The notes under the pieces: generated by a model
Database searches by the model: none
Told to the model about the DNA's origin: nothing
Seen by the model: the letters and a program-made list of their open reading frames with translations, nothing else
Shown here: piece after piece, positions 1-64,000 of the stretch
How positions within the stretch are numbered: position 1 is the stretch's first letter
How the letters are laid out: each line of letters starts with the position of its first letter
Origin: Nanobdellota archaeon
Lineage (GTDB): Archaea; Nanobdellota; Nanobdellia; Woesearchaeales; WJKV01
Assembly (NCBI GenBank): GCA_023133595.1
Contig: JAGLWF010000004.1
Coordinates: 42,917 to 106,916 of the forward strand
Direction of reading: 5' to 3'
DNA length: 64,000 nucleotides
Position numbers and translations under genes: made by a program

Positions 1-32
1 ATAATAAATCCAGAGAAGAAAAAATAATTCTT

Positions 33-434
33 TTATTTTAATTTCTTTTCAATGTCAGCTAGTTTCTTTTCGATCTTATCCAATCTTTTCCCAATATCTT
101 TCCATGCGTCCAATACTATTTCGTGCGGTGGTTTTGGCCTGAACTCTGGAGGCACTGCTTTTCTTCCACGCAGAAAACTCAAGATCTTCTTATCTTTTAA
201 GGTATAATATTTCTTGCCTTCAATCCAATTACTCTCCACAAGCCCAATTTCTGTAAGAATATTCAGGTGGAAATCCACTGTCTGCGGCTTCTTCTTGATT
301 TCAGCAGCCAGTTCTGACAGGTATTTAGGTTTCTTAGCCAGAACTAGAAGAATCTCTTGCCTTATATGAGAAGCTAGTGCTTTATGCACGATTTCATCAA
401 AAACATGCGGTGGGGCTGGTGGCATATCATACAT
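33..434 (-). CDS. ArsR-like winged-helix transcriptional regulator with C-terminal coiled coil
   Basis: ALASHIRQEILLVLAKKPKYLSELAAEIKKKPQTVDFHLNILTEIGLVE wHTH pattern, then a KKL-rich coiled coil. Confidence 0.8.
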   Translation of the reverse strand: MYDMPPAPPHVFDEIVHKALASHIRQEILLVLAKKPKYLSELAAEIKKKPQTVDFHLNILTEIGLVESNWIEGKKYYTLKDKKILSFLRGRKAVPPEFRPKPPHEIVLDAWKDIGKRLDKIEKKLADIEKKLK

Positions 435-525
435 GTATCGGTTTTTCTATATAAATCTTACGCTTCGAGTTTCCCAGAAAAGCCGAAAGTTTTATATATT
501 TCTAGTACTTTCTATATTTCTAGGA

Positions 526-540
526 AAGCCGAAACGGCTT
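526..540. promoter_or_regulatory. Inverted repeat AAGCCG-AAA-CGGCTT between divergent regulator and microprotein
   Basis: Perfect 6-bp arms; related AAAGCCGAAA repeated at about 477-489 and 523-535. Confidence 0.5.
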
Positions 541-551
541 GGAGGTAAAAA

Positions 552-683
552 ATGGTAAGACATCCAACACCGCCTCATGAGAGGCACAGAAGAGGTCCAG
601 AATTCGAACCAACTCATGGCGAGATCATGGACAAATTAGAAGAATTGGAAGCATTTATTCGGGAATTAGTCGAGAGGCGATGA
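552..683 (+). CDS. 43-aa microprotein, divergent from the ArsR-like regulator
   Basis: ATG with GGAGGT 11 nt upstream; translates MVRHPTPPHERHRRGPEFEPTHGEIMDKLEELEAFIRELVERR; below the ORF-track cutoff. Confidence 0.6.
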   Translation: MVRHPTPPHERHRRGPEFEPTHGEIMDKLEELEAFIRELVERR

Positions 684-747
684 TTCCCTTTTATATTTTT
701 CTTAATATTTGAGAAATCTTTTTAAATACCTTCAGATATGATTGTTC

Positions 748-1662
748 ATGTTAAGCAAAGAAGAGTATTTGATCGGATTTCATGCACGTTCTATGGAAGA
801 ATTGCTTCGTGTTGTTTCTTTCAAGAAAGTTAATCTGGTCGAACTCAAGCCAGATTATATCCAGAGAAGAAGTAGAGTTTCTTTATATGAATATCAAGAT
901 GGAAAATTTACAATCAATCACAAAGTAGCCGAAGAAATTCGAGAGATATGTTACAGGCATTATATCGCACAGATCCAGCTTCATGTTCCGTTTGAGACAA
1001 AGAATGATCCATCTGAAGAAAAAGGATTATGCTACGCAAATAAGGAGCATCACGACACCCTTATTGCAAGATTTGAAATGATCAATGAATTATATGAAAA
1101 ATATAGTATTGGTGCTGTTGCTGTTGTACATCCACCAGCATTTAGATTAGAAGGTAAAGAAGTCTGGTCAATCGATGAAGCAATTGCAGCAGGAAGAAAA
1201 TTCTTTGCGCGATTAGACGCATTAATTAAGGAAAGAAGATACAAATTCAAAGTTGGAATTGAAAATATGGTCAATCCTAAAAAAAGTGGCTCGTCATGTA
1301 TTGGTTATCTTCCGAATCAAATTGATAAACTTATTGGAAGAACGTCAGAGATTGGAATAAATATTGATTCTGGTCATAGATTATTGGCACACGAGATGTC
1401 TATTGCCCGCTTATTTAGTTATGGTGATATTGTGTCAATGCATTTTCATACGAATTCTGGTGAATTTGATGCAGACAGTTATGATGACGATGAACACGAG
1501 TTTGCAACAGAAAAAAATCACGTCCATTATTGGCGATACATTGCAGGAATAAGAAGAAGGGACACACCAGTTATACTTGAAATTTCGAGGTCGCAAATGA
1601 AGAAACTTTCTGATACAGAAATAGGGATGTATCTCACTCAATTGCGAAATCATATTTGGTAG
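748..1662 (+). CDS. Xylose-isomerase-like / AP-endonuclease-2-like TIM-barrel protein
   Basis: VAVVHPPAF, KVGIENM, INIDSGHRL, VSMHFHTN, VILEIS motifs; ATG at 748 preferred over TTG 742. Confidence 0.65.
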   Translation: MLSKEEYLIGFHARSMEELLRVVSFKKVNLVELKPDYIQRRSRVSLYEYQDGKFTINHKVAEEIREICYRHYIAQIQLHVPFETKNDPSEEKGLCYANKEHHDTLIARFEMINELYEKYSIGAVAVVHPPAFRLEGKEVWSIDEAIAAGRKFFARLDALIKERRYKFKVGIENMVNPKKSGSSCIGYLPNQIDKLIGRTSEIGINIDSGHRLLAHEMSIARLFSYGDIVSMHFHTNSGEFDADSYDDDEHEFATEKNHVHYWRYIAGIRRRDTPVILEISRSQMKKLSDTEIGMYLTQLRNHIW

Positions 1663-1664
1663 AA

Positions 1665-2255
1665 TCAGGCTTCATAGAATTTAGTTATTTCTTGCTCTAA
1701 TCGATCCAAACATCCTTGCGGTGCAACAAATGAAAAATAAGCTAGAATCCGATCATACTTGTGTAACTGCATCTGAGGACCCTTCTCCCAGAAATAAATA
1801 ATTGGTTTTTCAAAATCCATTGCTCGTGCACTGATATTTTCAACATCAGGAGAAGGAATTCCCATGTATGCCAGGACAAGTTGAACCTGGGGAACCATAA
1901 TATCATTGGTCAAAACATATGTATCTCGAGGTGAAAGTTCAGTTTTATCTTCTGGGGATCCTACAAATTTATGCGGAAGAAAAGCTTTGTGCCCAAGTCT
2001 ATCACAGAGTTCTCCAATAGCTTCGTAAAACATAGCTTTATTTCTTGTTCCCTGTTGACTAAGATCATGTGCAAGAAGAATTTCAAACTGATTAAAATCT
2101 CCACCAACAAAAGTCCTTAAAAACTTCCACCTATCAACCTCATGATCTAAATCAAGGTCTGGGTTCATTGCGCATATCTCCAGAAATTTAAGTAGATTTC
2201 TATCTTTAGGATCTAATCCATGCCCTCGAATAAATTCTTCAACTTCTTTTCCCAT
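1665..2255 (-). CDS. Nucleoside 2-deoxyribosyltransferase-like Rossmann protein (tentative)
   Basis: ILLAHDLSQQGTRNKAMFYEAIGELCDRLGHKAFLPHK...VQLVLAYMGIPSPDVENISARAMDFEKPIIYFWEKG resembles the family layout. Confidence 0.45.
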   Translation of the reverse strand: MGKEVEEFIRGHGLDPKDRNLLKFLEICAMNPDLDLDHEVDRWKFLRTFVGGDFNQFEILLAHDLSQQGTRNKAMFYEAIGELCDRLGHKAFLPHKFVGSPEDKTELSPRDTYVLTNDIMVPQVQLVLAYMGIPSPDVENISARAMDFEKPIIYFWEKGPQMQLHKYDRILAYFSFVAPQGCLDRLEQEITKFYEA

Positions 2256-2288
2256 AGAAAAGTAGGATTGCAGCGAATATATAAAACT

Positions 2289-4229
2289 TTACTTTGTCGT
2301 CATAACCCAGACACCATTCCATTCTTTTGGCGGGGGTGTTCGTTTGAATCTTCTGCATCGTTCGGCAAAGACTTCTGCAGCCACATCTTTTTTGATTTTA
2401 AGTGCATTTCTAAATTCTTTAAGTGCATTTTCCCACCTCTTGTTCAGATAGTTTTCTAGACCTGCTTCGTAAGCAGAGATCAATTCATAATCATCTTTCT
2501 TCACATCCTCTTTTCGGCCCACAAGTTCGTAGATAAATATCGGCCTCTTTTTTCCTTTGACAGCGACGAGATCCAATTTTCGTGTCACGAATTTGTCGGC
2601 AACGCGTTTCTGTGTGTTTTCACTGATGACAATCTCTACTCCGTATTGTTTTGTTATTCCCTCTAATCGTGAACCTAAATTGATTGTATCTCCGATCGCA
2701 GTGTAATCAAAACGATCATAAGAACCTAGATTGCCAATGACAGCTTTTCCAGTATTCAGTCCGATTCCGACGCGGATCTCTGGGAAACCTTCTTGTTTCC
2801 ATTTCTTGCGCAGTTCCCGAAGATCTTTTGCCATGTCAATTGCTGTCGAACATCCTAGTATTGCGTGATTTGGCTGGTCCAGTGGCGCTCCCCAGAATGC
2901 CATGATCGCATCCCCAATATATTTGTCAACAACACCTTGATGATTAAGGATGATCTTTGTCATTGCACTGAGATATTCATTCAAGACATGAACTAATTTT
3001 TCTGGTGTAATCTCTTCTGATATTGTTGTAAATCCCCGGATGTCAGAGAAAAACACAGTGATCTCTCTTTTCTGCCCTCCAAGTTTCAAGAGCGAAGGGT
3101 TTTTCAGAAGTTCCTCGATGACAACTGGCGAAACATACTTGCCGAACATGTTATGCAATTCTTTTTTTGATTTTTTCTCAGACATGTAGAAATAAAGTAT
3201 TGTGATTGTATAAGTCAGGCCGATTGCAATCGGAACATACAATATGTTCATGATTACCCCAAAATTAAACGCGTAAATAGCAAGAAAGATGTACGCCACG
3301 CCGAGCACAGCAGCAGTAATTGAGGCACTGAATATATGCATCTTCCAGATGATAATGGCTGTAAGCAATGCAGCGATGAAAATCAACAATATGATTGATA
3401 ATACTGACTGTTGTCTAAGAAAGTCTTTCAGTATCATTGTCTGGATTGTGTTTGCATGCACTTCAACTCCAGGCATTGCTTTTCCAGCAGAAGTCGGAAC
3501 AAAAGATTCGTCGTGCAGGTCCGGGGCAGTCGCTCCTATCAAGACTAATTTATCTTCAAACTCAGACTTGTCAACCCGATCATTAATCAAATCAGTAAAA
3601 GAATACTGTCTGAAACTTCCGGGTTTGTCTACAAAATTTATCAGGAACCGGTTCGCCTTTTCTATTTCTTTTTTCCAGTAATGCTTGTGAACAACGTATG
3701 CAAAATTATCATACTCGTCGCTGATATCCATGTTTACGCTTCTGCTTATTCCATCTGCATCAGTGATGATATTGACATAACCTAGATCCGTATCTTGATT
3801 GATATTTTCAACTGGAAGAAGCAGGTCTTTTCCAACAACTCGTCCATCCTCAATAATAAACTTGGTATATTCAATTGGGATTACAACATTTCCAGCACGT
3901 CTGATCGCTTCGCCAAAAATAATATCTTTCTCTTCCTCTTCTGATTCTTCAAAGAATGCAACATCTATTCCAACAGTCTTTGCTCCAGAGAGAAAATCAA
4001 CCACTTCTGCAAACTTGTCCCTGTCCCAGGGCCAGCGGCCTATCTCCTGCAAACTTTTGTCGTCGATCGCAATAAGAATTATGCTATCCAATGGAGTTTT
4101 TCCTCCATAAAGATTATCACTAAGTTTTAATTGAATATTAGACAAGAAACCAATAGAAAAAAGTAAAGAGCAAATTATTGCGCATAGTAGCGCAATGCCA
4201 ATGCATTTGCCTAATCTGCTTTTGATCAT
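2289..4229 (-). CDS. CHASE2-domain class III adenylate/guanylate cyclase
   Basis: Extracellular CHASE2-like region, TM helices, then EITVFFSDIRGFTTISEEITPEKLVHVLNEYL...DKYIGDAIMAFWGAP...VRVGIGLNTGKAVIGNLGS. Confidence 0.9.
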   Translation of the reverse strand: MIKSRLGKCIGIALLCAIICSLLFSIGFLSNIQLKLSDNLYGGKTPLDSIILIAIDDKSLQEIGRWPWDRDKFAEVVDFLSGAKTVGIDVAFFEESEEEEKDIIFGEAIRRAGNVVIPIEYTKFIIEDGRVVGKDLLLPVENINQDTDLGYVNIITDADGISRSVNMDISDEYDNFAYVVHKHYWKKEIEKANRFLINFVDKPGSFRQYSFTDLINDRVDKSEFEDKLVLIGATAPDLHDESFVPTSAGKAMPGVEVHANTIQTMILKDFLRQQSVLSIILLIFIAALLTAIIIWKMHIFSASITAAVLGVAYIFLAIYAFNFGVIMNILYVPIAIGLTYTITILYFYMSEKKSKKELHNMFGKYVSPVVIEELLKNPSLLKLGGQKREITVFFSDIRGFTTISEEITPEKLVHVLNEYLSAMTKIILNHQGVVDKYIGDAIMAFWGAPLDQPNHAILGCSTAIDMAKDLRELRKKWKQEGFPEIRVGIGLNTGKAVIGNLGSYDRFDYTAIGDTINLGSRLEGITKQYGVEIVISENTQKRVADKFVTRKLDLVAVKGKKRPIFIYELVGRKEDVKKDDYELISAYEAGLENYLNKRWENALKEFRNALKIKKDVAAEVFAERCRRFKRTPPPKEWNGVWVMTTK

Positions 4230-4231
4230 TT

Positions 4232-5218
4232 CTATCTTCTTATAACTTCTCTATCAACCTCTCGGATCGGTTCTGGAGCTGGAGCTGGCTCCCGAACTGG
4301 TTCATCCTCTTTTTCTGGTTCTCTCTCTTCAACTCTCTTCCGAATTCGAAGCAGATCTTCTCTAGTAAAGTCTCCTGCTTCGACTTTCTCGATCATCCTG
4401 TTTGTCTTGATCACTTCTTCTGTCATTCTTCGAACTTTTCTTATCGCTTCCATCTTGACTGGTGCTTTTGCTTCGATCTCGTCAAGATTAGCCTCCCCTC
4501 TGTCAACTTTCTCAAGACCTCGTGTTATATCCTCATCACTGAAATCATGTGTTTTCTTTGCGATATTCACCATAAATCTTTTCTTCTCAATCTCTCGTTC
4601 ACGCAATAGCTTGATATGCTTGACAACTTTTCTCATTCTCATTGCGATTCTTGCTCTCTCTTCTTCTGTGATCTCTTCATCAAACAATTCTCCGTCACGA
4701 AGAATAGCTTTCCTTCCCTGCATGATTCTTTTCACTATATCTCCGCGCTTGACTTCAACCTCTCCTTCACCAACAACAACTGATTCCATGTTTATACCAA
4801 AGCCAGTGCCTCGTACTGTAGCAACTGTGTTTGGAGTTTCAACAGAATACTCTCCTATTCCAGCCATTCCAGTGAATTTGTTCCAGGTAGAACCAGATTC
4901 CTGCTTTACTTTCACATTTTCTTTGTTCAAGTTAGCGATTGCGACTTCTGTTTCTGAATCCAGATTTATGATAACACTTTCGTGCAGGATAATAGTTGCT
5001 TCTGAATCTGCTCCAGTCTTCACTTTGTCATCCAAATCTAAGTCCATATCATCAACAGCAGGCTTCCATCCACTGCCTGTGTTAACCATGACCTCTCCAG
5101 ACTCAATGTTCAGGAAGGCAACTCTGGTCGCGCTTCCTGTTATTGAGAAATACCCAATACCCCCTATCAGGATTATGATAATGAATATAGCTAATGAAAT
5201 ATACTTGAATTTTTTCAT
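4232..5218 (-). CDS. FecR-domain membrane-anchored protein
   Basis: N-terminal TM; GEVMVNTGSGWKPAVDDMDLDLDDKVKTGADSEATIILHES...VETPNTVATVRGTGFGI; 2 nt from the cyclase gene. Confidence 0.85.
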   Translation of the reverse strand: MKKFKYISLAIFIIIILIGGIGYFSITGSATRVAFLNIESGEVMVNTGSGWKPAVDDMDLDLDDKVKTGADSEATIILHESVIINLDSETEVAIANLNKENVKVKQESGSTWNKFTGMAGIGEYSVETPNTVATVRGTGFGINMESVVVGEGEVEVKRGDIVKRIMQGRKAILRDGELFDEEITEEERARIAMRMRKVVKHIKLLREREIEKKRFMVNIAKKTHDFSDEDITRGLEKVDRGEANLDEIEAKAPVKMEAIRKVRRMTEEVIKTNRMIEKVEAGDFTREDLLRIRKRVEEREPEKEDEPVREPAPAPEPIREVDREVIRR

Positions 5219-5342
5219 ATAAACACCCCCAGATACTAATAAGGCAGATTTTAAGCTATATAAATGCTTTGATTGAGTATGTCATCCCCTATAAGGGACA
5301 ATGTCCATAACCTTTATAAGAGACACTTATCTATGATTTTAT

Positions 5343-6485
5343 ATGGGAATCTGGCGAATATTAGGCGGAGCAGGAATTGCATGGGCACTCCTCAGCGGAT
5401 GTGGCGGAGATGATGCTCTAGAGGATAGAGTAGCTCAGAGCCAAAAAGCAAAAATCAAAGAACAAATCGAAGAAGAGTTGAAGATCATGCGTGCTAGCAT
5501 TCTAAGTTATCTTGCACAACCAAGTTTTACTAGTTCTGATTTTATGAATCAGATAACAGGAATAGATGCAAGAATGGAAATGATTGAATTAGGCGACCGT
5601 ATGGTTTACATGTCAATTCCAAGTGATAATGATTACAACGAAGCAGCTCAAAAATTGTCAGTAGACCCAAACAGTGTAGAATGGGGACAATTGGATGATG
5701 AGGGTAATTTAGTTTTAGGACCATATGTACTTAACAAAGATGATGTTTATTTTATGAGAGTTCCAATAGATGATTTCAAGATTGATCCTGAAACTAGAGT
5801 AAAGATCAATTATAAAAATGTTCTTAACTATGATATCTCTATGGATGAACTTAATGATTTTATAATTAACAAGAGTATCTATGGTGGATTGCTGAATGTA
5901 TATGCAGGAGATAATCCAACTGGCATACCAAGACAGTTTGCAAACCACGGTGTTATGGTTGCGAGGAAGGGAGAGTCTTCACTACAGAGATTTGTCTCTC
6001 GATTACTCAAAGGATGCAAAACTAATGAACAGAAAGCACAACGATTATTAGATTTTGTAACTCTAGGGATTGAATTTGACGAGACTGCAAATGACAATGG
6101 AGACACATTGAAAAGACCAAATGAAGTGTTGATGACAAAAAAAGCTGATTGCAGTGGAAAATCAATTTTACTGGCATCTCTTTACGAGCAGACAGGTCTA
6201 GATTATTTCTTTCTCTACACTAAAGACCATATCACAGTAGCTGTTGCTGGTGACTTCAAGAATGAAAATGATCTTTGTTTTGAATTTAAAGATAAAAATT
6301 ATTTTATCGCAGAAGCAACATACGGAGACGTACTACCAAATGGGAAAGTAATACCAGGAAGATTTGTAATTGGTAAGAGCGAACAAATTGAAAACCCTAC
6401 CGAAGGTATGATAGGTTACCAAATGCCAGGAGAGGATGCTCCAGTTTTTAACATGAGTACTGGTAAAGCTTACCCTTTTAGATAA
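5343..6485 (+). CDS. Lipoprotein with transglutaminase-like domain
   Basis: Lipobox-like ALLSGC; KADCSGKSILLASLYEQTGL...KDHITVAV. Confidence 0.65.
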   Translation: MGIWRILGGAGIAWALLSGCGGDDALEDRVAQSQKAKIKEQIEEELKIMRASILSYLAQPSFTSSDFMNQITGIDARMEMIELGDRMVYMSIPSDNDYNEAAQKLSVDPNSVEWGQLDDEGNLVLGPYVLNKDDVYFMRVPIDDFKIDPETRVKINYKNVLNYDISMDELNDFIINKSIYGGLLNVYAGDNPTGIPRQFANHGVMVARKGESSLQRFVSRLLKGCKTNEQKAQRLLDFVTLGIEFDETANDNGDTLKRPNEVLMTKKADCSGKSILLASLYEQTGLDYFFLYTKDHITVAVAGDFKNENDLCFEFKDKNYFIAEATYGDVLPNGKVIPGRFVIGKSEQIENPTEGMIGYQMPGEDAPVFNMSTGKAYPFR

Positions 6486-6504
6486 ACATATTTAGAAAAA
6501 ATAA

Positions 6505-6768
6505 TTATTCTATTTTTACTTCTTTTCCGATTGCCTGGCCTGGCATGCCTCTCTCGAAAATAACTCGCACAGCGCCTTTATTGCCATGTGCAGCAGAAAT
6601 CTTACCGACAATTTGCTTCTTCTCTTTACCTTCTGTTGTGAATATAACTTTCTTCCCTACTAATTTCTCTGCTTTTGCTTTAGAATCACTGCCTGCTACT
6701 AGCACAATCATCTGATTGTCCTTTTGCCTTGTTCTACTCTTTCTGAAGTTTGCTATTTGTGCTTTCAT
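6505..6768 (-). CDS. rpl35ae: Ribosomal protein eL33 (L35Ae)
   Basis: L35Ae-like sequence QMIVLVAG...LVGKKVIFTTEGKEKKQIVGKISAAHGNKGAVRVIFERGMPGQAIGKEV. Confidence 0.85.
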   Translation of the reverse strand: MKAQIANFRKSRTRQKDNQMIVLVAGSDSKAKAEKLVGKKVIFTTEGKEKKQIVGKISAAHGNKGAVRVIFERGMPGQAIGKEVKIE

Positions 6769-6874
6769 ATCCTCAGATATTTAGAAGTGGTATTTAAAGG
6801 TATTCCTAGATTGAATCCTTTATAAATAGATCCGCATAACCTTTATAAATATCCTCAAGCATAGTATATGATAT

Positions 6875-6896
6875 AAATGTCCTATTTTGGACATTT
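6875..6896. promoter_or_regulatory. Inverted repeat AAATGTCC-N6-GGACATTT upstream of Fis-HTH gene
   Basis: Perfect 8-bp arms. Confidence 0.55.
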
Positions 6897-6928
6897 TTAA
6901 AGAAAATTCATATATAAAATCTGACAAA

Positions 6929-7552
6929 ATGGTCTCACTTGAACGTATAACCCAAAGAAAGGAGCGGATCGCGCCAGTCGTAGAAAAAGAGATGGAGCGC
7001 TTCCTAGGTGTCAGTGTCAAGCAGATCAATGAGGATATTTCTAACAAACTGATCTCAGGCAATATGGATTTTGAGATTGATCTCTTAATCAAATTCAAGA
7101 AGGCCAAAGAGCTGTTCAAGAAAGAATTCTTGATCAGATTATTACAATATACAAACGGAAACATAAGTGAGGCTGCACGGATCGCTGCGATTGACAGGAG
7201 ATCTATCCACAGACTGATCCAGAAGTTCAAATTAAAGGTCGAGGGTTTCAGGGATCAGCCGTATTTCTTTGAAGAAGACAAGAAAGAGATGTATGTAAGG
7301 AATGTTGTTGAAAAAATATTAGACAAATATCAATTGACAAAAGAATTACAGGTCGATGAAGAAACAGCTAAGAACATAACAAAAAGATTGCCTGACATCA
7401 GGGTTACTTTTGAAGAAGCTATAGATCTGTTTGAGAAAGCATATTTAGAAGAGGCTCTGAAAGAGCACGGTGACATAACAAAAGCTGCAAGAGCAGTTGG
7501 TTTACGATACGAAACTCTGCACAAGAAAGCAAAAGAGCACGGTTTGAGGTAA
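6929..7552 (+). CDS. Protein with two Fis-type HTH domains and no AAA+ domain
   Basis: LLQYTNGNISEAARIAAIDRRSIHRLIQKFKL and ALKEHGDITKAARAVGLRYETLHKKAKEHGL; ATG 6929 preferred to TTG 6887 because a TATA-like tract lies between. Confidence 0.8.
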   Translation: MVSLERITQRKERIAPVVEKEMERFLGVSVKQINEDISNKLISGNMDFEIDLLIKFKKAKELFKKEFLIRLLQYTNGNISEAARIAAIDRRSIHRLIQKFKLKVEGFRDQPYFFEEDKKEMYVRNVVEKILDKYQLTKELQVDEETAKNITKRLPDIRVTFEEAIDLFEKAYLEEALKEHGDITKAARAVGLRYETLHKKAKEHGLR

Positions 7553-7557
7553 ATGAA

Positions 7558-8229
7558 ATGAACAAATTCAGACTTATAGGCATTGCACTCTTCATTGTTG
7601 CAATCATCTTGATAGGCTGTGCACCAGATGAAGCACAGATAGTCAGGAAAACACCACTGCCAGAGGCGGATGTTTTTACCAGTGCTGCTGTTGCAGAACC
7701 AAAAGCAGAAGAGAAAGAGGAACCTGTTGAAGAGAAACAAGACATAAAAGAAATATTAGAAGAGACAATCAAAGAAAAAGAGGAAGAAACTACAAAAGAA
7801 GCTGATCCTAGATCAGAGGAATTGTTAAGAGAATTAAAATACAAATACCTGATCGATCTTACAACCCTGACAGCAAGCAATTGCGATGAGAAAGAGATGG
7901 ACCTAAAGATACAATTACTAACCAAACGGAACAATATAGAGAATCTTGAAGAGGATATTGTTAAAGGGCAGGAAAGACTGCTTGAGAAGGAGAAGATTTA
8001 TGGTCGAAAGCTTGAAGCATACCAGAACGCGACATTAACAGAAGACGAGGCATTAATCAAGGATGCGAGACGAGAGATGAACAATGCAAAAGATGTTATG
8101 GATGAAAAAGAGGAAGATCTTTTTGATCTGAAGGAAAAGCTTGAAGATACTGAAGATTATATTATCAAAGTTGAGGAAACACTGGAAAAAGTGCGTGATG
8201 AATGTAAAAGATTGAGGTCACGAGGTTAA
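7558..8229 (+). CDS. Coiled-coil lipoprotein
   Basis: LIGIALFIVAIILIGCAP lipobox, Glu-rich helix. Confidence 0.65.
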   Translation: MNKFRLIGIALFIVAIILIGCAPDEAQIVRKTPLPEADVFTSAAVAEPKAEEKEEPVEEKQDIKEILEETIKEKEEETTKEADPRSEELLRELKYKYLIDLTTLTASNCDEKEMDLKIQLLTKRNNIENLEEDIVKGQERLLEKEKIYGRKLEAYQNATLTEDEALIKDARREMNNAKDVMDEKEEDLFDLKEKLEDTEDYIIKVEETLEKVRDECKRLRSRG

Positions 8230-8230
8230 A

Positions 8231-8992
8231 ATGGGCAGAAAAGTAACAATGGAACAACGATTGGAACGTTTTATTTATGAAGAGAATTTACGTAACAGTA
8301 GGATAACCAGAGTAATTACTTCAGCAGAAGCTGCAAAGAAATTCATGCAACAGAAAGGTTATCAAGATCGTTATAATGATCCAGCTACTCTTGATGAATT
8401 AGAAGCTAAGGATGAAGAAGGGATGATCGAGGCTGCAAAAAGGATAAGACAAAAAAGACCAGTCGCTGTTGTGAGACTGACACGCCTTGATTGTATTGAT
8501 CCCAGAACAAATGAATATGAGGAAACATCTGTCCGTAAGGTGAGACTTTATGATTTAGACTGGTTGAATACAAATCATATTATTCTAATTGGCAGAGATT
8601 CACGCTGTGACCTGAGACCTTTCCTTAAGCCCGTGAAAGAATATGAGGATATTCACAAAGATAAAGTTCCAACAGATATGGAAATCTCAAAATTACACGG
8701 CATTATATATTGGAAGAGAGGAAAGCTTTTCTACAAAGATAGAAGTGCTAATGGATCGACTGATAATGATGATAAGATAATCCATAACAGTAAGATAGAA
8801 TGGCACGATCCTCTTCAATACATTGGCTTTGGCCAATTCATCCCGATTAAAAGAGCACGAAACAACTCATACACAGATCCTCGGACCCAAAGAAGGGTAG
8901 TGAAGAGGGATTTAGTCGAGTGCAGACAATCAAGATTCAAGCTTTGGTGGAGCACCTATGAAATGGATGAGATGAGCAAAGCTTTAGATTAA
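8231..8992 (+). CDS. FHA-domain protein
   Basis: ILIGRDSRCDLRPF...ISKLHGIIYWKRGKLFYKDRSANGSTDND matches the FHA GR/S/H/N pattern. Confidence 0.8.
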   Translation: MGRKVTMEQRLERFIYEENLRNSRITRVITSAEAAKKFMQQKGYQDRYNDPATLDELEAKDEEGMIEAAKRIRQKRPVAVVRLTRLDCIDPRTNEYEETSVRKVRLYDLDWLNTNHIILIGRDSRCDLRPFLKPVKEYEDIHKDKVPTDMEISKLHGIIYWKRGKLFYKDRSANGSTDNDDKIIHNSKIEWHDPLQYIGFGQFIPIKRARNNSYTDPRTQRRVVKRDLVECRQSRFKLWWSTYEMDEMSKALD

Positions 8993-10195
8993 GAAATATA
9001 TTATCACTGGGAGCATCAAGCATCCCATTCCATGATTCTTTCCAATTCCAAGATGAATTGGTATTAATCCTACACATGTACTGACAATAAGAACAAACAG
9101 TCCTAGGAATCCTGAAAAGATAAATACTAATACAAATGTACAGATAATTATCAGGATGCACAAAAGTTTATAGTTGACTTTACTAATTAAATTTGAGAAA
9201 AAGCGTGCAAAAAACAAAGCTAAATACGTAGCAACACCAGCAACAACCAATGTCGCTGCAATGATTGTGCATAATTGTGATAATTCTATATTGCCGATTA
9301 TCTCTAAGACAGCAACAATCGCACCATTCCTCGCTTTCTCAATCGTATACAAAGTTACCAATGATAACAGAAAGTTTACAGTGTTTATCGCTCCTTGAAG
9401 CATCAAATAACCTAACACACCAATCTCACCGACTAAGCAAGAAGCGATTATCGAAGCTTGCGCAGCACCTAATCCTGGCAACAGACCAGTTGCAGATCCT
9501 GCAATGGTTCCAGCTGCTAATGATTTTACAGTAACCTTCTTCGATACCTCGAGATCCTCTGTAATGCGCTGTATAGGCACAACAGAATCTTTGAACAATG
9601 AATTGATTAACATTGACATGCCAAACAGGCCAGATAACAGTGGAAACAAAGGATCCTTTATCCCAGGAAAGTTCAGAACAACATAACCTAGTACCCCGCT
9701 TGCAAAGAAGATAAATGCTGCCCAGAAGATCCTGTGTCTGGTTTTTTCCTTCAATATCATAAATGCGACAACCATGACTAAAATATGTCCAATGTATTTA
9801 GAAATAATTTCATAGATATAAGGCATTAAAACAATCATGATTGGAATAAATGCAATAGAAGTCAGCACAGCCAACAAAGAACCAATTACAGTAAGTTTAA
9901 TGCATTCATAGGCACGTCCTTCCATCACCAGCTGATGCGCAGGAAGAACTGATAAAGCAGTATCAGCGTCAGGCACACCTAGTAACGCTGACGGAATAAA
10001 ATCAAGAAACGTATGCGTCACAGCCAGTGCAATTATAAAGATTACAAGAACAAATGGTGAAGTAAAACCTAAGAAGAAGGGTGCAGAAGACAAAACAATA
10101 AGAGAAACTAGATTAACATGGATGCCGGGTATTAATCCAGTGACAATACCAGCACCAATTCCGCATATGATTGCCAATAATATTTCTAAAAACAT
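8984..10195 (-). CDS. TctA/DUF112-like integral membrane transporter
   Basis: GAGIVTGLIPGIHVN...TATGLLPGLGAAQASI inverted repeat halves, many TM helices. Confidence 0.75.
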   Translation of the reverse strand: MFLEILLAIICGIGAGIVTGLIPGIHVNLVSLIVLSSAPFFLGFTSPFVLVIFIIALAVTHTFLDFIPSALLGVPDADTALSVLPAHQLVMEGRAYECIKLTVIGSLLAVLTSIAFIPIMIVLMPYIYEIISKYIGHILVMVVAFMILKEKTRHRIFWAAFIFFASGVLGYVVLNFPGIKDPLFPLLSGLFGMSMLINSLFKDSVVPIQRITEDLEVSKKVTVKSLAAGTIAGSATGLLPGLGAAQASIIASCLVGEIGVLGYLMLQGAINTVNFLLSLVTLYTIEKARNGAIVAVLEIIGNIELSQLCTIIAATLVVAGVATYLALFFARFFSNLISKVNYKLLCILIIICTFVLVFIFSGFLGLFVLIVSTCVGLIPIHLGIGKNHGMGCLMLPVIIYFLI

Positions 10196-10260
10196 TTTAA
10201 TTAAGCGACCGCACCTTTACACATTCATAAGTTTTATATATGAGCGGACACAAATCAATA

Positions 10261-10329
10261 GTGGACGTGGGATTCTCACTAGGGTATCAGTTTGGTCGCT
10301 TTGCCAGATTATGCGACCTTTTTTCTTTT
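10261..10329 (+). ncRNA. Candidate small RNA ending in hairpin plus T tract
   Basis: TATA-like TTTATATA at about 10233; GGTCGC(N13)GCGACC followed by TTTTTTCTTTTT; no ORF. Confidence 0.4.
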
Positions 10330-10415
10330 TACAATAACTATTAAGAAATCATTATTCAAATACTTTCTCTAAGAAAAAATAAAAAAATTACAAAAAAATT
10401 AGAAATTAAGATGAT

Positions 10416-12248
10416 TCACCATGCAGGGTCATCATAATCAGGATCACCAGGAAATCTGTGTCTGTCCTTTTCCTGGGGCCGTCTTATATCTGTACTGGTT
10501 CTTTTTTCATCTTTGATTGTCCCTGCAATTTTTTCACTTGTAAACTCAAGATCATCCAATGTTTCTGCTGCAAGAAAATCAACTTCTCCTTTTCTAGGAA
10601 CTAGTTGGAACCGATTCACATCTCCTTCTTCTGGATTTGGCATGAATGATAATCCGTTCAATTCTTCAGAGATGTATCCAGTCAAAGCATCGTGATGGCT
10701 GGTGACAAAAACCCTGCAGCCTTTCTTGATAAGAACAGGAAGAAGACGTTTTGCCATCTCTCGCGCAGTATGTGCATTAGTTGAATCACCTAACTCATCA
10801 AGTATGACAGTCTCTCCAAGATGGACATCCATCAGCTGTTTTTCAACACCTCGAAGGCTTCTCTCTAGTTCAGAACCTCCGTACCCTCTTTCTCCTTTGC
10901 ACGAGATTAGATGACTGCAAGGAACAGGACTGTATCTTGCATCTACAACAGGACTTGGATAACCAGCGTTTGTCAAAGCAATAAGCAAGTGTACTGTTCT
11001 CCACGCTTCTGACTTTCCTCTTTTGTTCGGACCTTCTGCCTGTATCACTCGATGCTCTGGCAAGAAATTGAACCAGTTCGGTGCTGTAGGTGGCCGATAT
11101 CTGCTTTGGTATTCAGGTTGTAATTCTTGGGTCCTTGGTTCGTGCGCAATCCTTTGAAAAATCATCCTTATTGGATAGATCTCTGTTAGTTCGAGAACTC
11201 CGGGTTCATCTACAATCTCTGGAAATGTCGAGGGATAATCATACTTCTGCAATTCATGATGCAGAAAAGCACCCTGGAAATAATGCTTGATCTGCAAGTG
11301 CACTAGGAAAGCTGGAACAGCAAGTATCTGCGATGCGATTTCATTCACAATATCCATCCTCTGCCTTGCATGCCCGATTGCCTGAGCTACCAAGCCTTCA
11401 TCATCCCATCCATCTTTGAATTTCACAACTTTTCTCTCTTCTATCTTTCTTGTTCCTCTTCGATCCATTTTTTCCACAGCATACATAGATATATCATCCT
11501 CAAGAAAGACAAAAACATCTTCTGGTTTTATTCCTGGTTTCAACATTCCGAAACGACCTTGTTTGAACCGTTCTGTAAAGACAGCGAATATCCTTGAATC
11601 AGTGATCTTTCTTTTCTTCCGCAACAATTCACAGAAATAAATATCATCCCGCATCTCACATGCCCAACTGTACAATCTCTTGAAAGCTTCGCTTTTCAGA
11701 TCAAATTTCTCGAGTTCCAGAAGATTATCTAAAAACACAGCAAGCTTCTCTGGTGTACCATCACAACTGACAGAAACAGAGGTATAATCATGCGCACTAC
11801 CGTCTGGAAATAATTTGCTTGCATCTATCAACAATTTTTCAAAAAAATCATATAATTCTTTATTCTTTATGAATTCTTTCACAGCTTCCTGCCTGAACCT
11901 GACATCTTTAGTAGTGTTAGGCAGATTCAGAAGATGGTGGTAAGGCAGCGGTGTTTTGTGATACGCGTCCGATCCAAGCATAGATACTTTTCCCTGGAAG
12001 ATTGGGTGTTCGTTTCCGCCGAACATCCGTTCAATAACTTCATACTCTCTATCATGTCCTAGATACAAAAGACCAGAATTCTCAATTTGATCATCTCTGT
12101 GTTCTTGATGCTGCAAATGCACTGGATAAAACTTGTTCCCAGGATCTCCTTGCAATTGCAATGCTTCTTCTAGGGTTCCATCAACAGAAACCATATTCGC
12201 AGCCCAGACTACATTTCTCCTGTTCAGCTTTTCAATTTTCTCATCCAT
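10416..12248 (-). CDS. MutS-family ATPase homologue with divergent Walker A
   Basis: VIQAEGPNKRGKSEAWRTVHLL; ETVILDELGDSTNAHTAREMAKRLLPVLIKKGCRVFVTSHHDAL. Confidence 0.8.
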   Translation of the reverse strand: MDEKIEKLNRRNVVWAANMVSVDGTLEEALQLQGDPGNKFYPVHLQHQEHRDDQIENSGLLYLGHDREYEVIERMFGGNEHPIFQGKVSMLGSDAYHKTPLPYHHLLNLPNTTKDVRFRQEAVKEFIKNKELYDFFEKLLIDASKLFPDGSAHDYTSVSVSCDGTPEKLAVFLDNLLELEKFDLKSEAFKRLYSWACEMRDDIYFCELLRKKRKITDSRIFAVFTERFKQGRFGMLKPGIKPEDVFVFLEDDISMYAVEKMDRRGTRKIEERKVVKFKDGWDDEGLVAQAIGHARQRMDIVNEIASQILAVPAFLVHLQIKHYFQGAFLHHELQKYDYPSTFPEIVDEPGVLELTEIYPIRMIFQRIAHEPRTQELQPEYQSRYRPPTAPNWFNFLPEHRVIQAEGPNKRGKSEAWRTVHLLIALTNAGYPSPVVDARYSPVPCSHLISCKGERGYGGSELERSLRGVEKQLMDVHLGETVILDELGDSTNAHTAREMAKRLLPVLIKKGCRVFVTSHHDALTGYISEELNGLSFMPNPEEGDVNRFQLVPRKGEVDFLAAETLDDLEFTSEKIAGTIKDEKRTSTDIRRPQEKDRHRFPGDPDYDDPAW

Positions 12249-12332
12249 TCCTTAACCCCCAACCGATGACAAGACCAACTATCATAATGAATAGAATTAA
12301 CAGCAATATTTATTTCTTATGGATAAGAGAGG

Positions 12333-13121
12333 CTACTTCTGATTTCGCACATTGGGATTTAGATAAATCCGGACACAATTCCTCTCCTGCTCAAAATCAG
12401 GCCTTTTCCAGGCAGTTCTGTATATCTTTCCGTGGGTTTTTCTGTCTGAGACAAAAAACATGAACCTTCTTCTTCCCATTGGAGTCTTTGAGACATATAT
12501 GTGGGAATAACTTTCTTCACGAGGATCATACTCCCTCCATATCTCTTGAGGATCTTTGGCAGTCTCTGAAAGGATATCTTCAATACTAGCATCAACCATT
12601 TCTAGAATTTGACGATCAAGCAATCCCCTTGCTTCTATAAGTTTCAAGGAAAGTTCTTTTACTTCTTCGTGATGAGATCTGATTTGCAGAGGCCACTTCT
12701 CTGCAGGCTGGTCTTTTATCCTGTTCCATAATGCCAATGAATAAAAATCCGAAAAAAACTCTCCTCGATCCCTGTAAGGGATATTCTCATTTTTTCCTAA
12801 TCTAAAGACTTCCTGGTCAATAGATATCATATGATTATAATATTCTCTAAATCGAGCTTCAGGCAAACTTAAATCTGCTGTGAAAGATTTTAAAAGATCG
12901 TCAGGATCTCTGTCAGGCAGAAAATGAAGACAAAAAAGTTCAACCACATTATCTATCTGCCTTTCCCTGATCTGTCGTATAAGCAAAGGATGAATTAGAA
13001 TCTCATTGTAGATGATCTTATCTTTCTCTTTGATAAGTTTATTTGTCCCTTCCTTATCAAATCCATACACGCTCCGTAGTATACCTTTAGCTTTTGCATC
13101 AATATTATCCAATTTGAGCAC
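12333..13121 (-). CDS. Uncharacterised protein paired with the MutS-like ATPase
   Basis: 262-aa ORF on the same strand, no recognised domain. Confidence 0.6.
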   Translation of the reverse strand: MLKLDNIDAKAKGILRSVYGFDKEGTNKLIKEKDKIIYNEILIHPLLIRQIRERQIDNVVELFCLHFLPDRDPDDLLKSFTADLSLPEARFREYYNHMISIDQEVFRLGKNENIPYRDRGEFFSDFYSLALWNRIKDQPAEKWPLQIRSHHEEVKELSLKLIEARGLLDRQILEMVDASIEDILSETAKDPQEIWREYDPREESYSHIYVSKTPMGRRRFMFFVSDRKTHGKIYRTAWKRPDFEQERNCVRIYLNPNVRNQK

Positions 13122-13144
13122 CTCCTAGTCATTCATTCCTAATT

Positions 13145-13200
13145 TTCTCTAAAGAGGTAGCCCTAAATCCCATTATTCATATATTTCTCTAAGAGGTAGC
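13145..13200. repeat. Direct repeat TTTCTCTAA(A)GAGGTAGC x2
   Basis: TTTCTCTAAAGAGGTAGC at about 13145 and TTTCTCTAAGAGGTAGC at about 13185, upstream of the 12333-13121 gene. Confidence 0.6.
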
Positions 13201-13248
13201 AATAATATATTATATGATATAAATCATATATATACTTTTTGGAAATAA

Positions 13249-13352
13249 GTATGGGCATAGCACCAAGCGTAGCCTTTGACTAAACGCACCAATAATATAG
13301 AATCGTTTTTATGAGCAATATTATACTCGTGCAAAGCGTGCTATGCACATAC
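13249..13352 (+). mobile_element. MITE-like palindromic element, copy 1 (104 bp)
   Basis: TIR GTATGGGCATAGCAC/GTGCTATGCACATAC; 8-bp duplication GGAAATAA at 13241-13248 and 13353-13360. Confidence 0.85.
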
Positions 13353-13383
13353 GGAAATAATTCTTTTTAAACATTCAGCTGCA

Positions 13384-14592
13384 TCAGTCCTGCTCTAAAC
13401 CTTTTTTCTTTATTTCAGTCTTTCTTTTATCTCTCTCGTGGTTTCTTCTTGCACGTTTTTCCATTGCATCTAGTAGGCGCGCGATCTTAGGATGTCCTTC
13501 TGCAAGACTATCGAGAGCTTCCTCGATGTGTATCTGGCCGTACATAACTCTTCTGATATTCCTGAAGACTATGAAATCTTTCTCCCATCCTTTTCCTCTG
13601 AAATAGTTTGCAAGGGAGTTTGTTGTTGTCACGCTTTCAACAGCCTCGCCAACATAGTCAAGGATCTCTTCTATAGGCCTATCATCTCCTTTTGCCTGTG
13701 CAATTCCTCGCAGACGGCCTGCCTTAAAATTTCTGGAATCCTTGCTTAATGCTGTTGTTATAAGATCCCCAAGAGCGATATAGGGAATTCTTCCTTCATA
13801 CCCTTTATCCTTTGCTATTCGATGGTACATATACTCTGCTTCCTGCGCACTGATCTCAATAAGGCTGCCGATTGTATTCATTATCTTCACTTCCAATTTA
13901 CCTTCTTTGCTTGCCTGCTCTTCATAGTATCCATGGACAACTCCAGATGCAAAAGCTATGACATTCTTCAATGCACTGCTTAATTCCAGTCCAAGAATAT
14001 CAGGATTGTCTTGCAGTGTTGTGAATCTATGGAGAGTAAATGTATCTTTAAGTAGTTCATGATACTGTTTATTAGGAAACAAGGTCGCAATCGCAGTGCT
14101 TGTGGCAAGAAAAGGTTTCTCTCTTATCTCCCTTGCAATGTTTGGTCCTGCCAAAGAAGCGATCCATGGTCTATTGTAACTTTTCAGTTCTTGTATAAAG
14201 ATCTCGTGCATAAGATCAACACTATGCTTTTTTTCATCGTAAACTATACCTTTTGCAACATTAAGAATGTAACAATCATGCGGAAAATACGCTGCAAAAG
14301 TATGAGCAGTCGCTCTCATATGTGCAGACGGAACAGCAAATATTGTAAGATCAGCACTTTGAGCATCTATAAATGCAGCTTCAGGCCATATTGCAGCACT
14401 GTCTTGATCTAGAAGTGGTCTATTTCCAATTGTCATTCTTGGACCATGAATCTTTATATTATAACCCGGATAAGTAAATCCTTTTTCTTCAGGATACCTC
14501 TCTGGGTCCTGCAGCATACCGCAGATAGTAGAACCCCAGCTGCCATTACCTAGAATCAGAATGTTTTTGATGGGTTTCAGTTGCTCTGTCAT
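13384..14592 (-). CDS. gpsA: NAD(P)-dependent glycerol-3-phosphate dehydrogenase, bacterial type
   Basis: ILGNGSWGSTICGML; VAKGIV; SLAGPNIAREI; LELSSALKNVIAFASGVVHGY. Confidence 0.85.
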   Translation of the reverse strand: MTEQLKPIKNILILGNGSWGSTICGMLQDPERYPEEKGFTYPGYNIKIHGPRMTIGNRPLLDQDSAAIWPEAAFIDAQSADLTIFAVPSAHMRATAHTFAAYFPHDCYILNVAKGIVYDEKKHSVDLMHEIFIQELKSYNRPWIASLAGPNIAREIREKPFLATSTAIATLFPNKQYHELLKDTFTLHRFTTLQDNPDILGLELSSALKNVIAFASGVVHGYYEEQASKEGKLEVKIMNTIGSLIEISAQEAEYMYHRIAKDKGYEGRIPYIALGDLITTALSKDSRNFKAGRLRGIAQAKGDDRPIEEILDYVGEAVESVTTTNSLANYFRGKGWEKDFIVFRNIRRVMYGQIHIEEALDSLAEGHPKIARLLDAMEKRARRNHERDKRKTEIKKKGLEQD

Positions 14593-15838
14593 TGATACTC
14601 ATCCCTTCTTCTTCGAAATGATCTAAACGTGAAGCATAATATGCAATGATATGTTTTCTTCTTCTGTTTCGGGTCAGGGTGCCATTGCATGAAAAGATAG
14701 CACCTCTGAACGGAGATGCAAACACTAGCATTCCCCTATTAAAAACATCAACAATATCCCCTTCAATATGTCTAGATTTATATCCTCTATTAATATAACT
14801 TTCCCTTAGTCTCTCCATCTCAGCAAGGACATGCCTCTTTTTTGTCTCTGTTGTCTCTTTTAATGTCATAAACTTTTGGAATGCTCTGGCAACAAGGTCA
14901 GACGGCAATATTTCTATTAACCTGCCGACTTCTCTTCTCAGTTCAACTGATAATGATGTCTTAAGCTTTTTTCTGTGCTTTTTTGCATCTCCAAAAGAGA
15001 CAAGATGCGGTTTTCCTACATTCATATAAAAATTCCCTAGTGTTGTTCTTCTTGGATCGTAGAATGCTTCTCCGCCATTCATCACGATAGAAGCGCTACG
15101 TTCCAATCCCCGCACATAACACTGCGCATGGATCATTGGAAGATCAAGACCATAATATTTGAACCATTCAATTGCATATCTTATAATTTTAGGATTAAAC
15201 AGAGAAGGTTTTCCTTCTTTTCTTAAGCTTTTATACTTCTCAAAAGTTCTGAAATGCCTGTCTTCAGCTACTCTTTCATAATTTATCGCTGCAGTCACAA
15301 AATAAATATCCACTCCTGCCATGACCTGCGCAGCAAGAAGGATGTTCAGCACAGCCTCGTTAAATTGCAGCAACTTTCCAGTATCAGAACGTTTACCTTC
15401 TGGAAAGAACAAGCAATCCTCTTTCTTGCCAAGCAATTCGTCTGCAATATATTGTTTTTCTGCTCTTAAAACGTCTTTGTATGATTTTCCAGGAACATTT
15501 CTAGGATCACGATAGATCTTGAATGCTTTGGATTTTCTAAGTCCTTCTCCCATCAATGGAAAATCAATCAGATTGTCACCAGCTGCAATCGCAGGAGGAT
15601 TTCTATCTGTCTTTCTGTCAATAATATAAGGAAATATTTGATAATCAATATGGCTCTTGTGCATTAACATATAGATGACAATATCATTGTTTGACAAACC
15701 TGCAAGATTCTCAAGACCTTTGACCTCTTTTTTATCAAACATCTTTGTTATAAATTTGCCTGCGCGATCTCTCTGGATGTCATAATAAGAAGGATCAAAA
15801 CGATGCTCAATGTCTGTGAAATCCATCTTATCTGCCAT
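14546..15838 (-). CDS. PlsB-like glycerol-3-phosphate 1-O-acyltransferase
   Basis: MHKSHIDYQ (HX4D-like block) and CLFFPEGKRSDTGKLL (FPEGxRS block). Confidence 0.75.
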   Translation of the reverse strand: MADKMDFTDIEHRFDPSYYDIQRDRAGKFITKMFDKKEVKGLENLAGLSNNDIVIYMLMHKSHIDYQIFPYIIDRKTDRNPPAIAAGDNLIDFPLMGEGLRKSKAFKIYRDPRNVPGKSYKDVLRAEKQYIADELLGKKEDCLFFPEGKRSDTGKLLQFNEAVLNILLAAQVMAGVDIYFVTAAINYERVAEDRHFRTFEKYKSLRKEGKPSLFNPKIIRYAIEWFKYYGLDLPMIHAQCYVRGLERSASIVMNGGEAFYDPRRTTLGNFYMNVGKPHLVSFGDAKKHRKKLKTSLSVELRREVGRLIEILPSDLVARAFQKFMTLKETTETKKRHVLAEMERLRESYINRGYKSRHIEGDIVDVFNRGMLVFASPFRGAIFSCNGTLTRNRRRKHIIAYYASRLDHFEEEGMSINDRATETHQKHSDSR

Positions 15839-15984
15839 AAGTATGAGGGATTCAAAACCTATTTTATAAAAATATCCTTTAAGCCTTTATAAAGGATCTT
15901 TCAATAGACTTATATATGATAAATGCTTTAGCACTATTCAATGGGGACTTCTGGGTAGGAATAAGTTCATGGTGAGGAAGTACA

Positions 15985-16524
15985 ATGTCGGCAATCTTAG
16001 AGTTAACAGTTCCAGTAACAAGAGAGAAACCAATTGATCTTTACGCAGATCCTAGTATCAGAGCTACTTCTCCTGAAAATTTGAATCTGATAAGAAAAAT
16101 AAAAGATATCTACATAGCTGCGCATAATCTTGGTGATGAAGAGTTCAATGTGATAATGGATCTGAGAGAAAAAGGTTTTGATGTGAACGAACTTCAGGAA
16201 CTAGGACTTCTGAGATTTGTAAGTAACAGTGGATACAGACCTATGATCCGGGAAAATATCCTTGCCAGATGCGAACCAGAAGATATGGTTGGTGTTGTTA
16301 TTGAATTCAATGGATCACGCTATCGAATCGCTAGTTATTCCAATGGACCGTTAAATCCAGATGCAAAAGTAAGAGTTGTAAGATCCAACAGAACATTGAT
16401 GGGTCTTGGTGCTTTCAAAGAAACAAGCATGACAGTCGGTCCGTTATCAAAGAATCCAGAGAACGGTCTTGAACTGATTGCACTTATTCTAGAACAGCAA
16501 GGACAATTGCCTAAAAGAGCATGA
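15985..16524 (+). CDS. Hypothetical protein
   Basis: 179-aa ORF, no recognised motif. Confidence 0.6.
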   Translation: MSAILELTVPVTREKPIDLYADPSIRATSPENLNLIRKIKDIYIAAHNLGDEEFNVIMDLREKGFDVNELQELGLLRFVSNSGYRPMIRENILARCEPEDMVGVVIEFNGSRYRIASYSNGPLNPDAKVRVVRSNRTLMGLGAFKETSMTVGPLSKNPENGLELIALILEQQGQLPKRA

Positions 16525-16532
16525 AACAGCAA

Positions 16533-16636
16533 ATATATGCATAGCACCAAGCGTAGCCTTGCAATAAACAGTCCAGTTTACTAGACTCGGCTTCTAAATC
16601 GTATTTTTGATCTAGCAAAGCGTGCTATGCGTGTAC
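16533..16636 (+). mobile_element. MITE-like palindromic element, copy 2 (104 bp)
   Basis: ATATATGCATAGCAC...GTGCTATGCGTGTAC; flanks AACAGCAA (16525-16532) and AACAGCAG (16637-16644), 7/8. Confidence 0.85.
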
Positions 16637-16680
16637 AACAGCAGGCAAAGCTTAAATATCTGTCCTTCATGGATTAGATT

Positions 16681-17688
16681 ATGAAAGAGGCAATGTATTA
16701 CAACAAATTAAAAGATGATATTGTGCATTGCCAGCTATGTCCTCAGTTCTGCATGATCAAACCAGGTGAAACAGGGAAATGCAGAGTGAGAAAGAATCAA
16801 GATGGAACATTGATTTCTCTTGTGTATTCCCAACCATGTTCTGCAGCAATAGATCCGATTGAGAAGAAACCATTGTTTCATTTCTTTCCAGGTTCTAAGA
16901 CTTTTTCAATATCAACAGTCGGATGCAACTTAGACTGTAAAGCGTGCCAGAACTGGGAGATCTCGCAGGCAAAACCAGAAGATGTTCCTGCAAAAGAGAT
17001 GAAGCCAGAAGAAGTTGTTGAGGAGGCATTGAAACACAACTGCGATTCTATTGCATACACTTACATTGAACCTTCAATCTTTTACGAGTACGTCCTGGAC
17101 ATTGCAAAATTAGCCCGGCAAAAAGGATTGAAAAACATAATGGTGACAAACGGTTTCCTGAATCCAGAACCAATAAAAGAATTGTATCAATACATTGATG
17201 CTGCAAACATTGACCTTAAAGCATTTAGTGATGAGTTTTACAAAGATATGTGCAAAGGAAGACTGCAGCCTGTTCTTGATGCGATAAAGCAGATAAAACA
17301 GATGAATGTGTGGATTGAATTGACAACATTGATCATTCCAGGAAAGAATGATGATAAAATAGAAATAAGACAGATGTGTGAATGGATAAAAGCAAATGTT
17401 GGTGACGACGTGCCAATCCATTTTTCCAGGTTTTTTCCGTGCTATAAATTGTTGAATATAGAGCCAACACCGATAGACACGCTAAAAAAATGCTACGAGA
17501 TTGCAAACAAAGCTGGTCTGAAATACATCTATGTCGGCAATGTCGTGGACACGCACTTCCACCAGACAGTCTGCCCAAAATGCGGCATGGAAGTCATCAA
17601 CAGATCACATAGATACGAACTCGAGGAAGTGCATCTGGAGAACAGCTGCTGCAAATTCTGCAAGACTAAGATAGCTGGTATGTTTTAA
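16681..17688 (+). CDS. amrS: AmmeMemoRadiSam-type radical SAM protein
   Basis: CQLCPQFC...GKCRVRKN...FSISTVGCNLDCKACQNWEISQ. Confidence 0.85.
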   Translation: MKEAMYYNKLKDDIVHCQLCPQFCMIKPGETGKCRVRKNQDGTLISLVYSQPCSAAIDPIEKKPLFHFFPGSKTFSISTVGCNLDCKACQNWEISQAKPEDVPAKEMKPEEVVEEALKHNCDSIAYTYIEPSIFYEYVLDIAKLARQKGLKNIMVTNGFLNPEPIKELYQYIDAANIDLKAFSDEFYKDMCKGRLQPVLDAIKQIKQMNVWIELTTLIIPGKNDDKIEIRQMCEWIKANVGDDVPIHFSRFFPCYKLLNIEPTPIDTLKKCYEIANKAGLKYIYVGNVVDTHFHQTVCPKCGMEVINRSHRYELEEVHLENSCCKFCKTKIAGMF

Positions 17689-17693
17689 TCAAA

Positions 17694-18419
17694 CTATTTC
17701 AAAGTCGCTTCGACTATTAAGAATGTAGGAATTTCTTGTTTATGAGATAAAAGATTTGTATCTTTGATGGATTTTCCTTTTGCATGTTTGATAGCAATTT
17801 CATGAAAAGCAGATACAACAAAACCTTGCTTGAACAATAATTTTAGATAGTATCCAATAGATCGATGATAATACATGACATCTTTGAATTTTGGATGTTG
17901 TCGAGAAAATAATGACAAATATCTTTTGATCTCTTTGTAATATTCTTTACCTTGCTTCTTTCTTTTTGCTGAGTGAAAAGCTGGATGAGGAATAGAAAAT
18001 ATGAGTTTTGAATTCTTTTTCAGTACTCTTGCACATTCTTTTACAGTTCCTTTAATCTTCATGATGTCATGGAAGGCCATATTTGCAACAACAAAGTTAA
18101 AAGAATTATTTTTTAAAAACGTCATCTTGCTTGAATCTCCTACAAAGAATTTGACATTTGACTTGGTTTTTGATTTTGCTATATCTATCAACTTCTCTGA
18201 ATAATCTACTCCAGTAACAAGAGCTTGTTTTTTGGCCAATTTCATAGAAAAATACCCATTTCCACAGGCAAGATCTAGGATCTTCTTATTTTTCACATTG
18301 CCTAACAATTTAAATATGACCGGATTCAGATAAGTTAAGTGATATATATCTCCTTTATCTTCAACATAGCTGCTATATTCTTCTGCAACTACATCCCAAG
18401 AAATGCTTTTTTTAGGCAT
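17694..18419 (-). CDS. Class I SAM-dependent methyltransferase
   Basis: KILDLACGNGYFSMKLAKK...GVDYSEKLIDIAK; start at MPKKSISW. Confidence 0.8.
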   Translation of the reverse strand: MPKKSISWDVVAEEYSSYVEDKGDIYHLTYLNPVIFKLLGNVKNKKILDLACGNGYFSMKLAKKQALVTGVDYSEKLIDIAKSKTKSNVKFFVGDSSKMTFLKNNSFNFVVANMAFHDIMKIKGTVKECARVLKKNSKLIFSIPHPAFHSAKRKKQGKEYYKEIKRYLSLFSRQHPKFKDVMYYHRSIGYYLKLLFKQGFVVSAFHEIAIKHAKGKSIKDTNLLSHKQEIPTFLIVEATLK

Positions 18420-18506
18420 GCATTTGTTTATGCAGAAGTCCTTAATAAATTTAACCTTGTATGAGAATCGCAAACCTTATATACTTATTTTGAATCATTC
18501 TAGAAC

Positions 18507-19373
18507 ATGAGACTTCATATGGAGTGGGACAGGGAGATTTTTGATTCGCACTTTCATATAGGCAAGTTTGGGACACAGGATTCTGCAATAGGCATGGTTG
18601 ATCTATTCAAGGACAGGGAGTTAGTGAACCACAAACAGATCAAGAAGCACATGAAAGTCAATAATATTGTGAAAGGTCTTGTCTCTCCGCACTATACTTC
18701 TGATCTGAAGCAGTCGTTTGTTGAATTCAATCCGATAATAACAGATGCAATAGGCAAATTCAAGAACCTGTTCGGTGCAATGTGGGTGAATCCAGCAGAA
18801 CCCAGCCTGAGCGCAGATGTGATGGACTCTGCTGTCTTGAATGAGAAAGTTGTTGCACTAAAGATGAATCCAAACACATGGGGAAAGAATGTGACTCCAG
18901 ATCCTAAGACATGGGATCATGATTTCAAGAATTCAATGGAAAACATAATGGATTTTGCTGCAAAGAATAAGTTTGTTCTGCAATTGACAACAGGATTAGG
19001 CAATGCAGAGATCAATCGTTACGACAGGTTCATAGAAAAATACGGTCATGGACAGAGAATACACTTTCTGCACATGGGAGGATCAGTTACAGGACACGTG
19101 AAATTTGTTCCGCGATTCATTGACTGGATTGAAAGAGATTTTGATGTTTATACAGATACATCAAGAGCTTTGGCTTTCGGACCGCATTTCCTGATAAAAG
19201 AATGTCTTGAGAAGAGTGATAATTCATTGAAACGGATAATGTTTGCATCAGACGAACCATGGGGAATATTCCAGGCAGAATTAGCTTTATTCCGCCATCT
19301 TGGCCTGTCAAATACACTGCGTTATCGTATCTTATTCCATAACGCGAACATGCTCTACTGCAATGGAGACTAA
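18507..19373 (+). CDS. Amidohydrolase-superfamily TIM-barrel protein
   Basis: IFDSHFHIGKFG N-terminal HxH; IMFASDEPWG C-terminal Asp region. Confidence 0.7.
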   Translation: MRLHMEWDREIFDSHFHIGKFGTQDSAIGMVDLFKDRELVNHKQIKKHMKVNNIVKGLVSPHYTSDLKQSFVEFNPIITDAIGKFKNLFGAMWVNPAEPSLSADVMDSAVLNEKVVALKMNPNTWGKNVTPDPKTWDHDFKNSMENIMDFAAKNKFVLQLTTGLGNAEINRYDRFIEKYGHGQRIHFLHMGGSVTGHVKFVPRFIDWIERDFDVYTDTSRALAFGPHFLIKECLEKSDNSLKRIMFASDEPWGIFQAELALFRHLGLSNTLRYRILFHNANMLYCNGD

Positions 19374-19374
19374 G

Positions 19375-19638
19375 ATGCTCTACATCAAAGATTTTCTCGA
19401 CAAGATCAAGTGGGACAAACGCATGAAACCAGAAGAATACACACTGGTTTATATCGACCGTTTCACAGGAAAAGAAATCGAGTTTGAATATTCTGACATT
19501 ATCGGCACAAGCGGAACATTCCTCCAGATCAAGACAATTGTCAATGAAAGAGAAAAAGTTGTTGACATCCCATTGCACAGGATAGTAAAAATAAAGAAAT
19601 CTGGGTTTGTAGTCTGGGACAGGACAAAAAGAGAGTAA
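19375..19638 (+). CDS. DUF504 / UPF0248 family protein
   Basis: YTLVYIDRF...VVDIPLHRIVKIKKSGFVVWDR. Confidence 0.75.
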   Translation: MLYIKDFLDKIKWDKRMKPEEYTLVYIDRFTGKEIEFEYSDIIGTSGTFLQIKTIVNEREKVVDIPLHRIVKIKKSGFVVWDRTKRE

Positions 19639-19743
19639 ACTTTTATTTGAATGTTACCATTATTTACTTTCTAATATTATCCTTGCGCCTTTTAGCACTA
19701 ATTTACGTCAATTACATTTAACACCATACAAAACCTCTCAGTT

Positions 19744-21168
19744 TTACTTTTTAACAATCACACTATATCCTGCCTTCTGATTTGTGTTTTTTATAATATC
19801 TTCTATTAACTCGGGTTTCTTAATATGTGAAACAACGATTTTTTCTAACTTTTTGGTTTTCTCCAGAAAAAATCTTAAAGCAGGTAGTTCTATCAAATGA
19901 TTACCTTGTGCATCCTCTCCAATAGTATATATTTCTGGAGGTCCATTTATCATAGTTGTTGCATTTATGTAATGAAACTGTTCATTGGGAACGTTTTGAA
20001 TTAATAATTCATGAATACTTCGCAGTTGTTTTCTTGCATTCTCAGAAATATTCTGTCCTAAAAGCCTTTTTATCCCTTGTAAGCTCAATCTAGGATCCCA
20101 TCTTTTTATACCTGAAGTTCTTTTTAAGAAAATGCATAATTTTGCTCCATACATTTCGGCAATAGCAAGAGTTTGTGTGTCTGAATATTCTGGTTCAAAA
20201 CTGAATTCTTTAATAATTTGCTCTGGACAAGTAGACATAACAACAATATTTTTGTATAATAACTCGTCATCTACTTTATCAAAATTTTCAGGCGATATAA
20301 AGACTGCTTTTTCTCCTAAAGCTTCAGACAGCTCAATTGCATTGCATTTTAGGGTTTCTTTTGAAAGCTCTCTGAACAATTGAGTAGGCATATTGTACTT
20401 TACGTTCCATCTTTTTCTAGGATCCCATGCAGGACCTCCACCAGGAACACAGATCAGGCAATATTTGTTTAATAATTTTTCAATGCATGGAACAATCATT
20501 GAAACAACTTTGTTTTCCCAGTCATCAAATTCTGCATCTAAGCTGCTTCCACCTATCTTTATAACAACAACAGGGCGAGTAATTTCAGGTAAAGTTTTAG
20601 TTTCTTTTAGACCAACATCAATAAAACTCTCAAGTCCATCCATGCTTGATAATCTGTATTTTCTCCTAAGTTTTTCTTCTCTATTTAGTATATCTCTGAT
20701 TTCATTAGGACTTTCTAAATCCAAACATACTCTACGAAAGTATGCGTGCGGAGCCTGTAAAATTGTAAAAACATCATCATCATCACGTTCAAGGAATTTG
20801 AATTTAATGAGCTCTCCGGTATAATCAGGAATATTTTCTAGTGCAGATATGTATTCTTTAGGATTAATTCCTGCATTTAGAAGTGTTCTTAAAAACAAAG
20901 AAATTCCTCTTGTTTGAGTCAAATGACTTATATCAGAAAGAACTTCATAACTGTAACTTTTTCTTTGCAATATGTTAAAATGAAGCCCTTTGCTTGTTTT
21001 TGAACCCCCACCATCATGATTAACTGATACAGTAAGAATGTAATCATTAAAAAACGCGCAGCGTAAATCACCAAAATCTCTTGGAGTTTTTTTATACATC
21101 CAAAAAAGCGATTCATATATCTGTTTAGATTCTTTTTCTCCTAAAGATTCAAATTTAATCTCATTCAT
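19744..21168 (-). CDS. Amino-acid-kinase-fold domain fused to an unrecognised N-terminal domain
   Basis: VVVIKIGGSSLDA, CVPGGGPAW, YSDTQTLAIAEMYGAKLCIFLKRTSGIKRWDPR. Confidence 0.6.
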   Translation of the reverse strand: MNEIKFESLGEKESKQIYESLFWMYKKTPRDFGDLRCAFFNDYILTVSVNHDGGGSKTSKGLHFNILQRKSYSYEVLSDISHLTQTRGISLFLRTLLNAGINPKEYISALENIPDYTGELIKFKFLERDDDDVFTILQAPHAYFRRVCLDLESPNEIRDILNREEKLRRKYRLSSMDGLESFIDVGLKETKTLPEITRPVVVIKIGGSSLDAEFDDWENKVVSMIVPCIEKLLNKYCLICVPGGGPAWDPRKRWNVKYNMPTQLFRELSKETLKCNAIELSEALGEKAVFISPENFDKVDDELLYKNIVVMSTCPEQIIKEFSFEPEYSDTQTLAIAEMYGAKLCIFLKRTSGIKRWDPRLSLQGIKRLLGQNISENARKQLRSIHELLIQNVPNEQFHYINATTMINGPPEIYTIGEDAQGNHLIELPALRFFLEKTKKLEKIVVSHIKKPELIEDIIKNTNQKAGYSVIVKK

Positions 21169-21263
21169 ATTAAAATTAATTGATAGAAGTATTTAAAGCT
21201 AACTATCATCAAACGCAGTTAAAAAGAACAAAACATATAAATCCTAGCATCATCAAAAAAGGC

Positions 21264-21572
21264 ATGAAAACAGCAACCAATATTTTCTCCCAGACAATAG
21301 GATTGATGTTCAGGAAAAATATAGTCCCAATATGCTTTATCTTCAAGAAAGAAAAAACTCATCCAATACATTCATTCTTTGTCTTCAATGCATTTGAAGC
21401 AATATATTTGGATGCAAACAGAAGTGTTGTTGACATAAAAACAATCAAACCATTCCAATTGAACATCAAGAACAAAGCACCGGCAAAATATCTGATAGAG
21501 GTACCGATAGGATGGGCAGAGAGAAACAATCTGTCAATTGGAAAAGTTTATAAGAACAAGCTTGTTGAATAA
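21264..21572 (+). CDS. DUF192 family protein
   Basis: GLMFRKN...HPIHSFFVFNAFEAIYLDANRSVVDI...AKYLIEVPIG; in-frame ATG at 21264. Confidence 0.75.
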   Translation: MKTATNIFSQTIGLMFRKNIVPICFIFKKEKTHPIHSFFVFNAFEAIYLDANRSVVDIKTIKPFQLNIKNKAPAKYLIEVPIGWAERNNLSIGKVYKNKLVE

Positions 21573-21590
21573 TAAAAAAGAGGTTTATAG

Positions 21591-22430
21591 ATGGTAATTC
21601 CGTTCTTTGCAGCAGCTGGTGGTGCGATAAGTTTAGTTTTGACCAAGATAGTGCTCTCAAAGCAAAAGGTGAGCTATAAAGTTTATCTCGCAATAACATT
21701 CGCATTGCTGTTCTTTGCAATGCTTGTCCTTGCGCCGTTCCTGTTGAGAATACATCCAGGAGCATTATCGCCAGCGAATGTCTTCCTGTTAGTGTTTGTC
21801 GGTTTGTTGGCCACTGTCTATAATCTTCTGTTCTTCCACGGCCTGCAGGAAGAATCTTTGAACGAGACAGAGACAATATGGATGTTTGTTCCATTGATAA
21901 TTGTAATTTTATCTGTCATAATCTATCCTGCCGAACGGAATCTGTATGTTTTTATTCCTGCATTGATATCAGGTGCAGTATTGATCCTGTCTCATATAAA
22001 GAAACACCATCTAAGATTTTCGTCTGGTGCCCATCTTATTTTAGGTTCTGTGTTCCTGATATCATTTGAAGCGATCATAATCAGATATCTGTTGCAGTTC
22101 TATTCGCCTTTTTCATTGTATCTTGTCCGTGTCGGAATTGCAGGAATACTTACCTGGCTGTATGTCAGGCCTCATGTCGGTAAGATCAAACCAATTACAT
22201 GGATCTATTTCATCTTCACCTGCATCTTTGTTCTGATCCAGTTCTTGTTCACATACTGGTCCTATGCAGTAAATGGATTAGTCTACACAATGTTGATCCT
22301 GAATTTGCTTCCAGTCCTGGTTTTTGCATATGCGTGGACACTTGGGCATGAGAAATTCGAATGGAAGAAGTTCGTGGCAGCAATTGTCATTCTAGGATGT
22401 GTTGTAGCAGTCCAGATTTTGAACCACTAG
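21591..22430 (+). CDS. EamA/DMT-superfamily transporter
   Basis: Repeated multi-TM topology with internal duplication. Confidence 0.65.
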   Translation: MVIPFFAAAGGAISLVLTKIVLSKQKVSYKVYLAITFALLFFAMLVLAPFLLRIHPGALSPANVFLLVFVGLLATVYNLLFFHGLQEESLNETETIWMFVPLIIVILSVIIYPAERNLYVFIPALISGAVLILSHIKKHHLRFSSGAHLILGSVFLISFEAIIIRYLLQFYSPFSLYLVRVGIAGILTWLYVRPHVGKIKPITWIYFIFTCIFVLIQFLFTYWSYAVNGLVYTMLILNLLPVLVFAYAWTLGHEKFEWKKFVAAIVILGCVVAVQILNH

Positions 22431-22533
22431 CAGCCAAAACCTTTAAAAAGGGGAAACAAAAAACTTATATAGGGTAACCCCATAAACTATATATATCTGA
22501 AAATAATATTAGGGGTGAACTATAGGCATTAAA

Positions 22534-24165
22534 ATGGATATCGAAGCTGAAACACCATCAAACGGAAGAATAAAATCGAATTCTGACGGAGAGGAATTAG
22601 TTTTTCCAACACAAGACATTCCAATGGGATTACCAAAAAATGTTCAATCTCTTTGTCCAGAATGTACAAAAGTTATTGATGCAGTAATGTACGAAGAAGA
22701 CGGAAAAGTCTTCATGAAAAAGACATGCTCAGAGCATGGAGAGTTCAAGGATTTCATCAGCGGAAATGTAGAGTTCTGGCTGAAGATGGAACGTACTAGT
22801 TTTGAAGACGGACCTGGTTTTGGGAATCCCCAGACAAAGTACACAGGCAATTGTCCTACTGATTGCGGTATCTGCGATCATCACCTAAGTAATGCGTGTT
22901 TAGCAAATATTGATCTTACTAACAGATGTAATCTAAATTGTCCTGTATGTTTTGCAAATGCAAACAAAGCAGGTTATGTATGCGAACCTTCTCTTGAGGA
23001 TGTGCGAAAGATTGTCAAGACATTAGTCAATACAAAACCTAATCCATGTACAGTTGTACAATTTTCAGGTGGAGAACCAAGCATCCATCCTCAAGTCATT
23101 GAAATTATGAAAATGGCTAAAGAGGAAGGTATGAAATTTATGCAGATGGCTACAAATGGTGTCCGTCTTGCGGGTGATGATGGGGAGTTTGCAAAAAAAT
23201 GTGTTGATGCAGGTCTGCAGCAAATTTACTTGCAGTTCGATGGTACTAACGAGGAAGTTTACAAGAAAACAAGAGGAAATGGAAAACTTTGGAAAATCAA
23301 ACAGAAATGTATTGAGAACTGTAGAAAAGCAGGTCTTAAAGTAGTCTTTGTTCCAACAATCATAAAAGGTGTTAATGACAACCAAGTCTGGGACATTCTG
23401 CAATATGCAATTGATAATATCGATGTTATGAATGGTGTTAGTTATCAGCCTGTTTCATTCTGCGGCCGTCTGCCTCAGGATGAAATTATGAATACAAGAT
23501 ACACTATGACAGATATTGTCGAAGCTCTCGAAAGAGGTAGCAAAGGTAAATTAATGACAATGAGAGACTGGTATCCCTTATCATTCGGATCACCAATGTC
23601 AAAATTATTGTCTGCGAACAGTGGCAAGCCTGTCATGACAATCACAAACCACGCGCAATGTGGTGCTGGTGCATACATACTTGTCAACAGAGATACCAAA
23701 GAAACAATTCCGTTATCAGCAGTGTTTGATTTTGAACGTATCATGCTAGAGATAAACGAGCTTGTAAAGAAAGCTAAAACCTCAAAGCTAAGCAACATGA
23801 TCACAAAAATCAAAGGTTTTAATATTCTAAGAAAGTATTGGAAAGCAGAGAATGCACCAGAAGATCTTAGCTTCATGACATTCATGAAGACGCTTGAGGG
23901 TATGCTGAATGGAAACAGGGTAAAAGACGAGAAGTGGATACTGCTTGTTGTCCTAGGTATGCATTTCCAGGACAAGTACAGCTTCAGACTAGACCGTGTC
24001 AGAAGATGTGTCATCCACTACGGTGCACCAGACGGTAAGATCTATCCGTTCTGCACATACAATGCTGGTCCGACTTTCAGGGAGAAGATTGAGAAAGAAT
24101 ACAGCATTCCTTTAGAAGAATGGAAGAGACGAAACGCAAACGTGCAGGATTTCAAACCTGAATAG
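22534..24165 (+). CDS. tes: Radical SAM protein, tetraether lipid synthase (Tes)-like
   Basis: LCPECTKVIDA; NCPTDCGICDHHLSNACLANIDLTNRCNLNCPVCFANANKAG resembles the MJ0619/Tes family. Confidence 0.8.
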   Translation: MDIEAETPSNGRIKSNSDGEELVFPTQDIPMGLPKNVQSLCPECTKVIDAVMYEEDGKVFMKKTCSEHGEFKDFISGNVEFWLKMERTSFEDGPGFGNPQTKYTGNCPTDCGICDHHLSNACLANIDLTNRCNLNCPVCFANANKAGYVCEPSLEDVRKIVKTLVNTKPNPCTVVQFSGGEPSIHPQVIEIMKMAKEEGMKFMQMATNGVRLAGDDGEFAKKCVDAGLQQIYLQFDGTNEEVYKKTRGNGKLWKIKQKCIENCRKAGLKVVFVPTIIKGVNDNQVWDILQYAIDNIDVMNGVSYQPVSFCGRLPQDEIMNTRYTMTDIVEALERGSKGKLMTMRDWYPLSFGSPMSKLLSANSGKPVMTITNHAQCGAGAYILVNRDTKETIPLSAVFDFERIMLEINELVKKAKTSKLSNMITKIKGFNILRKYWKAENAPEDLSFMTFMKTLEGMLNGNRVKDEKWILLVVLGMHFQDKYSFRLDRVRRCVIHYGAPDGKIYPFCTYNAGPTFREKIEKEYSIPLEEWKRRNANVQDFKPE

Positions 24166-24186
24166 GTTTTTTTCTTTATTTCTTAT

Positions 24187-24942
24187 CTAAAAAGCTTTTA
24201 GCCTCCTAGATAAACCACGTATATGTTCAATATTATTTCTATCGTAAACTGCAAAATATGTTACATCTACTGAACTCCTTTCCAGATTTTTGCCTTCTCC
24301 AATTGGGACATCCTTAAAATCACCATACGACCATACACCTTTCGCAGGATCGACTGCTAAGCCTTCGACTTCACCAATTTCAAGTATCTTTGGTTCTAAT
24401 TCCTGATGAATTGGCTGTCTGAGAACAAATAAATTTTCTCCTGTTGGTTTCTTTCTTAATTCAAAACCCATGTATGATAATTTAATATGTGCAGTATAAT
24501 GTTCATCTTCTCGTACAAACATTTTTTTCAGTGCTTCTTGTGGTGTTTGTGGTGGTGCAGTCATACTTTCTTTTTTCGAGGTGATCATAGCAGGGTGGCC
24601 TACTACAACAAGATCAACATTAAGTCCGCTATCTCGATCCATCTGAATAACTGAATGTACTCTCTCAACTAAATTTTCATAAGCAAATCTTTCTATGCGG
24701 GGCATAGGAAGCATCTCTTTTCTTCTCCACGGCAAGGTTCTGGCTGCTATGCCTTCTGTTATGTGGAGAGAAGTTGATGGTCTATATGCTCTGAAATCTA
24801 TCCTATTTCCTTTATGATTGAATTTAGCATTCAAACTCTCTGGTGTAAAGTCAATTTCAATACAGCATAGTTCACAACCATGATCGCGAACTTCCTCATT
24901 ATTACCAGCACCATACATTGCAGCAAAAATTATATCTGACAT
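24187..24942 (-). CDS. Hypothetical protein
   Basis: 251-aa ORF. Confidence 0.6.
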   Translation of the reverse strand: MSDIIFAAMYGAGNNEEVRDHGCELCCIEIDFTPESLNAKFNHKGNRIDFRAYRPSTSLHITEGIAARTLPWRRKEMLPMPRIERFAYENLVERVHSVIQMDRDSGLNVDLVVVGHPAMITSKKESMTAPPQTPQEALKKMFVREDEHYTAHIKLSYMGFELRKKPTGENLFVLRQPIHQELEPKILEIGEVEGLAVDPAKGVWSYGDFKDVPIGEGKNLERSSVDVTYFAVYDRNNIEHIRGLSRRLKAF

Positions 24943-25038
24943 TTTGAATACCCCCTATATAATAGAAGCTCCAAGGTATGAATATTTAAAGTTTTCCTGC
25001 AAAACCCTTATATACAAAGAATTCCTCCATACAAACAC

Positions 25039-25608
25039 ATGAAAAAACAAGAAAGAGAGGCAAAACTCAAAGAACTCCATCGAAGAATAAGAAGATGTTC
25101 GCTGTGTTTTCTATCACATTCAAGGATGGTTGCTGTTCCTGGACGTGGGAATCCGAATGCAAAAATAGTATTTGTTGGTGAAGCACCTGGGAATGAAGAA
25201 GATAAGACAGGAAGACCGTTTGTTGGAAGAGCAGGAAGATTTCTTGACTGGTTATTTGAAAGATACGGTTTCAGCAGAAGATTTGTTTTCATCACATCAA
25301 CTGTGAAGTGTAGGCCTCCAAAGAACAGGAAACCAAGACCGAATGAGATCTCAACATGCTCAAGCCTTTATCTGAAAGAACAGATCAGATTGATTGAACC
25401 AAAAATCGTAGTGACTTTTGGAGAGGTTGCACTAAAAGCATTACTAAATCTCAAAGGTTTATCCAAAATCCATGGCTTGCAGATAAAAAGAGATAATATA
25501 ATTTATTTCCCAACATATCATCCTGCTTCTGGCATGCGTTTCCCTGACATAAGGAAGAAGATGATGGCTGATTTCAGGAAATTAAGGAATCTTAAAACCA
25601 AGATTTAA
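25039..25608 (+). CDS. Type 4 uracil-DNA glycosylase
   Basis: IVFVGEAPGNEEDKTGRPFVGRAGRFLDWLF...TSTVKCRPPKNRKPRPNEISTC...YFPTYHPAS. Confidence 0.9.
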   Translation: MKKQEREAKLKELHRRIRRCSLCFLSHSRMVAVPGRGNPNAKIVFVGEAPGNEEDKTGRPFVGRAGRFLDWLFERYGFSRRFVFITSTVKCRPPKNRKPRPNEISTCSSLYLKEQIRLIEPKIVVTFGEVALKALLNLKGLSKIHGLQIKRDNIIYFPTYHPASGMRFPDIRKKMMADFRKLRNLKTKI

Positions 25609-25703
25609 TTCTTCTCAAGTGAACACACAATCTTTATATATAAATTCTCTATAGCTAAAGATATGGGGGATGGTGATAACTTCTATATATAAGTGAATAT
25701 ACT

Positions 25704-26267
25704 ATGAAGCAAGACTGGCAGATACGCTTTCACGCAAGAAGCGGGCAAGGATCAAAGACAGCTGCACATTTCTTAGCTGTTACAGCCCTGGAGCAAGGCA
25801 TGGAGTTCCAGGCTTTTTCTGAATATAGTGCTGACCGTACAGGCGCGCCTATGCGTACATTCTGCAGGATTTCTGATAAACCAATAAGAACGCACGAACC
25901 AGTCATCCATCCTGATATTGTGGTTATTTTAGATGCCAGTTTGATAGACAGCATAGATGTCACAGAAGGAATACCAGAGGACGGCATGCTACTGATCAAT
26001 TCACAGAAAGATGCAGCATTCTTCAAAGACAAGGTTGATTTTGAAGGAGAGATCCATACAATAAATGCCACAAAAATCTCATTGGATATTGTCTGCAAAA
26101 ATTTCCCAAACCTTCCTTTGTTAGGTGCGATGAGCAGGGTATCTGAAATCATTTCATTGCGTACACTAAAAGAAACTGTAAAAGAAACATATACCAAAAA
26201 GTTTGGAAGAGAATTCACTGAGAGAACCTTACGGGGTATCAATAGAGGATATGAAGAAGTAAAATGA
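25704..26267 (+). CDS. porC: 2-oxoacid (pyruvate):ferredoxin oxidoreductase gamma
   Basis: FHARSGQGSKTAAHFLAVTALEQGMEFQAFSEYSADRTGAPMRTFCRISDKPI. Confidence 0.9.
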   Translation: MKQDWQIRFHARSGQGSKTAAHFLAVTALEQGMEFQAFSEYSADRTGAPMRTFCRISDKPIRTHEPVIHPDIVVILDASLIDSIDVTEGIPEDGMLLINSQKDAAFFKDKVDFEGEIHTINATKISLDIVCKNFPNLPLLGAMSRVSEIISLRTLKETVKETYTKKFGREFTERTLRGINRGYEEVK

Positions 26268-26620
26268 AGAAAAAAAAAGCAGGAAAGAAACCAGAGAAAG
26301 TCAAGATAAAGAAGATCAAGGTAAAAAAACCTCCACAGCCAGAGTGGAAGACAAAACCAATCGGAGGAATGATCTTTGAAGCAGGAAATTCTTTGAAATA
26401 TCTCACAGGCACCTGGAAGACTGCCAGACCGATCACTAATTACGACAAATGCATTCATTGCTTGAAATGTGTTGTTTACTGCCCAGAAAATTGTATCAAA
26501 GCAAAGAATGACAAGAAAGATCATACAGAATATCAGTACTGCAAAGGCTGCGGTATCTGTGCACAGGTTTGTCCTGTGAAATGCATAAAAATGGAGGACG
26601 AGGACAAGTTCCAAGAATAA
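26264..26620 (+). CDS. porD: 2-oxoacid:ferredoxin oxidoreductase delta (2x[4Fe-4S])
   Basis: CIHCLKCVVYCPENC and CKGCGICAQVCPVKC; Lys-rich N-terminus. Confidence 0.9.
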   Translation: MKKKKAGKKPEKVKIKKIKVKKPPQPEWKTKPIGGMIFEAGNSLKYLTGTWKTARPITNYDKCIHCLKCVVYCPENCIKAKNDKKDHTEYQYCKGCGICAQVCPVKCIKMEDEDKFQE

Positions 26621-26621
26621 G

Positions 26622-27785
26622 ATGGTAAAGACTTTAGCATTGACTGGATCAGAAGCTTCTGCAGAAGCATGGAGACAGATCAATCCAGATGTTGCTCCTG
26701 TCTATCCGATCACGCCTACAACAGAGATCATCAGTAAGTTCAGCCAGTATCATGCAGATGGAAAGGTTGACACTGAAATGATGTTGGTTGAATGCGAGCA
26801 CAGTGCAATGAGTGCTGCTGTTGGTGCTGCTGCTTCCAGTGCAAGAACAGTGACTGCAACAGATTCTCAGGGTCTTGCTTACATGTGGGAAGTCATTCCA
26901 ATAGCTTCAGGATTAAGACTGCCTATTGTCATGCAGATCGCCAACAGAGCTTTATCCTCGCCAGGAAACATACATTGTGATCATGGAGACAGTATGGCCT
27001 GCAGAGATACTTCGTGGATACAGATCTTCTCAGAGACTGCACAGGAAGTCTACGAACATACATTGTTAGCAACCAAATTAGCAGAGCATAAGGATGTTCA
27101 ATTGCCAGCAATGGTCATGCAGGATGGTTTTATCACTTCTGGAAATCTGGAAAAGGTGAAAGTCTACAATGATACAGATGTCCGGCAGTTCATTGGTTCT
27201 TATAATCCAACATATTCAATGCTTGACCTGCAAAAACCTCATTCATTCGGTGCTTTGAATCTGCATGATTCTTATTTCGAATCAAAAAGACAGCAGGAAG
27301 AAGCAATGAGGAATGCAAAGAAATTATACCTGCAGATTGGAAAGGACCTGTCAAAGATAACTGGGAACAAGTATGATTATTTTGAAAAGTACAGGTTAGA
27401 TGATGCTCAGTATGTTATTATCTGCCTGAATGCGACAGGAGGAACAACAAAAGAAGTTATTGATCGTCTGAGGGCTAAGAAAAAGAAAGTAGGTTTGTTA
27501 AGGATCAAATTATTCCGGCCATTCCCATACGACGAGATTGCAAATGCCCTGAAAAAAGCAAGAGCTATTGCTGTTCTGGACAGATCTGAATCCTACGGTG
27601 CATATCCTCCTGTATTCGGAGAGATAAATAATGCACTAAACTTGTTGAAAAAGAAACCAAAAGTGCAGAGCTACATATTTGGTATTGGCGGCAGATATAT
27701 TTTCGAGAAAGATATTGAGAATGTTTACTCAGAATTAATGAGAAACAAGTTCAGGAAAGAACCTCAATACATAGGTGTACGATAA
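26622..27785 (+). CDS. porA: 2-oxoacid:ferredoxin oxidoreductase alpha
   Basis: VAPVYPITPTTEIISKFSQYHADGKVDTEMMLVECEHSAMSAAVGAAASSARTVTATDSQGLAYM. Confidence 0.9.
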   Translation: MVKTLALTGSEASAEAWRQINPDVAPVYPITPTTEIISKFSQYHADGKVDTEMMLVECEHSAMSAAVGAAASSARTVTATDSQGLAYMWEVIPIASGLRLPIVMQIANRALSSPGNIHCDHGDSMACRDTSWIQIFSETAQEVYEHTLLATKLAEHKDVQLPAMVMQDGFITSGNLEKVKVYNDTDVRQFIGSYNPTYSMLDLQKPHSFGALNLHDSYFESKRQQEEAMRNAKKLYLQIGKDLSKITGNKYDYFEKYRLDDAQYVIICLNATGGTTKEVIDRLRAKKKKVGLLRIKLFRPFPYDEIANALKKARAIAVLDRSESYGAYPPVFGEINNALNLLKKKPKVQSYIFGIGGRYIFEKDIENVYSELMRNKFRKEPQYIGVR

Positions 27786-28870
27786 TGGATTTCAAGGATT
27801 ATGCACGACAACCACAGAAGTTAGCATCTGGACAGAAGTCATGCTCTGGCTGCGGTTTCCCAATTATAATAAGGATGGCAATGTCTGCTATAGACAGACC
27901 TTTTGTCGTGTGCCAGGGTACTGGCTGTGTTTCAGTCACTACTACAACCTGGCCTTTTACATCGTGGAAGATGCCGACAATACACAGTGCGTTTCCTAAT
28001 CTTGCATCAACAGCAGCTGGTGTCGAGACTGCAGTGCGTGTAATGAAAAAGAAAGGTAAGTTAAAGAAAGATATCAAAGTTGTTGCATTTGGCGGAGATG
28101 GCGGGACTTATGATATTGGGATCCAGGCTTTGTCAGGTGCAATTGAAAGAAGGCATAATATCTTGTATATCTGCTACGATAATCAGGCTTATATGAACAC
28201 TGGAGGGCAACGGTCAAGTGCGACTCCTTATGGAGCAGCGACTGCAACAACTCCGCATGGAACACTGCATCATGGTAAAGAATTGTTCAGAAAAGATCTA
28301 ACTTACATAGTTGCTGCGCACGATGTTGCGTATGTTGCCCAGGCTTCAATATTTGATTTTGCTGATCTAACCAGAAAAGTCAAGAGGGCAATGGAGGTTG
28401 ATGGATTTGCATTCATCAATATCTTGTCACCATGCGTCTTGTTCTGGAAGATTCCGACATCTGATGCTTACAAAATATCAGAACTGGCAGTAAAGACTTG
28501 TTTCTGGCCATTATATGAAGTAGACCATGGCAAATGGATCCTCAATTTCAAGCCAGAACATAAGATGCAGATTGAAGCTTTCCTCAAACCGCAAGGAAGA
28601 TTCAAGCAATTATTAGAGCTTAGAAACAGGCATATTGTGGACGGATTGCAGCAACGGGTTGATAGGAAATGGAAGGAATTATTGTTCATGTGCGAAAAGA
28701 CTAAAGAGAAACCAGAAAAGAAAGAAGTGAAAAAAGTCAAGAAAAAAAAGATTGTAAAAAAACCAGTCAAGAAAGGGGTCAAAAGAAAACCAGAACCAAA
28801 GATAAAAACATCAAAGACCCGGTCAAAGTTTGCAAAACTAAAAGATAAACTGAAGAGAAAGAGAAGATAA
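27785..28870 (+). CDS. porB: 2-oxoacid:ferredoxin oxidoreductase beta with Lys-rich C-terminal tail
   Basis: KSCSGCGFPIIIR; FGGDGGTYDIGIQALSGAIERRHNILYICYDNQAYMNTGGQRS. Confidence 0.9.
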   Translation: MDFKDYARQPQKLASGQKSCSGCGFPIIIRMAMSAIDRPFVVCQGTGCVSVTTTTWPFTSWKMPTIHSAFPNLASTAAGVETAVRVMKKKGKLKKDIKVVAFGGDGGTYDIGIQALSGAIERRHNILYICYDNQAYMNTGGQRSSATPYGAATATTPHGTLHHGKELFRKDLTYIVAAHDVAYVAQASIFDFADLTRKVKRAMEVDGFAFINILSPCVLFWKIPTSDAYKISELAVKTCFWPLYEVDHGKWILNFKPEHKMQIEAFLKPQGRFKQLLELRNRHIVDGLQQRVDRKWKELLFMCEKTKEKPEKKEVKKVKKKKIVKKPVKKGVKRKPEPKIKTSKTRSKFAKLKDKLKRKRR

Positions 28871-28872
28871 AG

Positions 28873-29199
28873 ATGGATAATCTGGAAGTGCAACGAGCAG
28901 AAGAACCAATGACAGACTTGATGAAAAAGCACGTCCCTGTTGTCACAGTCATAAAACAAGAACCTTTGACAGTCGAAGTCCACGTCGGAAAACTATTGAA
29001 GCATCCGAATGAAGCAGAACACTACATCGGCTGGATTGAACTCTATTCTGAAGATAAATTATTAGCAAAAGCAGAGTTAACACCAGTATCAACAGAACCG
29101 GTTGTGACATTTGTCCTTAACGAGAAAGTTACCAAGCTAAAAGCCCTCGAATGGTGCAATGTGCACGGTGTGTGGGAAGCAGAGATAGAAATAAAATAA
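28873..29199 (+). CDS. Superoxide reductase (neelaredoxin/desulfoferrodoxin type)
   Basis: KKHVPVV, KHPNEAEHYIGWIELY, LEWCNVHGVWEAE ligand motifs. Confidence 0.85.
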   Translation: MDNLEVQRAEEPMTDLMKKHVPVVTVIKQEPLTVEVHVGKLLKHPNEAEHYIGWIELYSEDKLLAKAELTPVSTEPVVTFVLNEKVTKLKALEWCNVHGVWEAEIEIK

Positions 29200-29204
29200 A
29201 AAAA

Positions 29205-30290
29205 TTAAATTTTCTCGAACTTTCCATTTCTGACAATCTTCATCTCAAATTGTCTAGATAAAGTTCTGTCTTTGTTGAACGTCATCAATCCACTTACACC
29301 TGGAAAATCTTTTGCTGTTCTGATCTTTGAGATCACACATTCAGCATCAGCATCTCCACATTCTTCAATAGCCCAATGATATAACATCAAGCTGTCAAAG
29401 CCAATATATGCATAGTAATTAGGTTCATGCCCGAATCTTTCTTTGTATTCTTCTCTGAACTCTTTCACGTCACTGTTCTCTTCAATCTTTGGATAAACAT
29501 ACATCACACCTTCTGCAGCTTTACCTGTTGGTTCCAGGAAGGCTGGATCTTCTATCTCGAACTGTCCAAAGATCTCAACATCAACATTCATCTCTTTGAT
29601 TTGTCTGACAATGTTTGCATTCTGGAAATTCAACGCAACAATGAAAACACCGTCTGCGCCAGATTTTTCCAGTTTTAAGATAGATGTCCTGAAATCTGCA
29701 TCACTGATCTCGAACTTCTCATCGAATACAATCCCTCCACCAAGTTCAGTGAACCTGTCAACAAAACCTTTTCTGTGCTCGATTGCCCATTCTTGGTTCC
29801 AGACAAACACTCCCATCTTTCTTATCCCTTTTCCAAAGATAAAATCTGCAAGAAACTTATCTTCTTCATAGATAGTTGTGCTTAGACCAGGAATACCAAA
29901 TTCTCCTGAAGTTTCAATGAATGAAGGAGTCACACCGCTTGTATGCATAAAACCTATTTCATTTTGGTTGAAAACTCCAGACACTGCCTGGTATGGTGGT
30001 GCGCATAATGGACCTATCACAAGATCAACATTATCAAGATCCGCGAACTTCTGTGCAGCGCTAAGAGCTGCTTTAGTGTTCACACACATGTCATCTTCAA
30101 AGATAAGATGGTATCTTTCATCCAGATCCTCATTTGCTAATTGTAAACCTGTCTGGATATGCTCTCCTAGCTCAGCTGCATTGCCTGTAAGGGGTGCCAT
30201 AACCCCGATTTCAATCTTTTCAGGTCGACTATTGCATCCAGCCAGAGCTAGTATAAGCATCATTAATAGGATCATAAATTTGAATCTCAT
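29205..30290 (-). CDS. LivK-like periplasmic-binding lipoprotein
   Basis: LALAGCNSRPEKIEIGVMAPLTGNAAELGEHIQTGLQLANED; no permease or ATPase gene adjacent. Confidence 0.8.
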   Translation of the reverse strand: MRFKFMILLMMLILALAGCNSRPEKIEIGVMAPLTGNAAELGEHIQTGLQLANEDLDERYHLIFEDDMCVNTKAALSAAQKFADLDNVDLVIGPLCAPPYQAVSGVFNQNEIGFMHTSGVTPSFIETSGEFGIPGLSTTIYEEDKFLADFIFGKGIRKMGVFVWNQEWAIEHRKGFVDRFTELGGGIVFDEKFEISDADFRTSILKLEKSGADGVFIVALNFQNANIVRQIKEMNVDVEIFGQFEIEDPAFLEPTGKAAEGVMYVYPKIEENSDVKEFREEYKERFGHEPNYYAYIGFDSLMLYHWAIEECGDADAECVISKIRTAKDFPGVSGLMTFNKDRTLSRQFEMKIVRNGKFEKI

Positions 30291-30344
30291 TCTCAATACC
30301 TCCAATATTACATATAGTGAAAAAAGATATATTTAAATATTTGC

Positions 30345-30364
30345 TACTACATATTATAGTAGTA
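30345..30364. promoter_or_regulatory. Inverted repeat TACTAC-N8-GTAGTA at TrmB-like promoter
   Basis: Perfect arms ending 2 nt before the ATG. Confidence 0.5.
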
Positions 30365-30366
30365 TT

Positions 30367-31125
30367 ATGAAAAAGAACATAGAATCCCTCAGATCTGCAG
30401 GCTTATCAGAGAAAGAAGCTATTGTATATCTGAATCTTCTCAAATACAGGGAGAACCAGACAGGCAAGATCTGTGATAGGACTGGTGTGCCAAGCTCTAG
30501 GATATATTCGATCTTAAACAGTCTTTTGAAGAAAGGTCTTGTGAGCTATCGATTAATCAACAACATAAAGACATTCAAGGCAGCAGAACCAGATGCATTG
30601 GCAAATCTGTTCGAAGAGAAAGAAAAACAGATAGAAAAAGAAAAACAAGCACTTCTGAAATCAATAAAAGAATTGAAAATAATTCCATCTCCATTCGAAC
30701 GCTTGACTGATTTCAAATATTTTCACGGTCTGAGAGGAATCAAATCTCTTTACACAGAGATAATCAATTCCTGGAAAAAGAGAGACAACTATTATGTTGC
30801 CTCTGCTCCACTGGAATCCTTCAAAAAGTTAGAAGGGTTTTTTTTGGAAGTGGTTCACAAGAAAAGAATCAAAGATAAAGTAAAACTAAAAATATTAGTC
30901 AACAAAGGAAGCGAGAAATGGGGATCAGTAAGAAAAAAGATGCCATTTACAGAAGTAAGATACATTGATGCGAAAACAAAGACAGAATATGGCGTGCTGA
31001 ATGATTATTTTTTCTTGGTAAGTTACGGCAAAGAACCTTATGGTTTGTTAATTAAAGACGAGAATTTCGCAAGTACTTACAGAACTTTGTTTGAGATGTT
31101 GTGGAAGACGGCTAAATTAACTTAA
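30367..31125 (+). CDS. TrmB-family transcriptional regulator
   Basis: LRSAGLSEKEAIVYLNLLKYRENQTGKICDRTGVPSSRIYSILNSLLKKGLV, then coiled coil and effector domain. Confidence 0.85.
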   Translation: MKKNIESLRSAGLSEKEAIVYLNLLKYRENQTGKICDRTGVPSSRIYSILNSLLKKGLVSYRLINNIKTFKAAEPDALANLFEEKEKQIEKEKQALLKSIKELKIIPSPFERLTDFKYFHGLRGIKSLYTEIINSWKKRDNYYVASAPLESFKKLEGFFLEVVHKKRIKDKVKLKILVNKGSEKWGSVRKKMPFTEVRYIDAKTKTEYGVLNDYFFLVSYGKEPYGLLIKDENFASTYRTLFEMLWKTAKLT

Positions 31126-31453
31126 GATCACCAGTAATCGCATCAATCTCTTCTTCATCGTCAGGTCCTATTCCTAAGCAAGTGACAGTTCCAGGAGCAA
31201 CTGTTGTTCTTCCAGCATCTGTTATCAATGCGCATTTTATCCTGGCTTTTCTGGCTTCTTTTTCAAATTTCAACAATTCTTTTTCATTCTCAACATAGAG
31301 AACTATCTTTGCCATTCCTTCAGATTTCCATTTTTGCACCATCTTCTGGTCTGATTTGAGCACAGCAGAGACAGAGGCATGTGCGCACTGAGCAGCCATC
31401 TTGCCCTTCGGCAATTTCAGATCCTTACGAACTAATATCACTTGTTTCAGCAT
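31112..31453 (-). CDS. pth2: Peptidyl-tRNA hydrolase Pth2
   Basis: QVILVRKDLKLPKGKMAAQCAHASVSA...LITDAGRTTVAPGTVTCLGIGP. Confidence 0.95.
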   Translation of the reverse strand: MLKQVILVRKDLKLPKGKMAAQCAHASVSAVLKSDQKMVQKWKSEGMAKIVLYVENEKELLKFEKEARKARIKCALITDAGRTTVAPGTVTCLGIGPDDEEEIDAITGDLKLI

Positions 31454-31549
31454 GATAAATCGCAGGAAATGCAGGTATATAAATGTTACTCGAAACTCTT
31501 ATATCATATTGGCTTCTTCCAATATTTACAAATAGGGAGAAGATATACA

Positions 31550-31885
31550 ATGATTCCATTATTAATTGTAGGAGAAGATTTATCAGATTTGGCCAATGAT
31601 ATGGGTGATCTAGGAGCAGCCGGTGGTGTGACCCCAATTCTTGCGCATGGTTCTGAGGATGCATTATCAATACATTCAGATTTTGGTCCAAGACTTATGG
31701 CAGTTGTCCTGCATCCGGAAGCACAAGAAGCTTACGAGCAATTAAGAGAAGCTGGATACAGAGGAGCGTTTCTGGTATATGGAGAGGAAACTGGTGAATG
31801 GCACAGCAAAGACGTAACATTCCTTGATCCAGGAGAGACTGAAAGAGTAATTTACGACAAAGTCATGGCGAAGTTGCTAGAATAA
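31550..31885 (+). CDS. Small hypothetical protein
   Basis: 111 aa from in-frame ATG 31550; alpha/beta pattern. Confidence 0.6.
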   Translation: MIPLLIVGEDLSDLANDMGDLGAAGGVTPILAHGSEDALSIHSDFGPRLMAVVLHPEAQEAYEQLREAGYRGAFLVYGEETGEWHSKDVTFLDPGETERVIYDKVMAKLLE

Positions 31886-31890
31886 ATTTT

Positions 31891-32580
31891 TTATTTCTTC
31901 ACTTCATACAACACAATAACAAATAGAACTATCATTGACATGAACAGCATCAAAAAACCATTTCTGATACCGTCAAGATCTATAAATTCTTCACCAATCG
32001 CAGCGCCAGTGAACACTGCAGCACCACCGAACATGTCATAGAAAGATGAATAGCCTTTCAGGGCAAGTTCTGGTTGTGATGCTAACAATTCAACTTGCAA
32101 CCGATGTTCGCGCATCAATCTCTGCACTGTTGTCTTCACATCTGCAGAATCTAACATCTCTGTAAGAACATCTTTCTTTCCAGTCATCCTGATATCAGGA
32201 TCTGCAATCCTGCCTTCAACTGCAGTAACATTTCCATCTTCAACAATTATAGTAAATATCTTGTCAAAATTTGTCATGTAGAATTCTATCTTAGGCAACT
32301 CTTTTGTGATCGGATGTTCTTTTAGTTTATAGCCGCCCATCTCATTCCCAACATATTCAATGCTTTCTTCTATCATGTCTGGTGCTGGTTTTTGCAGTTC
32401 AGGTTTCAATGGCGTGATCGGATTTATGTAAAAGAAGAATGTATAACCTCCAATGAAAAGAAGGATTATGATGATTGCCATGATTGTATATCCCAGTGTC
32501 TGGCCAATATTCTTGTCTTCCTTATATATGCGCTTCTCGCGCACTATCCCCTTCATGAGCTCTTTTCGGGTTATTTTCAT
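31891..32580 (-). CDS. Membrane protein of unknown function with TM helices at both ends
   Basis: TIMAIIIILLFIGGYTFFF and GFLMLFMSMIVLFVIVLY; ATG 32580 preferred. Confidence 0.6.
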   Translation of the reverse strand: MKITRKELMKGIVREKRIYKEDKNIGQTLGYTIMAIIIILLFIGGYTFFFYINPITPLKPELQKPAPDMIEESIEYVGNEMGGYKLKEHPITKELPKIEFYMTNFDKIFTIIVEDGNVTAVEGRIADPDIRMTGKKDVLTEMLDSADVKTTVQRLMREHRLQVELLASQPELALKGYSSFYDMFGGAAVFTGAAIGEEFIDLDGIRNGFLMLFMSMIVLFVIVLYEVKK

Positions 32581-32694
32581 GCCCTGTATAAGCCATATAT
32601 GATATAAAAATCTATAGGAAGATTTATATAGGTGCAACTCCACAGTTACAATGGGTATAACCTAATATTAAGTAAAAAAAAGGGGTGGTAGATC

Positions 32695-32796
32695 ATGGAT
32701 AGAATAAAGACTTCTTTAGGAAAAATTAGAAGGAATCATAAGACTCATCAGGCTTTACCAAGATGGTTTCATGCAAAAGAAGCAGATGATGAATGA
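32695..32796 (+). CDS. 33-aa basic microprotein
   Basis: MDRIKTSLGKIRRNHKTHQALPRWFHAKEADDE; GGGGTGG upstream; not in ORF track. Confidence 0.45.
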   Translation: MDRIKTSLGKIRRNHKTHQALPRWFHAKEADDE

Positions 32797-32805
32797 TTTT
32801 TTCTT

Positions 32806-35169
32806 TTAATCTTTCCATTTGGAGATGCGGTTATTAAACCAATCAGCAACATATATATTCCCAGAACTATCTACATGCACACCCATAGGGAATCCAAAGG
32901 ATTGATAATCTGAATTCTGAACCGATGGTGCAGAACCAATTTGCCAGTTGTTTGAAGCGCCACCGATCCAGCCAACTGCATTTCCATTCGAATCCCACTT
33001 TGAAATCCGATGATTATCTCGTTCAGAGACGTAAATATTACTACCATTGGAATCAACAAAAACTCCAGTAGGATAATTAAAGCTTTGATAATCTGTACCA
33101 GAAGATGCTCCAGATGTAGTTTTCCAACCATCAGATCCACCGCCAATCCATCCAAGAGAATTACCATTTGAATCCCACTTAGAAACACGGTGATTGGCAA
33201 AATCAGCTACATAAATGTTACCATTGCTATCCACAAAAGTTCCATTACAACCACTAAAACTTTTGTAATCTGAACTTCCAGAAGATGGGACATAACTTTG
33301 CTGCCAACCATCAAAACCATGACCGATCCAGCCTTGAGCATTTCCACTCGAATCCCATTTCGAAATACAATGATGATGGGGGATATACATATTACCGCTA
33401 CTATCTACAAAAACATGGCTTGGTGCAAAAAAGCTTTGATAATCTAATGCTCCAGTAAAAACTCCATTAGTAACTTTCCATCCATTAGAAGCTCCTCCTA
33501 TCCAGCCATGTGTACCTGCAGTAGTAAACCATTTTGATACTCTGTGATTATAAAAATCTGCGATATAAATATCATTCCCTCTAACAAAAACACCTGTTGG
33601 ATTATTAAAACTTTGATAATCATCTGCATAAGTAGATGGGGCAGATCCAGTTTTCCAATTATTAGTTCCGCCTCCGAACCAACCTGTTGCAATCCCAACA
33701 CTGGACCAGGTAGATATACGATGGTTTTGCTTATCCGCAACATAAATAGTTCCTGATTGATCAACAAAGACACCGCTAGGTGCAAAAAAACTTTTAAAAT
33801 CTGCTCCAGAATAGGGTGTAGAACCTGTCTGCCAACTATTTGAACCACTACCTATCCATCCAATTGCGTACACGTAATCCATTTTTTTCTGCAAAGTGTC
33901 TCCAGAAGAATGATTTGGAACTTCATCTTTTGTAAATATAGCATAAAAATAATCGCCGTCTGATAGTCCTGAATCTGTAGCAGATTGGTCACTGCCCTCG
34001 TAAACTAGAGTTCCATCAGTAGGACTGGTTGGGAATGAACTTTGTTTTCTACGGAGAACAACACCAACAAAATCACTATCACTAGGATTTGTCCAGGAAA
34101 AATCAATTGCATTTCCATTAATATTACCAGTAAAACCAGAAACATCTCTAGGTGCGATTCCATCCAAAGGAGTTGCAGAGGACCCTATTCCAGAAGAAAA
34201 ATTAGGAATCTCATCCTGCGCAAAGATTGTGTAATAATGCACAATCTCTTCTGTCAATCCTGTATCTGTAAAAGAAGTTGTTTCTCTATTTCCATATCCA
34301 TCAAAGATTACTGTTCCATCATTAGGATCTACTGAAAAAGAATCAAGCTTTCTAAGAACCACAACACCGCTAAAATCTGGATCTGTGGGGTTTTCCCAAG
34401 AGATATCAACTTGATTATTTCCAGCTGTTAGAACCAAGTTAGTAATAAATCCCGGAGAAGTTGCATCAAATGGCGTTGCTGAAACTTCTTGGCTAACAGT
34501 CATATTCTGTGAAGAATCATAAGCAAAAGCTTTGTAAATATAATTTGCATTATCCATTACTCCAGGATCAACAAAAGATTCATCCAAGCCATCGTAAACA
34601 ATAGTATCACCTTCATAACCATTACGTCTTCTCACTATCTTAACACCTGCAAGATCAAAATCACTAGGATTTTTCCAGGAAAGTAGTACAGACATATTTC
34701 CAGGCTGTGCAATTAATTCTGAGACTGCTCCGGGAGCTGTTGTATCAAATGCTATTGCTGAAGCTGATACTCCATGAGAACCTCCTGCCTCCTTAAAAGA
34801 ACGTGTAAAAATCTTGTAACAATAAAGAATAGCTGGTTCTAAACCAGTATCAACATAGGATTCATCTGCGCCTTGATATATCATAGTTCCATCAGTATAA
34901 TCTATTGGGGCCAGATTTTCCTTTCTACGAATCATGACATTTGCAAAATCTGTAAAAGAAGGATTATCCCACGATAAATCAACTTCTCGCTCCCCACCTA
35001 TTGCAGTAAACTCAGTTGCTTGATGCGAAGTATCTATAATTCTTGTTTCTTCTTCATCACATCCACCACCAAACAAAAGCCCAGCACCTAGCAACGCAGT
35101 TGTACCAATCTTACCGACAGTGCTTCCTAGAAGATTCTTCACACTTCCGAGTAAATTTTCTAATGCCAT
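32806..35169 (-). CDS. FN3-NHL lipoprotein paralogue 1 (4 FN3-like, 6 blades)
   Basis: LLFGGGC lipobox; GWIGGGSNGWKT...YQSF..P.GVFVDS.GNIYVAD..NHRISKWDSNGN repeats. Confidence 0.85.
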   Translation of the reverse strand: MALENLLGSVKNLLGSTVGKIGTTALLGAGLLFGGGCDEEETRIIDTSHQATEFTAIGGEREVDLSWDNPSFTDFANVMIRRKENLAPIDYTDGTMIYQGADESYVDTGLEPAILYCYKIFTRSFKEAGGSHGVSASAIAFDTTAPGAVSELIAQPGNMSVLLSWKNPSDFDLAGVKIVRRRNGYEGDTIVYDGLDESFVDPGVMDNANYIYKAFAYDSSQNMTVSQEVSATPFDATSPGFITNLVLTAGNNQVDISWENPTDPDFSGVVVLRKLDSFSVDPNDGTVIFDGYGNRETTSFTDTGLTEEIVHYYTIFAQDEIPNFSSGIGSSATPLDGIAPRDVSGFTGNINGNAIDFSWTNPSDSDFVGVVLRRKQSSFPTSPTDGTLVYEGSDQSATDSGLSDGDYFYAIFTKDEVPNHSSGDTLQKKMDYVYAIGWIGSGSNSWQTGSTPYSGADFKSFFAPSGVFVDQSGTIYVADKQNHRISTWSSVGIATGWFGGGTNNWKTGSAPSTYADDYQSFNNPTGVFVRGNDIYIADFYNHRVSKWFTTAGTHGWIGGASNGWKVTNGVFTGALDYQSFFAPSHVFVDSSGNMYIPHHHCISKWDSSGNAQGWIGHGFDGWQQSYVPSSGSSDYKSFSGCNGTFVDSNGNIYVADFANHRVSKWDSNGNSLGWIGGGSDGWKTTSGASSGTDYQSFNYPTGVFVDSNGSNIYVSERDNHRISKWDSNGNAVGWIGGASNNWQIGSAPSVQNSDYQSFGFPMGVHVDSSGNIYVADWFNNRISKWKD

Positions 35170-35170
35170 T

Positions 35171-37252
35171 CTAATCCTGCCATTTAGAGATTCGACGATT
35201 CATTGAGTCTGCGATATAGATATTTCCATTTGCAGCAACACAAACTCCTTTGGGTCCATAATATCCTGATATCCCAAAACTTTGATAATCATTTGCAGCA
35301 GATGCTCCAGAAACTTTTTGCCAACCATTAGAATTGCCACCAATCCATCCTGCAGGAGTTCCATCACTAGATCTTTTACAAACTCGATAATTATCTCGAT
35401 CCGCTACATAAATATTCCCATTTGAATCAATAAAAATACTGTCAGGCCTTCTAAAACCTTTATAATCCGATGTATAGAAAGGATTATTACCTGTTTGCCA
35501 ACCATCAAAAGTGCCTCCAAGCCAACCTATTGCATTGCCAGAATCACTCCATTTTGAAATTCTTTCGTTAGTAGAATCTGCTATGTAAATATCGCCATTA
35601 AAAACAAAAACATCTGCCGGATATGCAAAATATTTTAATCCATTGTTTATATTGGACCATTGTGGATTTGCATTATCTGTTCTCCAATTATCTTGACCAT
35701 CACCGATCCAGCCAATAGCGTTTCCTTGAGCGTCCCATTTAGAGATTCTATGATTATGGCGTTCTGCAACGTAGATATTTCCATCACCATCCACAAAAAT
35801 ACCTTTTGGATAATTAAAACTTTGGTAATCAGAACCAGAAGAAGCACCATCAGTTGTTTTCCAACCATTTGAACCTTCACCTATCCAGCCAAGAGCATTT
35901 CCTTGAGCATCCCATTTACAAACACGATGATTTTGATAATCTGCTATATAGATATTTCCATTATTATCAATAAAAATACCTTTCCCACCCATCAAACTTT
36001 GATAATCTAAACCCCCTGAACAACTACTGCTTGTTTTCCAACCATTGGACCCTCCACCTATCCAACCAATAGCATTGCCCGTGCTATCCCATTTACAAAT
36101 TCTAGCAGAATCTGCTACATAAATATTTCCATTAGAATCAAGAGCAACATCTTCTGGGAAAAAAAAACTTTGATAATCAGTAGCACTGGAAGTTCCAGGA
36201 TAAGTTTTCCAACCATTTGAACTGTCACCAATCCAACCCAGAGCATACACATAATCTAGTTTTTTTTCTAAATTTTGCCCAGAAGAATGATTTGGGATTT
36301 GGTCAAAAGTATAAATTGCGTAGAAATAATTGCCATCATCTAAATTAGTATCTCGAAGATATTGCCCTGCTCCCTGGTAAACAACAGTTCCATCTGATCG
36401 ATTAATCGGAGCAGTTTCTAAATTTTTAACGACAATTACTCCAGCAAAATCAGAATCAATAGGATTTAGCCATGAAAGAGTTACAGACCATTTATGTATA
36501 TTTTCAGAATAATTTGGGATCATAATAAAATTAGAAACTTCTGCAGGAGGTATAAGTGGTAGTGGATTTTGCAAACCAGAATATACAATAATAGATTGAT
36601 TTGGAATATTATCAAAAGTTTGAGCACTATAATTATATGAGATATTGGAATTTAATCCATTGTCAACTGCAGATTGATCAGTTCCTCGATATACTAATTG
36701 CCCAGAAGATCCATTTATTCGCCAAATGCTAACCTCTGCAAAATCTGTATCTGTAGGATTTACCCATGATAATTGCATCCCTCCTTCTGTTGAAACAGCA
36801 ATAAATGATGTCACTGGACTAGGAGGGGTTCCATCATAAGGTCTAGCAGAAGTTATTAAATCTGAAGTCGAAATTGGGTCTGTTGGATTTACAAAAAAAA
36901 TTCGATAACAATAAAGCACATCTGCTTCTAATCCAGTATCAATATAAGATTTTTCCTCTCCTTGATAAACAAAATTTCCATCTGTTGGATTTGTAGGAAA
37001 AATTTCTTGTCTTCTACGTATCATGATCTCATCATCTCTTTTTAGGTCCCACGAAAGATTTATTTCATAATTTCCACCAGTTGCTGAAAAATTAGATTCA
37101 GCAATTGCTTCTGTCTCAACATCTTCTTCCTCAAAACATCCAGACATCCCAGCACCACCAAACAACAAGCCAGCGCCTAACCCTAAAGCACAAAAAGTAG
37201 TTCCAAGAACATTCTTCACACTTCTAACTAGACCTTCAAGACTTAACCCCAT
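35171..37252 (-). CDS. FN3-NHL lipoprotein paralogue 2 (3 FN3-like, 6 blades)
   Basis: AGMSGC lipobox; same blade motif. Confidence 0.85.
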   Translation of the reverse strand: MGLSLEGLVRSVKNVLGTTFCALGLGAGLLFGGAGMSGCFEEEDVETEAIAESNFSATGGNYEINLSWDLKRDDEIMIRRRQEIFPTNPTDGNFVYQGEEKSYIDTGLEADVLYCYRIFFVNPTDPISTSDLITSARPYDGTPPSPVTSFIAVSTEGGMQLSWVNPTDTDFAEVSIWRINGSSGQLVYRGTDQSAVDNGLNSNISYNYSAQTFDNIPNQSIIVYSGLQNPLPLIPPAEVSNFIMIPNYSENIHKWSVTLSWLNPIDSDFAGVIVVKNLETAPINRSDGTVVYQGAGQYLRDTNLDDGNYFYAIYTFDQIPNHSSGQNLEKKLDYVYALGWIGDSSNGWKTYPGTSSATDYQSFFFPEDVALDSNGNIYVADSARICKWDSTGNAIGWIGGGSNGWKTSSSCSGGLDYQSLMGGKGIFIDNNGNIYIADYQNHRVCKWDAQGNALGWIGEGSNGWKTTDGASSGSDYQSFNYPKGIFVDGDGNIYVAERHNHRISKWDAQGNAIGWIGDGQDNWRTDNANPQWSNINNGLKYFAYPADVFVFNGDIYIADSTNERISKWSDSGNAIGWLGGTFDGWQTGNNPFYTSDYKGFRRPDSIFIDSNGNIYVADRDNYRVCKRSSDGTPAGWIGGNSNGWQKVSGASAANDYQSFGISGYYGPKGVCVAANGNIYIADSMNRRISKWQD

Positions 37253-37280
37253 TTTAGCATATATATTATTGTTTTACAAG

Positions 37281-37293
37281 TTTATAAAGGTTT
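37281..37293 (-). promoter_or_regulatory. BRE/TATA-like element AAACCTTTATAAA inside the lipoprotein array
   Basis: Located in the only sizeable gap of the array, upstream of paralogue 2. Confidence 0.5.
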
Positions 37294-37309
37294 CCTGTCT
37301 GGTTTCGGA

Positions 37310-39343
37310 CTAATCTTTCCATTTGGAGACTCTGTTATTTGCAAATTCTGAAACAAAAATATTATCGTTAGTGTCAACAAAAACACTATAAGGGGCCATA
37401 AAATGTTGATATGTATATCCGCCGAAGATGCCAGAATTTGTTTTCCAGCCATCTGAACCCCCGCCAATCCAGCCAATGGCATCACCATTTAAATTCCATT
37501 TGCAGATTCGATGGTTTTGAAAATCTGCGACATATATATGTCCATTTCTAACAAAAACCCTTCTTGGGCAGCGAAAACTTTGATAATCATCACCAGCAGT
37601 TGTACCAGAACTATTCTTCCATCCATTAGAGCCTCCACCTATCCATCCAATAGCATTCCCATTGCTATCCCATCTGCTGATACGTTCATTTATTTTGTCT
37701 GCAATATAGAGCATCCCATTTTCAACAAAAATATCACTCGGGAGACTAAAACTTTTATAATCTGTGCCAGGAGAAGCTCCTGAAGTTTGTTTCCAACCAT
37801 CTGAACCTCCCCCAATCCAGCTGATTGCATTGCCAGAGCTATCCCACTTAGAAATACGATGATTACCTAAATCAGCAACAAAAACATTATTGCTATTATT
37901 CACAAAAACTGAGATTGGCCTATAAAAAAAGGTGTAATTCTGAGAATAAGCACAATTACTGCCTGTTTGCCATCCATTATACCCGCCACCGATCCAACCT
38001 TGCGCATTTCCGTTGGAATCCCATTTAGAAATTCGATTATTAAAATGATCTGCGACATATATGTTCCCATTGCTATCAACCCAAACTCCGCTAGGCCACG
38101 AAAAACTCTGGTAATCTGAGCCAGAAGATGGTGCTAAACCAGTTTTCCAGCCGTTCGAGCCCCCGCCAATCCACCCCTGAGCATTTCCATTACTATCCCA
38201 TTTACAGATACGATTATTCATAGAGTCTGCAACAAAAATATTTCCATTAATATCTACAAAAACATGATTCGGCTGATCAAAAAATTTATCTGCATAATAT
38301 CCTCCCACAACACCAGCATCTGTTCTCCAGCCATCCTGCCCACATCCGAACCAACCTTGTGCAACAACCATATCGATTGTACATAACTTAATTTCTCCAG
38401 AGGAATAATTAGAAACATCATCGTATGAAAAAATCGTGTAGAAATAATTACCATCTTGGGTAATCAAAGTGTCAGCATATGATTGTTCAGGTCCCTGATA
38501 AACTAAATCTCCCTCTGTAGGATTATAAGGTGCGAGGTCTATACATTTTCGGATCATAACCCCAGCAAAATCCACATTAGTTGGATTTGTCCAAGAAATA
38601 TTTACTATGTTATTTTGAATAGTAGTTTGAAAGTTAGATACTTCATTTGGTGGAGTTATATCAATAGTTGTACCCGATACTATTATTTGTCTAGAATGAT
38701 TTGGAACTTCATCAAAAGTATAGAATGCATAGTAATAAGTAACATTATCCTCAATTACATCAGTATCTGTAAAAGATTCACCAGTGCTTTGATATACCAC
38801 TGGTCCAGAATTCTCATCTAATGACGTTCGCCTCCAAATACAAAGTCCTGCAAAATCTGCATCTATAGGATTTGTCCAGGTTAATTCGATCGCACCAGCT
38901 TGTGGTGTAACAACAATGTTTGAAACATTTGCTGGAGGAGTTGCATCAAACGGTGTTGCAGAAACTGTTTTTTCAGAAAAATAAACAATTGGGTCTGCAT
39001 ATGAAAAAGAGAAAGCAGTATAACAGTAAAGGATCTTTGCATCCAGTCCAGAATCAACATAAGATCTTTCTCTTCCTTCGTATACTAAAGTTCCGTCAGT
39101 AGGATCTGTCGGAAAATAATCTATTTTTCTTCGAATCTTAACACCAGGCACTTCAATATTATCAGGATGTTTCCAAGAAAGCTGTACCTCATGATTTCCT
39201 GCTGTTGCTGCAAAAGTTTCAGTCTCAACAGTATCATCTTCATCTACTAGATCACATCCTCCTCCAAACAATAAACTTCCACCTAATAATAGACCGCCAG
39301 CTACATACTTCACGCCTCTGACTAAAGTTTCTATATCTATCAT
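37310..39343 (-). CDS. FN3-NHL lipoprotein paralogue 3 (3 FN3-like, 6 blades)
   Basis: Start moved to MIDIETLVRGVKY by homology to paralogues; LLFGGGC. Confidence 0.85.
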   Translation of the reverse strand: MIDIETLVRGVKYVAGGLLLGGSLLFGGGCDLVDEDDTVETETFAATAGNHEVQLSWKHPDNIEVPGVKIRRKIDYFPTDPTDGTLVYEGRERSYVDSGLDAKILYCYTAFSFSYADPIVYFSEKTVSATPFDATPPANVSNIVVTPQAGAIELTWTNPIDADFAGLCIWRRTSLDENSGPVVYQSTGESFTDTDVIEDNVTYYYAFYTFDEVPNHSRQIIVSGTTIDITPPNEVSNFQTTIQNNIVNISWTNPTNVDFAGVMIRKCIDLAPYNPTEGDLVYQGPEQSYADTLITQDGNYFYTIFSYDDVSNYSSGEIKLCTIDMVVAQGWFGCGQDGWRTDAGVVGGYYADKFFDQPNHVFVDINGNIFVADSMNNRICKWDSNGNAQGWIGGGSNGWKTGLAPSSGSDYQSFSWPSGVWVDSNGNIYVADHFNNRISKWDSNGNAQGWIGGGYNGWQTGSNCAYSQNYTFFYRPISVFVNNSNNVFVADLGNHRISKWDSSGNAISWIGGGSDGWKQTSGASPGTDYKSFSLPSDIFVENGMLYIADKINERISRWDSNGNAIGWIGGGSNGWKNSSGTTAGDDYQSFRCPRRVFVRNGHIYVADFQNHRICKWNLNGDAIGWIGGGSDGWKTNSGIFGGYTYQHFMAPYSVFVDTNDNIFVSEFANNRVSKWKD

Positions 39344-39344
39344 T

Positions 39345-41102
39345 TTAATCTTTCCATTTGGATACACACATTTTTGCCCAACAACCAGTATAGATATTGC
39401 CTGTAGTATCTACAAAAACTCCAGAAGGGCAATAAAAAGTTTGATAATCGGAAGTATCTGTATTAAATGCTCCTTGTATTGTCTTCCACCCGTCAGATCC
39501 TCCTCCGAACCAGCCACGAGCAATTCCTGAAGCCTTTTCCCATTTTGAAATTCTATGATTCCGACAATCTGCTATATAGAGGTGATCATCAGAAGAAAGA
39601 AAAACATCATACGGTTCATCGAAACTTTGAAAGGTAAAATCTGCAGTTGCTCCGCTATATGTATTCCAGCCATGCTGAGCATCTCCTAGCCACCCAACGG
39701 CATTTCCACTAGAATCCCATTTCAAAATACGATGGTTATCAGTATCTGCGATATAAATATCTCCATTAGTATCTACAAAAATTCCTTTTGGGTGATTAAA
39801 GTGTCGTAAACTAGAACCTCCATTACGATCACCTGAACTTTGTTTCCAACCATTAGATCCTCCACCGATCCATCCAATAGCAGTTGCATTTGTATCCCAT
39901 TTGCAAACACGATTGTTAAGATGATCTGCTATGTAGAAATTTCCACTGCTATCTACAAACAAGCTAGAAGGATAATCAAAACTCTGATAATCTGATGCAT
40001 TAGAAAAAGGCGGAGCACTAGTGGTTTTCCATCCATTGGACCCGCCACCAAACCAACCAATAGCATTGGCATTACTATCCCATTTACAAACACGATCGTT
40101 ATGCCAATCTGTTACATAGATATTTCCTGCAGTATCGACAAATACATCAGAAGGGGTATCAAAACTCTGAAGGTCTGTTCCGCTTGAGGTCCCTGAAGTT
40201 TGTTTCCAACCATTTGACCCTCCTCCAATCCAACCAAGAGCATTACCTGCACTATCCCATTTGCATATTCTATTATTTGAACTATCTTTTACAAAAATAT
40301 TTCCACTACTATCAACAAAGATACTTCCAGGTTGATCAAAACTTTGAAAATCTGAACCTATAGATGGTGTTGACGTTTGTTTCCATCCATTTGATCCATT
40401 TCCAATCCAACCAACTGCATAGACAGAGTCATGCCTGAGTGAGATTGTTGCCCTAGAAGAATAATTAGGGATATCATCAAATGAAAAGATCGAATAGAAG
40501 TAAGGAACATTTTCAGGTAATCCTGAATCGGTATAAGATTGACCAGAACCTTGATAGACAAAAGCATCGTTTGTATGGGATGTTGGATAAGAAACAGTTC
40601 CTCTTCGGATAATCACCCCATCAAAATCAGGAGCAGTAGGATTTGTCCAGGAAAGTTCTATTCCTGCAGCAGTGGAAGTTGCTGAAATATAATTTACCAT
40701 TCCAGGAGAATTGTAATCATAAGGAGTTGCAGAAGCTGCCTTTGGAGTATAAATTATTGGATCTTCAATTGAATAAGGAAAAGCAGAATAACAATAAAGT
40801 GTTCCAGGAGATACTGCTGTATCAATATAAGCTTGTCCTAAACCGTCATAAACTAACGTACCATCTTGAAGATCAGCTGGAAAAGTATCAACCTTTCTCA
40901 TGATCTCGGCACCACAGGTTGGTGCTGTTTTCCATGAAAGAGTTACTTGACGTTCTCCAGGTTCTGCTCTAAAATCTGATAAATTCTCTTTTTCAACATC
41001 ATCGTCATCAGCACATCCACCAAACAATAAAGCACTACCTAACAACAAGCCGCCTGCGAGATACTTCACATCATTGACCAAACTTTCTATACCTAATACC
41101 AT
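39345..41102 (-). CDS. FN3-NHL lipoprotein paralogue 4 (2 FN3-like, 6 blades)
   Basis: ALLFGGC lipobox; same blades. Confidence 0.85.
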   Translation of the reverse strand: MVLGIESLVNDVKYLAGGLLLGSALLFGGCADDDDVEKENLSDFRAEPGERQVTLSWKTAPTCGAEIMRKVDTFPADLQDGTLVYDGLGQAYIDTAVSPGTLYCYSAFPYSIEDPIIYTPKAASATPYDYNSPGMVNYISATSTAAGIELSWTNPTAPDFDGVIIRRGTVSYPTSHTNDAFVYQGSGQSYTDSGLPENVPYFYSIFSFDDIPNYSSRATISLRHDSVYAVGWIGNGSNGWKQTSTPSIGSDFQSFDQPGSIFVDSSGNIFVKDSSNNRICKWDSAGNALGWIGGGSNGWKQTSGTSSGTDLQSFDTPSDVFVDTAGNIYVTDWHNDRVCKWDSNANAIGWFGGGSNGWKTTSAPPFSNASDYQSFDYPSSLFVDSSGNFYIADHLNNRVCKWDTNATAIGWIGGGSNGWKQSSGDRNGGSSLRHFNHPKGIFVDTNGDIYIADTDNHRILKWDSSGNAVGWLGDAQHGWNTYSGATADFTFQSFDEPYDVFLSSDDHLYIADCRNHRISKWEKASGIARGWFGGGSDGWKTIQGAFNTDTSDYQTFYCPSGVFVDTTGNIYTGCWAKMCVSKWKD

Positions 41103-41103
41103 T

Positions 41104-42897
41104 TTAATCCTGCCATGTAGAGATACGGTTGTTTGTTACTTCTGCAATAAACATTTTACTACTTCCATCAACAAAAATACTTCTTGGAGTGCTGAAATTT
41201 CTATAATCCGAACCGCTAGTTACTAATCTTCCTGTTTTCCAACCATCAAAACCATTACCAATCCAACCAAACGCATTTCCGTTTGAATCCCATCTACAGA
41301 TACGATTATTTGCAGTGTCTGCAATATAAATACTACCATTTAAATCTACGAACACATCACGAGGTTCATTGAAACTCTTATGATCAGTTCCCGAAGAAGT
41401 TCCTAAAGTTTGTTTCCAACCATTAGAACCTCCACCGATCCAACCAATAGCATTTCCACTAGCATACCACTTAGATATTCGGTTATTTCCGTGATCAGCA
41501 ACATAAATAAAATTATTATGATCTACAAAAACACTGGTTGGTGCTAAAAAACTCTTATAATCAGAAGCAAAATTTACTGATGATCCATTCTGCCATCCGT
41601 CCTGTCTATTTCCTATCCATCCAACAGCATTGCCCCCCCCAGTCCATTTACAGATACGGCTATAACCATCAACAACATACATATTTCCGACACTATCAAG
41701 AGCTAATCCAATTGGAAACCAAAAACTTTGATAATCTGAACCAGAAGATGCTCCATTAGTTTGTTTCCAACCGTTAGAACCTCCACCGATCCAACCAACA
41801 GCATTACCATTACTATCCCATTTACTGACTCTATTATTTTGACGATCAAGAACATACAAATTACCAGATCCATCAACACAAATATCTGTAGGTGAACTAA
41901 AACCACGATAATCAGAAACTTGCGGTACAGACAGCGGAGAAGAAGTTTTCCATCCATCAGAACCTCCACCAATCCAAGCAACAGCATTACCAGCACTATC
42001 CCATTTTGTAACCCGATTATTCAACTGATCAGCAACATAAATATTTCCAGAAGAGTCAACACAAATTCCATAAGGATAACAGAAACTTCTTAAATCATGA
42101 CCAAAAACAGCGTCATTAGTTGTTTTCCATCCATCTGAACCTGCACCAATCCATCCGATAGGAGTTACTGTATCTGATTTCTCAGGTAGTGGAGTTTCAG
42201 TGTGAGTATTCCCAAAAGAGAAATTATTAGAATCATCATATGTATAAATTCTATAAAAATATGTAACTCCTACTGTTAAATTTCCATCAACAAGCTCTGT
42301 TTGACTATTTCCATCATAAACTAAATCTCCATCAGAAGGTCCAGTTATATTAGAACCAGTTTTTCTTCTAAGAATTACTCCAGCAAAATCCGGATCTGTT
42401 GGAGGTGTCCATGAAATTTCAATTGCTCCTTCAATTTGGTAAGTACCAAAAGTCAGCACTTCTCCAGGAGGAATTCCATCAAACGGAGTAGCTGATGCTT
42501 CCAATGACGAATAAGAATAAGTTGGATTCGAATATGAAATTACAAAGGCTTTATAACAATATAAAACATCTGCCTCTAATCCACTATCAATATAAGATGA
42601 TTCTTGGCCTTCATAAACCAGAGTACCATCATCTATATCGGTTGGAACAGTATCTTGTTTCCTTTGGATATGTATATCTGAGTCTTCTTCATCTTTAGGT
42701 AATTTCCAAGAAAGAGCCACTTCGTAACTTCCAGCTGTTGCAGAAAGAAATATTTCATCAACTACCATAGGATCCTCTTCTTCATCACATCCACCACCAA
42801 ACAAAAGCCCGGCACCTAGTAAAACAGTTGTACCGACCTTCCCGACAGTGCTACCTAGAAGATTCTTCACACTTCCGAGTAAACTTTCTATTCCCAT
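41104..42897 (-). CDS. FN3-NHL lipoprotein paralogue 5 (2 FN3-like, 6 blades)
   Basis: LLFGGGC; same blades; G8 tract inside. Confidence 0.85.
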   Translation of the reverse strand: MGIESLLGSVKNLLGSTVGKVGTTVLLGAGLLFGGGCDEEEDPMVVDEIFLSATAGSYEVALSWKLPKDEEDSDIHIQRKQDTVPTDIDDGTLVYEGQESSYIDSGLEADVLYCYKAFVISYSNPTYSYSSLEASATPFDGIPPGEVLTFGTYQIEGAIEISWTPPTDPDFAGVILRRKTGSNITGPSDGDLVYDGNSQTELVDGNLTVGVTYFYRIYTYDDSNNFSFGNTHTETPLPEKSDTVTPIGWIGAGSDGWKTTNDAVFGHDLRSFCYPYGICVDSSGNIYVADQLNNRVTKWDSAGNAVAWIGGGSDGWKTSSPLSVPQVSDYRGFSSPTDICVDGSGNLYVLDRQNNRVSKWDSNGNAVGWIGGGSNGWKQTNGASSGSDYQSFWFPIGLALDSVGNMYVVDGYSRICKWTGGGNAVGWIGNRQDGWQNGSSVNFASDYKSFLAPTSVFVDHNNFIYVADHGNNRISKWYASGNAIGWIGGGSNGWKQTLGTSSGTDHKSFNEPRDVFVDLNGSIYIADTANNRICRWDSNGNAFGWIGNGFDGWKTGRLVTSGSDYRNFSTPRSIFVDGSSKMFIAEVTNNRISTWQD

Positions 42898-42907
42898 TTT
42901 AAAAAAA

Positions 42908-44167
42908 TTATCCGCCCATTTTTCTTAGCATTTGTAAGAGAGCGAATCGTATTGAACCTTCACTTGTATTATTCCATTCAAAAGGTTTAAAATTTGGTTT
43001 AATTGTGTTTGTTATCAGATCTATGTGTAAAACATCCTGAGTGTAGACTCCAGTTCCTCTTGCTGCGTTCATAGCATTAATTGCTTGTAGTTCAACAGGA
43101 TCAGTAGTACGGCCTCCCGGAGGATAGTTAATTTCTACAAGTAATTTTTTATTTCCAAAAGTAATATACAGATCATACAAAAACTGTGTTGATGTGACTG
43201 AATTTGAGATGGTTGTATGATCAGATTTTATATCATTATAACCATAACTTGAAAAAAGATCACATGTAATATTTATAGCCATACTTCGCGCATTGTATGT
43301 AACTCCGCTATAGTTTCGTGATGCAATGGAGGAACCAAAATATTCTTTCATCATATCTTGTGTTAATAAAGTCATAGCACCATTTGTGCTTGTAAACAAC
43401 GCAGCAATATCTGGAGCTCCATCCCATCCTATCCCAGAGAATTTATAATTGTCTGAAAAACCTGCAGCACTAGTATTTCCTATCAAGATAACAGAACCAT
43501 CACTCATACGAATTGAATATCCAAGATGACTTGAAATACTGCTACTTGAAGTAAAAGAATTTCTTATTGCAGACATATTAGTCCATACTGCCCCTTTATG
43601 ATTTACGTCTGGGAGACATCCAATAGTATCAAAATAATCATCCCAGTCTAATCTTGAAATAAATTGTTCTGAAACAGCATCAGCTTCTCCTTCAGGGATG
43701 ATTGAAGCATTAATCAAGACAGTAGGAATATGAAAAGGTGGATCTGTTTCATAAAATGCTGTTGCAGACGATGTTCTTTCTTCTGTATAATTTGTTGGTT
43801 CTGTATACGTGAAAAAAAATGCTTTGTAAAAATAAAGAATATTTTGAGTCAAACCAGAATCAGTATGTTCTGTTCCACTACCTTCGTATACTAAAACTCC
43901 ATCAAATTCATCTGTTGGAAAATCATCTATATCTCTTCTGATCATTACTCCTGGTCGTTCTAGATAATCTGGATATTCCCAAACTAGATTTACCTTCTGA
44001 TGTCCTGCAGTTGCTGCAAAATCAGGTACTTCTGGAGGTCTTGCTTCTTCTTCATCACACCCCCCACCAAACAACAAGCCAGCACCTAGCAACGCAGTTG
44101 CCCCAATCTTCCCAACAGTACTTCCAAGAAGATTCCTCATTCCGCCGAGTAAACTTTCTATTCCCAT
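42908..44167 (-). CDS. Paralogue 6: same lipoprotein N-terminus and one FN3-like module, with a different C-terminal domain
   Basis: MGIESLLGGMRNLLGSTVGKIGATALLGAGLLFGGGCDEEEA shared; no GWIGGG blades. Confidence 0.85.
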   Translation of the reverse strand: MGIESLLGGMRNLLGSTVGKIGATALLGAGLLFGGGCDEEEARPPEVPDFAATAGHQKVNLVWEYPDYLERPGVMIRRDIDDFPTDEFDGVLVYEGSGTEHTDSGLTQNILYFYKAFFFTYTEPTNYTEERTSSATAFYETDPPFHIPTVLINASIIPEGEADAVSEQFISRLDWDDYFDTIGCLPDVNHKGAVWTNMSAIRNSFTSSSSISSHLGYSIRMSDGSVILIGNTSAAGFSDNYKFSGIGWDGAPDIAALFTSTNGAMTLLTQDMMKEYFGSSIASRNYSGVTYNARSMAINITCDLFSSYGYNDIKSDHTTISNSVTSTQFLYDLYITFGNKKLLVEINYPPGGRTTDPVELQAINAMNAARGTGVYTQDVLHIDLITNTIKPNFKPFEWNNTSEGSIRFALLQMLRKMGG

Positions 44168-44168
44168 T

Positions 44169-45941
44169 TTAATCTTGCCACTTGGAGATACGATGATTTT
44201 TACTATCTGTTACATAAATAAATCCATTATTGTCCACAAAAACGCCTTGGGGTTGATAGAAACCTTTTTCATCAGAACTAAAAGATGTTCCATCACTTTT
44301 CTGCCAACCATTATGTTCACCACCCATCCAGCCTACTGCAGTTCCATCTAAATTCCATTTACAGATACGATGATTCATACGATCAGCTATATAGAGAAAT
44401 CCATTTGCAATTGCAATATTATGTGGCTGACTAAAACTTCTATAATCTGAACCAGCATTACTAATCGGATCAGTTCTCCATCTATCCTGTCCTTCACCAA
44501 TACATCCAATTGCAGTTCCATCTAAACTCCATTTAGAAACACGATTACAACTATAATCAGCGATATAGATATGCCCATTTTCATCATCTATAATTAATCC
44601 AGAAGGATAAAGAAAACTATGATATCCTACACAGCCCGAGGTTGGAGCTGAACCTGTTTGCCAACCATTTTGTCCGTTACCTATCCATCCAAGAGAATTG
44701 CCTGCAGAGTTCCATTTACAGACTCGATGATTCTGAAAATCTGCAACATAGATATTACCATTTGCATCTACTGCAACATCACGTGGTAGACTAAAACTTT
44801 GCTGGCTTGTGCCTGAGGAGGTTCCAGTAACTGTTTTCCAACCATTTGAATCTCCACCAATCCAGCCTTGGACATTACCACTACTGTCCCATTTAGAGAC
44901 GCGATTATTATATGTATCTGCAACATATATATCCCCGTTAGAAGCAATAAACATTCCTTGCGCAACTAAAAAACTCTTATAATCACTGCCCTGTGTTGCA
45001 CCACTCCAAGTTTGCCAGCCATCTTGCCCAACACCAATCCAGCCTTGGGCACTAGCGGTACTAGTCCATTTATCTACACGAGCATTGCCAGAATCTAAAA
45101 CATAAATGAATCCATTTGCATCAACAGAGACATCATATGGATGTTGAAAACTTTGATAATCATTTGCCCAATTAGCTCCATTACCTGTTTTCCAGAAATT
45201 TGACCCTCCTCCAAGCCATCTGAGAAAATAAACATTATCAAAATCAATAAATAAAGTTTCACCCGAAGAATGATTTCCAGAATGATCGTAAGCAAAAGCG
45301 GCATAATAATATTGTCCATCTCCTGTAGCTATACCATCTACGACTTGTTGACCTGGACCTTGGTATACAAAATCACCATCATCTTGATCTACAGGAAAAG
45401 CTCCTTGTTTTCTTCTTACTATAACGCCTGCAGAATCAAATACTAAATTATTGTTCCATAAAAGTTTAATATAAATATTAGATTGTTCCCATCCTAAGTT
45501 TGAGATATTCGGGGGGGGAGTAGTATCATAAGGTGTTGCAGAAGCTGTCATTTCTAAAGTTGGATCCTGTGACATGAAGAAGAATATCTTATAGAAATGT
45601 TCAACACTCGGTTCTAATCCAGTATCAGAAATAGACTCTAAAGTAGATCCTTCATAAAGTAAAATACCATCATTTGTATCGATTGGAAAAGAACCTGTTT
45701 TTCTTCTTAACATAGCGCCCTTAAAAGTATCATCGTCTGGGTTTGTCCAAAAGAGAGTTGCTTCACGCTCGCCAGCTGTAGCTGATAAGCTATATCCTGA
45801 TTTTGGCTCAATTATATCTTCCTCCTGACCACATCCGCCACCAAACAACAAACCAGCGCCTAACAACGCAGTTGCACCAATCTTACTGACAGTGCTTCCA
45901 AGAAGATTCTTCACACTTCCGAGTAAGTTTTCTAAGGCCAT
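44169..45941 (-). CDS. FN3-NHL lipoprotein paralogue 7 (2 FN3-like, 6 blades)
   Basis: LLFGGGC; same blades; C8 coding tract. Confidence 0.85.
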   Translation of the reverse strand: MALENLLGSVKNLLGSTVSKIGATALLGAGLLFGGGCGQEEDIIEPKSGYSLSATAGEREATLFWTNPDDDTFKGAMLRRKTGSFPIDTNDGILLYEGSTLESISDTGLEPSVEHFYKIFFFMSQDPTLEMTASATPYDTTPPPNISNLGWEQSNIYIKLLWNNNLVFDSAGVIVRRKQGAFPVDQDDGDFVYQGPGQQVVDGIATGDGQYYYAAFAYDHSGNHSSGETLFIDFDNVYFLRWLGGGSNFWKTGNGANWANDYQSFQHPYDVSVDANGFIYVLDSGNARVDKWTSTASAQGWIGVGQDGWQTWSGATQGSDYKSFLVAQGMFIASNGDIYVADTYNNRVSKWDSSGNVQGWIGGDSNGWKTVTGTSSGTSQQSFSLPRDVAVDANGNIYVADFQNHRVCKWNSAGNSLGWIGNGQNGWQTGSAPTSGCVGYHSFLYPSGLIIDDENGHIYIADYSCNRVSKWSLDGTAIGCIGEGQDRWRTDPISNAGSDYRSFSQPHNIAIANGFLYIADRMNHRICKWNLDGTAVGWMGGEHNGWQKSDGTSFSSDEKGFYQPQGVFVDNNGFIYVTDSKNHRISKWQD

Positions 45942-45942
45942 T

Positions 45943-48336
45943 TTAATCTTGCCATTTGGAAACTCTGTTATTTCCAGAGTCTGTTACATAGATAGTACCA
46001 TTGCCATCAACAAAAACCCTTCTTGGATACCAAAAACTTTTATCACCAGAACCAGCAGAAGTTCCTGGTCCTGTCTTCCATCCATCAGAACCTCCGCCAA
46101 TCCAACCGATAAGATTTCCATTGTTATCCCATTTAAAGACTCGATGGCCAGTACCTATTGAATAAGTATTGCCATTTGGATCTGTAAATACTATCGAAGG
46201 TGCTGGAACAGAAGTACCTAGATAATTTCCAGAATTACTCCATACTTGCAATCCTCGATAATCAAGTACATTGATATTCAAATCTCCACCAACAGTGACA
46301 TGATAAGGGTAATAAAATTTTCTAGGATTATCCTCATCAAAATGGTGGATATAAGTTGTCCCCGCATGCGTGTTCCACCCGTCATCTCCATCTCCGATCC
46401 AACCGCGAGCATCACCATTCGCATACCATATAGAGATGCGGTGATTATAAGAATCTGCGACATGAATATTTCCATTATTATCAACAGATACACCACGAGG
46501 ATTATCAAAACTTTGATAATCAGAACTATAAGGAGGTGCCAGGCCAGTCTTCCATCCATTAGAACTCCCTCCAATCCAGCCAATTGCATTTCCATTGAGA
46601 TCCCATTTAGAAATTCGGTTATTCCATCTATCACTCACATAAATATTTCCATTATGAAGAAAAATTCCTGTCGGAGCTCTAAAAGAATTAAAATGTGCAG
46701 TTGAGATAGCACCAGAGGTTGTCTTCCATCCACTAGAACCTTCTCCAATCCAACCAACAGCAGTTCCATTCTCATGCCATTTTGAAATTCTATGATTGTT
46801 TGAATCCACAACATAAATATATCCATTAAAGTAAAAAGTTCTTTGCGGATTACTAAAACTCTGATGATCAGAAGCAGATGTCGCACCAGGCCCGGTTTTC
46901 CATCCGTCAGAACCTCCACCAATCCAGCCAATGATATTATCTAAACTGTCTTTCTTCAAGACACGATTATTTGTTGATTCTGTATAATAAATATTACCTC
47001 CCAAATCTCTTGTTTTAAAGATATCTGATGAATGTCCGCTATCACAATAATGTCCTGCACTATTCCATCTTGAGACTCCATTCCAATCAGAAACAAAAAT
47101 ATCACCAGCACCATTGACTGATACACGAGAAGGATATTTTAATCCTGGATTTACCCAACTATTATCTGAGAAAAAAGGATTTGCCCAAGCTGCTGAATCT
47201 GTCCGCCACCCGTTCTGTCCTCCACCAATCCAACCTACGGCATTTCCATTAGCGTCCCATTTACAAACACGATAATTGAGAAAATCTGCAATATATATAT
47301 TTCCTTCAGAATCAAGAACAAGAGACATAGGAGAATCAAAGCTTTGATAATCCCCCCAGTTAGCAGATGCGCCATCATTTGTTTTCCAACCATTACTTCC
47401 TCCGCCAATCCAACCTAGTGCATTCCCATTATTATCCCATTTGCAGATTCGATTTTGTTCAGTATCTGCAACATAAATGTTTTCATTAAAGTCAACGAAA
47501 ATACCACGAGGAAAATAAAATCTATTAAATTCATTATCATTAAAAGAGCCAAGCCCGGTTTTCCATCCATTAGAACCCCCTCCAATCCAGCCGACAGGAG
47601 AGACGTGATCTAATTTTCTTAATAAATTCAAACCAGGCGAAAAATGAGGGACTTCATCGTAAGTGAAAACAGTATAATAATAATATTCTCCTTCTGTCAA
47701 CCCATTATCTGTACATGATTCTCCTGAACCCTCATATATTAATACACCGTCATCTTTATCTGTCGGAAAAGAACCTGCTTTTTTCCTTACTATTACACCA
47801 ACAAAATCAAAATCTTCAGGATTTTTCCAAGTGATATCAAAAGAAGTTGCTTTAGGAACAGTTCCAAAATCTAAGACTTCTCCAGGCGGAGTACAATCAT
47901 AAGGAATTGCAGAGCTTATCCTTCCATTTGAAAATACTTGTGGTTCTGTATAGGTGAAAGAGAAAACTCGATAACAATAACGAATGTCGTAGCCCAATCT
48001 CATATCTGTATACGAATCTGCTGTACCTTCATATACTAATTCACCATCAGAAAAATCTGTTGGAAAAGAATCCACTTTTCTTCTTATCATTACACCAGGA
48101 ACTTCCATTCTTTTTGCATGCTCCCAGGACAAATTTACTCTACGATCTCCAGCAACAGCTGAGAGTTCTGATACCTCATTAGAATCTGTAACTTGATCTT
48201 CTTCCTCAAAACATCCAGAAAGTCCAGCCCCGCCTGACAACAGACCAAGGCCTAATAGTGCTGTAGTGCCAAAATATCCAATAGTGGTCCCTAGAAGACG
48301 CTTCACACTCCCAACCAGGCTTTCCAGACCAGCCAT
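45943..48336 (-). CDS. FN3-NHL lipoprotein paralogue 8 (2 FN3-like, 8 clear plus 2 degenerate blades)
   Basis: AGLSGC lipobox; blade motifs. Confidence 0.85.
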   Translation of the reverse strand: MAGLESLVGSVKRLLGTTIGYFGTTALLGLGLLSGGAGLSGCFEEEDQVTDSNEVSELSAVAGDRRVNLSWEHAKRMEVPGVMIRRKVDSFPTDFSDGELVYEGTADSYTDMRLGYDIRYCYRVFSFTYTEPQVFSNGRISSAIPYDCTPPGEVLDFGTVPKATSFDITWKNPEDFDFVGVIVRKKAGSFPTDKDDGVLIYEGSGESCTDNGLTEGEYYYYTVFTYDEVPHFSPGLNLLRKLDHVSPVGWIGGGSNGWKTGLGSFNDNEFNRFYFPRGIFVDFNENIYVADTEQNRICKWDNNGNALGWIGGGSNGWKTNDGASANWGDYQSFDSPMSLVLDSEGNIYIADFLNYRVCKWDANGNAVGWIGGGQNGWRTDSAAWANPFFSDNSWVNPGLKYPSRVSVNGAGDIFVSDWNGVSRWNSAGHYCDSGHSSDIFKTRDLGGNIYYTESTNNRVLKKDSLDNIIGWIGGGSDGWKTGPGATSASDHQSFSNPQRTFYFNGYIYVVDSNNHRISKWHENGTAVGWIGEGSSGWKTTSGAISTAHFNSFRAPTGIFLHNGNIYVSDRWNNRISKWDLNGNAIGWIGGSSNGWKTGLAPPYSSDYQSFDNPRGVSVDNNGNIHVADSYNHRISIWYANGDARGWIGDGDDGWNTHAGTTYIHHFDEDNPRKFYYPYHVTVGGDLNINVLDYRGLQVWSNSGNYLGTSVPAPSIVFTDPNGNTYSIGTGHRVFKWDNNGNLIGWIGGGSDGWKTGPGTSAGSGDKSFWYPRRVFVDGNGTIYVTDSGNNRVSKWQD

Positions 48337-48390
48337 TGTATATCTATTATGGACATAGAACTTTATAAAGTTTACCTGTTGTAATTGTTA

Positions 48391-49470
48391 CTACATCAAC
48401 ATGCTGTCTTTTATGATGATATATCCTTTCTTAGCCTTTATGATGTATTCCTTATCATCCTTCAGATCAGCCATTTTCACGAAATTCTCAGGCAGGAGCA
48501 CCCTCTCCCCCCTGAAATCAAGGTTTGTGATGATCTCGTACGAAGGCTTGGGCTTGTCTATGGATCTCAACACTTCTCCAAACCCGTTCTTTGTCTTTAT
48601 GAGCTTGAACTCTTTTGCCTTGTCGTAGAGGGCTTTTGCTATCTTGTCAGCCACATTTATGTTTGAAGCTTTTGATATTCCTGTGATGCCAGGAGACAGG
48701 TTTGCTTCGAGTATGAGCGGACTTTTAGGGCCTTTTAGTATGTCTATTGCAACAACATCGCATCCAAGTGCTTTCGCAGCTTTTACAGCCATCTTCTGCG
48801 TCTCATTATCCAGAATACAAAGCGTGCAGACACCGCCTGAATGAAAACCTGAACGGATCTCACCTTTTTTCGCAGTTCTTGTATAGGAAACAACAACTTT
48901 TCCAGCTGCAACAATCGCCCTTATGTCAGTACCAGCAGTCTCTACAAATTCTTGTATGATAAAAGGTTGTTTCAGTACAACCAGTGCGTCACACATAGAG
49001 CTTGCAGATGCATAACTCTCAGCATACAACACACCTTTGCCGTGCGTTCCCTGCGGTAATTTGATCATGACAGGATAATTTAGATTTTCCAGAGCTTTTT
49101 TTGCAGCAGAAGATGTTGCAGCAATGTACGCAGCTGGCATTGGAATCTTTTTTCGCAGGAAATGCAGCTGCGTAAGAAATTTATCATTTGCAATGATAAA
49201 AGAGTTATGATGCAGTGGAAGATAAGTCTTTTCTCTTAACGCAGCTGTCAATGACGACAGGACAGAAGCATAACGGAAAGACCCGCGTGCATAGATACAG
49301 TCATACTCCCCCAGCAATTTTCCATCACACATGACCTGGAAACCGTCTGATATGAATGCGACTTCAACATCTTTCAGAGAGAGATGATCAACAACATCAA
49401 AATATTTGTTCATAGCTTCAGCTATCATCTTGGAACTTTGGCTTCCCAATGATAGAACAGCTGCTCGCAT
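48391..49470 (-). CDS. RimK-like ATP-grasp ligase
   Basis: YPVMIKLPQGTHGKGVLYAES...FIIQEFVETAGTDIRAIVAAGKVVVSYTR...ILEANLSPGITGI. Confidence 0.85.
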   Translation of the reverse strand: MRAAVLSLGSQSSKMIAEAMNKYFDVVDHLSLKDVEVAFISDGFQVMCDGKLLGEYDCIYARGSFRYASVLSSLTAALREKTYLPLHHNSFIIANDKFLTQLHFLRKKIPMPAAYIAATSSAAKKALENLNYPVMIKLPQGTHGKGVLYAESYASASSMCDALVVLKQPFIIQEFVETAGTDIRAIVAAGKVVVSYTRTAKKGEIRSGFHSGGVCTLCILDNETQKMAVKAAKALGCDVVAIDILKGPKSPLILEANLSPGITGISKASNINVADKIAKALYDKAKEFKLIKTKNGFGEVLRSIDKPKPSYEIITNLDFRGERVLLPENFVKMADLKDDKEYIIKAKKGYIIIKDSMLM

Positions 49471-49496
49471 TCTCCCCCCCGATTTATTTATTATTT

Positions 49497-49838
49497 TTAT
49501 TTAATCTTAGGATCAATCAAAAAATCTTCTTTTCGAAGTATATTCCGACCGATCAGCACGCGATACAACATCTCGTGCCTATCTGCTAACGTGAAATATC
49601 CTGAAACAATCTGATCTTTTATTTTAACTTTTATCTTTACAACCAGCCGTTCTTTTGTACCGCCAGATACAGATCTTATCTTTGTTGTCTTCAGAACTTT
49701 ATCAAGGCCTAGTTTTGCTGCCAACTCTCTGTCAATCGAACTTTTAGAAGCGCCAGTGTCAATCCTGGCAATAGCTGTCTTTTCTGCATCACCTGCAAAG
49801 ATTGTTATCTTCTCGGTCAGGCCTAAGATGGTTTTCAT
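49497..49838 (-). CDS. RimB-like retropepsin-fold protein (PF05618-type)
   Basis: ARIDTGASKSSIDRELAAKLGL...LIGRNIL. Confidence 0.75.
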   Translation of the reverse strand: MKTILGLTEKITIFAGDAEKTAIARIDTGASKSSIDRELAAKLGLDKVLKTTKIRSVSGGTKERLVVKIKVKIKDQIVSGYFTLADRHEMLYRVLIGRNILRKEDFLIDPKIK

Positions 49839-51370
49839 TCTTTTTCCTTGACTTCTTCTCCAGTATAAGGTTTATCGACCTTTACATCGATGACATGTTC
49901 CTCTGTAGGTTTCATTGTTGGGAATGGTATTGCGTCCCGGATAGATTTTGCATTTGTAAGTAAGATTGCCATCCTCTCTGTTCCGACTCCAACACCACTC
50001 ATTGGCGGCATTCCAATCTCTACTGCCTGCAGAAAATCTTCATCAACAGGATGTATCTCTTCTTCTCCTGCTCTTCCTTGCTCTGCTTGTTCAAGAAGAA
50101 GTTTCCTCTGCAACACAGGATCATTCAGTTCTGAATATCCATTGCATATCTCCCAACCATTGATATAGGATTCGAATCTTTCTAATAGAGTCGGATCCCC
50201 TCGAAGCGTCTTGCACAATGGAATTGTTTCTTTCGGATGATGTATCAGGTGCACTGGCCCGATCAATTTATCTTCGCACAATTCGTCGAAGATAGCTGCA
50301 ATAGCAAGACCTCTGTTGTAATCTCCATCCAGTTCAATTGCATTTGTCGCCATCACATCCTTGATATCAGCGTCAGACATATTGTCAACATTCATGTTTG
50401 CATATTTCTTTATTGCTTCTTTCATCTCAAGTTTTGGCCACGGTGGTGTCAGGTCTATCTCAACATCCTGATAATTTATCTTTGTTGTTCCCAAGACTTT
50501 CTTTGCAACATATGCGTACATGTCTTCGACCAATTTCATTGTAAAATTATAATCTACATATGGTACGTAAACTTCCATCATTGAAAATTCTGGATTATGT
50601 GTCTTGTCAACACCTTCATTCCTGAAATTCTTGCACAATGTGTAGACTGCACCCATCCCGCCAATGACCAATCTTTTCAAGTAGAGTTCAGGCGAGACAC
50701 TCAAATAAAGATCCATGTCCCATGCATTGATATGCGTTGTGAATGGACGTGCCATTGCACCGCCGTAGACAGTCTGCAGTATCGGTGTATCCAGTTCAAT
50801 GTATCCTTTGTTGTTCAGGAATTCACGCACAGCAGTAAAGATCTGTGAACGTTGTAATAATATTTTTCTTGATTCCGGACTCATGACCAGATCAAGTTCT
50901 CTTTTCCGGTATTTAGTTTCCTGATCTTTCAGTCCGTGGAATTTCTCAGGCAATGGACGGATAGATTTTGCCAATAATTCAAATCCAGTCGCATAAACAG
51001 TCAACTGTCCTGTCCTTGTTTTGAAAATATATCCTTTCACACCAATCCAGTCGCCGATATCTAATTTCCGGAACAATTTGTACTTCTCATCTCCGACATC
51101 ATCTTTCCTGACATAGATCTGCATCCGTCCTGATTCATCCATGACATCAGCAAAACTTGCTTTTCCCATTTCACGTTTCAACATTATCCGACCAGCAATA
51201 ACTAGCTTGACATCAGGTTTTTTTTCCTCTGCTGCAAGCTTGTTATACTCTGCCAGCAGCTTGCCGATAAAGTCAGTTCTAGGAAAAGAATACGGATAAG
51301 GTTCCACTTCCATCTCACGTATGTCTTTCAGTTTGTTGATACGTTCCTGTACAAGTCTGTCGGTTGCCAT
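49835..51370 (-). CDS. lysS: Lysyl-tRNA synthetase, class II
   Basis: Anticodon-binding OB fold then YRKRELDLV, RNEGVDKTHNPEFSMMEVY, GVGVGTERMAILLT; start at MATDRLVQ. Confidence 0.92.
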   Translation of the reverse strand: MATDRLVQERINKLKDIREMEVEPYPYSFPRTDFIGKLLAEYNKLAAEEKKPDVKLVIAGRIMLKREMGKASFADVMDESGRMQIYVRKDDVGDEKYKLFRKLDIGDWIGVKGYIFKTRTGQLTVYATGFELLAKSIRPLPEKFHGLKDQETKYRKRELDLVMSPESRKILLQRSQIFTAVREFLNNKGYIELDTPILQTVYGGAMARPFTTHINAWDMDLYLSVSPELYLKRLVIGGMGAVYTLCKNFRNEGVDKTHNPEFSMMEVYVPYVDYNFTMKLVEDMYAYVAKKVLGTTKINYQDVEIDLTPPWPKLEMKEAIKKYANMNVDNMSDADIKDVMATNAIELDGDYNRGLAIAAIFDELCEDKLIGPVHLIHHPKETIPLCKTLRGDPTLLERFESYINGWEICNGYSELNDPVLQRKLLLEQAEQGRAGEEEIHPVDEDFLQAVEIGMPPMSGVGVGTERMAILLTNAKSIRDAIPFPTMKPTEEHVIDVKVDKPYTGEEVKEKE

Positions 51371-51500
51371 AATAACTCTATTGTACAGGTCCAATTTAAA
51401 AACTTTTTGATAAAAATCGTGGATAAGTTTGCTACGAGAACAATACATTCCATATGAAAAAATCCCTGGCACCAAAAGGATAAAGCTATAATCCAAGCTG

Positions 51501-52034
51501 TCATAGAACCTTGGTCATGAATTTGCAGTGTGCTGAATTTTCACTTGCAGAACCTCCACTGGCATTCTCTGCATTGTCTTTAATCCTATATCCACGCCTT
51601 TCAAACCAACCACTTGATTTTCCCAATGCAAGGACATTCATCACTATATAACCTATCTGCCTTGCAGTTTGTTCGAATCTTTCCAATAATAATCTGCCAA
51701 CACCCTGTCCAACATATTCAGAATCAACGTGAATTCTGGCTATTTTTGCAACTATTCTCCCCTCTTTTCTTGCGACGACATAACCTGCGATATTGCCTCC
51801 TTTGGTTTTAGCAGCCAAACTACAGATATTGTCTTTATCCTCACAGAGTTCTCGGATGCCTGAAGCTGAATTCGGCTTGATATGTCCCAATTTATCTTCC
51901 ACAGACAGTTCATTGAAATTTGGAGCGTACAAAAAATTCCTCTTGGTTATTCCGCTTATAATCACGTAATCTTTAGAGGTAATTGATTCGATAGTCACTC
52001 TTTCGCCTGAGGATAAATTAATAGTGGATGTCAT
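51501..52034 (-). CDS. GNAT-family N-acetyltransferase
   Basis: ARIHVDSEYVGQGVGRLLLERFEQTARQIGY...GWFERRGYRI. Confidence 0.85.
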   Translation of the reverse strand: MTSTINLSSGERVTIESITSKDYVIISGITKRNFLYAPNFNELSVEDKLGHIKPNSASGIRELCEDKDNICSLAAKTKGGNIAGYVVARKEGRIVAKIARIHVDSEYVGQGVGRLLLERFEQTARQIGYIVMNVLALGKSSGWFERRGYRIKDNAENASGGSASENSAHCKFMTKVL

Positions 52035-52070
52035 TTTTATACTATTTATGAGGGGACTATTTAAAATTTA

Positions 52071-52122
52071 GTCATGCAAAGAAAACCCCTGAGAAGAGCC
52101 AATCTTTGGGGGCAGGCATGAC
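52071..52122 (+). ncRNA. Candidate structured 5' leader element
   Basis: Nested arms GTCATGC/GCATGAC, CCCC/GGGG, AAGA/TCTT upstream of the methyltransferase. Confidence 0.45.
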
Positions 52123-52160
52123 AAAAACAATAAAAATCAGCTGCTCCTACTCTCCTAAAA

Positions 52161-52634
52161 ATGGCATACTACGACGAGATATCTACAGGATACGACGAAT
52201 TGCATGGTGAAGAACAAAAGAAAAAGATGCAGATAATCGACAGTATCCTAAAAAAGTGGAACATTAGTCCAGAACAGATCCTCGACGTGGGATGCGGGAC
52301 AGGCTTGTCAACACCTAAAGGCGCATATGGCGCAGACCCATCAGAAGATTTATTGAAACAACACCATGGTTATCCTGGCAAGACAGTGAAAGCAGACGCC
52401 GAGGAGTTGCCTTTCGACGACAAACAGTTCGATATTGTCATATCTGTGACTGCAATCCATAACTTTAATGACATAAGAAAAGGTCTGCAAGAAATAAAGC
52501 GAGTTGGTCAGCGATATATTCTGTCTATTCTAAAGAAATCGAATAAGTTTGATGAGATAAAGCACTTAATCACTGAATTATTTGACGTAAAACAAACAAT
52601 TGAAGAAGAAAAGGATGTGATTTTTGTCTGCTAA
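52161..52634 (+). CDS. Class I SAM-dependent methyltransferase
   Basis: ILDVGCGTGLSTP...DAEELPFDDKQFDIVISV. Confidence 0.85.
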   Translation: MAYYDEISTGYDELHGEEQKKKMQIIDSILKKWNISPEQILDVGCGTGLSTPKGAYGADPSEDLLKQHHGYPGKTVKADAEELPFDDKQFDIVISVTAIHNFNDIRKGLQEIKRVGQRYILSILKKSNKFDEIKHLITELFDVKQTIEEEKDVIFVC

Positions 52635-52885
52635 TAGCTCATCAGCTGAATCCGCTTCTTTTCTTTCTGCTCAAGCCCATCAAGCCGCTTCTCCATAGCC
52701 ATGATCTTTTCCTGCATTTCTATCTGGTTCTTGTCCAGGAACTGGACCCACTCACTTACATTGCTTTTCATGGCTTCTAGATCGAATCTGAGCTGTTTTA
52801 CAGCCTTGCTGATTTTGTACTTGAAATCGTCGAAAAATCCTAGCATTTTCTTGCATTCCTCCCAGTGTTCCCCTAGTAACCCCAT
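52631..52885 (-). CDS. Small coiled-coil protein
   Basis: 84-aa heptad-rich ORF. Confidence 0.55.
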   Translation of the reverse strand: MGLLGEHWEECKKMLGFFDDFKYKISKAVKQLRFDLEAMKSNVSEWVQFLDKNQIEMQEKIMAMEKRLDGLEQKEKKRIQLMSY

Positions 52886-52977
52886 ACCAGTGAGTACACT
52901 TTAGATGTTTATATAGCTTATGGTTTTGTCGTCATCAAATAGGACTAAATTCATCCAAAACATAATATTTTATTTGC

Positions 52978-53082
52978 TATATTGAAAATAAATAAAATAA
53001 AGAAAGAATTCTTTTTTTACAATACTGAAAATAAATAAAACAGCTCTAAAAATAATTAATTACCATATTGTAAATAATTATT
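52978..53082. repeat. AT-rich degenerate repeats at about 43-bp spacing
   Basis: ctatATTGAAAATAAATAAAA, caatACTGAAAATAAATAAAA, ccatATTGTAAATAATTATT. Confidence 0.45.
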
Positions 53083-53252
53083 TCAACTGTAGCCACAAAT
53101 CTGCAGCAAAAATAAAACAAACTATTTAATCAATAATTAAAATCTTTAAGCCTATAATAGAATAAAACTTTTGCCGAAAAACTAAAAGTTTTAATCGCAC
53201 AACAACCAATAAATTCTAAGAAAAAACAAAAATATTTAATCACAAGACCGCG

Positions 53253-53960
53253 CTAGCCAACATAGCTGAGCTGTTTCTTGTCCTTTTCCTTGACTAATTC
53301 CTTGCTTTTGGACATCAATTCCCTCAGCTTGGTCTCGAACTTCTTAGCGCTCGCAACCAATGGTTTGACGTCGATATTTAGCTTCAGATACTTGTTCAGG
53401 GCCTCAATAATCTTAGCAGCAGCAGCTGAATCAGGCAGTCGAGAGTGCGTCTCAGCAAAAATACACGTCAATGGTATCTCTTTCTGCAGCATCAATGCTC
53501 CTGTAACCCCCATTATAATGCCTTCCTTAAGGGGCTCTAGGCCCATTTTTTTGAACTTTTGGTCCGCTCTATTAGAAAAATAAAATCCTCTATGATTCCT
53601 GCTTAATTCAATAGGGACACCCACGCTTTCGACTGAGATAATCTCTTTTACACCCCACTTTTTGGCGTTTGCGAGCAGTAATTCAGCAATCTGGTTCTCT
53701 GCTCCTGGTATCGAAGATATGACATGAAGTATCAAAATATTGTTTTTCTCGTCGTAAAAGAACGCCAAAGGACGCACAACTTTTGTATCATGCACAGCAA
53801 CCATTGGCGGAATCTCTTTGCCAACTATCATCCCTACTGGCTTTGCTTTAAGATGCTGTATCAAGAATTCAGTTGTTATAGTACCAACAAGACCGATTCC
53901 AGGGAATCCTTCAATTATGGTCGCTCCCTTCTTGATCTTCTTGTCAAGTATGATTTCCAT
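53253..53960 (-). CDS. PAC2-family protein (proteasome-assembly-chaperone-like)
   Basis: IIEGFPGIGLVGTITTEFLIQHLKAKPVG...GVTGALMLQKEIPLTCIFAETHSRLPDSAAAAKIIEALNKYL. Confidence 0.85.
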   Translation of the reverse strand: MEIILDKKIKKGATIIEGFPGIGLVGTITTEFLIQHLKAKPVGMIVGKEIPPMVAVHDTKVVRPLAFFYDEKNNILILHVISSIPGAENQIAELLLANAKKWGVKEIISVESVGVPIELSRNHRGFYFSNRADQKFKKMGLEPLKEGIIMGVTGALMLQKEIPLTCIFAETHSRLPDSAAAAKIIEALNKYLKLNIDVKPLVASAKKFETKLRELMSKSKELVKEKDKKQLSYVG

Positions 53961-54090
53961 TCAACCACCTCTTCTACAAATGGATGTTCTCTCCCATATA
54001 AAAGCATTTGGATTTCGGGTGTTCTTTCTAAAATCAGCAAACCTTTATATATTCTATATACTTCGAAGTAGTAACCGGAGGGGTCTGGGA

Positions 54091-54537
54091 ATGGAATTAT
54101 CCAAATATGACAAGCTGATAAATACCGAGAATAAGATCAGAATCTCCTTGCAAAAAGGGCAGATTCTCAGGTCTAAAGCACTCAAAATACACTATAACCT
54201 GGCTCTGAATTCAATGAGAAAACTGGCTCCAACAGACATTCCGTTCTACGCAATCTGTGACTTTACAAATATTTATACACGATCGTGGATGGTGGATTAT
54301 GAGCAGGAGTGCGGCTTCTGCGGGTCACGAGAGAATCTTGAGACTGTGCATATGAGCACTGGCAATATCAGGACCATCCGGATATGTAATTCTGAGACTT
54401 GCAAAGAGAAATCCCGACTTTATATTCTTTTCAAGAAAGGCTGGATAAAGCCCGAATTCAAGGATTTCAGGGTATTCAGCTCAATCACAGCACATGTATC
54501 CAGCATAATTTCAAGCATCTATTCTAGCTTATTTTGA
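54091..54537 (+). CDS. Hypothetical protein with CxxC...CxxxxC zinc-binding-like motif
   Basis: CGFCGSRENLETVHMSTGNIRTIRICNSETCKEK; ATG 54091 after GGAGGGG. Confidence 0.6.
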   Translation: MELSKYDKLINTENKIRISLQKGQILRSKALKIHYNLALNSMRKLAPTDIPFYAICDFTNIYTRSWMVDYEQECGFCGSRENLETVHMSTGNIRTIRICNSETCKEKSRLYILFKKGWIKPEFKDFRVFSSITAHVSSIISSIYSSLF

Positions 54538-54544
54538 GGTAATA

Positions 54545-55168
54545 ATGGAGGGCAGACAGCCTGAGGGGGCTCTAAACATAGGCAAGCGTACATACGGCTT
54601 ATACATGGAAAGGCAGAACCAAAGGATATTCCTTGTATATCAGCTCACTTCTATAGAAAACGCAATATCTGATATTGTAAAGGCTTCTAACGCTCTCGAC
54701 GCTGTTCAGACCAATCCTGGAGAGATCATGACAGAGCAGAAAGCACTGGAGTTCCTCACAGAAATCAGCGGAGACCAAAATCTACCTTTCCAGAGCAGGA
54801 GACATATCCTGGCAATCAAGCTCAAACTCAAGGACAGGCACTTCCAATACAGGGGGCTTGTCAAAAGCTTGGACGAGAAAATTGTCCATGATGATCTAGT
54901 TCACAGGGAATTGATCTACACTGCCAGGGAACTGTTGGCAAAAGGAGAACTCGGTCCAGACACCAATGCTTTGATCATGGTCAGGTGCAGAGACTTATCT
55001 TCTGGCTCTGGAAGACACAAGAGATTTTCATCAAGAATTTTGCTCGCAACTGGCAGACCAGTGGTTGAAAGATTGGAAATGCATGCAGATCATGAAATTC
55101 ATCGCGCGCAACTGCTGCTATCAGCTCCAATTTTCGAATATTATCTGCCGAAATACCATCCCAGTTGA
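54545..55168 (+). CDS. Hypothetical protein
   Basis: 207-aa ORF directly after the preceding gene. Confidence 0.6.
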   Translation: MEGRQPEGALNIGKRTYGLYMERQNQRIFLVYQLTSIENAISDIVKASNALDAVQTNPGEIMTEQKALEFLTEISGDQNLPFQSRRHILAIKLKLKDRHFQYRGLVKSLDEKIVHDDLVHRELIYTARELLAKGELGPDTNALIMVRCRDLSSGSGRHKRFSSRILLATGRPVVERLEMHADHEIHRAQLLLSAPIFEYYLPKYHPS

Positions 55169-55280
55169 GAATTCTACGGGTACAGGGCTTAATTTGGATG
55201 AATTCAGCGTTTATTGAATCCGATCGTTATATTTATATCTTATAAAGGGGCCCCATAAGCAAGCCAAAAAGATTAAATAT

Positions 55281-55310
55281 GAGTTCGTATAAGGTACATT
55301 ATACGCACTC
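55281..55310. promoter_or_regulatory. dif-like Xer recombination site candidate
   Basis: GAGTTCGTATAA-GGTACA-TTATACGCACTC: 12-bp arms (11/12 match), 6-bp core. Confidence 0.6.
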
Positions 55311-55312
55311 GG

Positions 55313-56152
55313 GTGATAGACATCGATTTGGCAAAAATCAAGCAAAAAATCAGCACAGAACTGAAGATCCAGGGAAAGTCTTCCCAAACAATCCGGATGT
55401 ACTGTTTGTTCAATGTAAAATTTCTAGAATTTGTGAAAAAAGACCCAAAAGTCATGACAGAGGATGATATCAAAGGATATCTCGCTTATCTGATTTCAGA
55501 CAAAGGATATGATCCAAGCTCAGTCTCATTAGCCAGATCAGCTCTCAGATTCTACTATGATGATCTTTTAGGTAAAAATCTTACATTAAGTATCAAAACA
55601 CCAAAAAAGCAACGCAAAATCCCAGAAATCCCTAGCAAAGAAGAGATCAAACAACTTCTGGAGTCAGCAGGTACCTTGAGGGACAAGCTGTTGATCGAGT
55701 TCATGTACAGCTCGGGACTGCGAGTAGCAGAGTGCGCCTCACTCAAGATCTCAGACCTTGATTTGAAGGAGAAGATCGGATTGCTCAAAAGAGGTAAGGG
55801 CGCCAAAGACCGCTTTTTCATCCTCTCTAACAAACTTATAGAAGATCTCGGCCAATACCTGGAAGAGTGCAAGGAAAGCTCGAAATACGTGTTTCCAGGC
55901 CGTACAGCTGCTATATCCACGAGAAGGATCCAGGAGATTGTCCGTCAAACAGGAAAAACAGCAGGCATCAAGAAAAAGGTCTACTGCCATCTGCTGAGAC
56001 ACGCGTTCGCGACACATCTCCTCGAAGCAGGCACAGACATTAGACTTATACAGGAGCTTTTAGGACACGAAAATCTTCAAACAACACAACTTTATACAAA
56101 GATCAGCACAAAACAGCTCAAGCAAGTGAAGAGTCCTTTGGATGAGCTATAA
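55313..56152 (+). CDS. xerA: XerA-like tyrosine recombinase
   Basis: SSGLRVAECASLKISDLD; GKGAKDRF; CHLLRHAFATHLLEAGTDIRLIQELLGHENLQTTQLYTKI; GTG start. Confidence 0.92.
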   Translation: MIDIDLAKIKQKISTELKIQGKSSQTIRMYCLFNVKFLEFVKKDPKVMTEDDIKGYLAYLISDKGYDPSSVSLARSALRFYYDDLLGKNLTLSIKTPKKQRKIPEIPSKEEIKQLLESAGTLRDKLLIEFMYSSGLRVAECASLKISDLDLKEKIGLLKRGKGAKDRFFILSNKLIEDLGQYLEECKESSKYVFPGRTAAISTRRIQEIVRQTGKTAGIKKKVYCHLLRHAFATHLLEAGTDIRLIQELLGHENLQTTQLYTKISTKQLKQVKSPLDEL

Positions 56153-56192
56153 GCATAAGCTTTATAATTTACCACCGAACCAAAATGATAAA

Positions 56193-56618
56193 ATGATAAC
56201 AACATGCAATCCACAAGATCTAATGACTCCTAGAGAGATAGTTGAGGAAATTGTAGAAGAAGTTGAAAGAGATCATCCTGAAGATTTGTCAGTATTTGTT
56301 CGTCCGAACGGAACACTTATAGTCAGATCTGGTCAATATGGTGCTTTAGGTCGCTATGAATGGGGAGAAATAGCACAAAGAATCATTGTTAAATCCCAAA
56401 AAGCTGGAAAGTGGGTCCCTGATAGACTTAAAGGAATGCTAGGATACTCTGTATTCAAAGATGATTTAGAAGGTATGATAGCTAACGGTCTTCTTGAAAG
56501 AACTCAAGTCTCAAGATTCCAAATTAGAGGACATTCATTTGGAAAAGAAGTAAGAGCATATAAACTTACAGAAAAAGCAATGGAGATGCTTTTCGCTCAT
56601 TATGCTTCAAGAGATTAA
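56193..56618 (+). CDS. Hypothetical protein
   Basis: 141-aa ORF from in-frame ATG. Confidence 0.55.
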   Translation: MITTCNPQDLMTPREIVEEIVEEVERDHPEDLSVFVRPNGTLIVRSGQYGALGRYEWGEIAQRIIVKSQKAGKWVPDRLKGMLGYSVFKDDLEGMIANGLLERTQVSRFQIRGHSFGKEVRAYKLTEKAMEMLFAHYASRD

Positions 56619-56689
56619 TTTTTTCTAAAAACTTTTAATCTTTCTAGACCATAAATTTATATATTCAAGATTTTTCATTATCATCGAAA

Positions 56690-57097
56690 ATGGGAGAAGG
56701 AGGAGGGACTGGTACTGGAGCAGTAGAGGAAACAAGATTTGACAGAATCAGCCTTGAGGATTTCGCAGTTTTAGATATCAAGCGCAAGCCTGAACACAGT
56801 AGAAGAGGAAGAATTAGAATACAAAACGGTATCTGGCACCAGGACACATTATATGTGAAATCTGATGGCGAAGCCCGAAAAATTAAACTAAAAAGCTCTC
56901 CTGACATTCATTGTGATCCGAATTCACGAGATAATTTCCTACTTGCTGCAAACACATTCTTAGAAGAGCACAATATGTATCTAGTACTCGCAAGTTATAC
57001 ACCTGCTTCTTTATGGAATTTATTTCATCATAGCTTAGAAGGAGACTTGTACCAAAGATCAAGCAGATATGCAAACTTACTCGGTTGGAATCCTTAA
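56690..57097 (+). CDS. Hypothetical protein
   Basis: 135-aa ORF. Confidence 0.55.
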   Translation: MGEGGGTGTGAVEETRFDRISLEDFAVLDIKRKPEHSRRGRIRIQNGIWHQDTLYVKSDGEARKIKLKSSPDIHCDPNSRDNFLLAANTFLEEHNMYLVLASYTPASLWNLFHHSLEGDLYQRSSRYANLLGWNP

Positions 57098-57248
57098 TTT
57101 TTTCTTAAAACCTTTAATCCAACTACACAATAAAACCTTTAATCTTTGCTAGAAGATTTTAATTGAAATAAGAACTATAACCTTTAAGCTTTTCTTAAAA
57201 CTTCTAATAACAAAAATGATTACTTCTTTTTAGCTTTTCTTAAAGGTT

Positions 57249-57797
57249 CTATTCCCAAGCTTTCATGACTTTTCCTGCTTCTGTTGCCAATACATTTCCA
57301 GTTCCACGACCGAGAATCATCTCAGGGATATACTGTTCCAGATCCAATGAATCTTCGAATGGAATGTACATATTTATTCCAAACTTTGTAATGTGCACGT
57401 TTCCCCGGATAGAAAAGTGGGTACGTTTCTCGGATAATATACGTTTCAGATAATCCAGCGACGGATGCCACATCAATTCATTGCGAAATTCAAATACTTC
57501 TGTCTGTCTACCATAAAGTTTTTCACCGTCGATAAAACCACCACCGATCTTATTATTGTTGACTAAAATATCATACTCTATATCACCGATAAAAACGCGG
57601 ACAAAAGTTGGATTATATAATCTCAGTTCACCGTCGAGGGTGAAACCTTCCAAAGATAAATCAGATAATTTATTGATCTTAACATCATGAATTTCCAACT
57701 GATGATACGCATAATAAGTGTAAGAAGTATAGACGATAATTATTACTAATAAAACAATCGCACCGATGACAATAGCTTTTTTCTCCCACTTTTGCAT
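57249..57797 (-). CDS. LEA14-like (LEA_2/WHy) membrane-anchored protein
   Basis: N-terminal TM; LSLEGFTLDGELRLYNPTFVRVFIGDIEYDILVNNNKIGGG. Confidence 0.65.
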   Translation of the reverse strand: MQKWEKKAIVIGAIVLLVIIIVYTSYTYYAYHQLEIHDVKINKLSDLSLEGFTLDGELRLYNPTFVRVFIGDIEYDILVNNNKIGGGFIDGEKLYGRQTEVFEFRNELMWHPSLDYLKRILSEKRTHFSIRGNVHITKFGINMYIPFEDSLDLEQYIPEMILGRGTGNVLATEAGKVMKAWE

Positions 57798-58315
57798 TAT
57801 AAACCACTGACGATAGATTGGTCAAAACAATCCAAAGTCAAAGTTTTCTCAATATTCAAGATATTTTTCTTTGTCTGCAATTCCTTGAACGCTGGGTCGA
57901 GGATAAAATAAGTTTTCCTCTTGATTAAATGTTTAGTGATCGGAACTCCTTTCTCGATCAGACTGTTGATAAAGTACCGGACAAAAGATTCGCTTTTTCT
58001 CAAGGCTTCAGAGATATCCAAATAAGTTAATGCAGATTCAGATTGATAAAAAATCATAAAAACATCCTGTTCTTGTTTTGTGATCTTTATTTTTTTAGGT
58101 TTTGATTCACTTATTTTTTCAGAAGTTAGTTTTGTAAGAATTTTTTCAAACACATGCATCTTGGACTCAAGAAATTTCAAGCGTTTGTTCATATCAATCA
58201 GATATGTATAGTTCATTTCCACTTCAGAAGTATTCTCATTGATCGCCTGTAAATGCTCATCAAGTTCTTGCCTTAATTCTTCCACTGCTTTGGCTACTTC
58301 GCCTGTTATAATCAT
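57797..58315 (-). CDS. Coiled coil plus winged-helix-like protein
   Basis: Helical N-terminus; LTYLDISEALRKSESFVRYFINSLIEKGVPITKHL. Confidence 0.55.
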   Translation of the reverse strand: MIITGEVAKAVEELRQELDEHLQAINENTSEVEMNYTYLIDMNKRLKFLESKMHVFEKILTKLTSEKISESKPKKIKITKQEQDVFMIFYQSESALTYLDISEALRKSESFVRYFINSLIEKGVPITKHLIKRKTYFILDPAFKELQTKKNILNIEKTLTLDCFDQSIVSGL

Positions 58316-58631
58316 GAAACCTACACCCCCAATATCAGTTTCATACCCAATACACTGATAGAAAAAAAGGACATCCTGCTCTTTATAAACTTAGCGATTT
58401 TCCGTATCCACTTTCTGGCAGAGACAAATCCCAATCACGTCGAAAAACCAAAGAGAATATACACATCAGGTACACCAGTTGGGCATTATTGGACAAAGTT
58501 TTAAAATACTCTTTCAAGGCCAAGAATAATAATGGTTCGTTTTAAAGAATATAAAAAATAAAACATTAGTTTTTTTAATAATTCAGTATATCCCCCACTA
58601 TTTTATTTATATGGCGCGGGTTCTGCACTGA

Positions 58632-59081
58632 TTATCTAAGTAGTCGCTCACACCTGAGCAGTACTTCTTTTTCAGCTATTGCTCGTTCTTCTGGAAGTAA
58701 GCCGTGTGTCATTTTCATCCCTTCTTCAATGCATTTTTCATATTCTCCTTCAAGCACTTCTGGTTCTGACGGTTCAGAAACAGGAACCCGGGATGGTTCC
58801 GATGCTGTTAAAGATTGGCATAGTTCTGCTGAGAATACATCTACATTTGTTCCCCAACTTGGAGGGCATCCTGGAACACTTGGCATGCCAAATACTGCCT
58901 TTCCCCCTCCTTCGGTTGTTATAACTATAACTGTTCCATAGCCATTGACATCATGAACTTCTATATTTTTAATAGCTTTCTCTAGCTTATCAATTCCTTC
59001 TATATTTACCGCACAGCCGCTTAATATCATTAAACCTAAAACCAATACACCAAAAAAAAGCATCATTAAATATTTTTTCAT
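58632..59081 (-). CDS. Small lipoprotein
   Basis: LVLGLMILSGCAV lipobox. Confidence 0.65.
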   Translation of the reverse strand: MKKYLMMLFFGVLVLGLMILSGCAVNIEGIDKLEKAIKNIEVHDVNGYGTVIVITTEGGGKAVFGMPSVPGCPPSWGTNVDVFSAELCQSLTASEPSRVPVSEPSEPEVLEGEYEKCIEEGMKMTHGLLPEERAIAEKEVLLRCERLLR

Positions 59082-59140
59082 CAGATCACCTCGTTTGTGT
59101 TACTGTAGAAAGAACGTCTATAAAAATATTTCTATTTTTT

Positions 59141-59355
59141 GTATGTGCATAGCCATTGCTGCCAAGTGTAGCTTTCTGACTTTTTGTGCAAGATACATAG
59201 ACTCGGCTTCCAAAGCAGAAAACAATGCTAGCGAAACGCAGCAATGGCCCAAATATGCATAGCACGCTACGTTAGCTCATTAAATCTTATCATTAAACCG
59301 AGTCTATGTTACTTGATCAATTACTATAAGACTATGCTAGGTGCTATGCATATAC
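59141..59355. mobile_element. MITE-like palindromic element, dimeric copy (215 bp)
   Basis: Ends GTATGTGCATAGC/GCTATGCATATAC; 8-bp duplication TATTTTTT at 59133-59140 and 59356-59363; two inverted half-units. Confidence 0.85.
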
Positions 59356-59369
59356 TATTTTTTAAGAAA

Positions 59370-60869
59370 TCAATAAGTAATTTTTAATCCTGCGCTAAAA
59401 TCAAATCCGTTTGGTTTTCCTTTTACATCATTTTCTATCATATCGTTTTCATTAAAACCTATTTTTGCAAAGATTTCAAACATGCCTGGACTTCCTATTG
59501 CCATTTCTAGTCCTGCAGCAATTCCTTTATACTGAAATATTTTTCCTCTGCTGGAATTAAGATATAAAAATGGCCTGAAATTAATTCCTTTATTTTGCAT
59601 ATGTAGTTTGCCTCCTGTTCTTAAGTGTCTTACTTTTCCGCATCCTATAAAATCTACATCTGTTCCTAGGTTTGCTTCAAAAAGTATTTTGCCGGCAATA
59701 TTAAAAAATGCGTTTGTATCGTAGAAACTTCCATCTTTTGTTAAAAAATGGCTTATTTGTGGTGGTGTTATTTCTGTTCTGCCTAAGTTGAATGTAAATG
59801 GTTTTGTGTTTCGTTCACCTTTTACTATGTAATTATACAGAGACTTTATGCTGTCGTATGTTTTTATTGAAAGTGCATCTGCGATTAATGCTTGGAAAAA
59901 TAATTCTTTTTTTGTGAGTTCTATCCCTTTAAAGTCTATATTTGGACCCCAGCTCCAGTGAGCCCGATAAAATCCTTTTCTATGTAAGTGATGCAAATAC
60001 GTGTCTATGTCATTCCATAATCCTTGATTGTATACACTTGGAAAGATATTTGGATCAGCAGTGCTCTCGTCATTATTCATCAGCGTTCCTAGAGGTTTGT
60101 AATCTGCTTTGTAGTTTAGTCCTCCTTTTGTAGATATTAGTATATATCCCCAATCCAAATTTTTAGGTATTAGATAAGATATTGCTTCATCAAAAGTCAA
60201 GTTTTTCTTGAGAACACTTTCTCTATGAACTAAAGCAGCATCTAGTTCATCTTGATTTAGTCCGTTTGTTATTGTTCTGATGTATTCTTTTTCTTCTTTT
60301 TCGGCTCTCCCATAGAGTGAATTATAGAACGAGAATGAGTTATAAAGCCACTTCGCATATGCCGGGCTTCTATATTTAGGAAAGCTCATGCTCCAGTCTG
60401 ACCAGTCTAACCTTACTCCATCAAACCATCCTTTTTTTCTTGTTTCATAATTGTGCGCTAGTTCGTGTGAATAATATTCTGTCGTATAATTTAAGTAACT
60501 TAAAACTGCAACCTGCCCTATTCTTCCTAATATATGTTTATCAAGCTTTAATTCTCTCGCAAGCAAATCATTCCCTCTTCCTAATAATTGATTAATAGAA
60601 TACCATGCTTTTGAGTTTGCATCAAAATCATCTAATGGAGATTTAGTAAAGTCTGCTATGAATCTTCTGCCAGGCAAATTATTCTTTTTTTCTAATTTCT
60701 TAAATTCTTTTTGAACAGGTGCATCTATTGTTTTGGCAGCAACAGTTTTTTGTTCTTGCGGTTCCACATCTTCTGCATTTGCTTCTGCCCCTAATAAAAA
60801 GCCTCCTATTAATATTCCCCCACTTAATACTGTAATCCCAATATTCCTAAGATAGCTATATACACTCAT
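59370..60869 (-). CDS. Secreted HExxH-motif protein, possible metallopeptidase with beta-rich C-terminus
   Basis: Signal peptide; YYSHELAHNYETRKKGW; C-terminal alternating pattern ending GFDFSAGLKITY. Confidence 0.5.
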   Translation of the reverse strand: MSVYSYLRNIGITVLSGGILIGGFLLGAEANAEDVEPQEQKTVAAKTIDAPVQKEFKKLEKKNNLPGRRFIADFTKSPLDDFDANSKAWYSINQLLGRGNDLLARELKLDKHILGRIGQVAVLSYLNYTTEYYSHELAHNYETRKKGWFDGVRLDWSDWSMSFPKYRSPAYAKWLYNSFSFYNSLYGRAEKEEKEYIRTITNGLNQDELDAALVHRESVLKKNLTFDEAISYLIPKNLDWGYILISTKGGLNYKADYKPLGTLMNNDESTADPNIFPSVYNQGLWNDIDTYLHHLHRKGFYRAHWSWGPNIDFKGIELTKKELFFQALIADALSIKTYDSIKSLYNYIVKGERNTKPFTFNLGRTEITPPQISHFLTKDGSFYDTNAFFNIAGKILFEANLGTDVDFIGCGKVRHLRTGGKLHMQNKGINFRPFLYLNSSRGKIFQYKGIAAGLEMAIGSPGMFEIFAKIGFNENDMIENDVKGKPNGFDFSAGLKITY

Positions 60870-60958
60870 AGTATAGAAATAGCCTTTTAGTGGTATTTAA
60901 AGCTTGAGGTTTTTGTTACTAGTTAGTAGTTTCCCCCCTACAAGATAACTTTGACTTT

Positions 60959-61137
60959 TTTCTCAGTCCAGAAGAGATTGAAAGTTATGCACAGAAAACA
61001 AAAAAGATGGAATAATTGTCAGAGCACCAATAAGAGCTATGGGATATACATTGCTTGAAGGCGGCTTAGGACTTGCTTTAGGAACTGCAGCTGAAATTTT
61101 AGGGTGGCGAAGCAACTACACAAAAAGAAAAAAATTA
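60959..61137 (+). pseudogene. Frameshifted gene remnant
   Basis: FLSPEEIESYAQKTKK in one frame continues as KDGIIVRAPIRAMGYTLLEGGLGLALGTAAEILGWRSNYTKRKK in another; no start codon. Confidence 0.4.
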
Positions 61138-62061
61138 TTTTCGTACTATTACTTCGACCCTGTCTGTGTCTTCTAATTCGTGATTTATGCCTATTTGCTG
61201 GTTCGGGAACCTGGCACTAGGGCCTGTGACCCTGGCCAATTTGAATCTTTCAACCATTGACGTATGGATGGCTCTGACAAAATCACGGACAGTGGATCCT
61301 TTGTCGAGCACTATCGGCTTCTGCTCATTCTTTGGAAAGACCCTGATCAGACCGCTGACTTTCCACATTTCCTGTTTCAGATCATCATGACCTTCTCCAG
61401 TCTCATTAGACAGTCCAATAACAGGGTACGCTTGAAACCTCTGTCTTAATCGCTCAAAATTATCCCTGGAACCTTCCATGTCAATCTTGCTGCCAACAAC
61501 AATCGTCGGCCTCTCGATCCCTGCTTTCTCTAACTCACGAACCATCTTCTCAACGTCAGAGATAGGTTTAGTCAAGTCATGCATCAGAATGATTCCGTCG
61601 CTAGTCCGGACAATACCAAGGAAACGTTTTCCTTCTCCAACATCGTCTGAAGCCCCCTCCACCAGCCCAGGAAGATCAACGATTTGAAAATTAGCTCCAT
61701 TCAAATTGACAATTCCTGGGATTGGTTTCAGGGTAGTAAATTCATACCCAGCAACCTTGGTCTGCAGTCCAGACATACGAGTTATCAATGAACTCTTTCC
61801 AACATTTGGACATCCGACTAATATGACCTGCTTGTGTCCTTCTTTTTTCACGCCAAAAAAATCCTTGTGTTCGATCTTTGAACGCACAGCTGTCTTCCTT
61901 GCTTGCTCTCGAAGCCACTTCTTCAGCTCACCGTAAGGCCCAGTGTTCCATCGAGGCAATTCTTGCATTATAGTATCTATTTCAAGCAATTTTGCCTTGC
62001 CTTTCTTTTCTCTCAGGCGTTTTATGATCAATTGTTTTTGCACAGTATGAGGTAATGCCAT
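61135..62061 (-). CDS. DRG/Obg-type GTPase with C-terminal TGS-like domain
   Basis: ILVGCPNVGKSSLITRMSG...GYEFTTLKPIPGIVNLNGANFQIVDLPGLVEGASDDVGEGKRFLG; ATG 62061. Confidence 0.9.
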   Translation of the reverse strand: MALPHTVQKQLIIKRLREKKGKAKLLEIDTIMQELPRWNTGPYGELKKWLREQARKTAVRSKIEHKDFFGVKKEGHKQVILVGCPNVGKSSLITRMSGLQTKVAGYEFTTLKPIPGIVNLNGANFQIVDLPGLVEGASDDVGEGKRFLGIVRTSDGIILMHDLTKPISDVEKMVRELEKAGIERPTIVVGSKIDMEGSRDNFERLRQRFQAYPVIGLSNETGEGHDDLKQEMWKVSGLIRVFPKNEQKPIVLDKGSTVRDFVRAIHTSMVERFKLARVTGPSARFPNQQIGINHELEDTDRVEVIVRK

Positions 62062-62305
62062 TTTAACCACCGTAATATTGAATAATCTTCTATCGCAGAA
62101 CTAAACATCAAGAACAGTAAAATGTCCTAGAACGATAGCATGATATGTCTAAGAAAATCTACTTCAAGCTGCGAAGCTTCTAGAATATAGTCTAAACAAA
62201 TACTGAAATCCACTTTCCATTGTTGCATTTGTCGCTTTCATAATACTAATAAGAAGATTCATCATATATAAACCTTTCTATTTTCTATACTGATTGGTAG
62301 TAAAT

Positions 62306-62797
62306 TCACACCAGATCTTTCATCTGCTCGAACTTTGGTTCATCAGCAACCTGATACACATCAAAATCTTCGATTAGGTTAGGTATAAAGCCTCTGATAT
62401 CTTTAATGATTTCATTCAAATGATTTGTATTTTTGTAAACCAGAGAAACATAGAAATCAAATTTTCCAATCAGACCGAAGATGTGCACAGCATATCTGTT
62501 TGCTACAAGTTTCTTCAAAAACTTTTGTTTTTCCTCTTCTGTTGTTGATTTCAATCTAAGCAAAAGAATAGAGATGTTTGGCAAACCAATAGAAGGAGGG
62601 TTCAGCACAGGAACAAAGCCAGTTAAAACCCCTTCTTTCTGCAGTTTCTTAAGTCTATAAGCAACAGAATCTCGTCTTATCTGTGTCTTCTTTGATATCT
62701 CTGCTATAGATAATCTTCCATCTTCAAATAAAGCTCTAATTATCTGTTTGTCTTTCTTATCCAGCTTATAAGGTTTTCTGTATTCAATTCCAGGCAT
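62306..62797 (-). CDS. Lrp/AsnC-family transcriptional regulator
   Basis: LDKKDKQIIRALFEDGRLSIAEISKKTQIRRDSVAYRLKKLQKEGVLTGF. Confidence 0.88.
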   Translation of the reverse strand: MPGIEYRKPYKLDKKDKQIIRALFEDGRLSIAEISKKTQIRRDSVAYRLKKLQKEGVLTGFVPVLNPPSIGLPNISILLLRLKSTTEEEKQKFLKKLVANRYAVHIFGLIGKFDFYVSLVYKNTNHLNEIIKDIRGFIPNLIEDFDVYQVADEPKFEQMKDLV

Positions 62798-62923
62798 ATT
62801 TACGTATAATCAGTGCGTTTATATAAATCTTTGCTTATTTTACGTAGTTTTTGTGCGAAATCTATTTATATGTCTAGCATAATTTATAATTTATCACTTA
62901 AAAGTTACTAACGAGGTGGAAAA

Positions 62924-63403
62924 ATGATGTTCAATATTTATAGTGATCTTTACGACGGAAAAGAAGAAAACAAAAGAAAAAAAGAAAAAGATTCAGGCAT
63001 TGCAGACAAGTTTGATGAAGAGTTTGATAAAGAATTTGAAGCTATAAAAGGAAAAGTTAACTCAGGAATGAAAGCAGGAATAAAAGCTGTAGGAGAAACA
63101 GCTGCAGCAGGAATGAGAACAACAGCAAGAACAATGAAATATGGCTATGCTGGAGTTCTTCTAGGAGGAGTTTTAGGTCTGGCTGGAGGAATCATGGGTG
63201 GAGAAGCAATATACGACGCTGTTGAAAACATGCCTACTGTTGCAAGATACGTAATAGACGCAGGTTTAGGCACAGTTGCGTGTTATGTTGGTGCCCATTT
63301 AGTTGGAGAAGCTGGGGCTTATCTAGGATTACTAAGATCCAAAAAAGACCTGGCAAAAGCCAAAGGAAGCATTGAAAATTTTTTTGAAGATGGAGGCGAT
63401 TAA
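62924..63403 (+). CDS. Glycine-rich membrane protein
   Basis: AGVLLGGVLGLAGGIMGGEAI hydrophobic Gly-rich segments. Confidence 0.6.
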   Translation: MMFNIYSDLYDGKEENKRKKEKDSGIADKFDEEFDKEFEAIKGKVNSGMKAGIKAVGETAAAGMRTTARTMKYGYAGVLLGGVLGLAGGIMGGEAIYDAVENMPTVARYVIDAGLGTVACYVGAHLVGEAGAYLGLLRSKKDLAKAKGSIENFFEDGGD

Positions 63404-63404
63404 A

Positions 63405-64000
63405 ATGACATATAAAATAAATGATGTTTACAAAGCAATGAAAAAGTTAATTAAAGAAGAAAATATAAAGAGCGAAGACGGTTTAGTAGAGCGCATAGCT
63501 GAAGAGATAGTGAATAAAAACGGTTTTCCAAATGCTTCTGGCTCAACATATTATGTTCCTGAGTCTGAAATGGAGGATCTTCTGACAAAGAGTAAAGAAC
63601 AAATAGAATCTGAATTAGCATCTAAATTAAGAGATCCAGCAAACATAATTCTATGGGCGCGGAAATTGCCAGGAAAGTTGGATAGAAATATCAAACAAAT
63701 CGAGAATTATTTAGCAAAATTTGCAAGAGAGATTGAGATTAAGCATGATTCTCATCGTGTTTTCCGATATCATGCGAAAAGGATTGTGGCAATAGAAGCA
63801 GAAGGAGATCCTAGAGCGTATCCGATTGAAGACGAATATTTAATAAACAATTTAAAAACTCTGATAGACCAGGTCATTGAGTATTCTGACAGTATTCATT
63901 CATCACACAGACTAAATTTTCTTATCGGAAACGGGATTAAAAGAAAAAGCAGTAGGATTGAAACAAGCGGTAGGACTAATACAACAAGCTTTCTGAACAG
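63405..64000 (+). CDS. Hypothetical protein, truncated by window end
   Basis: ATG 63405, open to the window edge (MTYKINDVYKAMKKLIKEENIKSEDGLVERIAEEIV...); not in ORF track. Confidence 0.6.
   Translation, partial: MTYKINDVYKAMKKLIKEENIKSEDGLVERIAEEIVNKNGFPNASGSTYYVPESEMEDLLTKSKEQIESELASKLRDPANIILWARKLPGKLDRNIKQIENYLAKFAREIEIKHDSHRVFRYHAKRIVAIEAEGDPRAYPIEDEYLINNLKTLIDQVIEYSDSIHSSHRLNFLIGNGIKRKSSRIETSGRTNTTSFLN

What the first reader, a model, noticed from the sequence alone, without database searches (positions are those of the whole stretch)
13241..13360. MITE copy 1 with perfect 8-bp target duplication
A 104-bp palindromic element with 15-bp imperfect terminal repeats (GTATGGGCATAGCAC/GTGCTATGCACATAC) is bracketed by GGAAATAA on both sides. 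The same ends and internal motifs recur at 16533 and 59141. Non-autonomous transposition is the simplest explanation. I saw no transposase in the window, so it would be mobilised in trans.
Basis: seen in the sequence. Interest (0 to 1): 0.8.

Follow-up and report, generated by a model that had tools for sequence, protein, structure and literature searches.

The report
Archaeal mobile hairpins inserted at promoters
A short, gene-less jumping DNA hairpin has copied itself dozens of times in this archaeal genome, and its clear copies sit at one fixed spot just in front of predicted gene promoters, so it appears to aim for promoters and thereby avoid breaking genes.

Summary
The 104-bp element at 13249-13352 is bracketed by a perfect 8-bp duplication. 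It is one of at least 53 insertions that I examined in a 1.37-Mb archaeal genome; 26 of 53 have flanking 8-mers matching at 7 or 8 positions (about 1.3% expected). The copy at 59141 is a 215-bp dimer.

Insertion is precisely targeted. With a promoter model trained on element-free genes, 24 of 26 clear insertions have the BRE/TATA box starting exactly 15 bp from the element edge; 1.55 would be expected if placed at random in the same intergenic gaps. In a second genome, related composites with other ends and 9-bp duplications show the same spacing (10 of 12).

The family has a covarying hairpin and occurs in 26 of 352 genomes searched in this order.

Best explanation: a trans-mobilised, MITE-like hairpin whose unseen transposase acts just upstream of TBP/TFB-bound promoters, in the manner of yeast Ty3. 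Protein tethering is inferred; direct reading of the DNA is possible. No transposase was found (four families tested, all negative). One multicopy genome (G294) shows no promoter enrichment.

The parts
13241..13248 (.). left copy of the 8-bp target duplication GGAAATAA (copy 1)
   Evidence: sequence; 8/8 match
13249..13352 (+). copy 1, 104-bp monomer (module A)
13353..13360 (.). right copy of the target duplication GGAAATAA
13227..13234 (-). predicted TATA box facing away from copy 1, 15-22 bp from its left edge; the next gene in that direction is the 262-aa ORF 12333-13121 (minus strand)
   Evidence: exact-phase matrix score on the left flank; in-phase list and ORF at +128
16525..16532 (.). 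left target duplication AACAGCAA (copy 2)
   Evidence: 7/8 match
16533..16636 (+). copy 2, 104-bp monomer (module A)
16637..16644 (.). right target duplication AACAGCAG (copy 2)
16651..16658 (+). predicted TATA box of the radical-SAM gene 16681-17688, whose ATG is 45 bp from the edge of copy 2
59119..59126 (-). predicted TATA box facing away from copy 3 (a 149-aa ORF starts 60 bp out)
59133..59140 (.). left target duplication TATTTTTT (copy 3)
   Evidence: 8/8 match
59141..59249 (+). module B of the 215-bp dimer (copy 3)
59251..59355 (-). module A of the 215-bp dimer (copy 3)
59356..59363 (.). right target duplication TATTTTTT (copy 3)

Best explanation
It is a non-autonomous, MITE-like transposable hairpin of about 104 bp (or a dimer of about 215 bp), moved in trans by a transposase not found here. 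Shown from sequence: inverted ends; insertion that duplicates 8 bp; dimers with a single outer duplication; and insertion at a fixed position immediately upstream of predicted BRE/TATA promoters. Where the ATG lies 45 bp from the edge, the duplication covers about -44 to -37 and the TATA about -30 to -23. Inferred: the transposase is guided by the promoter complex itself (TBP/TFB on TATA/BRE), much as yeast Ty3 is guided by TBP-Brf1, so that the element lands in a compact genome without breaking genes or promoters. The conserved covarying hairpin is probably needed either to recognise the element or to maintain it; which one is unknown.
For: Duplications: 16 of 53 at 8/8 and 10 of 53 at 7/8. 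Promoter phase with a matrix trained on 15 element-free genes: 37 of 105 flanks at the exact offset against a mean of 1.5 at offsets more than 2 bp away. Of 26 insertions with clear duplications 24 are exact; 1.55 expected if placed uniformly in the same intergenic gaps, maximum 9 in 200000 simulations. ATG exactly at +45 in 13 in-phase flanks. The target is one-sided: only 2 of 35 exact insertions have the motif on both sides, and either element end may face it (22 to 20). In G127, composites with other ends and 9-bp duplications (perfect in 10 of 12) have the promoter at offset +1 in 10 of 12, the same distance from the duplication. Precedent: Ty3 needs TBP and Brf1 (PMC8632968, passages).
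Against: No transposase: PF12762, PF01609, PF00872 and PF13610 absent from the own genome, which is about 92% complete, and no long element with the same ends. Promoters are predicted from sequence only. G294 shows no promoter enrichment (0.23 against 0.36 per offset) and a mixed set of genomes only a weak one (1.15 against 0.8); G083 peaks at -4/-3 and not at 0. Nothing here separates protein tethering from direct DNA recognition. No empty-site alleles were available.
Confidence: 0.7

Rival explanations
1. The transposase recognises the BRE/TATA DNA itself (its sequence or bendability) without help from transcription factors. Targeting is real but not protein-tethered.
For: The phase is exact to the base and the motif is strong; the data are sequence only.
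Against: The motif is on one side of most insertions (2 of 35 on both), whereas a DDE strand-transfer complex is symmetric (general knowledge), and the ATG at +45 shows that real promoters and not stray TATA sequences are hit.
Confidence: 0.3
2. Ordinary untargeted MITE; selection removed all insertions except those in the harmless gap between a gene end and the next promoter.
For: Copies lie in short intergenic gaps, often 0-30 bp from a gene end.
Against: Uniform placement in the same gaps predicts 1.55 exact insertions of 26 and 24 were seen; offsets of 3 bp or more fall to background. The same spacing recurs in G127.
Confidence: 0.05
3. The hairpins have become functional parts of the intergenic regions (insulator, terminator or binding site), and selection keeps them in place; mobility is only their origin.
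For: Strong covariation: 0.548 against 0.185 shuffled on relatives. Copies in G083 have different but mostly complementary stems and mostly decayed duplications (8/8 in 1 of 25).
Against: Positions are mostly not shared between genomes (three loci pairs share a neighbour) and there is no overall strand bias (37 to 40). Template-switch correction of palindromes could give covariation without function.
Confidence: 0.2
4. A non-mobile structured RNA gene family.
For: Conserved covarying structure.
Against: 8-bp and 9-bp target duplications, no strand preference, no Rfam match.
Confidence: 0.03

Closest known systems
MITEs of archaea and bacteria (review PMC10969869 and archaeal survey PMC3852290, passages read)
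   Same: Short, gene-less, multicopy, inverted ends, target duplications, no autonomous partner seen in some families.
   Different: Base-exact position upstream of promoters; dimeric forms; stems that covary between copies and genomes. The passages read mention no promoter phase.
Ty3 retrotransposon of yeast (PMC8632968, passages read)
   Same: Integration in a window of a few bp at a fixed distance from a TBP-bound promoter, harmless to genes; guided by TBP and Brf1, a TFIIB relative.
   Different: Ty3 is an LTR retrotransposon with 5-bp duplications placed downstream of TFIIIB at Pol III genes; here a DNA hairpin with 8-bp duplications lies upstream of BRE/TATA of protein genes, and tethering is not shown.
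Correia elements of Neisseria (PMC10969869, passages read)
   Same: MITE often located immediately upstream of genes.
   Different: Correia elements carry promoters of their own; here the gene's promoter lies outside the element at fixed spacing.
REP/BIME elements of bacteria (PMC2817692, search listing only; the rest recalled)
   Same: Dispersed extragenic palindromes with imperfect hairpins, single and in composites.
   Different: REPs are shorter and linked to HUH-type enzymes that leave no target duplication (recalled); here 8-9-bp duplications are clear.

Membership tests
MITE | Short, no coding capacity, multicopy | tested here: met
   104 or about 215 bp; 53 insertions grouped; too short for a transposase gene
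MITE | Terminal inverted repeats | tested here: met
   14 of 15 bp in copy 1; stem paired in most copies
MITE | Target-site duplication of constant length | tested here: met
   8 bp, 26 of 53 at 7 or 8 of 8
MITE | Autonomous partner with the same ends | tested here: inconclusive
   four transposase families absent, no long end-to-end element; genome about 92% complete, other families untested
MITE | Empty-site alleles in relatives | not tested
   no close relative held; nearest genome is another genus
Promoter-complex-guided integration (Ty3-like behaviour) | Insertion at fixed distance from the promoter | tested here: met
   24 of 26 against 1.55 expected; 10 of 12 in G127
Promoter-complex-guided integration (Ty3-like behaviour) | Contact between integrase and TBP/TFIIB-type factor | not testable with these tools
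   enzyme unknown
REP/BIME | No target duplication | tested here: not met
   8-bp duplications; the defining feature itself is recalled
Known Rfam RNA family | Covariance-model match at the gathering score | tested here: not met
   0 matches in the window; only tRNAs in 14 relative loci

The most novel reading that the evidence does not exclude
Archaea host transposons whose integration machinery docks on the TBP/TFB promoter complex and inserts just upstream of it, a prokaryotic counterpart of Ty3 targeting, shared by lineages with different ends and different duplication lengths. The cargo is a covarying hairpin family that spreads as a promoter-flanking parasite and may be exapted there.
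Probability: 0.5. Interest if true: 0.9.

Novelty: new variant of a known kind. Interest (0 to 1): 0.8.

Why it matters
Promoter-complex-guided integration is best known from yeast retrotransposons. Base-exact promoter targeting by a small DNA element in archaea, whose TBP/TFB machinery is a simpler relative of the eukaryotic one, would offer a minimal system to study how integrases read transcription complexes. It would also explain how mobile DNA persists in very compact genomes. In addition, each insertion marks a promoter, giving an independent promoter map in organisms known mostly from assembled genomes.

Tried and rejected
Transposase search: Pfam models PF12762 (IS1595-type), PF01609 (DDE_Tnp_1), PF00872 (mutator/IS256-type) and PF13610 (IS6/IS240-type) gave no match in the own genome while ringing in control genomes. 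Solitary ends in the own genome lie beside ordinary genes or remnants. In G127, the four ORFs beside solitary GGCTCTGTCC ends that I gave to Pfam were a PKD-domain protein, a methyltransferase, a Fic protein and one without a match. Other transposase families were not tested.

Distribution by plain DNA: the 104-bp query matched only the own genome of 40 searched. A 19-base exact pattern gave two unrelated bacterial contigs in genome contigs, about what chance predicts by my own estimate, and none in viral contigs. Covariance models were needed to see relatives. A sample of 371 genomes of the phylum gave 20 matching genomes, all in the same order (how many of the 371 lie outside the order is not shown).

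Two-sided palindromic target: rejected as the rule, since 2 of 35 exact insertions have the motif on both sides. Orientation of the element to the promoter: no bias. Selective filtering alone: rejected by the gap simulation. Single-strand RNA function in transcripts: no overall strand bias, although in G345 7 of 7 tandem cases are antisense. Bulge-helix-bulge, K-turn and DNA mini-hairpin readings of the conserved GNA/GNA loop were considered from memory and not pursued; covarying pairs favour a facing-strand internal loop. Organism: not named by the tools; archaeal by TBP, archaeal MCM and L44 genes.

Full report
Observation. The 104-bp element at 13249-13352 is flanked by GGAAATAA on both sides. 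The window copy at 16533-16636 is a diverged monomer with a 7/8 duplication, and the copy at 59141 is a 215-bp dimer with TATTTTTT on both sides. The window lies in an archaeal genome of 1.37 Mb in 38 contigs (TBP, archaeal MCM and L44).

Copies. The DNA search gives 41 matches in the own genome. The first covariance model gives 79, including both modules of dimers and some reverse-strand echoes. I fetched stretches around the matches and grouped 72 modules into 53 insertions: 31 with module A only, 19 with A and B, 3 with B only. Six further places seen by the covariance model are not in these 53 (C38:4617-4824, C34:79258, C35:10572, C22:3827, C9:1, C25:5). Module B is a homologue of A with a different stem: it matches the A profile weakly. 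In 14 of the 19 A+B insertions the modules are on opposite strands, and 8 of these 14 have an outer duplication of 7 or 8 of 8, so the dimer moves as a unit.

Duplications. Of 53 insertions, 16 have identical flanking 8-mers and 10 more have one mismatch. Shuffling flanks between insertions gives 1.3% at 7 or more. In the 26 clear cases the match frequency is 0.85-1.0 over exactly eight positions and lower outside them, the highest outside position being 0.62.

Promoter phase. Base composition of the 106 flanks showed a sharp motif. Read away from the element it is the 8-bp duplication, an A-rich BRE-like stretch, TTTATATA, and often an ATG at +45. An outward TTTAWATA with up to one mismatch starts at +15 in 26 of 106 flanks (15 exact) and at +17 in 11. 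A leave-one-out matrix gave offset 0 as the best of 88 offsets in 34 of 105 flanks, one flank being too short. To avoid circularity I built a matrix from 15 element-free genes of the window (consensus GAAAGCTTTATATACT). At the 99% random threshold it is exceeded by 37 of 105 flanks at offset 0, 5 and 9 at -1 and +1, 12 and 19 at -2 and +2 (TATATA is self-similar), and a mean of 1.5 elsewhere (maximum 6). 35 of 53 insertions are exact and 42 of 53 are within 2 bp. Among the 26 insertions with clear duplications 24 are exact; among the 27 others, 11. Joining the flanks into empty sites and placing insertions uniformly within the same intergenic gap predicts 1.55 of 26, and 24 were seen. ORFs begin at +45 with ATG beside many in-phase flanks, as for the radical-SAM gene at 16681 next to copy 2. 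Which element end faces the promoter is unbiased (22 to 20).

Relatives. Model R1 found the family in 7 of 145 genomes of the order, the own genome included. A broader model, R2, found it in 26 of 352 genomes (19 of 220 genera) at E<=1e-5, and in 20 of 371 genomes of a phylum sample, all in the same order. In the relatives the terminal stem varies from copy to copy but stays largely complementary. On 38 sequences of relatives, one of them a reverse-strand match, all 15 pairs show double changes, with covariation 0.548 against 0.185+-0.015 shuffled. On 59 sequences it is 0.552 against 0.198+-0.012, with 0 of 500 shuffles as high; these alignments were fitted to the model, which leans counts towards the structure. 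Between the stem and the centre lie a 3-nt bulge, two pairs and a GNA/GNA internal loop. No Rfam family matches.

Replication of the targeting. G127 carries composites of 261-355 bp that contain the hairpin inside other ends (GGCTCTGTCCCGAAT). Of 12 unique composites, 10 have perfect 9-bp duplications. Eleven of 23 flanks exceed the promoter threshold at offset +1, and at most 4 at any other offset; 10 of 12 composites have such a side. Offset +1 with a 9-bp duplication is the same distance between duplication and TATA as offset 0 with 8 bp. G083 flanks are enriched at offsets -8 to +4 (2.69 against 0.75 per offset), with a peak at -4/-3. G345 is also enriched (1.15 against 0.17) and G001 slightly (0.62 against 0.16). 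G294 is not (0.23 against 0.36), and the mixed remainder only weakly (1.15 against 0.8). The edges of these copies are set by the model, not by duplications.

Mobility against conserved function. Comparing neighbouring genes, the clear cases of a shared gene next to an element in the own genome and a relative are three loci pairs (L018/L073, L027/L078, L011/L093). In L018/L073 both neighbours are shared but the duplications differ (GAATTGAA and ATATTTTA), which fits independent insertions at the same promoter. Element strand relative to tandem genes is balanced, 37 to 40 in 77 tandem cases of 123 copies.

Mechanism. Shown: insertion with 8-bp duplication, dimers moving as units, and base-exact phase to predicted promoters in two genomes. 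Inferred: a transposase acting in trans, guided by the TBP/TFB complex or by BRE/TATA DNA. Ty3 gives the precedent: TBP and Brf1 are the minimal targeting factors and insertion occurs 2-3 bp upstream of the start site (PMC8632968, passages). The transposase is the missing piece: four families were absent and no long end-to-end element was seen.

Literature. Ten full-text searches of the held library listed no paper that by title or abstract describes an archaeal transposable element phased to promoters. I read passages of three papers only, and subscription journals are mostly missing, so this is not proof of novelty.

Noticed in passing
L047:4551-4874 (own genome C23): A TBP gene of 107 aa with a single TBP-repeat match; TBPs usually have two repeats (recalled). 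It may be a genuine half-size TBP or a truncated or frameshifted gene.
   Followed up: no
L014:1000-1197 and L022:3546-3757: Copies of the element interrupted by other short palindromic inserts, which suggests further small mobile families in this genome.
   Followed up: no
G127 composites, e.g. L097:939-1293: The hairpin is carried inside a larger composite with unrelated ends (GGCTCTGTCCCGAAT) and 9-bp duplications.
   Followed up: partly
L170:1469-1481: The 13-bp end motif of the own genome's element (GTATGTGCATAGC) occurs exactly once in the fetched G127 DNA, 22 bp from a composite; remnant or coincidence.
   Followed up: no
L053:1683-1720 (own genome C2:21982): A solitary left end of the element, about 36 bp, next to a gene for a tRNA-pseudouridine-synthase-like protein (name recalled); it looks like a deletion remnant.
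   Followed up: partly
own genome C9:1-104, C25:5-110, C34:10-113: Copies of the element lie at contig ends, so repeats may have broken the assembly there and an autonomous copy could be hidden in a gap.
   Followed up: no
G345 copies L138-L146: All 7 tandem-context copies in G345 are antisense to their neighbouring genes, unlike the balanced orientation elsewhere.
   Followed up: no
L006/L028/L037 type 215-bp dimers; C12:29717, C38:44239, C6:22815 of the own genome: Module B also occurs on the same strand inside A near position 24-31, so modules seem to recombine or nest in more than one way.
   Followed up: partly

Follow-up and report, generated by a model that had tools for sequence, protein, structure and literature searches.

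Prokaryotic MITEs, such as QMITE2 (reviewed in PMC10969869) and MITEAba12, are short, non-coding, intergenic elements that form stem-loops and occur in dozens of copies, with terminal inverted repeats and direct repeats of 7–9 bp (PMC10969869). The element described here, found in a 64,000-nucleotide stretch of archaeal DNA (the window), is likewise short, non-coding, intergenic and multicopy, with terminal inverted repeats, directly repeated flanks and a stem-loop. It differs, however, in that many families keep the fold of its core, including the constant loop length, the bulge on one side only and the G·A loop, and in that its ends vary by genome and a parent IS was not found in the stretches fetched. 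REP and REPIN sequences with RAYT, whose palindrome is immediately preceded by a GT(A/G)G head (PMC2817692), resemble it as scattered, imperfect hairpins that commonly form inverted pairs and have compensating changes, whereas the element has 8-bp target duplications, terminal repeats and a length of ~100 bp, and the most copy-rich genomes tested have no Y1 transposase. The IS6 family (PMC7986276) shares the 8-bp duplications, and element ends in one genome (G319) begin with GG and contain cTGT, but the window elements begin with GTATGTGC and DDE_Tnp_IS240 was not found in the window genome (G000), G083 or G319. No paper on such elements in DPANN archaea was found in the literature searched.

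The stretch from 16525 to 16644 is a genuine MITE copy. The first-pass annotation had called it a second copy of exactly 104 bp between flanks identical at 7/8 positions, and direct reading bears this out, with the following parts:

16525..16532: left 8-bp target duplication, AACAGCAA (from reading and the family-level test)
16533..16636, + strand: the 104-bp element (copy 2)
16539..16547, + strand: left stem arm, GCATAGCAC (covarying helix 1)
16548..16550, + strand: one-sided bulge, CAA (consensus CNA; no variation at C or A among 36 diverse copies)
16551..16557, + strand: GC-GTA-GC, left side of the inner loop
16583..16590, + strand: central box, AGACTCGG
16615..16621, + strand: GC-AAA-GC, right side of the inner loop (GNA in most copies)
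16622..16630, + strand: right stem arm, GTGCTATGC (from covariation)
16637..16644: right 8-bp target duplication, AACAGCAG, 7/8 (from reading and the family-level test)

The asymmetric bulge reported earlier in the left arm does exist, although its description was slightly wrong: the one-sided bulge is the CAA, and GC-GTA-GC pairs with GC-AAA-GC to leave a 3 × 3 internal loop with GC pairs on either side, copy 2 having GTA/AAA rather than GNA/GNA. The left target copy begins directly after the TGA stop (16522–16524) of an ORF at 15985–16524, and an AmmeMemoRadiSam radical SAM gene starts at 16681, after the end of the element. A contig search with this neighbouring radical SAM protein gave matches in bacteria only.

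The blocks that were said to be common to copies 1 and 2 can both be read in each. The left block, GCATAGCACCAAGCGTAGCCTT, is exact at 13255 and 16539 and recurs with three mismatches at 59328 on the − strand, where chance predicts no occurrence, and the right block, GCAAAGCGTGCTATGC, is present in both copies.

13249..13352, + strand: copy 1, with target duplication GGAAATAA at 13241–13248 and 13353–13360, 8/8 identical

The window genome is a 1.37-Mb draft of 38 contigs that yielded 42 BLAST matches to the element, and the exact 9-mer GCATAGCAC occurs 94 times in it, compared with two occurrences of a backward control. Stretches fetched from this genome contain ~46 near-full copies with cores of 92–94 bp, the copy list holding 47 rows of which one was a chance match; these counts rest on searches together with the fetched stretches. 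Flanking 8-mers were identical at 7/8 positions or better in 17 of 43 copies testable in the 104-bp frame, against a shuffled mean of 0.48 and a maximum of 3 in 2000 shuffles, and flank identity drops outside positions 1–8. The target duplication is therefore 8 bp long and real, and at the level of the family it is not due to chance. The copies end in terminal inverted repeats (consensus GTATGTGCATAGCAC...GTGCTATGCACATAC) and carry no transposase gene. With its tens of copies, short length, inverted ends, 8-bp duplications and lack of coding capacity, the element is supported as a non-autonomous, TIR-bearing DNA element, a MITE as first suggested.

A sister family (n = 21 copies) differs from the first in its stem, GCCATTGCTGC/GCAGCAATGGC, but matches it in length and inner boxes, and its copies lie mostly beside or inside a first-family copy. 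One such composite is present in the window:

59133..59140: left target duplication of the composite, TATTTTTT
59141..59355: composite copy, comprising a 13-bp end GTATGTGCATAGC, a sister hairpin (+) and a first-family hairpin (−)
59152..59248, + strand: sister-family hairpin, stem GCCATTGCTGC/GCAGCAATGGC
59251..59355, − strand: copy 3 of the first family, joined to the sister hairpin
59356..59363: right target duplication of the composite, TATTTTTT

Duplications of at least 7/8 were found outside the whole pair in 7 of 13 joined pairs (null 0.5), so that a composite pair moves as one unit, and six of those seven are in a single frame whose left end is GTATGTGCATAGC. Both the 104-bp units and the ~215-bp composites of two opposite hairpins end in GTATGTGCATAG and have 8-bp duplications. 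As the left end of the composite consists only of a 13-bp inverted repeat before the sister hairpin, movement does not require each end to have an intact hairpin to itself. Nested double copies occur at two loci (C6 and C12) with an identical internal junction. Beside the rearranged copy on C12 (L061:405-1920) lie genes for a nucleotidyltransferase-like protein and a small alpha-helical protein, which by eye may be a toxin-antitoxin pair of the MNT/HEPN type.

The fold extends well beyond this genome. A first covariance model, built from 28 copies, detected relatives in 16 of 352 genomes of the order, and a second, built from 36 diverse copies and spanning 104 positions, detected a module of 100–108 bp in 33 of the 352, in ~16 families. 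Four carriers have 40, 37, 71 and 43 copies, 71 being the maximum. No match was obtained with the covariance model in the 98 viral stretches scanned out of 112 fetched by motif, a result that speaks against viruses as carriers and doubles as a specificity control for the model. Outside G000 and G319, duplications identical at 8/8 positions were found in only 2 of 42 copies (null 0.4), which is near chance level, and mobility there consequently rests on copy number; movement in those genomes may be old. Copies from two families lie in the same gap between SepF-like and ZPR1-like genes, named by eye (L062 in G000 and L126:1020-1124 in G083), and their target duplications differ (TTCAATTC and TAAAATAT), so that the two insertions look independent. 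Copies between another shared pair of genes, again in two families (L087:1501-1605 in G123 and L136:1089-1190 in G341), represent either a shared old insertion or a preferred site.

Read on the strand of copy 2, the conserved anatomy begins with a variable stem of 9–14 bp, followed by a CNA bulge on the 5′ side only, GC/GC pairs, GNA opposite GNA, GY/RC pairs and a loop of 54–60 nt whose central box approximates AGACTCGG. Covariation-aware alignment, the check proposed in the first-pass annotation, showed the fold to be kept: stem sequences differ between genomes, yet 92.6% of cells are paired, with 181 double-sided changes (0 of 500 shuffles). The covariation score is 0.734, against 0.241 ± 0.017 when shuffled and ≤0.18 for slid controls. 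G·A occupies columns 22/94 in 34 of 36 copies, and A·G occupies columns 24/92 in 25 of them. In copies from G341, G339 and G036, GA stands opposite GA and the flanking pairs change jointly (AT/AT, AC/GT and GC/GC) with the mismatch constant, and in one copy (G102) ordinary pairs replace the GA mismatch. Such a mismatch reads G·A along one strand but T·C along the other, and this gives the fold a definite polarity. The earlier suggestion that this polarity is of importance is supported in part, in that copies from many families retain both the CNA bulge and the G·A/A·G loop on a single strand, and the positions surrounding them show compensating changes.

These observations bear on whether the element is simply a MITE whose core reflects shared descent and horizontal transfer, its fold being a by-product of inversion at the ends. 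The symmetry of the stem would follow from inverted ends and target duplications, and the patchy distribution (33 of 352 genomes) also fits, but the loop, whose length is 56.3 ± 1.4 nt, drifts in sequence to near-background identity between families (36%, a figure inflated by the alignment, against 28% shuffled), whereas the bulge and inner-loop block retains 74% and the box 50%, and loop length is kept as well. Nor does a by-product explain why the inner pairs covary around a G·A mismatch that stays. That the shape is kept across many families although the sequence is not points to more than an ordinary transposon leftover. Further evidence against such a by-product comes from G319, where the same core lies within different ends. 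The hairpins of this genome are mostly opposite pairs inside elements ended by GGCTCTGTCCCGAAT or GGCTCTGTCCTAAAT, ends (GGCTCTGTCC) that are unrelated to the GTATGTGCATAG of the G000 elements, and these elements have 8-bp duplications of their own, perfect in 8 of 14 (null 0.15). Ends and core thus seem to be separable, and the persistence of the core within differing ends suggests that selection acts on the core directly, which makes the simple MITE reading rather doubtful. G319 also contains short, palindrome-rich elements with GGCTCTGTAGAAAAT ends (L284-L291), ~204 and 408 bp long with flanking repeats of 8–9 bp, and no such hairpin was seen in these.

Selection could instead act on a transcript, with the module being a structured RNA, either a mobile non-coding RNA or a hairpin for transcript processing. 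The covarying stem and conserved G·A loop would suit this, and many copies, including copy 2, lie between co-directional genes. RNA helices evolving by compensating steps, however, normally contain several per cent G·U, and the 1188 stem cells include 11 of G·T and 5 of A·C, so that G·T is below 1%. The apical 56-nt loop has no clear excess of structure on either strand (mean z −0.1 to −0.6), copies between co-directional genes show no preferred orientation (13/20 and 12/22, with genes taken crudely as the longest ORF), and no Rfam match above the gathering score was obtained over the element copies in four loci (L017, L018, L022 and L025). Taken together, these results favour a fold that acts at the DNA level and leave a structured RNA distinctly unlikely, although strong selection for an RNA stem might also keep G·T scarce. 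DNA can form stable GNA/GNA and tandem G·A loops.

A DNA fold brings to mind two described types of element. REP/REPIN-like hairpins moved by a Y1 (HUH) RAYT transposase would account for imperfect hairpins, inverted pairs, dozens of copies and compensating changes, but the reading is largely refuted and very improbable, since the 8-bp duplications and terminal repeats are foreign to that group (PMC2817692) and no GT(A/G)G head lies outside the stem in the alignment of copies. The Y1 transposase was also rejected as a mobiliser, PF01797 (Y1_Tnp) being absent from G000, G083, G319 and G277, which have 37–71 copies each; across genomes, Y1_Tnp occurs in 8 of 26 carriers and 9 of 32 non-carriers, indicating no link with carriage of the module. 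The attC sites of integrons are folded single strands with one-sided bulges, an unpaired inner loop and a variable loop. The element has a similar one-sided bulge, inner loop and variable top, and could be imagined as a site that an integron-type integrase recombines in its folded form, yet this is extremely unlikely: RYYYAAC/GTTRRRY boxes are lacking (no GTTRRRY core box is present in the alignment), ends vary by genome, copies are scattered rather than in cassette arrays, and 8-bp duplications are present.

Two other candidate mobilisers were rejected. A resident IS6 transposase as driver is opposed by the lack of any DDE_Tnp_IS240 (PF13610) match in G000, G083 or G319, and a neighbouring gene in that role by a comparison of the ORFs around copies in many genomes, among which no gene recurs with the copies. 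A transposase with matching ends was not found, nor was a long parent element with GTATGTGCATAG ends in the fetched stretches. Three contigs of G000 (C34, C9 and C25) begin ...AAGCTTTAATAGCACC, within or just beside a copy; these copies have a common left flank, and the repeat that runs on from there is absent from the rest of the assembly, suggesting that a longer parent relative may have been lost in assembly.

The element is probably, then, a non-autonomous DNA transposable element, of the MITE or foldback kind, with a structured module at its core. A transposase acting in trans, probably a DDE enzyme, would cut at the terminal repeats of 13–15 bp and join them to a target with an 8-bp stagger. 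The core would be kept for its fold at the DNA level, either a hairpin or a cruciform in which the G·A pairs are sheared, and a protein that aids persistence or replication of the element may recognise this fold on one strand. A more specific version can be put forward only tentatively, namely that the structured module is a folded single strand, with its bulge and sheared G·A pairs, placed on unrelated transposon ends in different archaea, and would thus be a hairpin parasite or cargo that swaps mobilisers and has a dedicated binding protein.

The gene content marks the host as an archaeon, its genome encoding proteins that resemble tetraether lipid synthase, archaeal uracil-DNA glycosylase and PorA. 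Genes for a bacterial-type glycerol-3-phosphate dehydrogenase and a PlsB-like acyltransferase lie in the window (13384–15838 and 22534–24165), these bacterial-type lipid genes coexisting in G000 with the tetraether lipid synthase-like gene.

Short mobile elements can thus attain 40–70 copies in small archaeal genomes. Conservation of a fold without conservation of sequence is familiar for RNA but unusual for the interior of a transposon. The covariance model of 104 positions allows further copies to be found and companions to be tested, and if the fold does act at the DNA level, these elements would provide a natural replicated experiment, in archaea, on the recognition of a folded DNA strand.

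Follow-up and report, generated by a model that had tools for sequence, protein, structure and literature searches.

An archaeal array of eight paralogous predicted lipoproteins, seven of them with NHL propellers, as a candidate repertoire of surface recognition proteins

In the eukaryotic TRIM-NHL proteins (LIN41/TRIM71, Brat, Thin, and Mei-P26), six NHL blades form a closed ring with an N-terminal velcro strand, and the same five positions in each blade make up the upper, ligand-binding face. Here, we describe an archaeal gene array in which most of the propellers appear to share these properties. Unlike the TRIM-NHL proteins, however, the array proteins are predicted to be exported lipoproteins that carry the ring on an FN3-like stalk; they lack RING, B-box, and filamin domains, their blades are longer (57 to 62 residues, with a fifth strand), and RNA is unlikely to be the ligand outside the cell. 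Six similar NHL blades are also found in the designed protein Pizza6, Pizza proteins being the best PDB sequence matches, and in the natural propeller of PknD. However, Pizza6 has 42-residue blades and is symmetric by design, PknD is a kinase sensor, and neither has a lipoprotein stalk.

Other described systems resemble the array in part. A hypervariable Ig-domain module of the Thermococcales (PMC8416519) provides a parallel in that archaeal immunoglobulin-domain proteins are discussed there for self/nonself recognition; its abstract mentions no propeller, and in our array it is the paralogues within a single genome that vary. The top NCBIfam cross-match was to ScyD, ScyE, and ScyF and ran through the NHL repeats; at 80 to 96 bits it lies far below the curated equivalog cut-off of 350, and membership in these scytonemin families was rejected. 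A likeness to Tachylectin-2-like lectins also was rejected, there being no match in Pfam and no sequence match in the PDB. Literature searches returned no description of a W-type propeller lipoprotein family (W-type blades being those with the tryptophan motif described below).

Organization of the array and its leaders

The array lies within a 64-kb stretch of DNA (the window) and consists of eight minus-strand genes encoding proteins of 419 to 797 residues, which run from position 48336 down to 32806 (Table 1). The first-pass annotation of the window had described eight consecutive genes with a common lipoprotein leader, and the open reading frames and aligned leaders agree with this. The host genome comprises 1.37 Mb and is 91.7% complete. 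By eye, the gene content of the window is archaeal, including a Pth2-type peptidyl-tRNA hydrolase, a TrmB-like regulator, and a PAC2-like protein. Among named genomes, a Woesearchaeota MAG holds the nearest relative of the array proteins, which points to a DPANN/Woesearchaeota host. Elsewhere in the window (2289-5218), and again by eye, a CHASE2-like adenylate or guanylate cyclase adjoins a FecR-like protein, a pairing of signalling proteins that would not be expected in so small a genome of an archaeon.

Table 1. Positions of the array genes and associated features in the window
Feature	Position	Strand	Description
Gene 8	45943..48336	-	First gene of the operon; 797 aa; lipobox leader, 2 FN3-like domains, 8 W-type and 2 short NHL blades in two homologous halves of five
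Gene 7	44169..45941	-	590 aa; leader, 2 FN3-like domains, six-bladed W-type NHL propeller (aa 241-590)
Gene 6	42908..44167	-	419 aa; leader, one FN3-like domain, then orphan domain of ~270 aa, without propeller
Gene 5	41104..42897	-	597 aa; leader, 2 FN3-like domains, six-bladed propeller (aa 248-597); modelled
Gene 4	39345..41102	-	585 aa; leader, 2 FN3-like domains, six-bladed propeller (aa 231-585)
Gene 3	37310..39367	-	685 aa as listed; leader, 3 FN3-like domains, six-bladed propeller (aa 338-685)
Gene 2	35171..37252	-	693 aa; leader, 3 FN3-like domains, six-bladed propeller (aa 339-693)
Gene 1	32806..35169	-	787 aa; leader, 4 FN3-like domains, six-bladed propeller (aa 437-787)
Candidate TATA box	48362..48370	-	CTTTATAAA; 26-34 nt upstream of gene 8
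Candidate TATA box	37281..37289	-	CTTTATAAA; in the 57-bp gap (sole larger gap), upstream of gene 2
Leader-coding segment, gene 1	35048..35174	-	Reference copy of the 127-nt family
Leader-coding segment, gene 5	42776..42902	-	91% identical to gene 1 copy
Leader-coding segment, gene 6	44046..44172	-	84% identical to gene 1 copy; joined to the non-propeller head
Leader-coding segment, gene 7	45820..45946	-	87% identical to gene 1 copy

In the order of transcription, the intergenic gaps measure 1, 1, 10, 1, 1, 57, and 1 bp; gene 3 probably starts at an internal ATG at 39343 instead of at the listed GTG. The tight spacing, together with a TATA-like site, suggests that the eight genes may be coexpressed. 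The box CTTTATAAA occurs eight times in the window, against 1.3 expected, and its two copies at the array are candidate promoters, of which one possibly serves genes 8 to 3 and the second genes 2 and 1. The array is preceded (48391-51496) by a cassette of genes for LysRS, a retropepsin-like protease-family protein, and a RimK-like ATP-grasp enzyme, which other members of the order have for the most part retained. In these relatives the array is absent beside the cassette; the contig of a same-family relative ends soon after it.

The leaders share a hydrophobic region that ends in GGC, GGGC, or (M/L)SGC, and in the aligned members the lipobox cysteine invariably follows GG(G) or (M/L)SG; it is present in gene 6 as well, although the residue at -3 is atypical in several proteins. 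From these features, the eight proteins are predicted to be exported and lipid anchored via the lipobox cysteine and are probably anchored at the surface. At the DNA level, the 127-nt leader segments of genes 1, 5, 6, and 7 are 84 to 91% identical, while the gene bodies are only about 50 to 60% identical and near saturation. One of these leaders sits in front of the orphan head encoded by gene 6. The pattern is explained most simply by recombination at the level of the leader or by an exchange of heads, and we infer that such recombination may swap heads, with gene 6 as an example. Gene 6 has no Pfam NHL match, and no homologue of its head (ca. 270 residues) was found in 338 genomes of the order, viral contigs, Pfam, NCBIfam, PHROGs, or PADLOC. 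In Woesearchaeota Bin_473, a second lipoprotein with the same long style of leader lies directly upstream of the propeller gene (L041:2324-3427).

Propeller and stalk architecture

Seven of the genes match the Pfam NHL model (PF01436) at 84 to 143 bits against a cut-off of 20. The propeller repeat of about 60 residues that had been noted in these seven is sound, as is the earlier count of six blades in six of them: genes 1 to 5 and 7 each have exactly six W-type blades of 57 to 62 residues, and gene 8 has ten blades. The propeller runs from GWIGG to (K/T)W(K/Q)D. Its last blade usually stops after strand C and its first residues form strand D, so that the ring would close by the usual velcro arrangement.

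Structure prediction had been set beforehand as the check on which the propeller assignment could fail. The AlphaFold model of gene 5, made from an alignment of 14 sequences, contains a closed ring (pLDDT per block mostly 84 to 97, with 69 in the lowest block), and in Foldseek it aligned with the complete six-bladed NHL domains of Thin, TRIM2, and TRIM71, the TM scores normalised to the target being 0.89 to 0.92. The model thus supports a closed six-bladed NHL ring for gene 5 and, by alignment, for the other six-bladed genes. In nearly every blade of the model, DSSP assigned five strands, with strand E (GWKT) following the usual A to D, of which D is AIGWIG. Ordinary NHL blades have four strands and about 42 to 47 residues; blades in TRIM71 are spaced 47 residues apart, which puts the excess in the array blade at about 12 residues. 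As modelled, the array blade is a variant of the NHL repeat that is longer by an added fifth strand and leaves the fold unchanged. The first-pass annotation had ascribed the greater length to a W-rich insertion. The blade is indeed longer, but GWIGG is strand D, which ordinary blades also possess, and the extra residues are those of strand E (GWKT) and a long return loop.

In gene 8, the two short blades lack the W motif and the two halves of five blades are 48% identical; judged from its sequence, this propeller is a 5+5 duplication. In Vps10/sortilin-type propellers, ten blades form a single closed ring. The ten blades of gene 8 are counted from sequence, and its AlphaFold model is of low confidence over several of them. 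A ten-bladed NHL ring and a pair of five-bladed rings would each be unusual. A ninth copy of the family, which has six blades behind three FN3-like domains, sits by itself on another contig (C1, L031:8757-10880), and all of the PF01436 NHL repeats that we found in the genome belong to this copy or to the array.

The number of FN3-like modules falls from four in gene 1 to one in gene 6. The earlier description of one to four such modules per protein agrees with these counts and with the model of gene 5, in which two stalk domains have seven strands each, the strand number of an FN3 sandwich. It finds less support in Pfam, where fn3 reaches 19 bits against a cut-off of 25, so that by this measure the domains are FN3-like only; DUF4959 passes its cut-off in gene 1 only.

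The variable, presumed contact face

We scanned 48 W-type blades for entropy over the 59 columns that were filled well enough. Five columns stand out at 3.3 to 3.9 bits, against a mean of 1.45 for the remainder: two positions before the conserved P, one after it, and two after VAD. Since 48 random draws from the composition of the proteins would give 3.77 bits, these positions are close to free. By the DSSP strand order, they would lie where strand A begins and within the loop between strands B and C, and hence on one face of the ring. For the complex of the zebrafish LIN41 (DrLIN41) NHL domain with RNA, 14 RNA contacts have been published (PMC5908797); when these were located in the sequence of TRIM71 from residue letter and spacing, every one of the 14 mapped onto the five variable positions. 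Between array propellers, identity at the contact positions is 8% (10% would be expected by chance from composition), compared with 54% in the framework, and it remains at about 9 to 12% however similar the frameworks are. Y/F/W (22% versus 13%) and K/R (12% versus 6.5%) are enriched at the variable positions, and aliphatic residues are depleted (9% versus 18%). The bottom loops (DSNGN and DSNGNA) are also exposed yet stay conserved, so exposure alone fails to explain the variable face.

Codon identity at identical residues is 0.52 to 0.55, against 0.49 expected; that is, synonymous sites are near saturation. The copies are therefore old, and the likeness of their conserved framework is not due to chance, the framework having been kept by selection at the protein level. 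By the same token, free drift and diversifying selection are indistinguishable at the variable positions. Recent amplification of blades was rejected on the same codon identities and because neither blades of one gene nor blades at the same position resemble each other more than other blades do.

As a control, we used 37 ordinary NHL blades from five plasmid records, 26 of them from a single Chloroflexota plasmid. The same five positions were the most variable, with a mean of 3.10 bits versus 1.07 elsewhere (3.48 versus 1.12 in the array). A variable face is thus a general property of prokaryotic NHL rings that is sharper in the array; the control weakens any case for its being unique to the array, and what is particular to this locus is the array rather than the variable face. 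In a Candidatus Chlorohelix plasmid (L118), several six-bladed NHL proteins are encoded beside FHA-domain proteins and a Ser/Thr kinase.

These results bear on the earlier proposal of a fixed head on a stalk of variable length. For the scaffold it holds: six blades recur in six of the seven propeller genes, the ninth copy, and the majority of the bacterial relatives, and the FN3 count varies. However, the presumed ligand face differs almost completely between paralogues, and gene 6 has no propeller. Because that face has diverged, "repertoire" is better supported than "fixed head".

Distribution and proposed function

The W-type propeller was found in 2 of 353 genomes of the order, the host genome and Woesearchaeota Bin_473, and no further clear carrier was seen among 371 genomes drawn from the phylum, where the other matches were weaker NHL repeats. 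No orthologous array was found in a sister genome among the order and phylum genomes searched. The comparison of array size in related genomes, suggested at the outset, thus returned the array only here and a single gene, broken over two contigs, in Bin_473. The protein of the latter (WJKI01) shares the leader style, a pair of FN3-like domains, and the W-type propeller but is not part of an array. Its closest relative is the ninth copy (66% identity over 195 aa; tree support, 86/92), the sole supported pairing in a propeller tree that is otherwise mostly unresolved. On this basis, the ninth copy seems to be the older of the two loci, the array having apparently arisen by a lineage-specific expansion.

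The W-type propeller also occurs in MAGs labelled Kuenenia, Spirochaetes, and Nitrosomonadales, in lipoproteins that share the GWIGGG..GW motif, blades of 59 to 60 residues, rings of six (once with two rings per protein), and a lipobox leader. In contrast to the array, these are present in single or few copies, their stalks are by eye CARDB-like, kelch-like, or FN3 in a C-terminal position, and no eight-gene array was seen. A protein from Bdellovibrionales, which has more blades, is related more loosely. Viral relatives were rejected, since the matches lay largely in the FN3-like part. The W-type propeller is therefore rare and patchy, and the eight-gene array was seen only in the host genome. 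Such scattered occurrence suggests transfer between domains of life.

On balance, we think it more likely than not that the operon codes for recognition lipoproteins tethered at the surface, a repertoire with a constant scaffold and a variable face, each paralogue being predicted to have a different ligand. Each protein would be exported, cleaved at the lipobox cysteine, and anchored through it, and a stalk of one to four FN3-like domains would raise the head. The bottom loops and strands of a rigid six-bladed NHL ring would remain constant, while on the upper face five exposed positions per blade would supply about 30 freely varied contact residues per ring. Each paralogue would thereby bind a different surface ligand, with partner cells, sugars, or envelope polymers as candidates, and the proteins may serve in recognition or attachment, as adhesins or receptors, in contact with a host. 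The repertoire is supported by the tight operon, the NHL ring, the variable face that matches the LIN41 contacts, the enrichment in Y/F/W and K/R, and the recurrence of six blades and a leader in bacteria.

The main rival is drift on a redundant envelope protein, in which the copies would form a structural or matrix surface layer and the upper faces would vary through lack of constraint. With synonymous sites near saturation, drift would suffice, and ordinary NHL proteins vary similarly at the five positions; unconstrained residues, however, would not be expected to be rich in aromatics and Arg/Lys and poor in aliphatics, and exposure alone fails to account for the pattern, since the exposed bottom loops stay conserved. 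We regard this explanation as unlikely. Less likely still, though conservation among the archaeal and bacterial members is highest in the W motif, is that all of the copies bind one common ligand in a lectin-like manner through the invariant Trp/Gly framework (GWIGGGSNGW), with the copies providing avidity and the variable positions playing no part. In the model, however, the motif makes up the D and E strands of each blade and so looks structural, and no lectin family was matched in Pfam beyond chance.

Active rewriting of the propellers by a diversity-generating retroelement (DGR) or recombination, as in a phase-variable antigen system, appears very improbable. A DGR-type reverse transcriptase and a TR/VR pair are indeed present in the genome, and the leader DNA is homogenised among four genes, but the TR and VR lie together on another contig (C37), the TR matches only its own VR and not the array, and no template-adenine pattern is seen in the codons of the variable positions; on these grounds, diversification of the array by the DGR was rejected. 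Moreover, there are no near-identical cassettes inside the propellers, the best pair of blades having 74% DNA identity. We give as little credence to enzymatic or electron-transfer propellers, for example of the lactonase or quinoprotein kind. Weak cross-matches to SGL, arylesterase, and similar propeller models exist but are general to propellers and mostly below or near cut-off. Furthermore, propeller enzymes usually have their active site on the upper face, and this is the least conserved part of the array proteins, contrary to what an enzyme family would show.

The DGR on contig C37 (L088:482-2751) is an observation in its own right. Its reverse transcriptase has LGNWTSQ and YVDDF motifs, the TR lies near 1625-1722, and the VR lies near 2031-2115 inside a neighbouring gene (1987-2751). 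In the TR/VR core, all 15 substitutions are from template A to G, alongside deletions of 15 and 2 nt; DGR substitutions at template A are usually to mixed bases.

Returning to the repertoire, a more specific form of it is that the locus is a germline-encoded panel of seven NHL rings (eight with the unlinked copy) with unrelated faces of about 30 residues, through which a small, probably partner-dependent archaeon would recognize several partners or surface polymers at once, heads being swapped behind a homogenised leader. We offer this only tentatively and consider it less probable than the repertoire as such. To our knowledge, little is established about how DPANN archaea select and retain their partners, and this locus provides concrete candidate recognition proteins with named residues. 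In addition, the positions at which the NHL domain of LIN41, a eukaryotic protein, contacts RNA are those that prokaryotic propellers vary freely, so that NHL rings behave as a natural binder with a constant scaffold and a variable face.

Follow-up and report, generated by a model that had tools for sequence, protein, structure and literature searches.

The window, a 64-kb stretch of DNA, contains a dif-like palindrome directly in front of a gene encoding an archaeal Xer-type tyrosine recombinase (xerA). The features of the locus are as follows.

53253-53960, minus strand: gene of the PAC2 family (Pfam PAC2, 3e-36)
55266-55272: purine-rich, BRE-like stretch AAAAAGA, placed before the TATA-box-like element
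55273-55280, plus strand: TATA-box-like element TTAAATAT, abutting the left arm of the dif-like site; putative core promoter of xerA, as judged by sequence
55281-55310: dif-like site, with left arm (55281-55292), centre GGTACA (55293-55298), and right arm (55299-55310)
55313-56152, plus strand: xerA, tyrosine recombinase of 279 amino acids with a GTG start
57797-58315, minus strand: gene for a 172-amino-acid protein with no Pfam match

The palindrome is intergenic, occupying the gap between an open reading frame that ends at 55168 and xerA, and the order of elements is AAAAAGA-TTAAATAT, left arm, centre, right arm, GG, and the GTG codon.

The xerA product matches Pfam Phage_integrase (8.8e-43) and the NCBIfam model NF040815 (XerA_Arch; 247.7 bits, above the curated cut-off of 220). 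All catalytic positions (R137, K162/K165, H226, R229, H252, and Y261) are kept in the alignment, which bears out the XerA-like recombinase with catalytic motifs recognized in the original prediction. The closest solved structures are 4a8e (E value, 6.8e-52) and 5hxy, the XerA proteins of Pyrococcus abyssi (PMC3646895) and Thermoplasma acidophilum, respectively. The closest named genomes with a near homologue (63-65%) are Candidatus Woesearchaeota assemblies. Membership in other recombinase subfamilies was rejected: the XerS model gave 80 bits against a cut-off of 267, XerH is only weakly related, and the integron integrase model TIGR02249 gave 192.5 bits against a cut-off of 265, with the match split over two stretches. 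The same genome encodes a second XerA-like protein (L003, G000:C7:27258-28025; 38% identical), which falls below the XerA cut-off and is nearly as close to the integron integrase model. This gene forms a paralogue group with L023, L024, L026, L028, L032, and L033, several members of which carry upstream motifs of the CACTGGACA type in place of dif arms. The L003 paralogue, rather than the xerA product, could be the resolvase.

The palindrome predicted at this position is present exactly as described and reads GAGTTCGTATAA-GGTACA-TTATACGCACTC. Its arms agree at 11 of 12 positions (GAGTTCGTATAA versus GAGTGCGTATAA) around a 6-bp centre, and only the dinucleotide GG separates its end from the GTG codon at 55313. 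Two 11-bp inverted arms around a 6-bp centre in intergenic DNA also make up the layout of known XerA/dif systems; in Pyrococcus and Thermococcus, a single XerA is accompanied by a single-copy dif with an 11+6+11 inverted repeat (according to Cortez et al. 2010, PMC2958812). The likeness to Escherichia coli dif that had been pointed out is partial, amounting to 18 of 28 positions in the orientation originally compared and 20 of 28 on the minus strand, and 20 of 28 is also the score of the best single 28-mer of the window.

The symmetry alone proves little, because 0.2 pairs of arms (11/12 with 6-bp spacing) are expected per window in shuffled sequence and the real window contains two, a second 11/12 pair being present. 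These numbers are what a chance palindrome has in its favor; dozens of genera retain both the sequence and its location ahead of xerA, which argues against it, and we consider this explanation already refuted by the comparative data. The site was also found to be unique, as the original prediction had proposed to check: it is the sole match at up to 3 mismatches in its own assembly (1.37 Mb in 38 contigs), and the next-best match has an E value of 0.24. A single copy per chromosome is what XerA/dif systems display, and this count holds for an assembly that is 92% complete. Scored with a position-weight matrix whose training sequences came from the scored set but excluded the window and the three relatives nearest to it, the site reached 32.3, compared with 6.4 for the runner-up place in the window. 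Pattern and matrix scans found no second site in the 64-kb window.

Tyrosine integrase genes frequently adjoin their own att site, and the palindrome might likewise be the att site of an integrated element with the neighbouring gene as its integrase, as the original prediction had allowed. This reading finds no second direct copy in the genome, faces a protein that is a XerA equivalog, and sits poorly with the gene neighbourhood, which is common to many relatives: at least 8 of them have a PAC2 homologue close to xerA or dif, and the gene at 57797-58315 recurs at the xerA loci of about 15 or more (tblastn). The shared neighbours suggest that the locus is chromosomal and inherited and not part of an integrated element, and we consider an att site very improbable. 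One relative (G028:C65:947, L112) has a perfect site with the centre of the window's site on the other strand and a PAC2 gene nearby, and no xerA was found within the 10 kb fetched around it.

Comparative analysis placed the site upstream of xerA in many families. The shared motif AAGTTCGYATAA-N6-TTATRCGAACTT occurs within 2 kb upstream of xerA at 47 of 73 loci and downstream at 1 of 73, in a set that includes some loci fetched for having a site; for the 18 loci picked by xerA alone, the upstream number is 12. A search of 352 genomes of the order for the core TTCGYATAA-N6-TTATRCGAA (at most 1 mismatch) returned about 42 matches in 40 genomes, nearly always a single match per genome where present, while the reversed control pattern gave single matches in a handful of the same 352 genomes. 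Sites sharing a contig with a recombinase gene lie upstream of it in 26 of 28 cases, 5 to 2940 bp away (the table includes two sites at 2 mismatches and two beside a xerA fragment or a weaker integrase). Twenty further xerA loci had no core match, and 17 of these possess a weaker upstream site with a score above 9, a value that null sequence yields about once per several hundred kilobases. The distance to the gene is highly variable. Outside the order but within the class, distances of 1.4 to 9 kb upstream of xerA are common, and full sites overall are found from 5 bp to approximately 9 kb from the gene, with some on other contigs and one downstream. No site is recognizable within 2 kb at about a third of the compared xerA loci; the closed genome G010 yielded only weak site candidates and no clear skew pattern. 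In the relative G001, both arms are altered together (GCACAA...TTGTGC) and the symmetry is kept. In G040 (C56:36778, L113), a dif-like site precedes a different integrase, weaker and 31% identical, by 111 nt. Many of the comparison genomes, which are related to one another, are fragmented metagenome assemblies.

The conservation upstream of xerA that the original prediction proposed to check extends over dozens of genera. Because the motif is conserved upstream of xerA across families, the site is of the Xer/dif type and linked to xerA, and it is very likely the recombination site, or dif, of the adjoining XerA. Of the several readings first offered for the palindrome, the Xer/dif site is the one that uniqueness, conserved sequence and linkage, and a bona fide XerA uphold. 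By analogy with studied XerA proteins (PMC2958812, PMC3646895), two XerA molecules would bind the two 11- to 12-bp arms. The enzyme would then cleave where the arms border the 6-bp centre, and strand exchange with the corresponding site of a sister chromosome could resolve chromosome dimers.

Location at the replication terminus belongs to the usual picture of dif, and the position relative to GC skew was likewise proposed as a check. In G185, the sole relative permitting the test, the site is about midway along a 405-kb contig and the cumulative GC skew runs straight past it with its direction unchanged, so a terminus position is unsupported there; G039 has no clear skew change at the site. 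GC skew fails to locate the terminus in Thermococcales as well, according to Cortez et al. (PMC2958812).

The site also has a relationship to the promoter of xerA. The TATA box at 55273-55280 would, from its position, place the transcription start within the right arm, and the arrangement of a TATA-like element followed by an arm recurs in relatives. A TATA-like hexamer is found within 16 nt on either side of 36 of the 47 full sites, compared with an expectation of approximately 12% (background, 6.4% per side). TATA boxes are nearly palindromic. The two sides of the full sites do not differ significantly in this respect (24 versus 17; P = 0.28), and the idea that every full site belongs to a promoter directed at xerA alone was dropped on this ground. 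Because the two sides are alike, the claim is limited to a site that abuts a TATA-like element.

Stronger evidence comes from the 27 xerA genes that have no full site nearby. In 15 of them the promoter contains a dif half-site, defined as a 12-mer that scores more than 10 and lies in the 110 nt preceding the gene, with start codons partly guessed. The same definition was satisfied by 1.4% of 1804 windows before other genes and by 2.3% of shuffles; the resulting P value of about 2e-21 is a guide only, because related genomes are not independent samples (G431 and G435, for example, belong to one genus). The half-sites typically lie between a TATA-like stretch, which directly precedes them, and the start codon, as in G435 (ATTATTTAAACA-AAGTTCGTATAA) and G207 (CTTATATACTTTA-AAGTTCGTCTAA-tctccATG). 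They do not appear to be degraded full sites, since the partner arms are at noise level except in G372, where the spacing is 8 bp; this dif-like site (L251), 87 nt before xerA, reads TAGTTCGGATAA-gactaatt-TTAAGCGAAATG.

That half-sites persist in front of xerA where no full site is close by speaks for a function as operator in addition to recombination, and the autoregulatory operator mentioned in the original prediction gains ground from half-sites at promoters where the full site is missing or has moved. Since the site separates the TATA box from the start codon, XerA bound there should block initiation at xerA and so would provide negative feedback, a step suggested by position and conservation. 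We consider it probable that the site in the xerA promoter also acts as the xerA operator.

The site might instead be dif only, its place in the promoter an accident of tight linkage, as in the XerS and XerH modules, with no regulation involved. Recombinase genes that stand alone with a dif beside them are known from XerS/difSL, XerH/difH, and the XerA of Sulfolobales (as described in PMC5357621 and PMC2958812), and the variability in the distance between site and gene fits such an account. Lone half-sites kept beside the TATA box where xerA has its full site elsewhere would be difficult to account for if xerA were unregulated, and we regard this alternative as unlikely, though the most credible of those considered. 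Conversely, the palindrome could be only the xerA operator, with the true recombination site elsewhere and alike because one protein binds both. This explanation agrees with the half-sites found where xerA has no full site close to its promoter, and with the TATA box that abuts the arm. Its difficulties are that the genome contains no other close copy, that full sites far from xerA, on other contigs, or downstream would be needless for a pure operator, and that two intact arms with a 6-bp centre are the layout of a Xer site; it is therefore quite improbable. Our preferred reading is that the site is both the dif of XerA and the operator of xerA, to which we assign a probability of roughly 0.6.

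Some relatives carry more than one site. Two to four close dif-like sites were found in G026, G039, and G173 within the order and in G372, G376, G403, G422, G469, G501, and G523 elsewhere in the class. Three or four dif-like sites lie within 1.1 kb in G173 (C40:22286-23389) and 5.2 kb in G501 (C65:3155-8338), and G177 has three near-identical extra sites of the TTCGTATAACTAATTTTAAACGAA type (C10, C26, and C70; L202-L204) besides the xerA-linked one. The xerA-holding stretches of G372 and G403, members of one genus, are 77% identical over 2.2 kb, and the genes enclosed by two sites of conserved centre are wholly different (a TPR protein versus several small open reading frames). Dif-like sites with conserved centres surround unrelated genes in three members of this genus (G372:C1:244495-245329, G403:C3:17854-20811, and G376:C1:59172-60074). 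In G376 a possible toxin-antitoxin pair lies by the site, with a weak ParE match (19.7 bits versus a cut-off of 23). These sequences suggest that dif-bounded cassettes have been exchanged in this genus, and by analogy the arrays resemble the dif modules of Acinetobacter. For this DPANN class as a whole, we tentatively propose that the dif arm is a conserved operator through which XerA represses xerA via the half-site on the TATA side, that a full dif at this place would couple site occupancy to recombinase supply, and that in some relatives the locus may be a platform for XerA-mediated cassette exchange between neighbouring dif sites.

Among known systems, the closest is the XerA/dif of Thermococcales, with which the site shares the 11+6+11 layout, the single copy, and many positions as in bacterial dif; dif in that group lies away from xerA, in a late-replicating region, whereas the window's site touches the start of xerA (both points as given in PMC2958812). 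In Sulfolobales, dif is predicted near xerA, as here, but these are a different archaeal group, and the promoter position and half-site operators do not feature in the passage describing it (PMC2958812). The XerS/difSL and XerH/difH modules also link one recombinase gene to its own site, but they involve other recombinase subfamilies and sites and are bacterial and FtsK dependent (PMC5357621). As in the dif/pdif modules of Acinetobacter (PMC12907356, PMC6449649), several dif-like sites flank small exchanged genes in some of the relatives; unlike those modules, the system is archaeal and upstream of xerA, and the window has a single site. A dif/pdif module in the window was rejected, as genes between two dif-type sites were seen only in some relatives. 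Integrons, including archaeal ones (PMC9668308), likewise place a recombination site (attI) beside the recombinase gene (intI), but XerA scores below the integron integrase cut-off and its site is a symmetric dif-type palindrome. A literature search returned no paper on Woesearchaeota that covers dif and XerA, nor one on DPANN that covers Xer and a dif site, and the half-site operator idea was absent from the titles listed by a search on Xer autoregulation. What appears to be new here is a site touching the TATA box of xerA together with half-sites kept at xerA promoters.

If correct, these findings would extend Xer/dif to a large, mostly uncultured archaeal group, and a specific site of its own for each of dozens of genera would make XerA specificity directly testable. 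The dif modules of bacteria would gain an archaeal equivalent in the arrays that accompany exchanged genes in relatives. To our knowledge, Archaea lack FtsK, which puts the control of XerA recombination at issue, and a dif arm serving as the xerA operator would be a simple and testable form of such control.

Follow-up and report, generated by a model that had tools for sequence, protein, structure and literature searches.

A dimeric miniature inverted-repeat element with a conserved hairpin module beside promoters of a Nanobdellota archaeon

Related mobile elements and the structure of the window dimer

Modular half-units that occur as monomers, dimers and nested forms are known from the BOX elements of Streptococcus pneumoniae and from BIME/REP arrays, and the hairpin element described here has the same modularity. 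The likeness meant here is one of modularity, and we know of no report of BOX or REP with 8-bp duplications at promoters. Hairpins of free sequence, in which conserved extrahelical bases or bulges mark one strand, are found in integron attC sites and at the ends of IS200/IS605 elements. Unlike the hairpin element, attC and IS200/IS605 insertions come without 8–9-bp duplications, and inspection by eye found no attC core sites.

Mobile elements that choose promoters are also known. In the available portion of a survey of the prokaryotic Mutator superfamily, its members are described with 8–9-bp direct repeats, inverted repeats of 18–39 bp and a terminal C (PMC3942029). The same portion states that TnGBS/ISLre2 (p-MULT 3) and part of ISKra4 (p-MULT 4) insert 15–17 bp upstream of the sigmaA −35 box and that ISKra4-type elements, where their repeats are near-perfect, are bordered by a promoter on each side; for archaeal ISH6, a promoter-region preference through AT-rich targets is only suggested (PMC3942029). 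The elements studied here share with TnGBS/ISLre2 and ISKra4 a fixed distance upstream of promoters, repeats of 8–9 bp and, mostly, a terminal C. Unlike these bacterial elements, they are placed next to the BRE on its upstream side, at 14 bp from the TATA box of an archaeal promoter, they encode no transposase, and they carry a hairpin module that is absent from that portion of the description (PMC3942029). The yeast LTR retrotransposon Ty3 also integrates at a fixed promoter position, just upstream of Pol III starts, where TBP and the TFIIB-like Brf1 (TFIIIB) place its integrase (PMC8632968). The present case concerns small DNA elements instead, for which an analogous contact with TBP/TFB is proposed. 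Like other prokaryotic MITEs, among them Correia elements and the SM families of Sulfolobus, these elements are short, non-coding and intergenic, with terminal inverted repeats, duplications and tens of copies, whereas neither a fixed promoter distance nor an order-wide covarying hairpin module appears in the available part of the description of those families (PMC10969869).

The DNA analyzed is a stretch of 64,000 nt from a Nanobdellota archaeon (GCA_023133595.1, contig JAGLWF010000004.1, positions 42,917–106,916 of the forward strand), which we call the window; positions given without a contig are those of the window. The genome to which it belongs (G000) is a draft of 1.37 Mb in 38 contigs that is 92% complete. 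A dimeric MITE of 215 bp, composed of an L unit and an R unit, occupies positions 59141–59355 on the plus strand. As an initial annotation of this DNA had proposed, the element is surrounded by an 8-bp target site duplication, with identical copies of TATTTTTT at 59133–59140 and 59356–59363. Its 13-bp terminal inverted repeats, GTATGTGCATAGC on the plus strand (59141–59153) and GCTATGCATATAC on the minus strand (59343–59355), are complementary at 12 of 13 positions.

Each half of the element also forms a stem of its own. In the L unit, GCCATTGCTGC pairs with GCAGCAATGGC (59152–59162 with 59238–59248) at 11 of 11 positions, and in the R unit 59253–59265 pairs with 59341–59353 at 13 of 13. The two half-units of opposite orientation noted previously correspond to an L hairpin unit on the plus strand (59154–59246; P1 arms CATTGCTGC and GCAGCAATG) and an R hairpin unit on the minus strand (59257–59349; P1 arms GCATAGCAC and GTGCTATGC). 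P1 encloses a conserved span of 75 nt in the former and a span of 75 nt in the latter. In the L unit, the 5′ GNA box reads GTGTAGC and comprises P2, GNA and P3 (59166–59172, plus strand); the 3′ box on the same strand is GCGAAAC (59231–59237). The structure of the window dimer is far above chance level. An additional pairing between ACATAGACTCGG (59195–59206) and CCGAGTCTATGT (59298–59309) had been suggested. These segments do lie opposite each other, but this is because the two inverted units contain an identical internal motif, and they do not constitute a distinct conserved stem.

Copies in the genome and their position at promoters

A genome-wide search for monomers and dimers, which the initial annotation had recommended, was carried out on G000. 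The whole-element search gave 61 matches, and pattern searches for the repeats added further copies. The resulting table holds 50 elements, representing at least 50 copies: 26 R monomers (104–106 bp), 14 L-R dimers (212–224 bp), four R elements with a nested L unit and six other forms. Two of the R monomers, each of 104 bp and on the plus strand, are within the window at 13249–13352 (G000:C33:56165-56268; duplication GGAAATAA) and 16533–16636 (G000:C33:59449-59552; duplication AACAGCAA/AACAGCAG).

Target site duplications were scored over 8 bp at the element boundaries, with a slip of up to 3 allowed, and flanks taken from different elements served as the control. Duplications matching at 7 or more of 8 bp were found for 28 of the 50 elements versus 1.9% of mismatched flank pairs (binomial probability ∼3 × 10−35). 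Eight of the 14 dimers have such duplications, and dimers are therefore mobile as units. Among the features that define a MITE, terminal inverted repeats, duplications of fixed length and a multicopy state without coding capacity are present, and at 104–224 bp the elements are too short to hold a transposase gene. The earlier reading of the locus as a dimeric MITE is borne out by the duplications, the inverted repeats and the many monomeric, dimeric and nested copies. The window copy is a dimer that belongs to a MITE family for which no description was found in the literature searched.

Many copies in G000 are positioned relative to promoters with single-base precision. Flanks were read outward from the element edges, and matches to TTTATATA at 7 or more of 8 positions were counted as TATA boxes. 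In 24 of 100 flanks, the start of a TATA box is exactly 14 bp away from the edge, versus 0.16 expected per offset as judged from the mean of offsets 25–189. The Poisson tail for this excess is ∼5 × 10−39 even if the expectation is set at 0.25. TATA counts at neighboring offsets are low, leaving a peak of one base at 14. This distance equals the 8-bp duplication plus a 6-bp BRE, and the bases between the duplication and the TATA box usually include AA (AAGG, AACA, AAGA), as expected for a BRE. A weight matrix places a TATA box at offset 12–16 on at least one side in 33 of 49 elements; at two control offsets, the corresponding numbers are 1 and 2. As this matrix was trained on the same sites, it is the consensus count that tests the pattern independently.

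Of 36 flanks that have a TATA box at 13–15, 34 lead into an open frame, versus 33 of 59 flanks without one, and the distance from TATA box to start codon in G000 flanks peaks at 30. A distance of ∼30 is that of leaderless archaeal transcripts. The window element follows the same pattern: the TATA box TTTTTATA (59119–59126, minus strand) starts exactly 14 bp from its edge and serves a lipoprotein-like open reading frame of 149 amino acids without a Pfam match (58632–59081, minus strand).

This pattern could in principle be generated after insertion rather than by it. If elements entered AT-rich DNA at random and then served as upstream activators or insulators, copies elsewhere could have been lost by selection. 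Archaeal upstream regulators can bind just upstream of the BRE, and the third of the elements that lack a TATA box at 12–16 would fit such a history. However, a single-base peak at 14 beside unrelated genes, with many duplications still intact, would be hard to create by sorting, and elements beside promoters occur in both orientations (23:16 in G000). We therefore regard selection after insertion as unlikely, and targeted insertion upstream of the BRE as the preferred reading. The placement is not universal. In G083, 9 of 15 elements have promoters at offsets 10–21, and in G162 none of 12 elements is near a promoter. Promoter proximity is thus a trait of the integration machinery of a lineage and not of the hairpin unit. 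A literature search of partial coverage returned no account of elements that insert at a fixed distance from archaeal TATA boxes. Such insertions mark promoters in uncultivated DPANN-type archaea, for which promoter maps are missing.

Several individual copies in G000 have additional characteristics. One R element (L033, G000:C12:50899-51096) is interrupted by an unrelated palindromic insertion with repeated GCGGTTTAG and GCCGCAA motifs, which may represent a second small repeat family in this genome. A nested R[L] element (L041, G000:C38:44227-44425) has a perfect duplication, GTGCTTTG. The apparent 3′ end of a tRNA gene directly adjoins it in the left flank, and in the opposite flank a TATA box starts at offset 14. 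The interval between C12:98200 and C12:100956 was considered as an autonomous element and rejected, as it consists of two separate degraded copies with ordinary genes between them. Three contigs end inside copies (C9:1-100, C25:1-110 and C27:30-160), and therefore some copies, possibly including an autonomous one, may be missing from the assembly.

A hairpin module conserved in shape across the order

In the hairpin unit, a P1 stem of at least 9 bp and free sequence is followed on the 5′ side by a one-sided 3-nt bulge, either CAA or CTA; P2, an internal loop of the GNA/GNA type and P3 come next. The inner helices are only 2 bp each, GC/GC or GT/AC for P2 and GC/GC, GT/AC or AC/GT for P3. The interior past P3 spans ∼55 nt and contains a motif resembling ACTCGGTTT. 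A sequence-only model recovered relatives in eight other genomes of the order, whose stems differ yet pair and whose inner boxes are common to all. A structured covariance model matched 28 of the 353 genomes of this order, in a patchy distribution and often in multiple copies, and a phylum sample of 371 genomes contained no positive genome outside this same order. Neither this order-wide spread nor the fixed-distance targeting of promoters was part of the initial annotation.

The P1 arms of 172 units are of 74 distinct kinds, and in 161 units they pair with no more than one non-Watson–Crick position. The span is 72–77 nt in 166 units, and the GNA pattern is present on the 5′ side in 152 and on the 3′ side in 127. 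The module represents a conserved structure of nucleic acid that Rfam 15 does not contain; it has more than 70 stem variants, and its shape rather than its sequence is kept. An exact-pattern genome scan produced two matches. One, in a Woesearchaeota contig that matches G001, is a true relative; the other, in a Patescibacteria contig, is without GNA boxes and was taken as chance. The exact-pattern search gave no match in viral contigs, and a match of the whole dimer in G008 comprises a single 28-bp end and was likewise regarded as chance.

The initial annotation had pointed to a compensatory change in one stem of the window element, and to covariation among copies as the means to evaluate it. 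The support for compensatory change is strong. In an alignment of 52 units from nine genomes, 96.4% of stem cells are paired versus 11–46% in slid controls. The outcome that the annotation had named as refuting, a lack of significant covariation, did not arise. Both sides have changed in 178 cells, and all nine P1 pairs include double changes. In 111 further units, 97.6% of cells are paired, a value that leans toward the model because this alignment was fitted to it; slid controls over both alignments give 10–47%. Such covariation can alternatively arise from co-evolution with a transposase or from correction of the hairpin.

It had also been proposed that the hairpin is selected as DNA or RNA. 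Retention of the structure is confirmed, and the RNA half of this proposal fares poorly. A structured non-coding RNA family, be it riboswitch-like, terminator-like or a processed small RNA whose shape is selected in the transcript, would account for the strong covariation in P1, P2 and P3 and for the conserved bulge and GNA/GNA loop, and, when folded as RNA, the window element exceeds shuffled sequences in stability (z −4.9). RNA under selection is expected to traverse and retain G-U pairs. However, only 8 of 671 paired cells (∼1%) in the 52-unit alignment are G-U, despite the 178 doubly changed cells and many transitions between G-C and A-U. Furthermore, an Rfam search of the window at the gathering threshold and of seven loci at E ≤ 0.5 reported tRNA only and no match to the element. 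The elements lie upstream of the transcripts of neighboring promoters and not within them, and the 8–9-bp duplications denote insertion of DNA. We also considered, and rejected, an internal RNA fold conserved inside a single genome, since it amounts to no more than the terminal stem and a few inner pairs. An RNA family is, in our judgment, quite unlikely. The near absence of G-U pairs therefore favors constraint or correction at the level of DNA, which, judging from sequence patterns, might act through co-evolution with a transposase, through a hairpin or cruciform, or through template switching.

A simpler possibility is an ordinary MITE in which stem covariation reflects the turnover of terminal repeats as different transposases are used, with the interior inherited without function. 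Terminal repeats always pair and differ between transposon families, and the stem families found here are mostly genome-specific. The difficulty is that the 2-bp inner helices, the bulge, the GNA boxes and the 72- to 77-nt span are kept where the outer repeats differ completely, and that a single genome can have more than one stem family, as is the case for G000 (L and R), G001 and G162. For these reasons we find this explanation rather doubtful and prefer a MITE built on a conserved module.

Dimers and outer repeats in other genomes bear on this point. G127 and G162 contain inverted dimers whose units are separated by 20–24 nt, and G154 contains one in which the gap is 15 nt. The G127 dimers reside within longer repeats, GGCTCTGTCCCGAAT, and have 9-bp duplications (CTTCAAGCC, GATTTAATC). 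Single units are located inside a different longer repeat with a 9-bp duplication in G192 (GGATCATGC) and inside other longer repeats with 9-bp duplications in G111 (GTGTAATCG, CGCATAACC), and G154 has a further outer repeat family. One and the same module is thus carried by several inverted-repeat families.

Candidate enzymes and a model for mobility

Profile searches of the draft G000 genome with PF00872, PF01609 (DDE_Tnp_1), PF13610 and NF033572 (ISKra4) gave no match. PF00872 (IS256) had only a weak match, to a G111 protein that is better matched by PF13610, and NF033572 was absent from the 20 genomes searched. No transposase flanks 47 inverted-repeat sites of G127 in the stretches examined, and the draft genomes searched contained no autonomous relative with matching ends. 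An IS6-type source (PF13610, DDE_Tnp_IS240) was rejected: such proteins occur only in G111, G148, G168 and G259, and neither a hairpin unit nor a GGCTCTGT repeat is near the genes inspected there. In G127, a pair of inverted repeats 1.9 kb apart (C57) was evaluated as an autonomous element and has ordinary genes inside.

The elements nevertheless share several attributes with p-MULT transposons. Direct repeats are 8–9 bp long (9 bp in other genomes), the distance upstream of promoters is fixed, and the terminal C is mostly present (GTATGT..ACATAC, GGCTCTG..CAGAGCC); the inverted repeats are 13–15 bp plus the stem, versus 18–39 bp in p-MULT. By analogy, the mobilizing enzyme would be a DDE transposase, possibly of the Mutator superfamily. 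As searches with PF00872 and NF033572 revealed no Mutator-like transposase, we do not class the family as a member of that superfamily.

The window element is very probably a dimeric, non-autonomous transposon that is built on a conserved hairpin module, moved in trans and placed upstream of BRE and TATA box. In this model, a DDE transposase would bind the element ends in trans and excise the element, which would then be joined into a staggered 8-bp cut to generate the observed duplication. The cut in G000 would be made at one fixed position, given that the 8-bp target is observed directly upstream of the 6-bp BRE and TATA box. The likeliest explanation would be either guidance by promoter-bound TBP/TFB or a transposase that reads the BRE/TATA DNA itself. 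Insertion upstream of the BRE leaves both gene and core promoter unharmed. Because dimers recur in other genomes, they probably represent both ends of a longer ancestor from which the genes were deleted. Retention of the paired stem could be explained if transposition makes use of hairpin or cruciform DNA or entails its correction.

The surprising parts are the structured module conserved across an order and the placement directly upstream of the BRE, and the behavior, by analogy, resembles that of promoter-targeting Mutator-like elements. If the model is true, single-base targeting upstream of an archaeal BRE and TATA box would be the archaeal counterpart of that known for Mutator-like elements of bacteria and for Ty3 of yeast. 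A bolder version, to which we give limited credence, holds that these elements form a mobile class that spans the archaeal order, is defined by the single-strand hairpin module and not by terminal repeats, and uses a transposase steered by promoter-bound TBP/TFB to sites upstream of the BRE; such a class would be an archaeal equivalent of Ty3 among DNA transposons.

Other genes and repeats were noted during this analysis. A tyrosine recombinase gene (Phage_integrase and SAM-like N-terminal domain) is located in the window at 55313–56152, 3 kb from the element. Its product looks like archaeal XerA, and 8-bp duplications are not expected from such an enzyme. The IS6-like transposases of G111 exist in two copies with similar downstream DNA (L215/L220 on G111:C12 and L216/L224 on G111:C3), and the intact protein has an N-terminal zinc-ribbon-like stretch. 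G127 carries a second inverted-repeat family, GGCTCTGTCCTAAAT, that forms hairpin dimers of ∼245–260 bp (for example L211, L212, L213 and L203), and whose outer repeat differs at two bases from GGCTCTGTCCCGAAT of the same genome.
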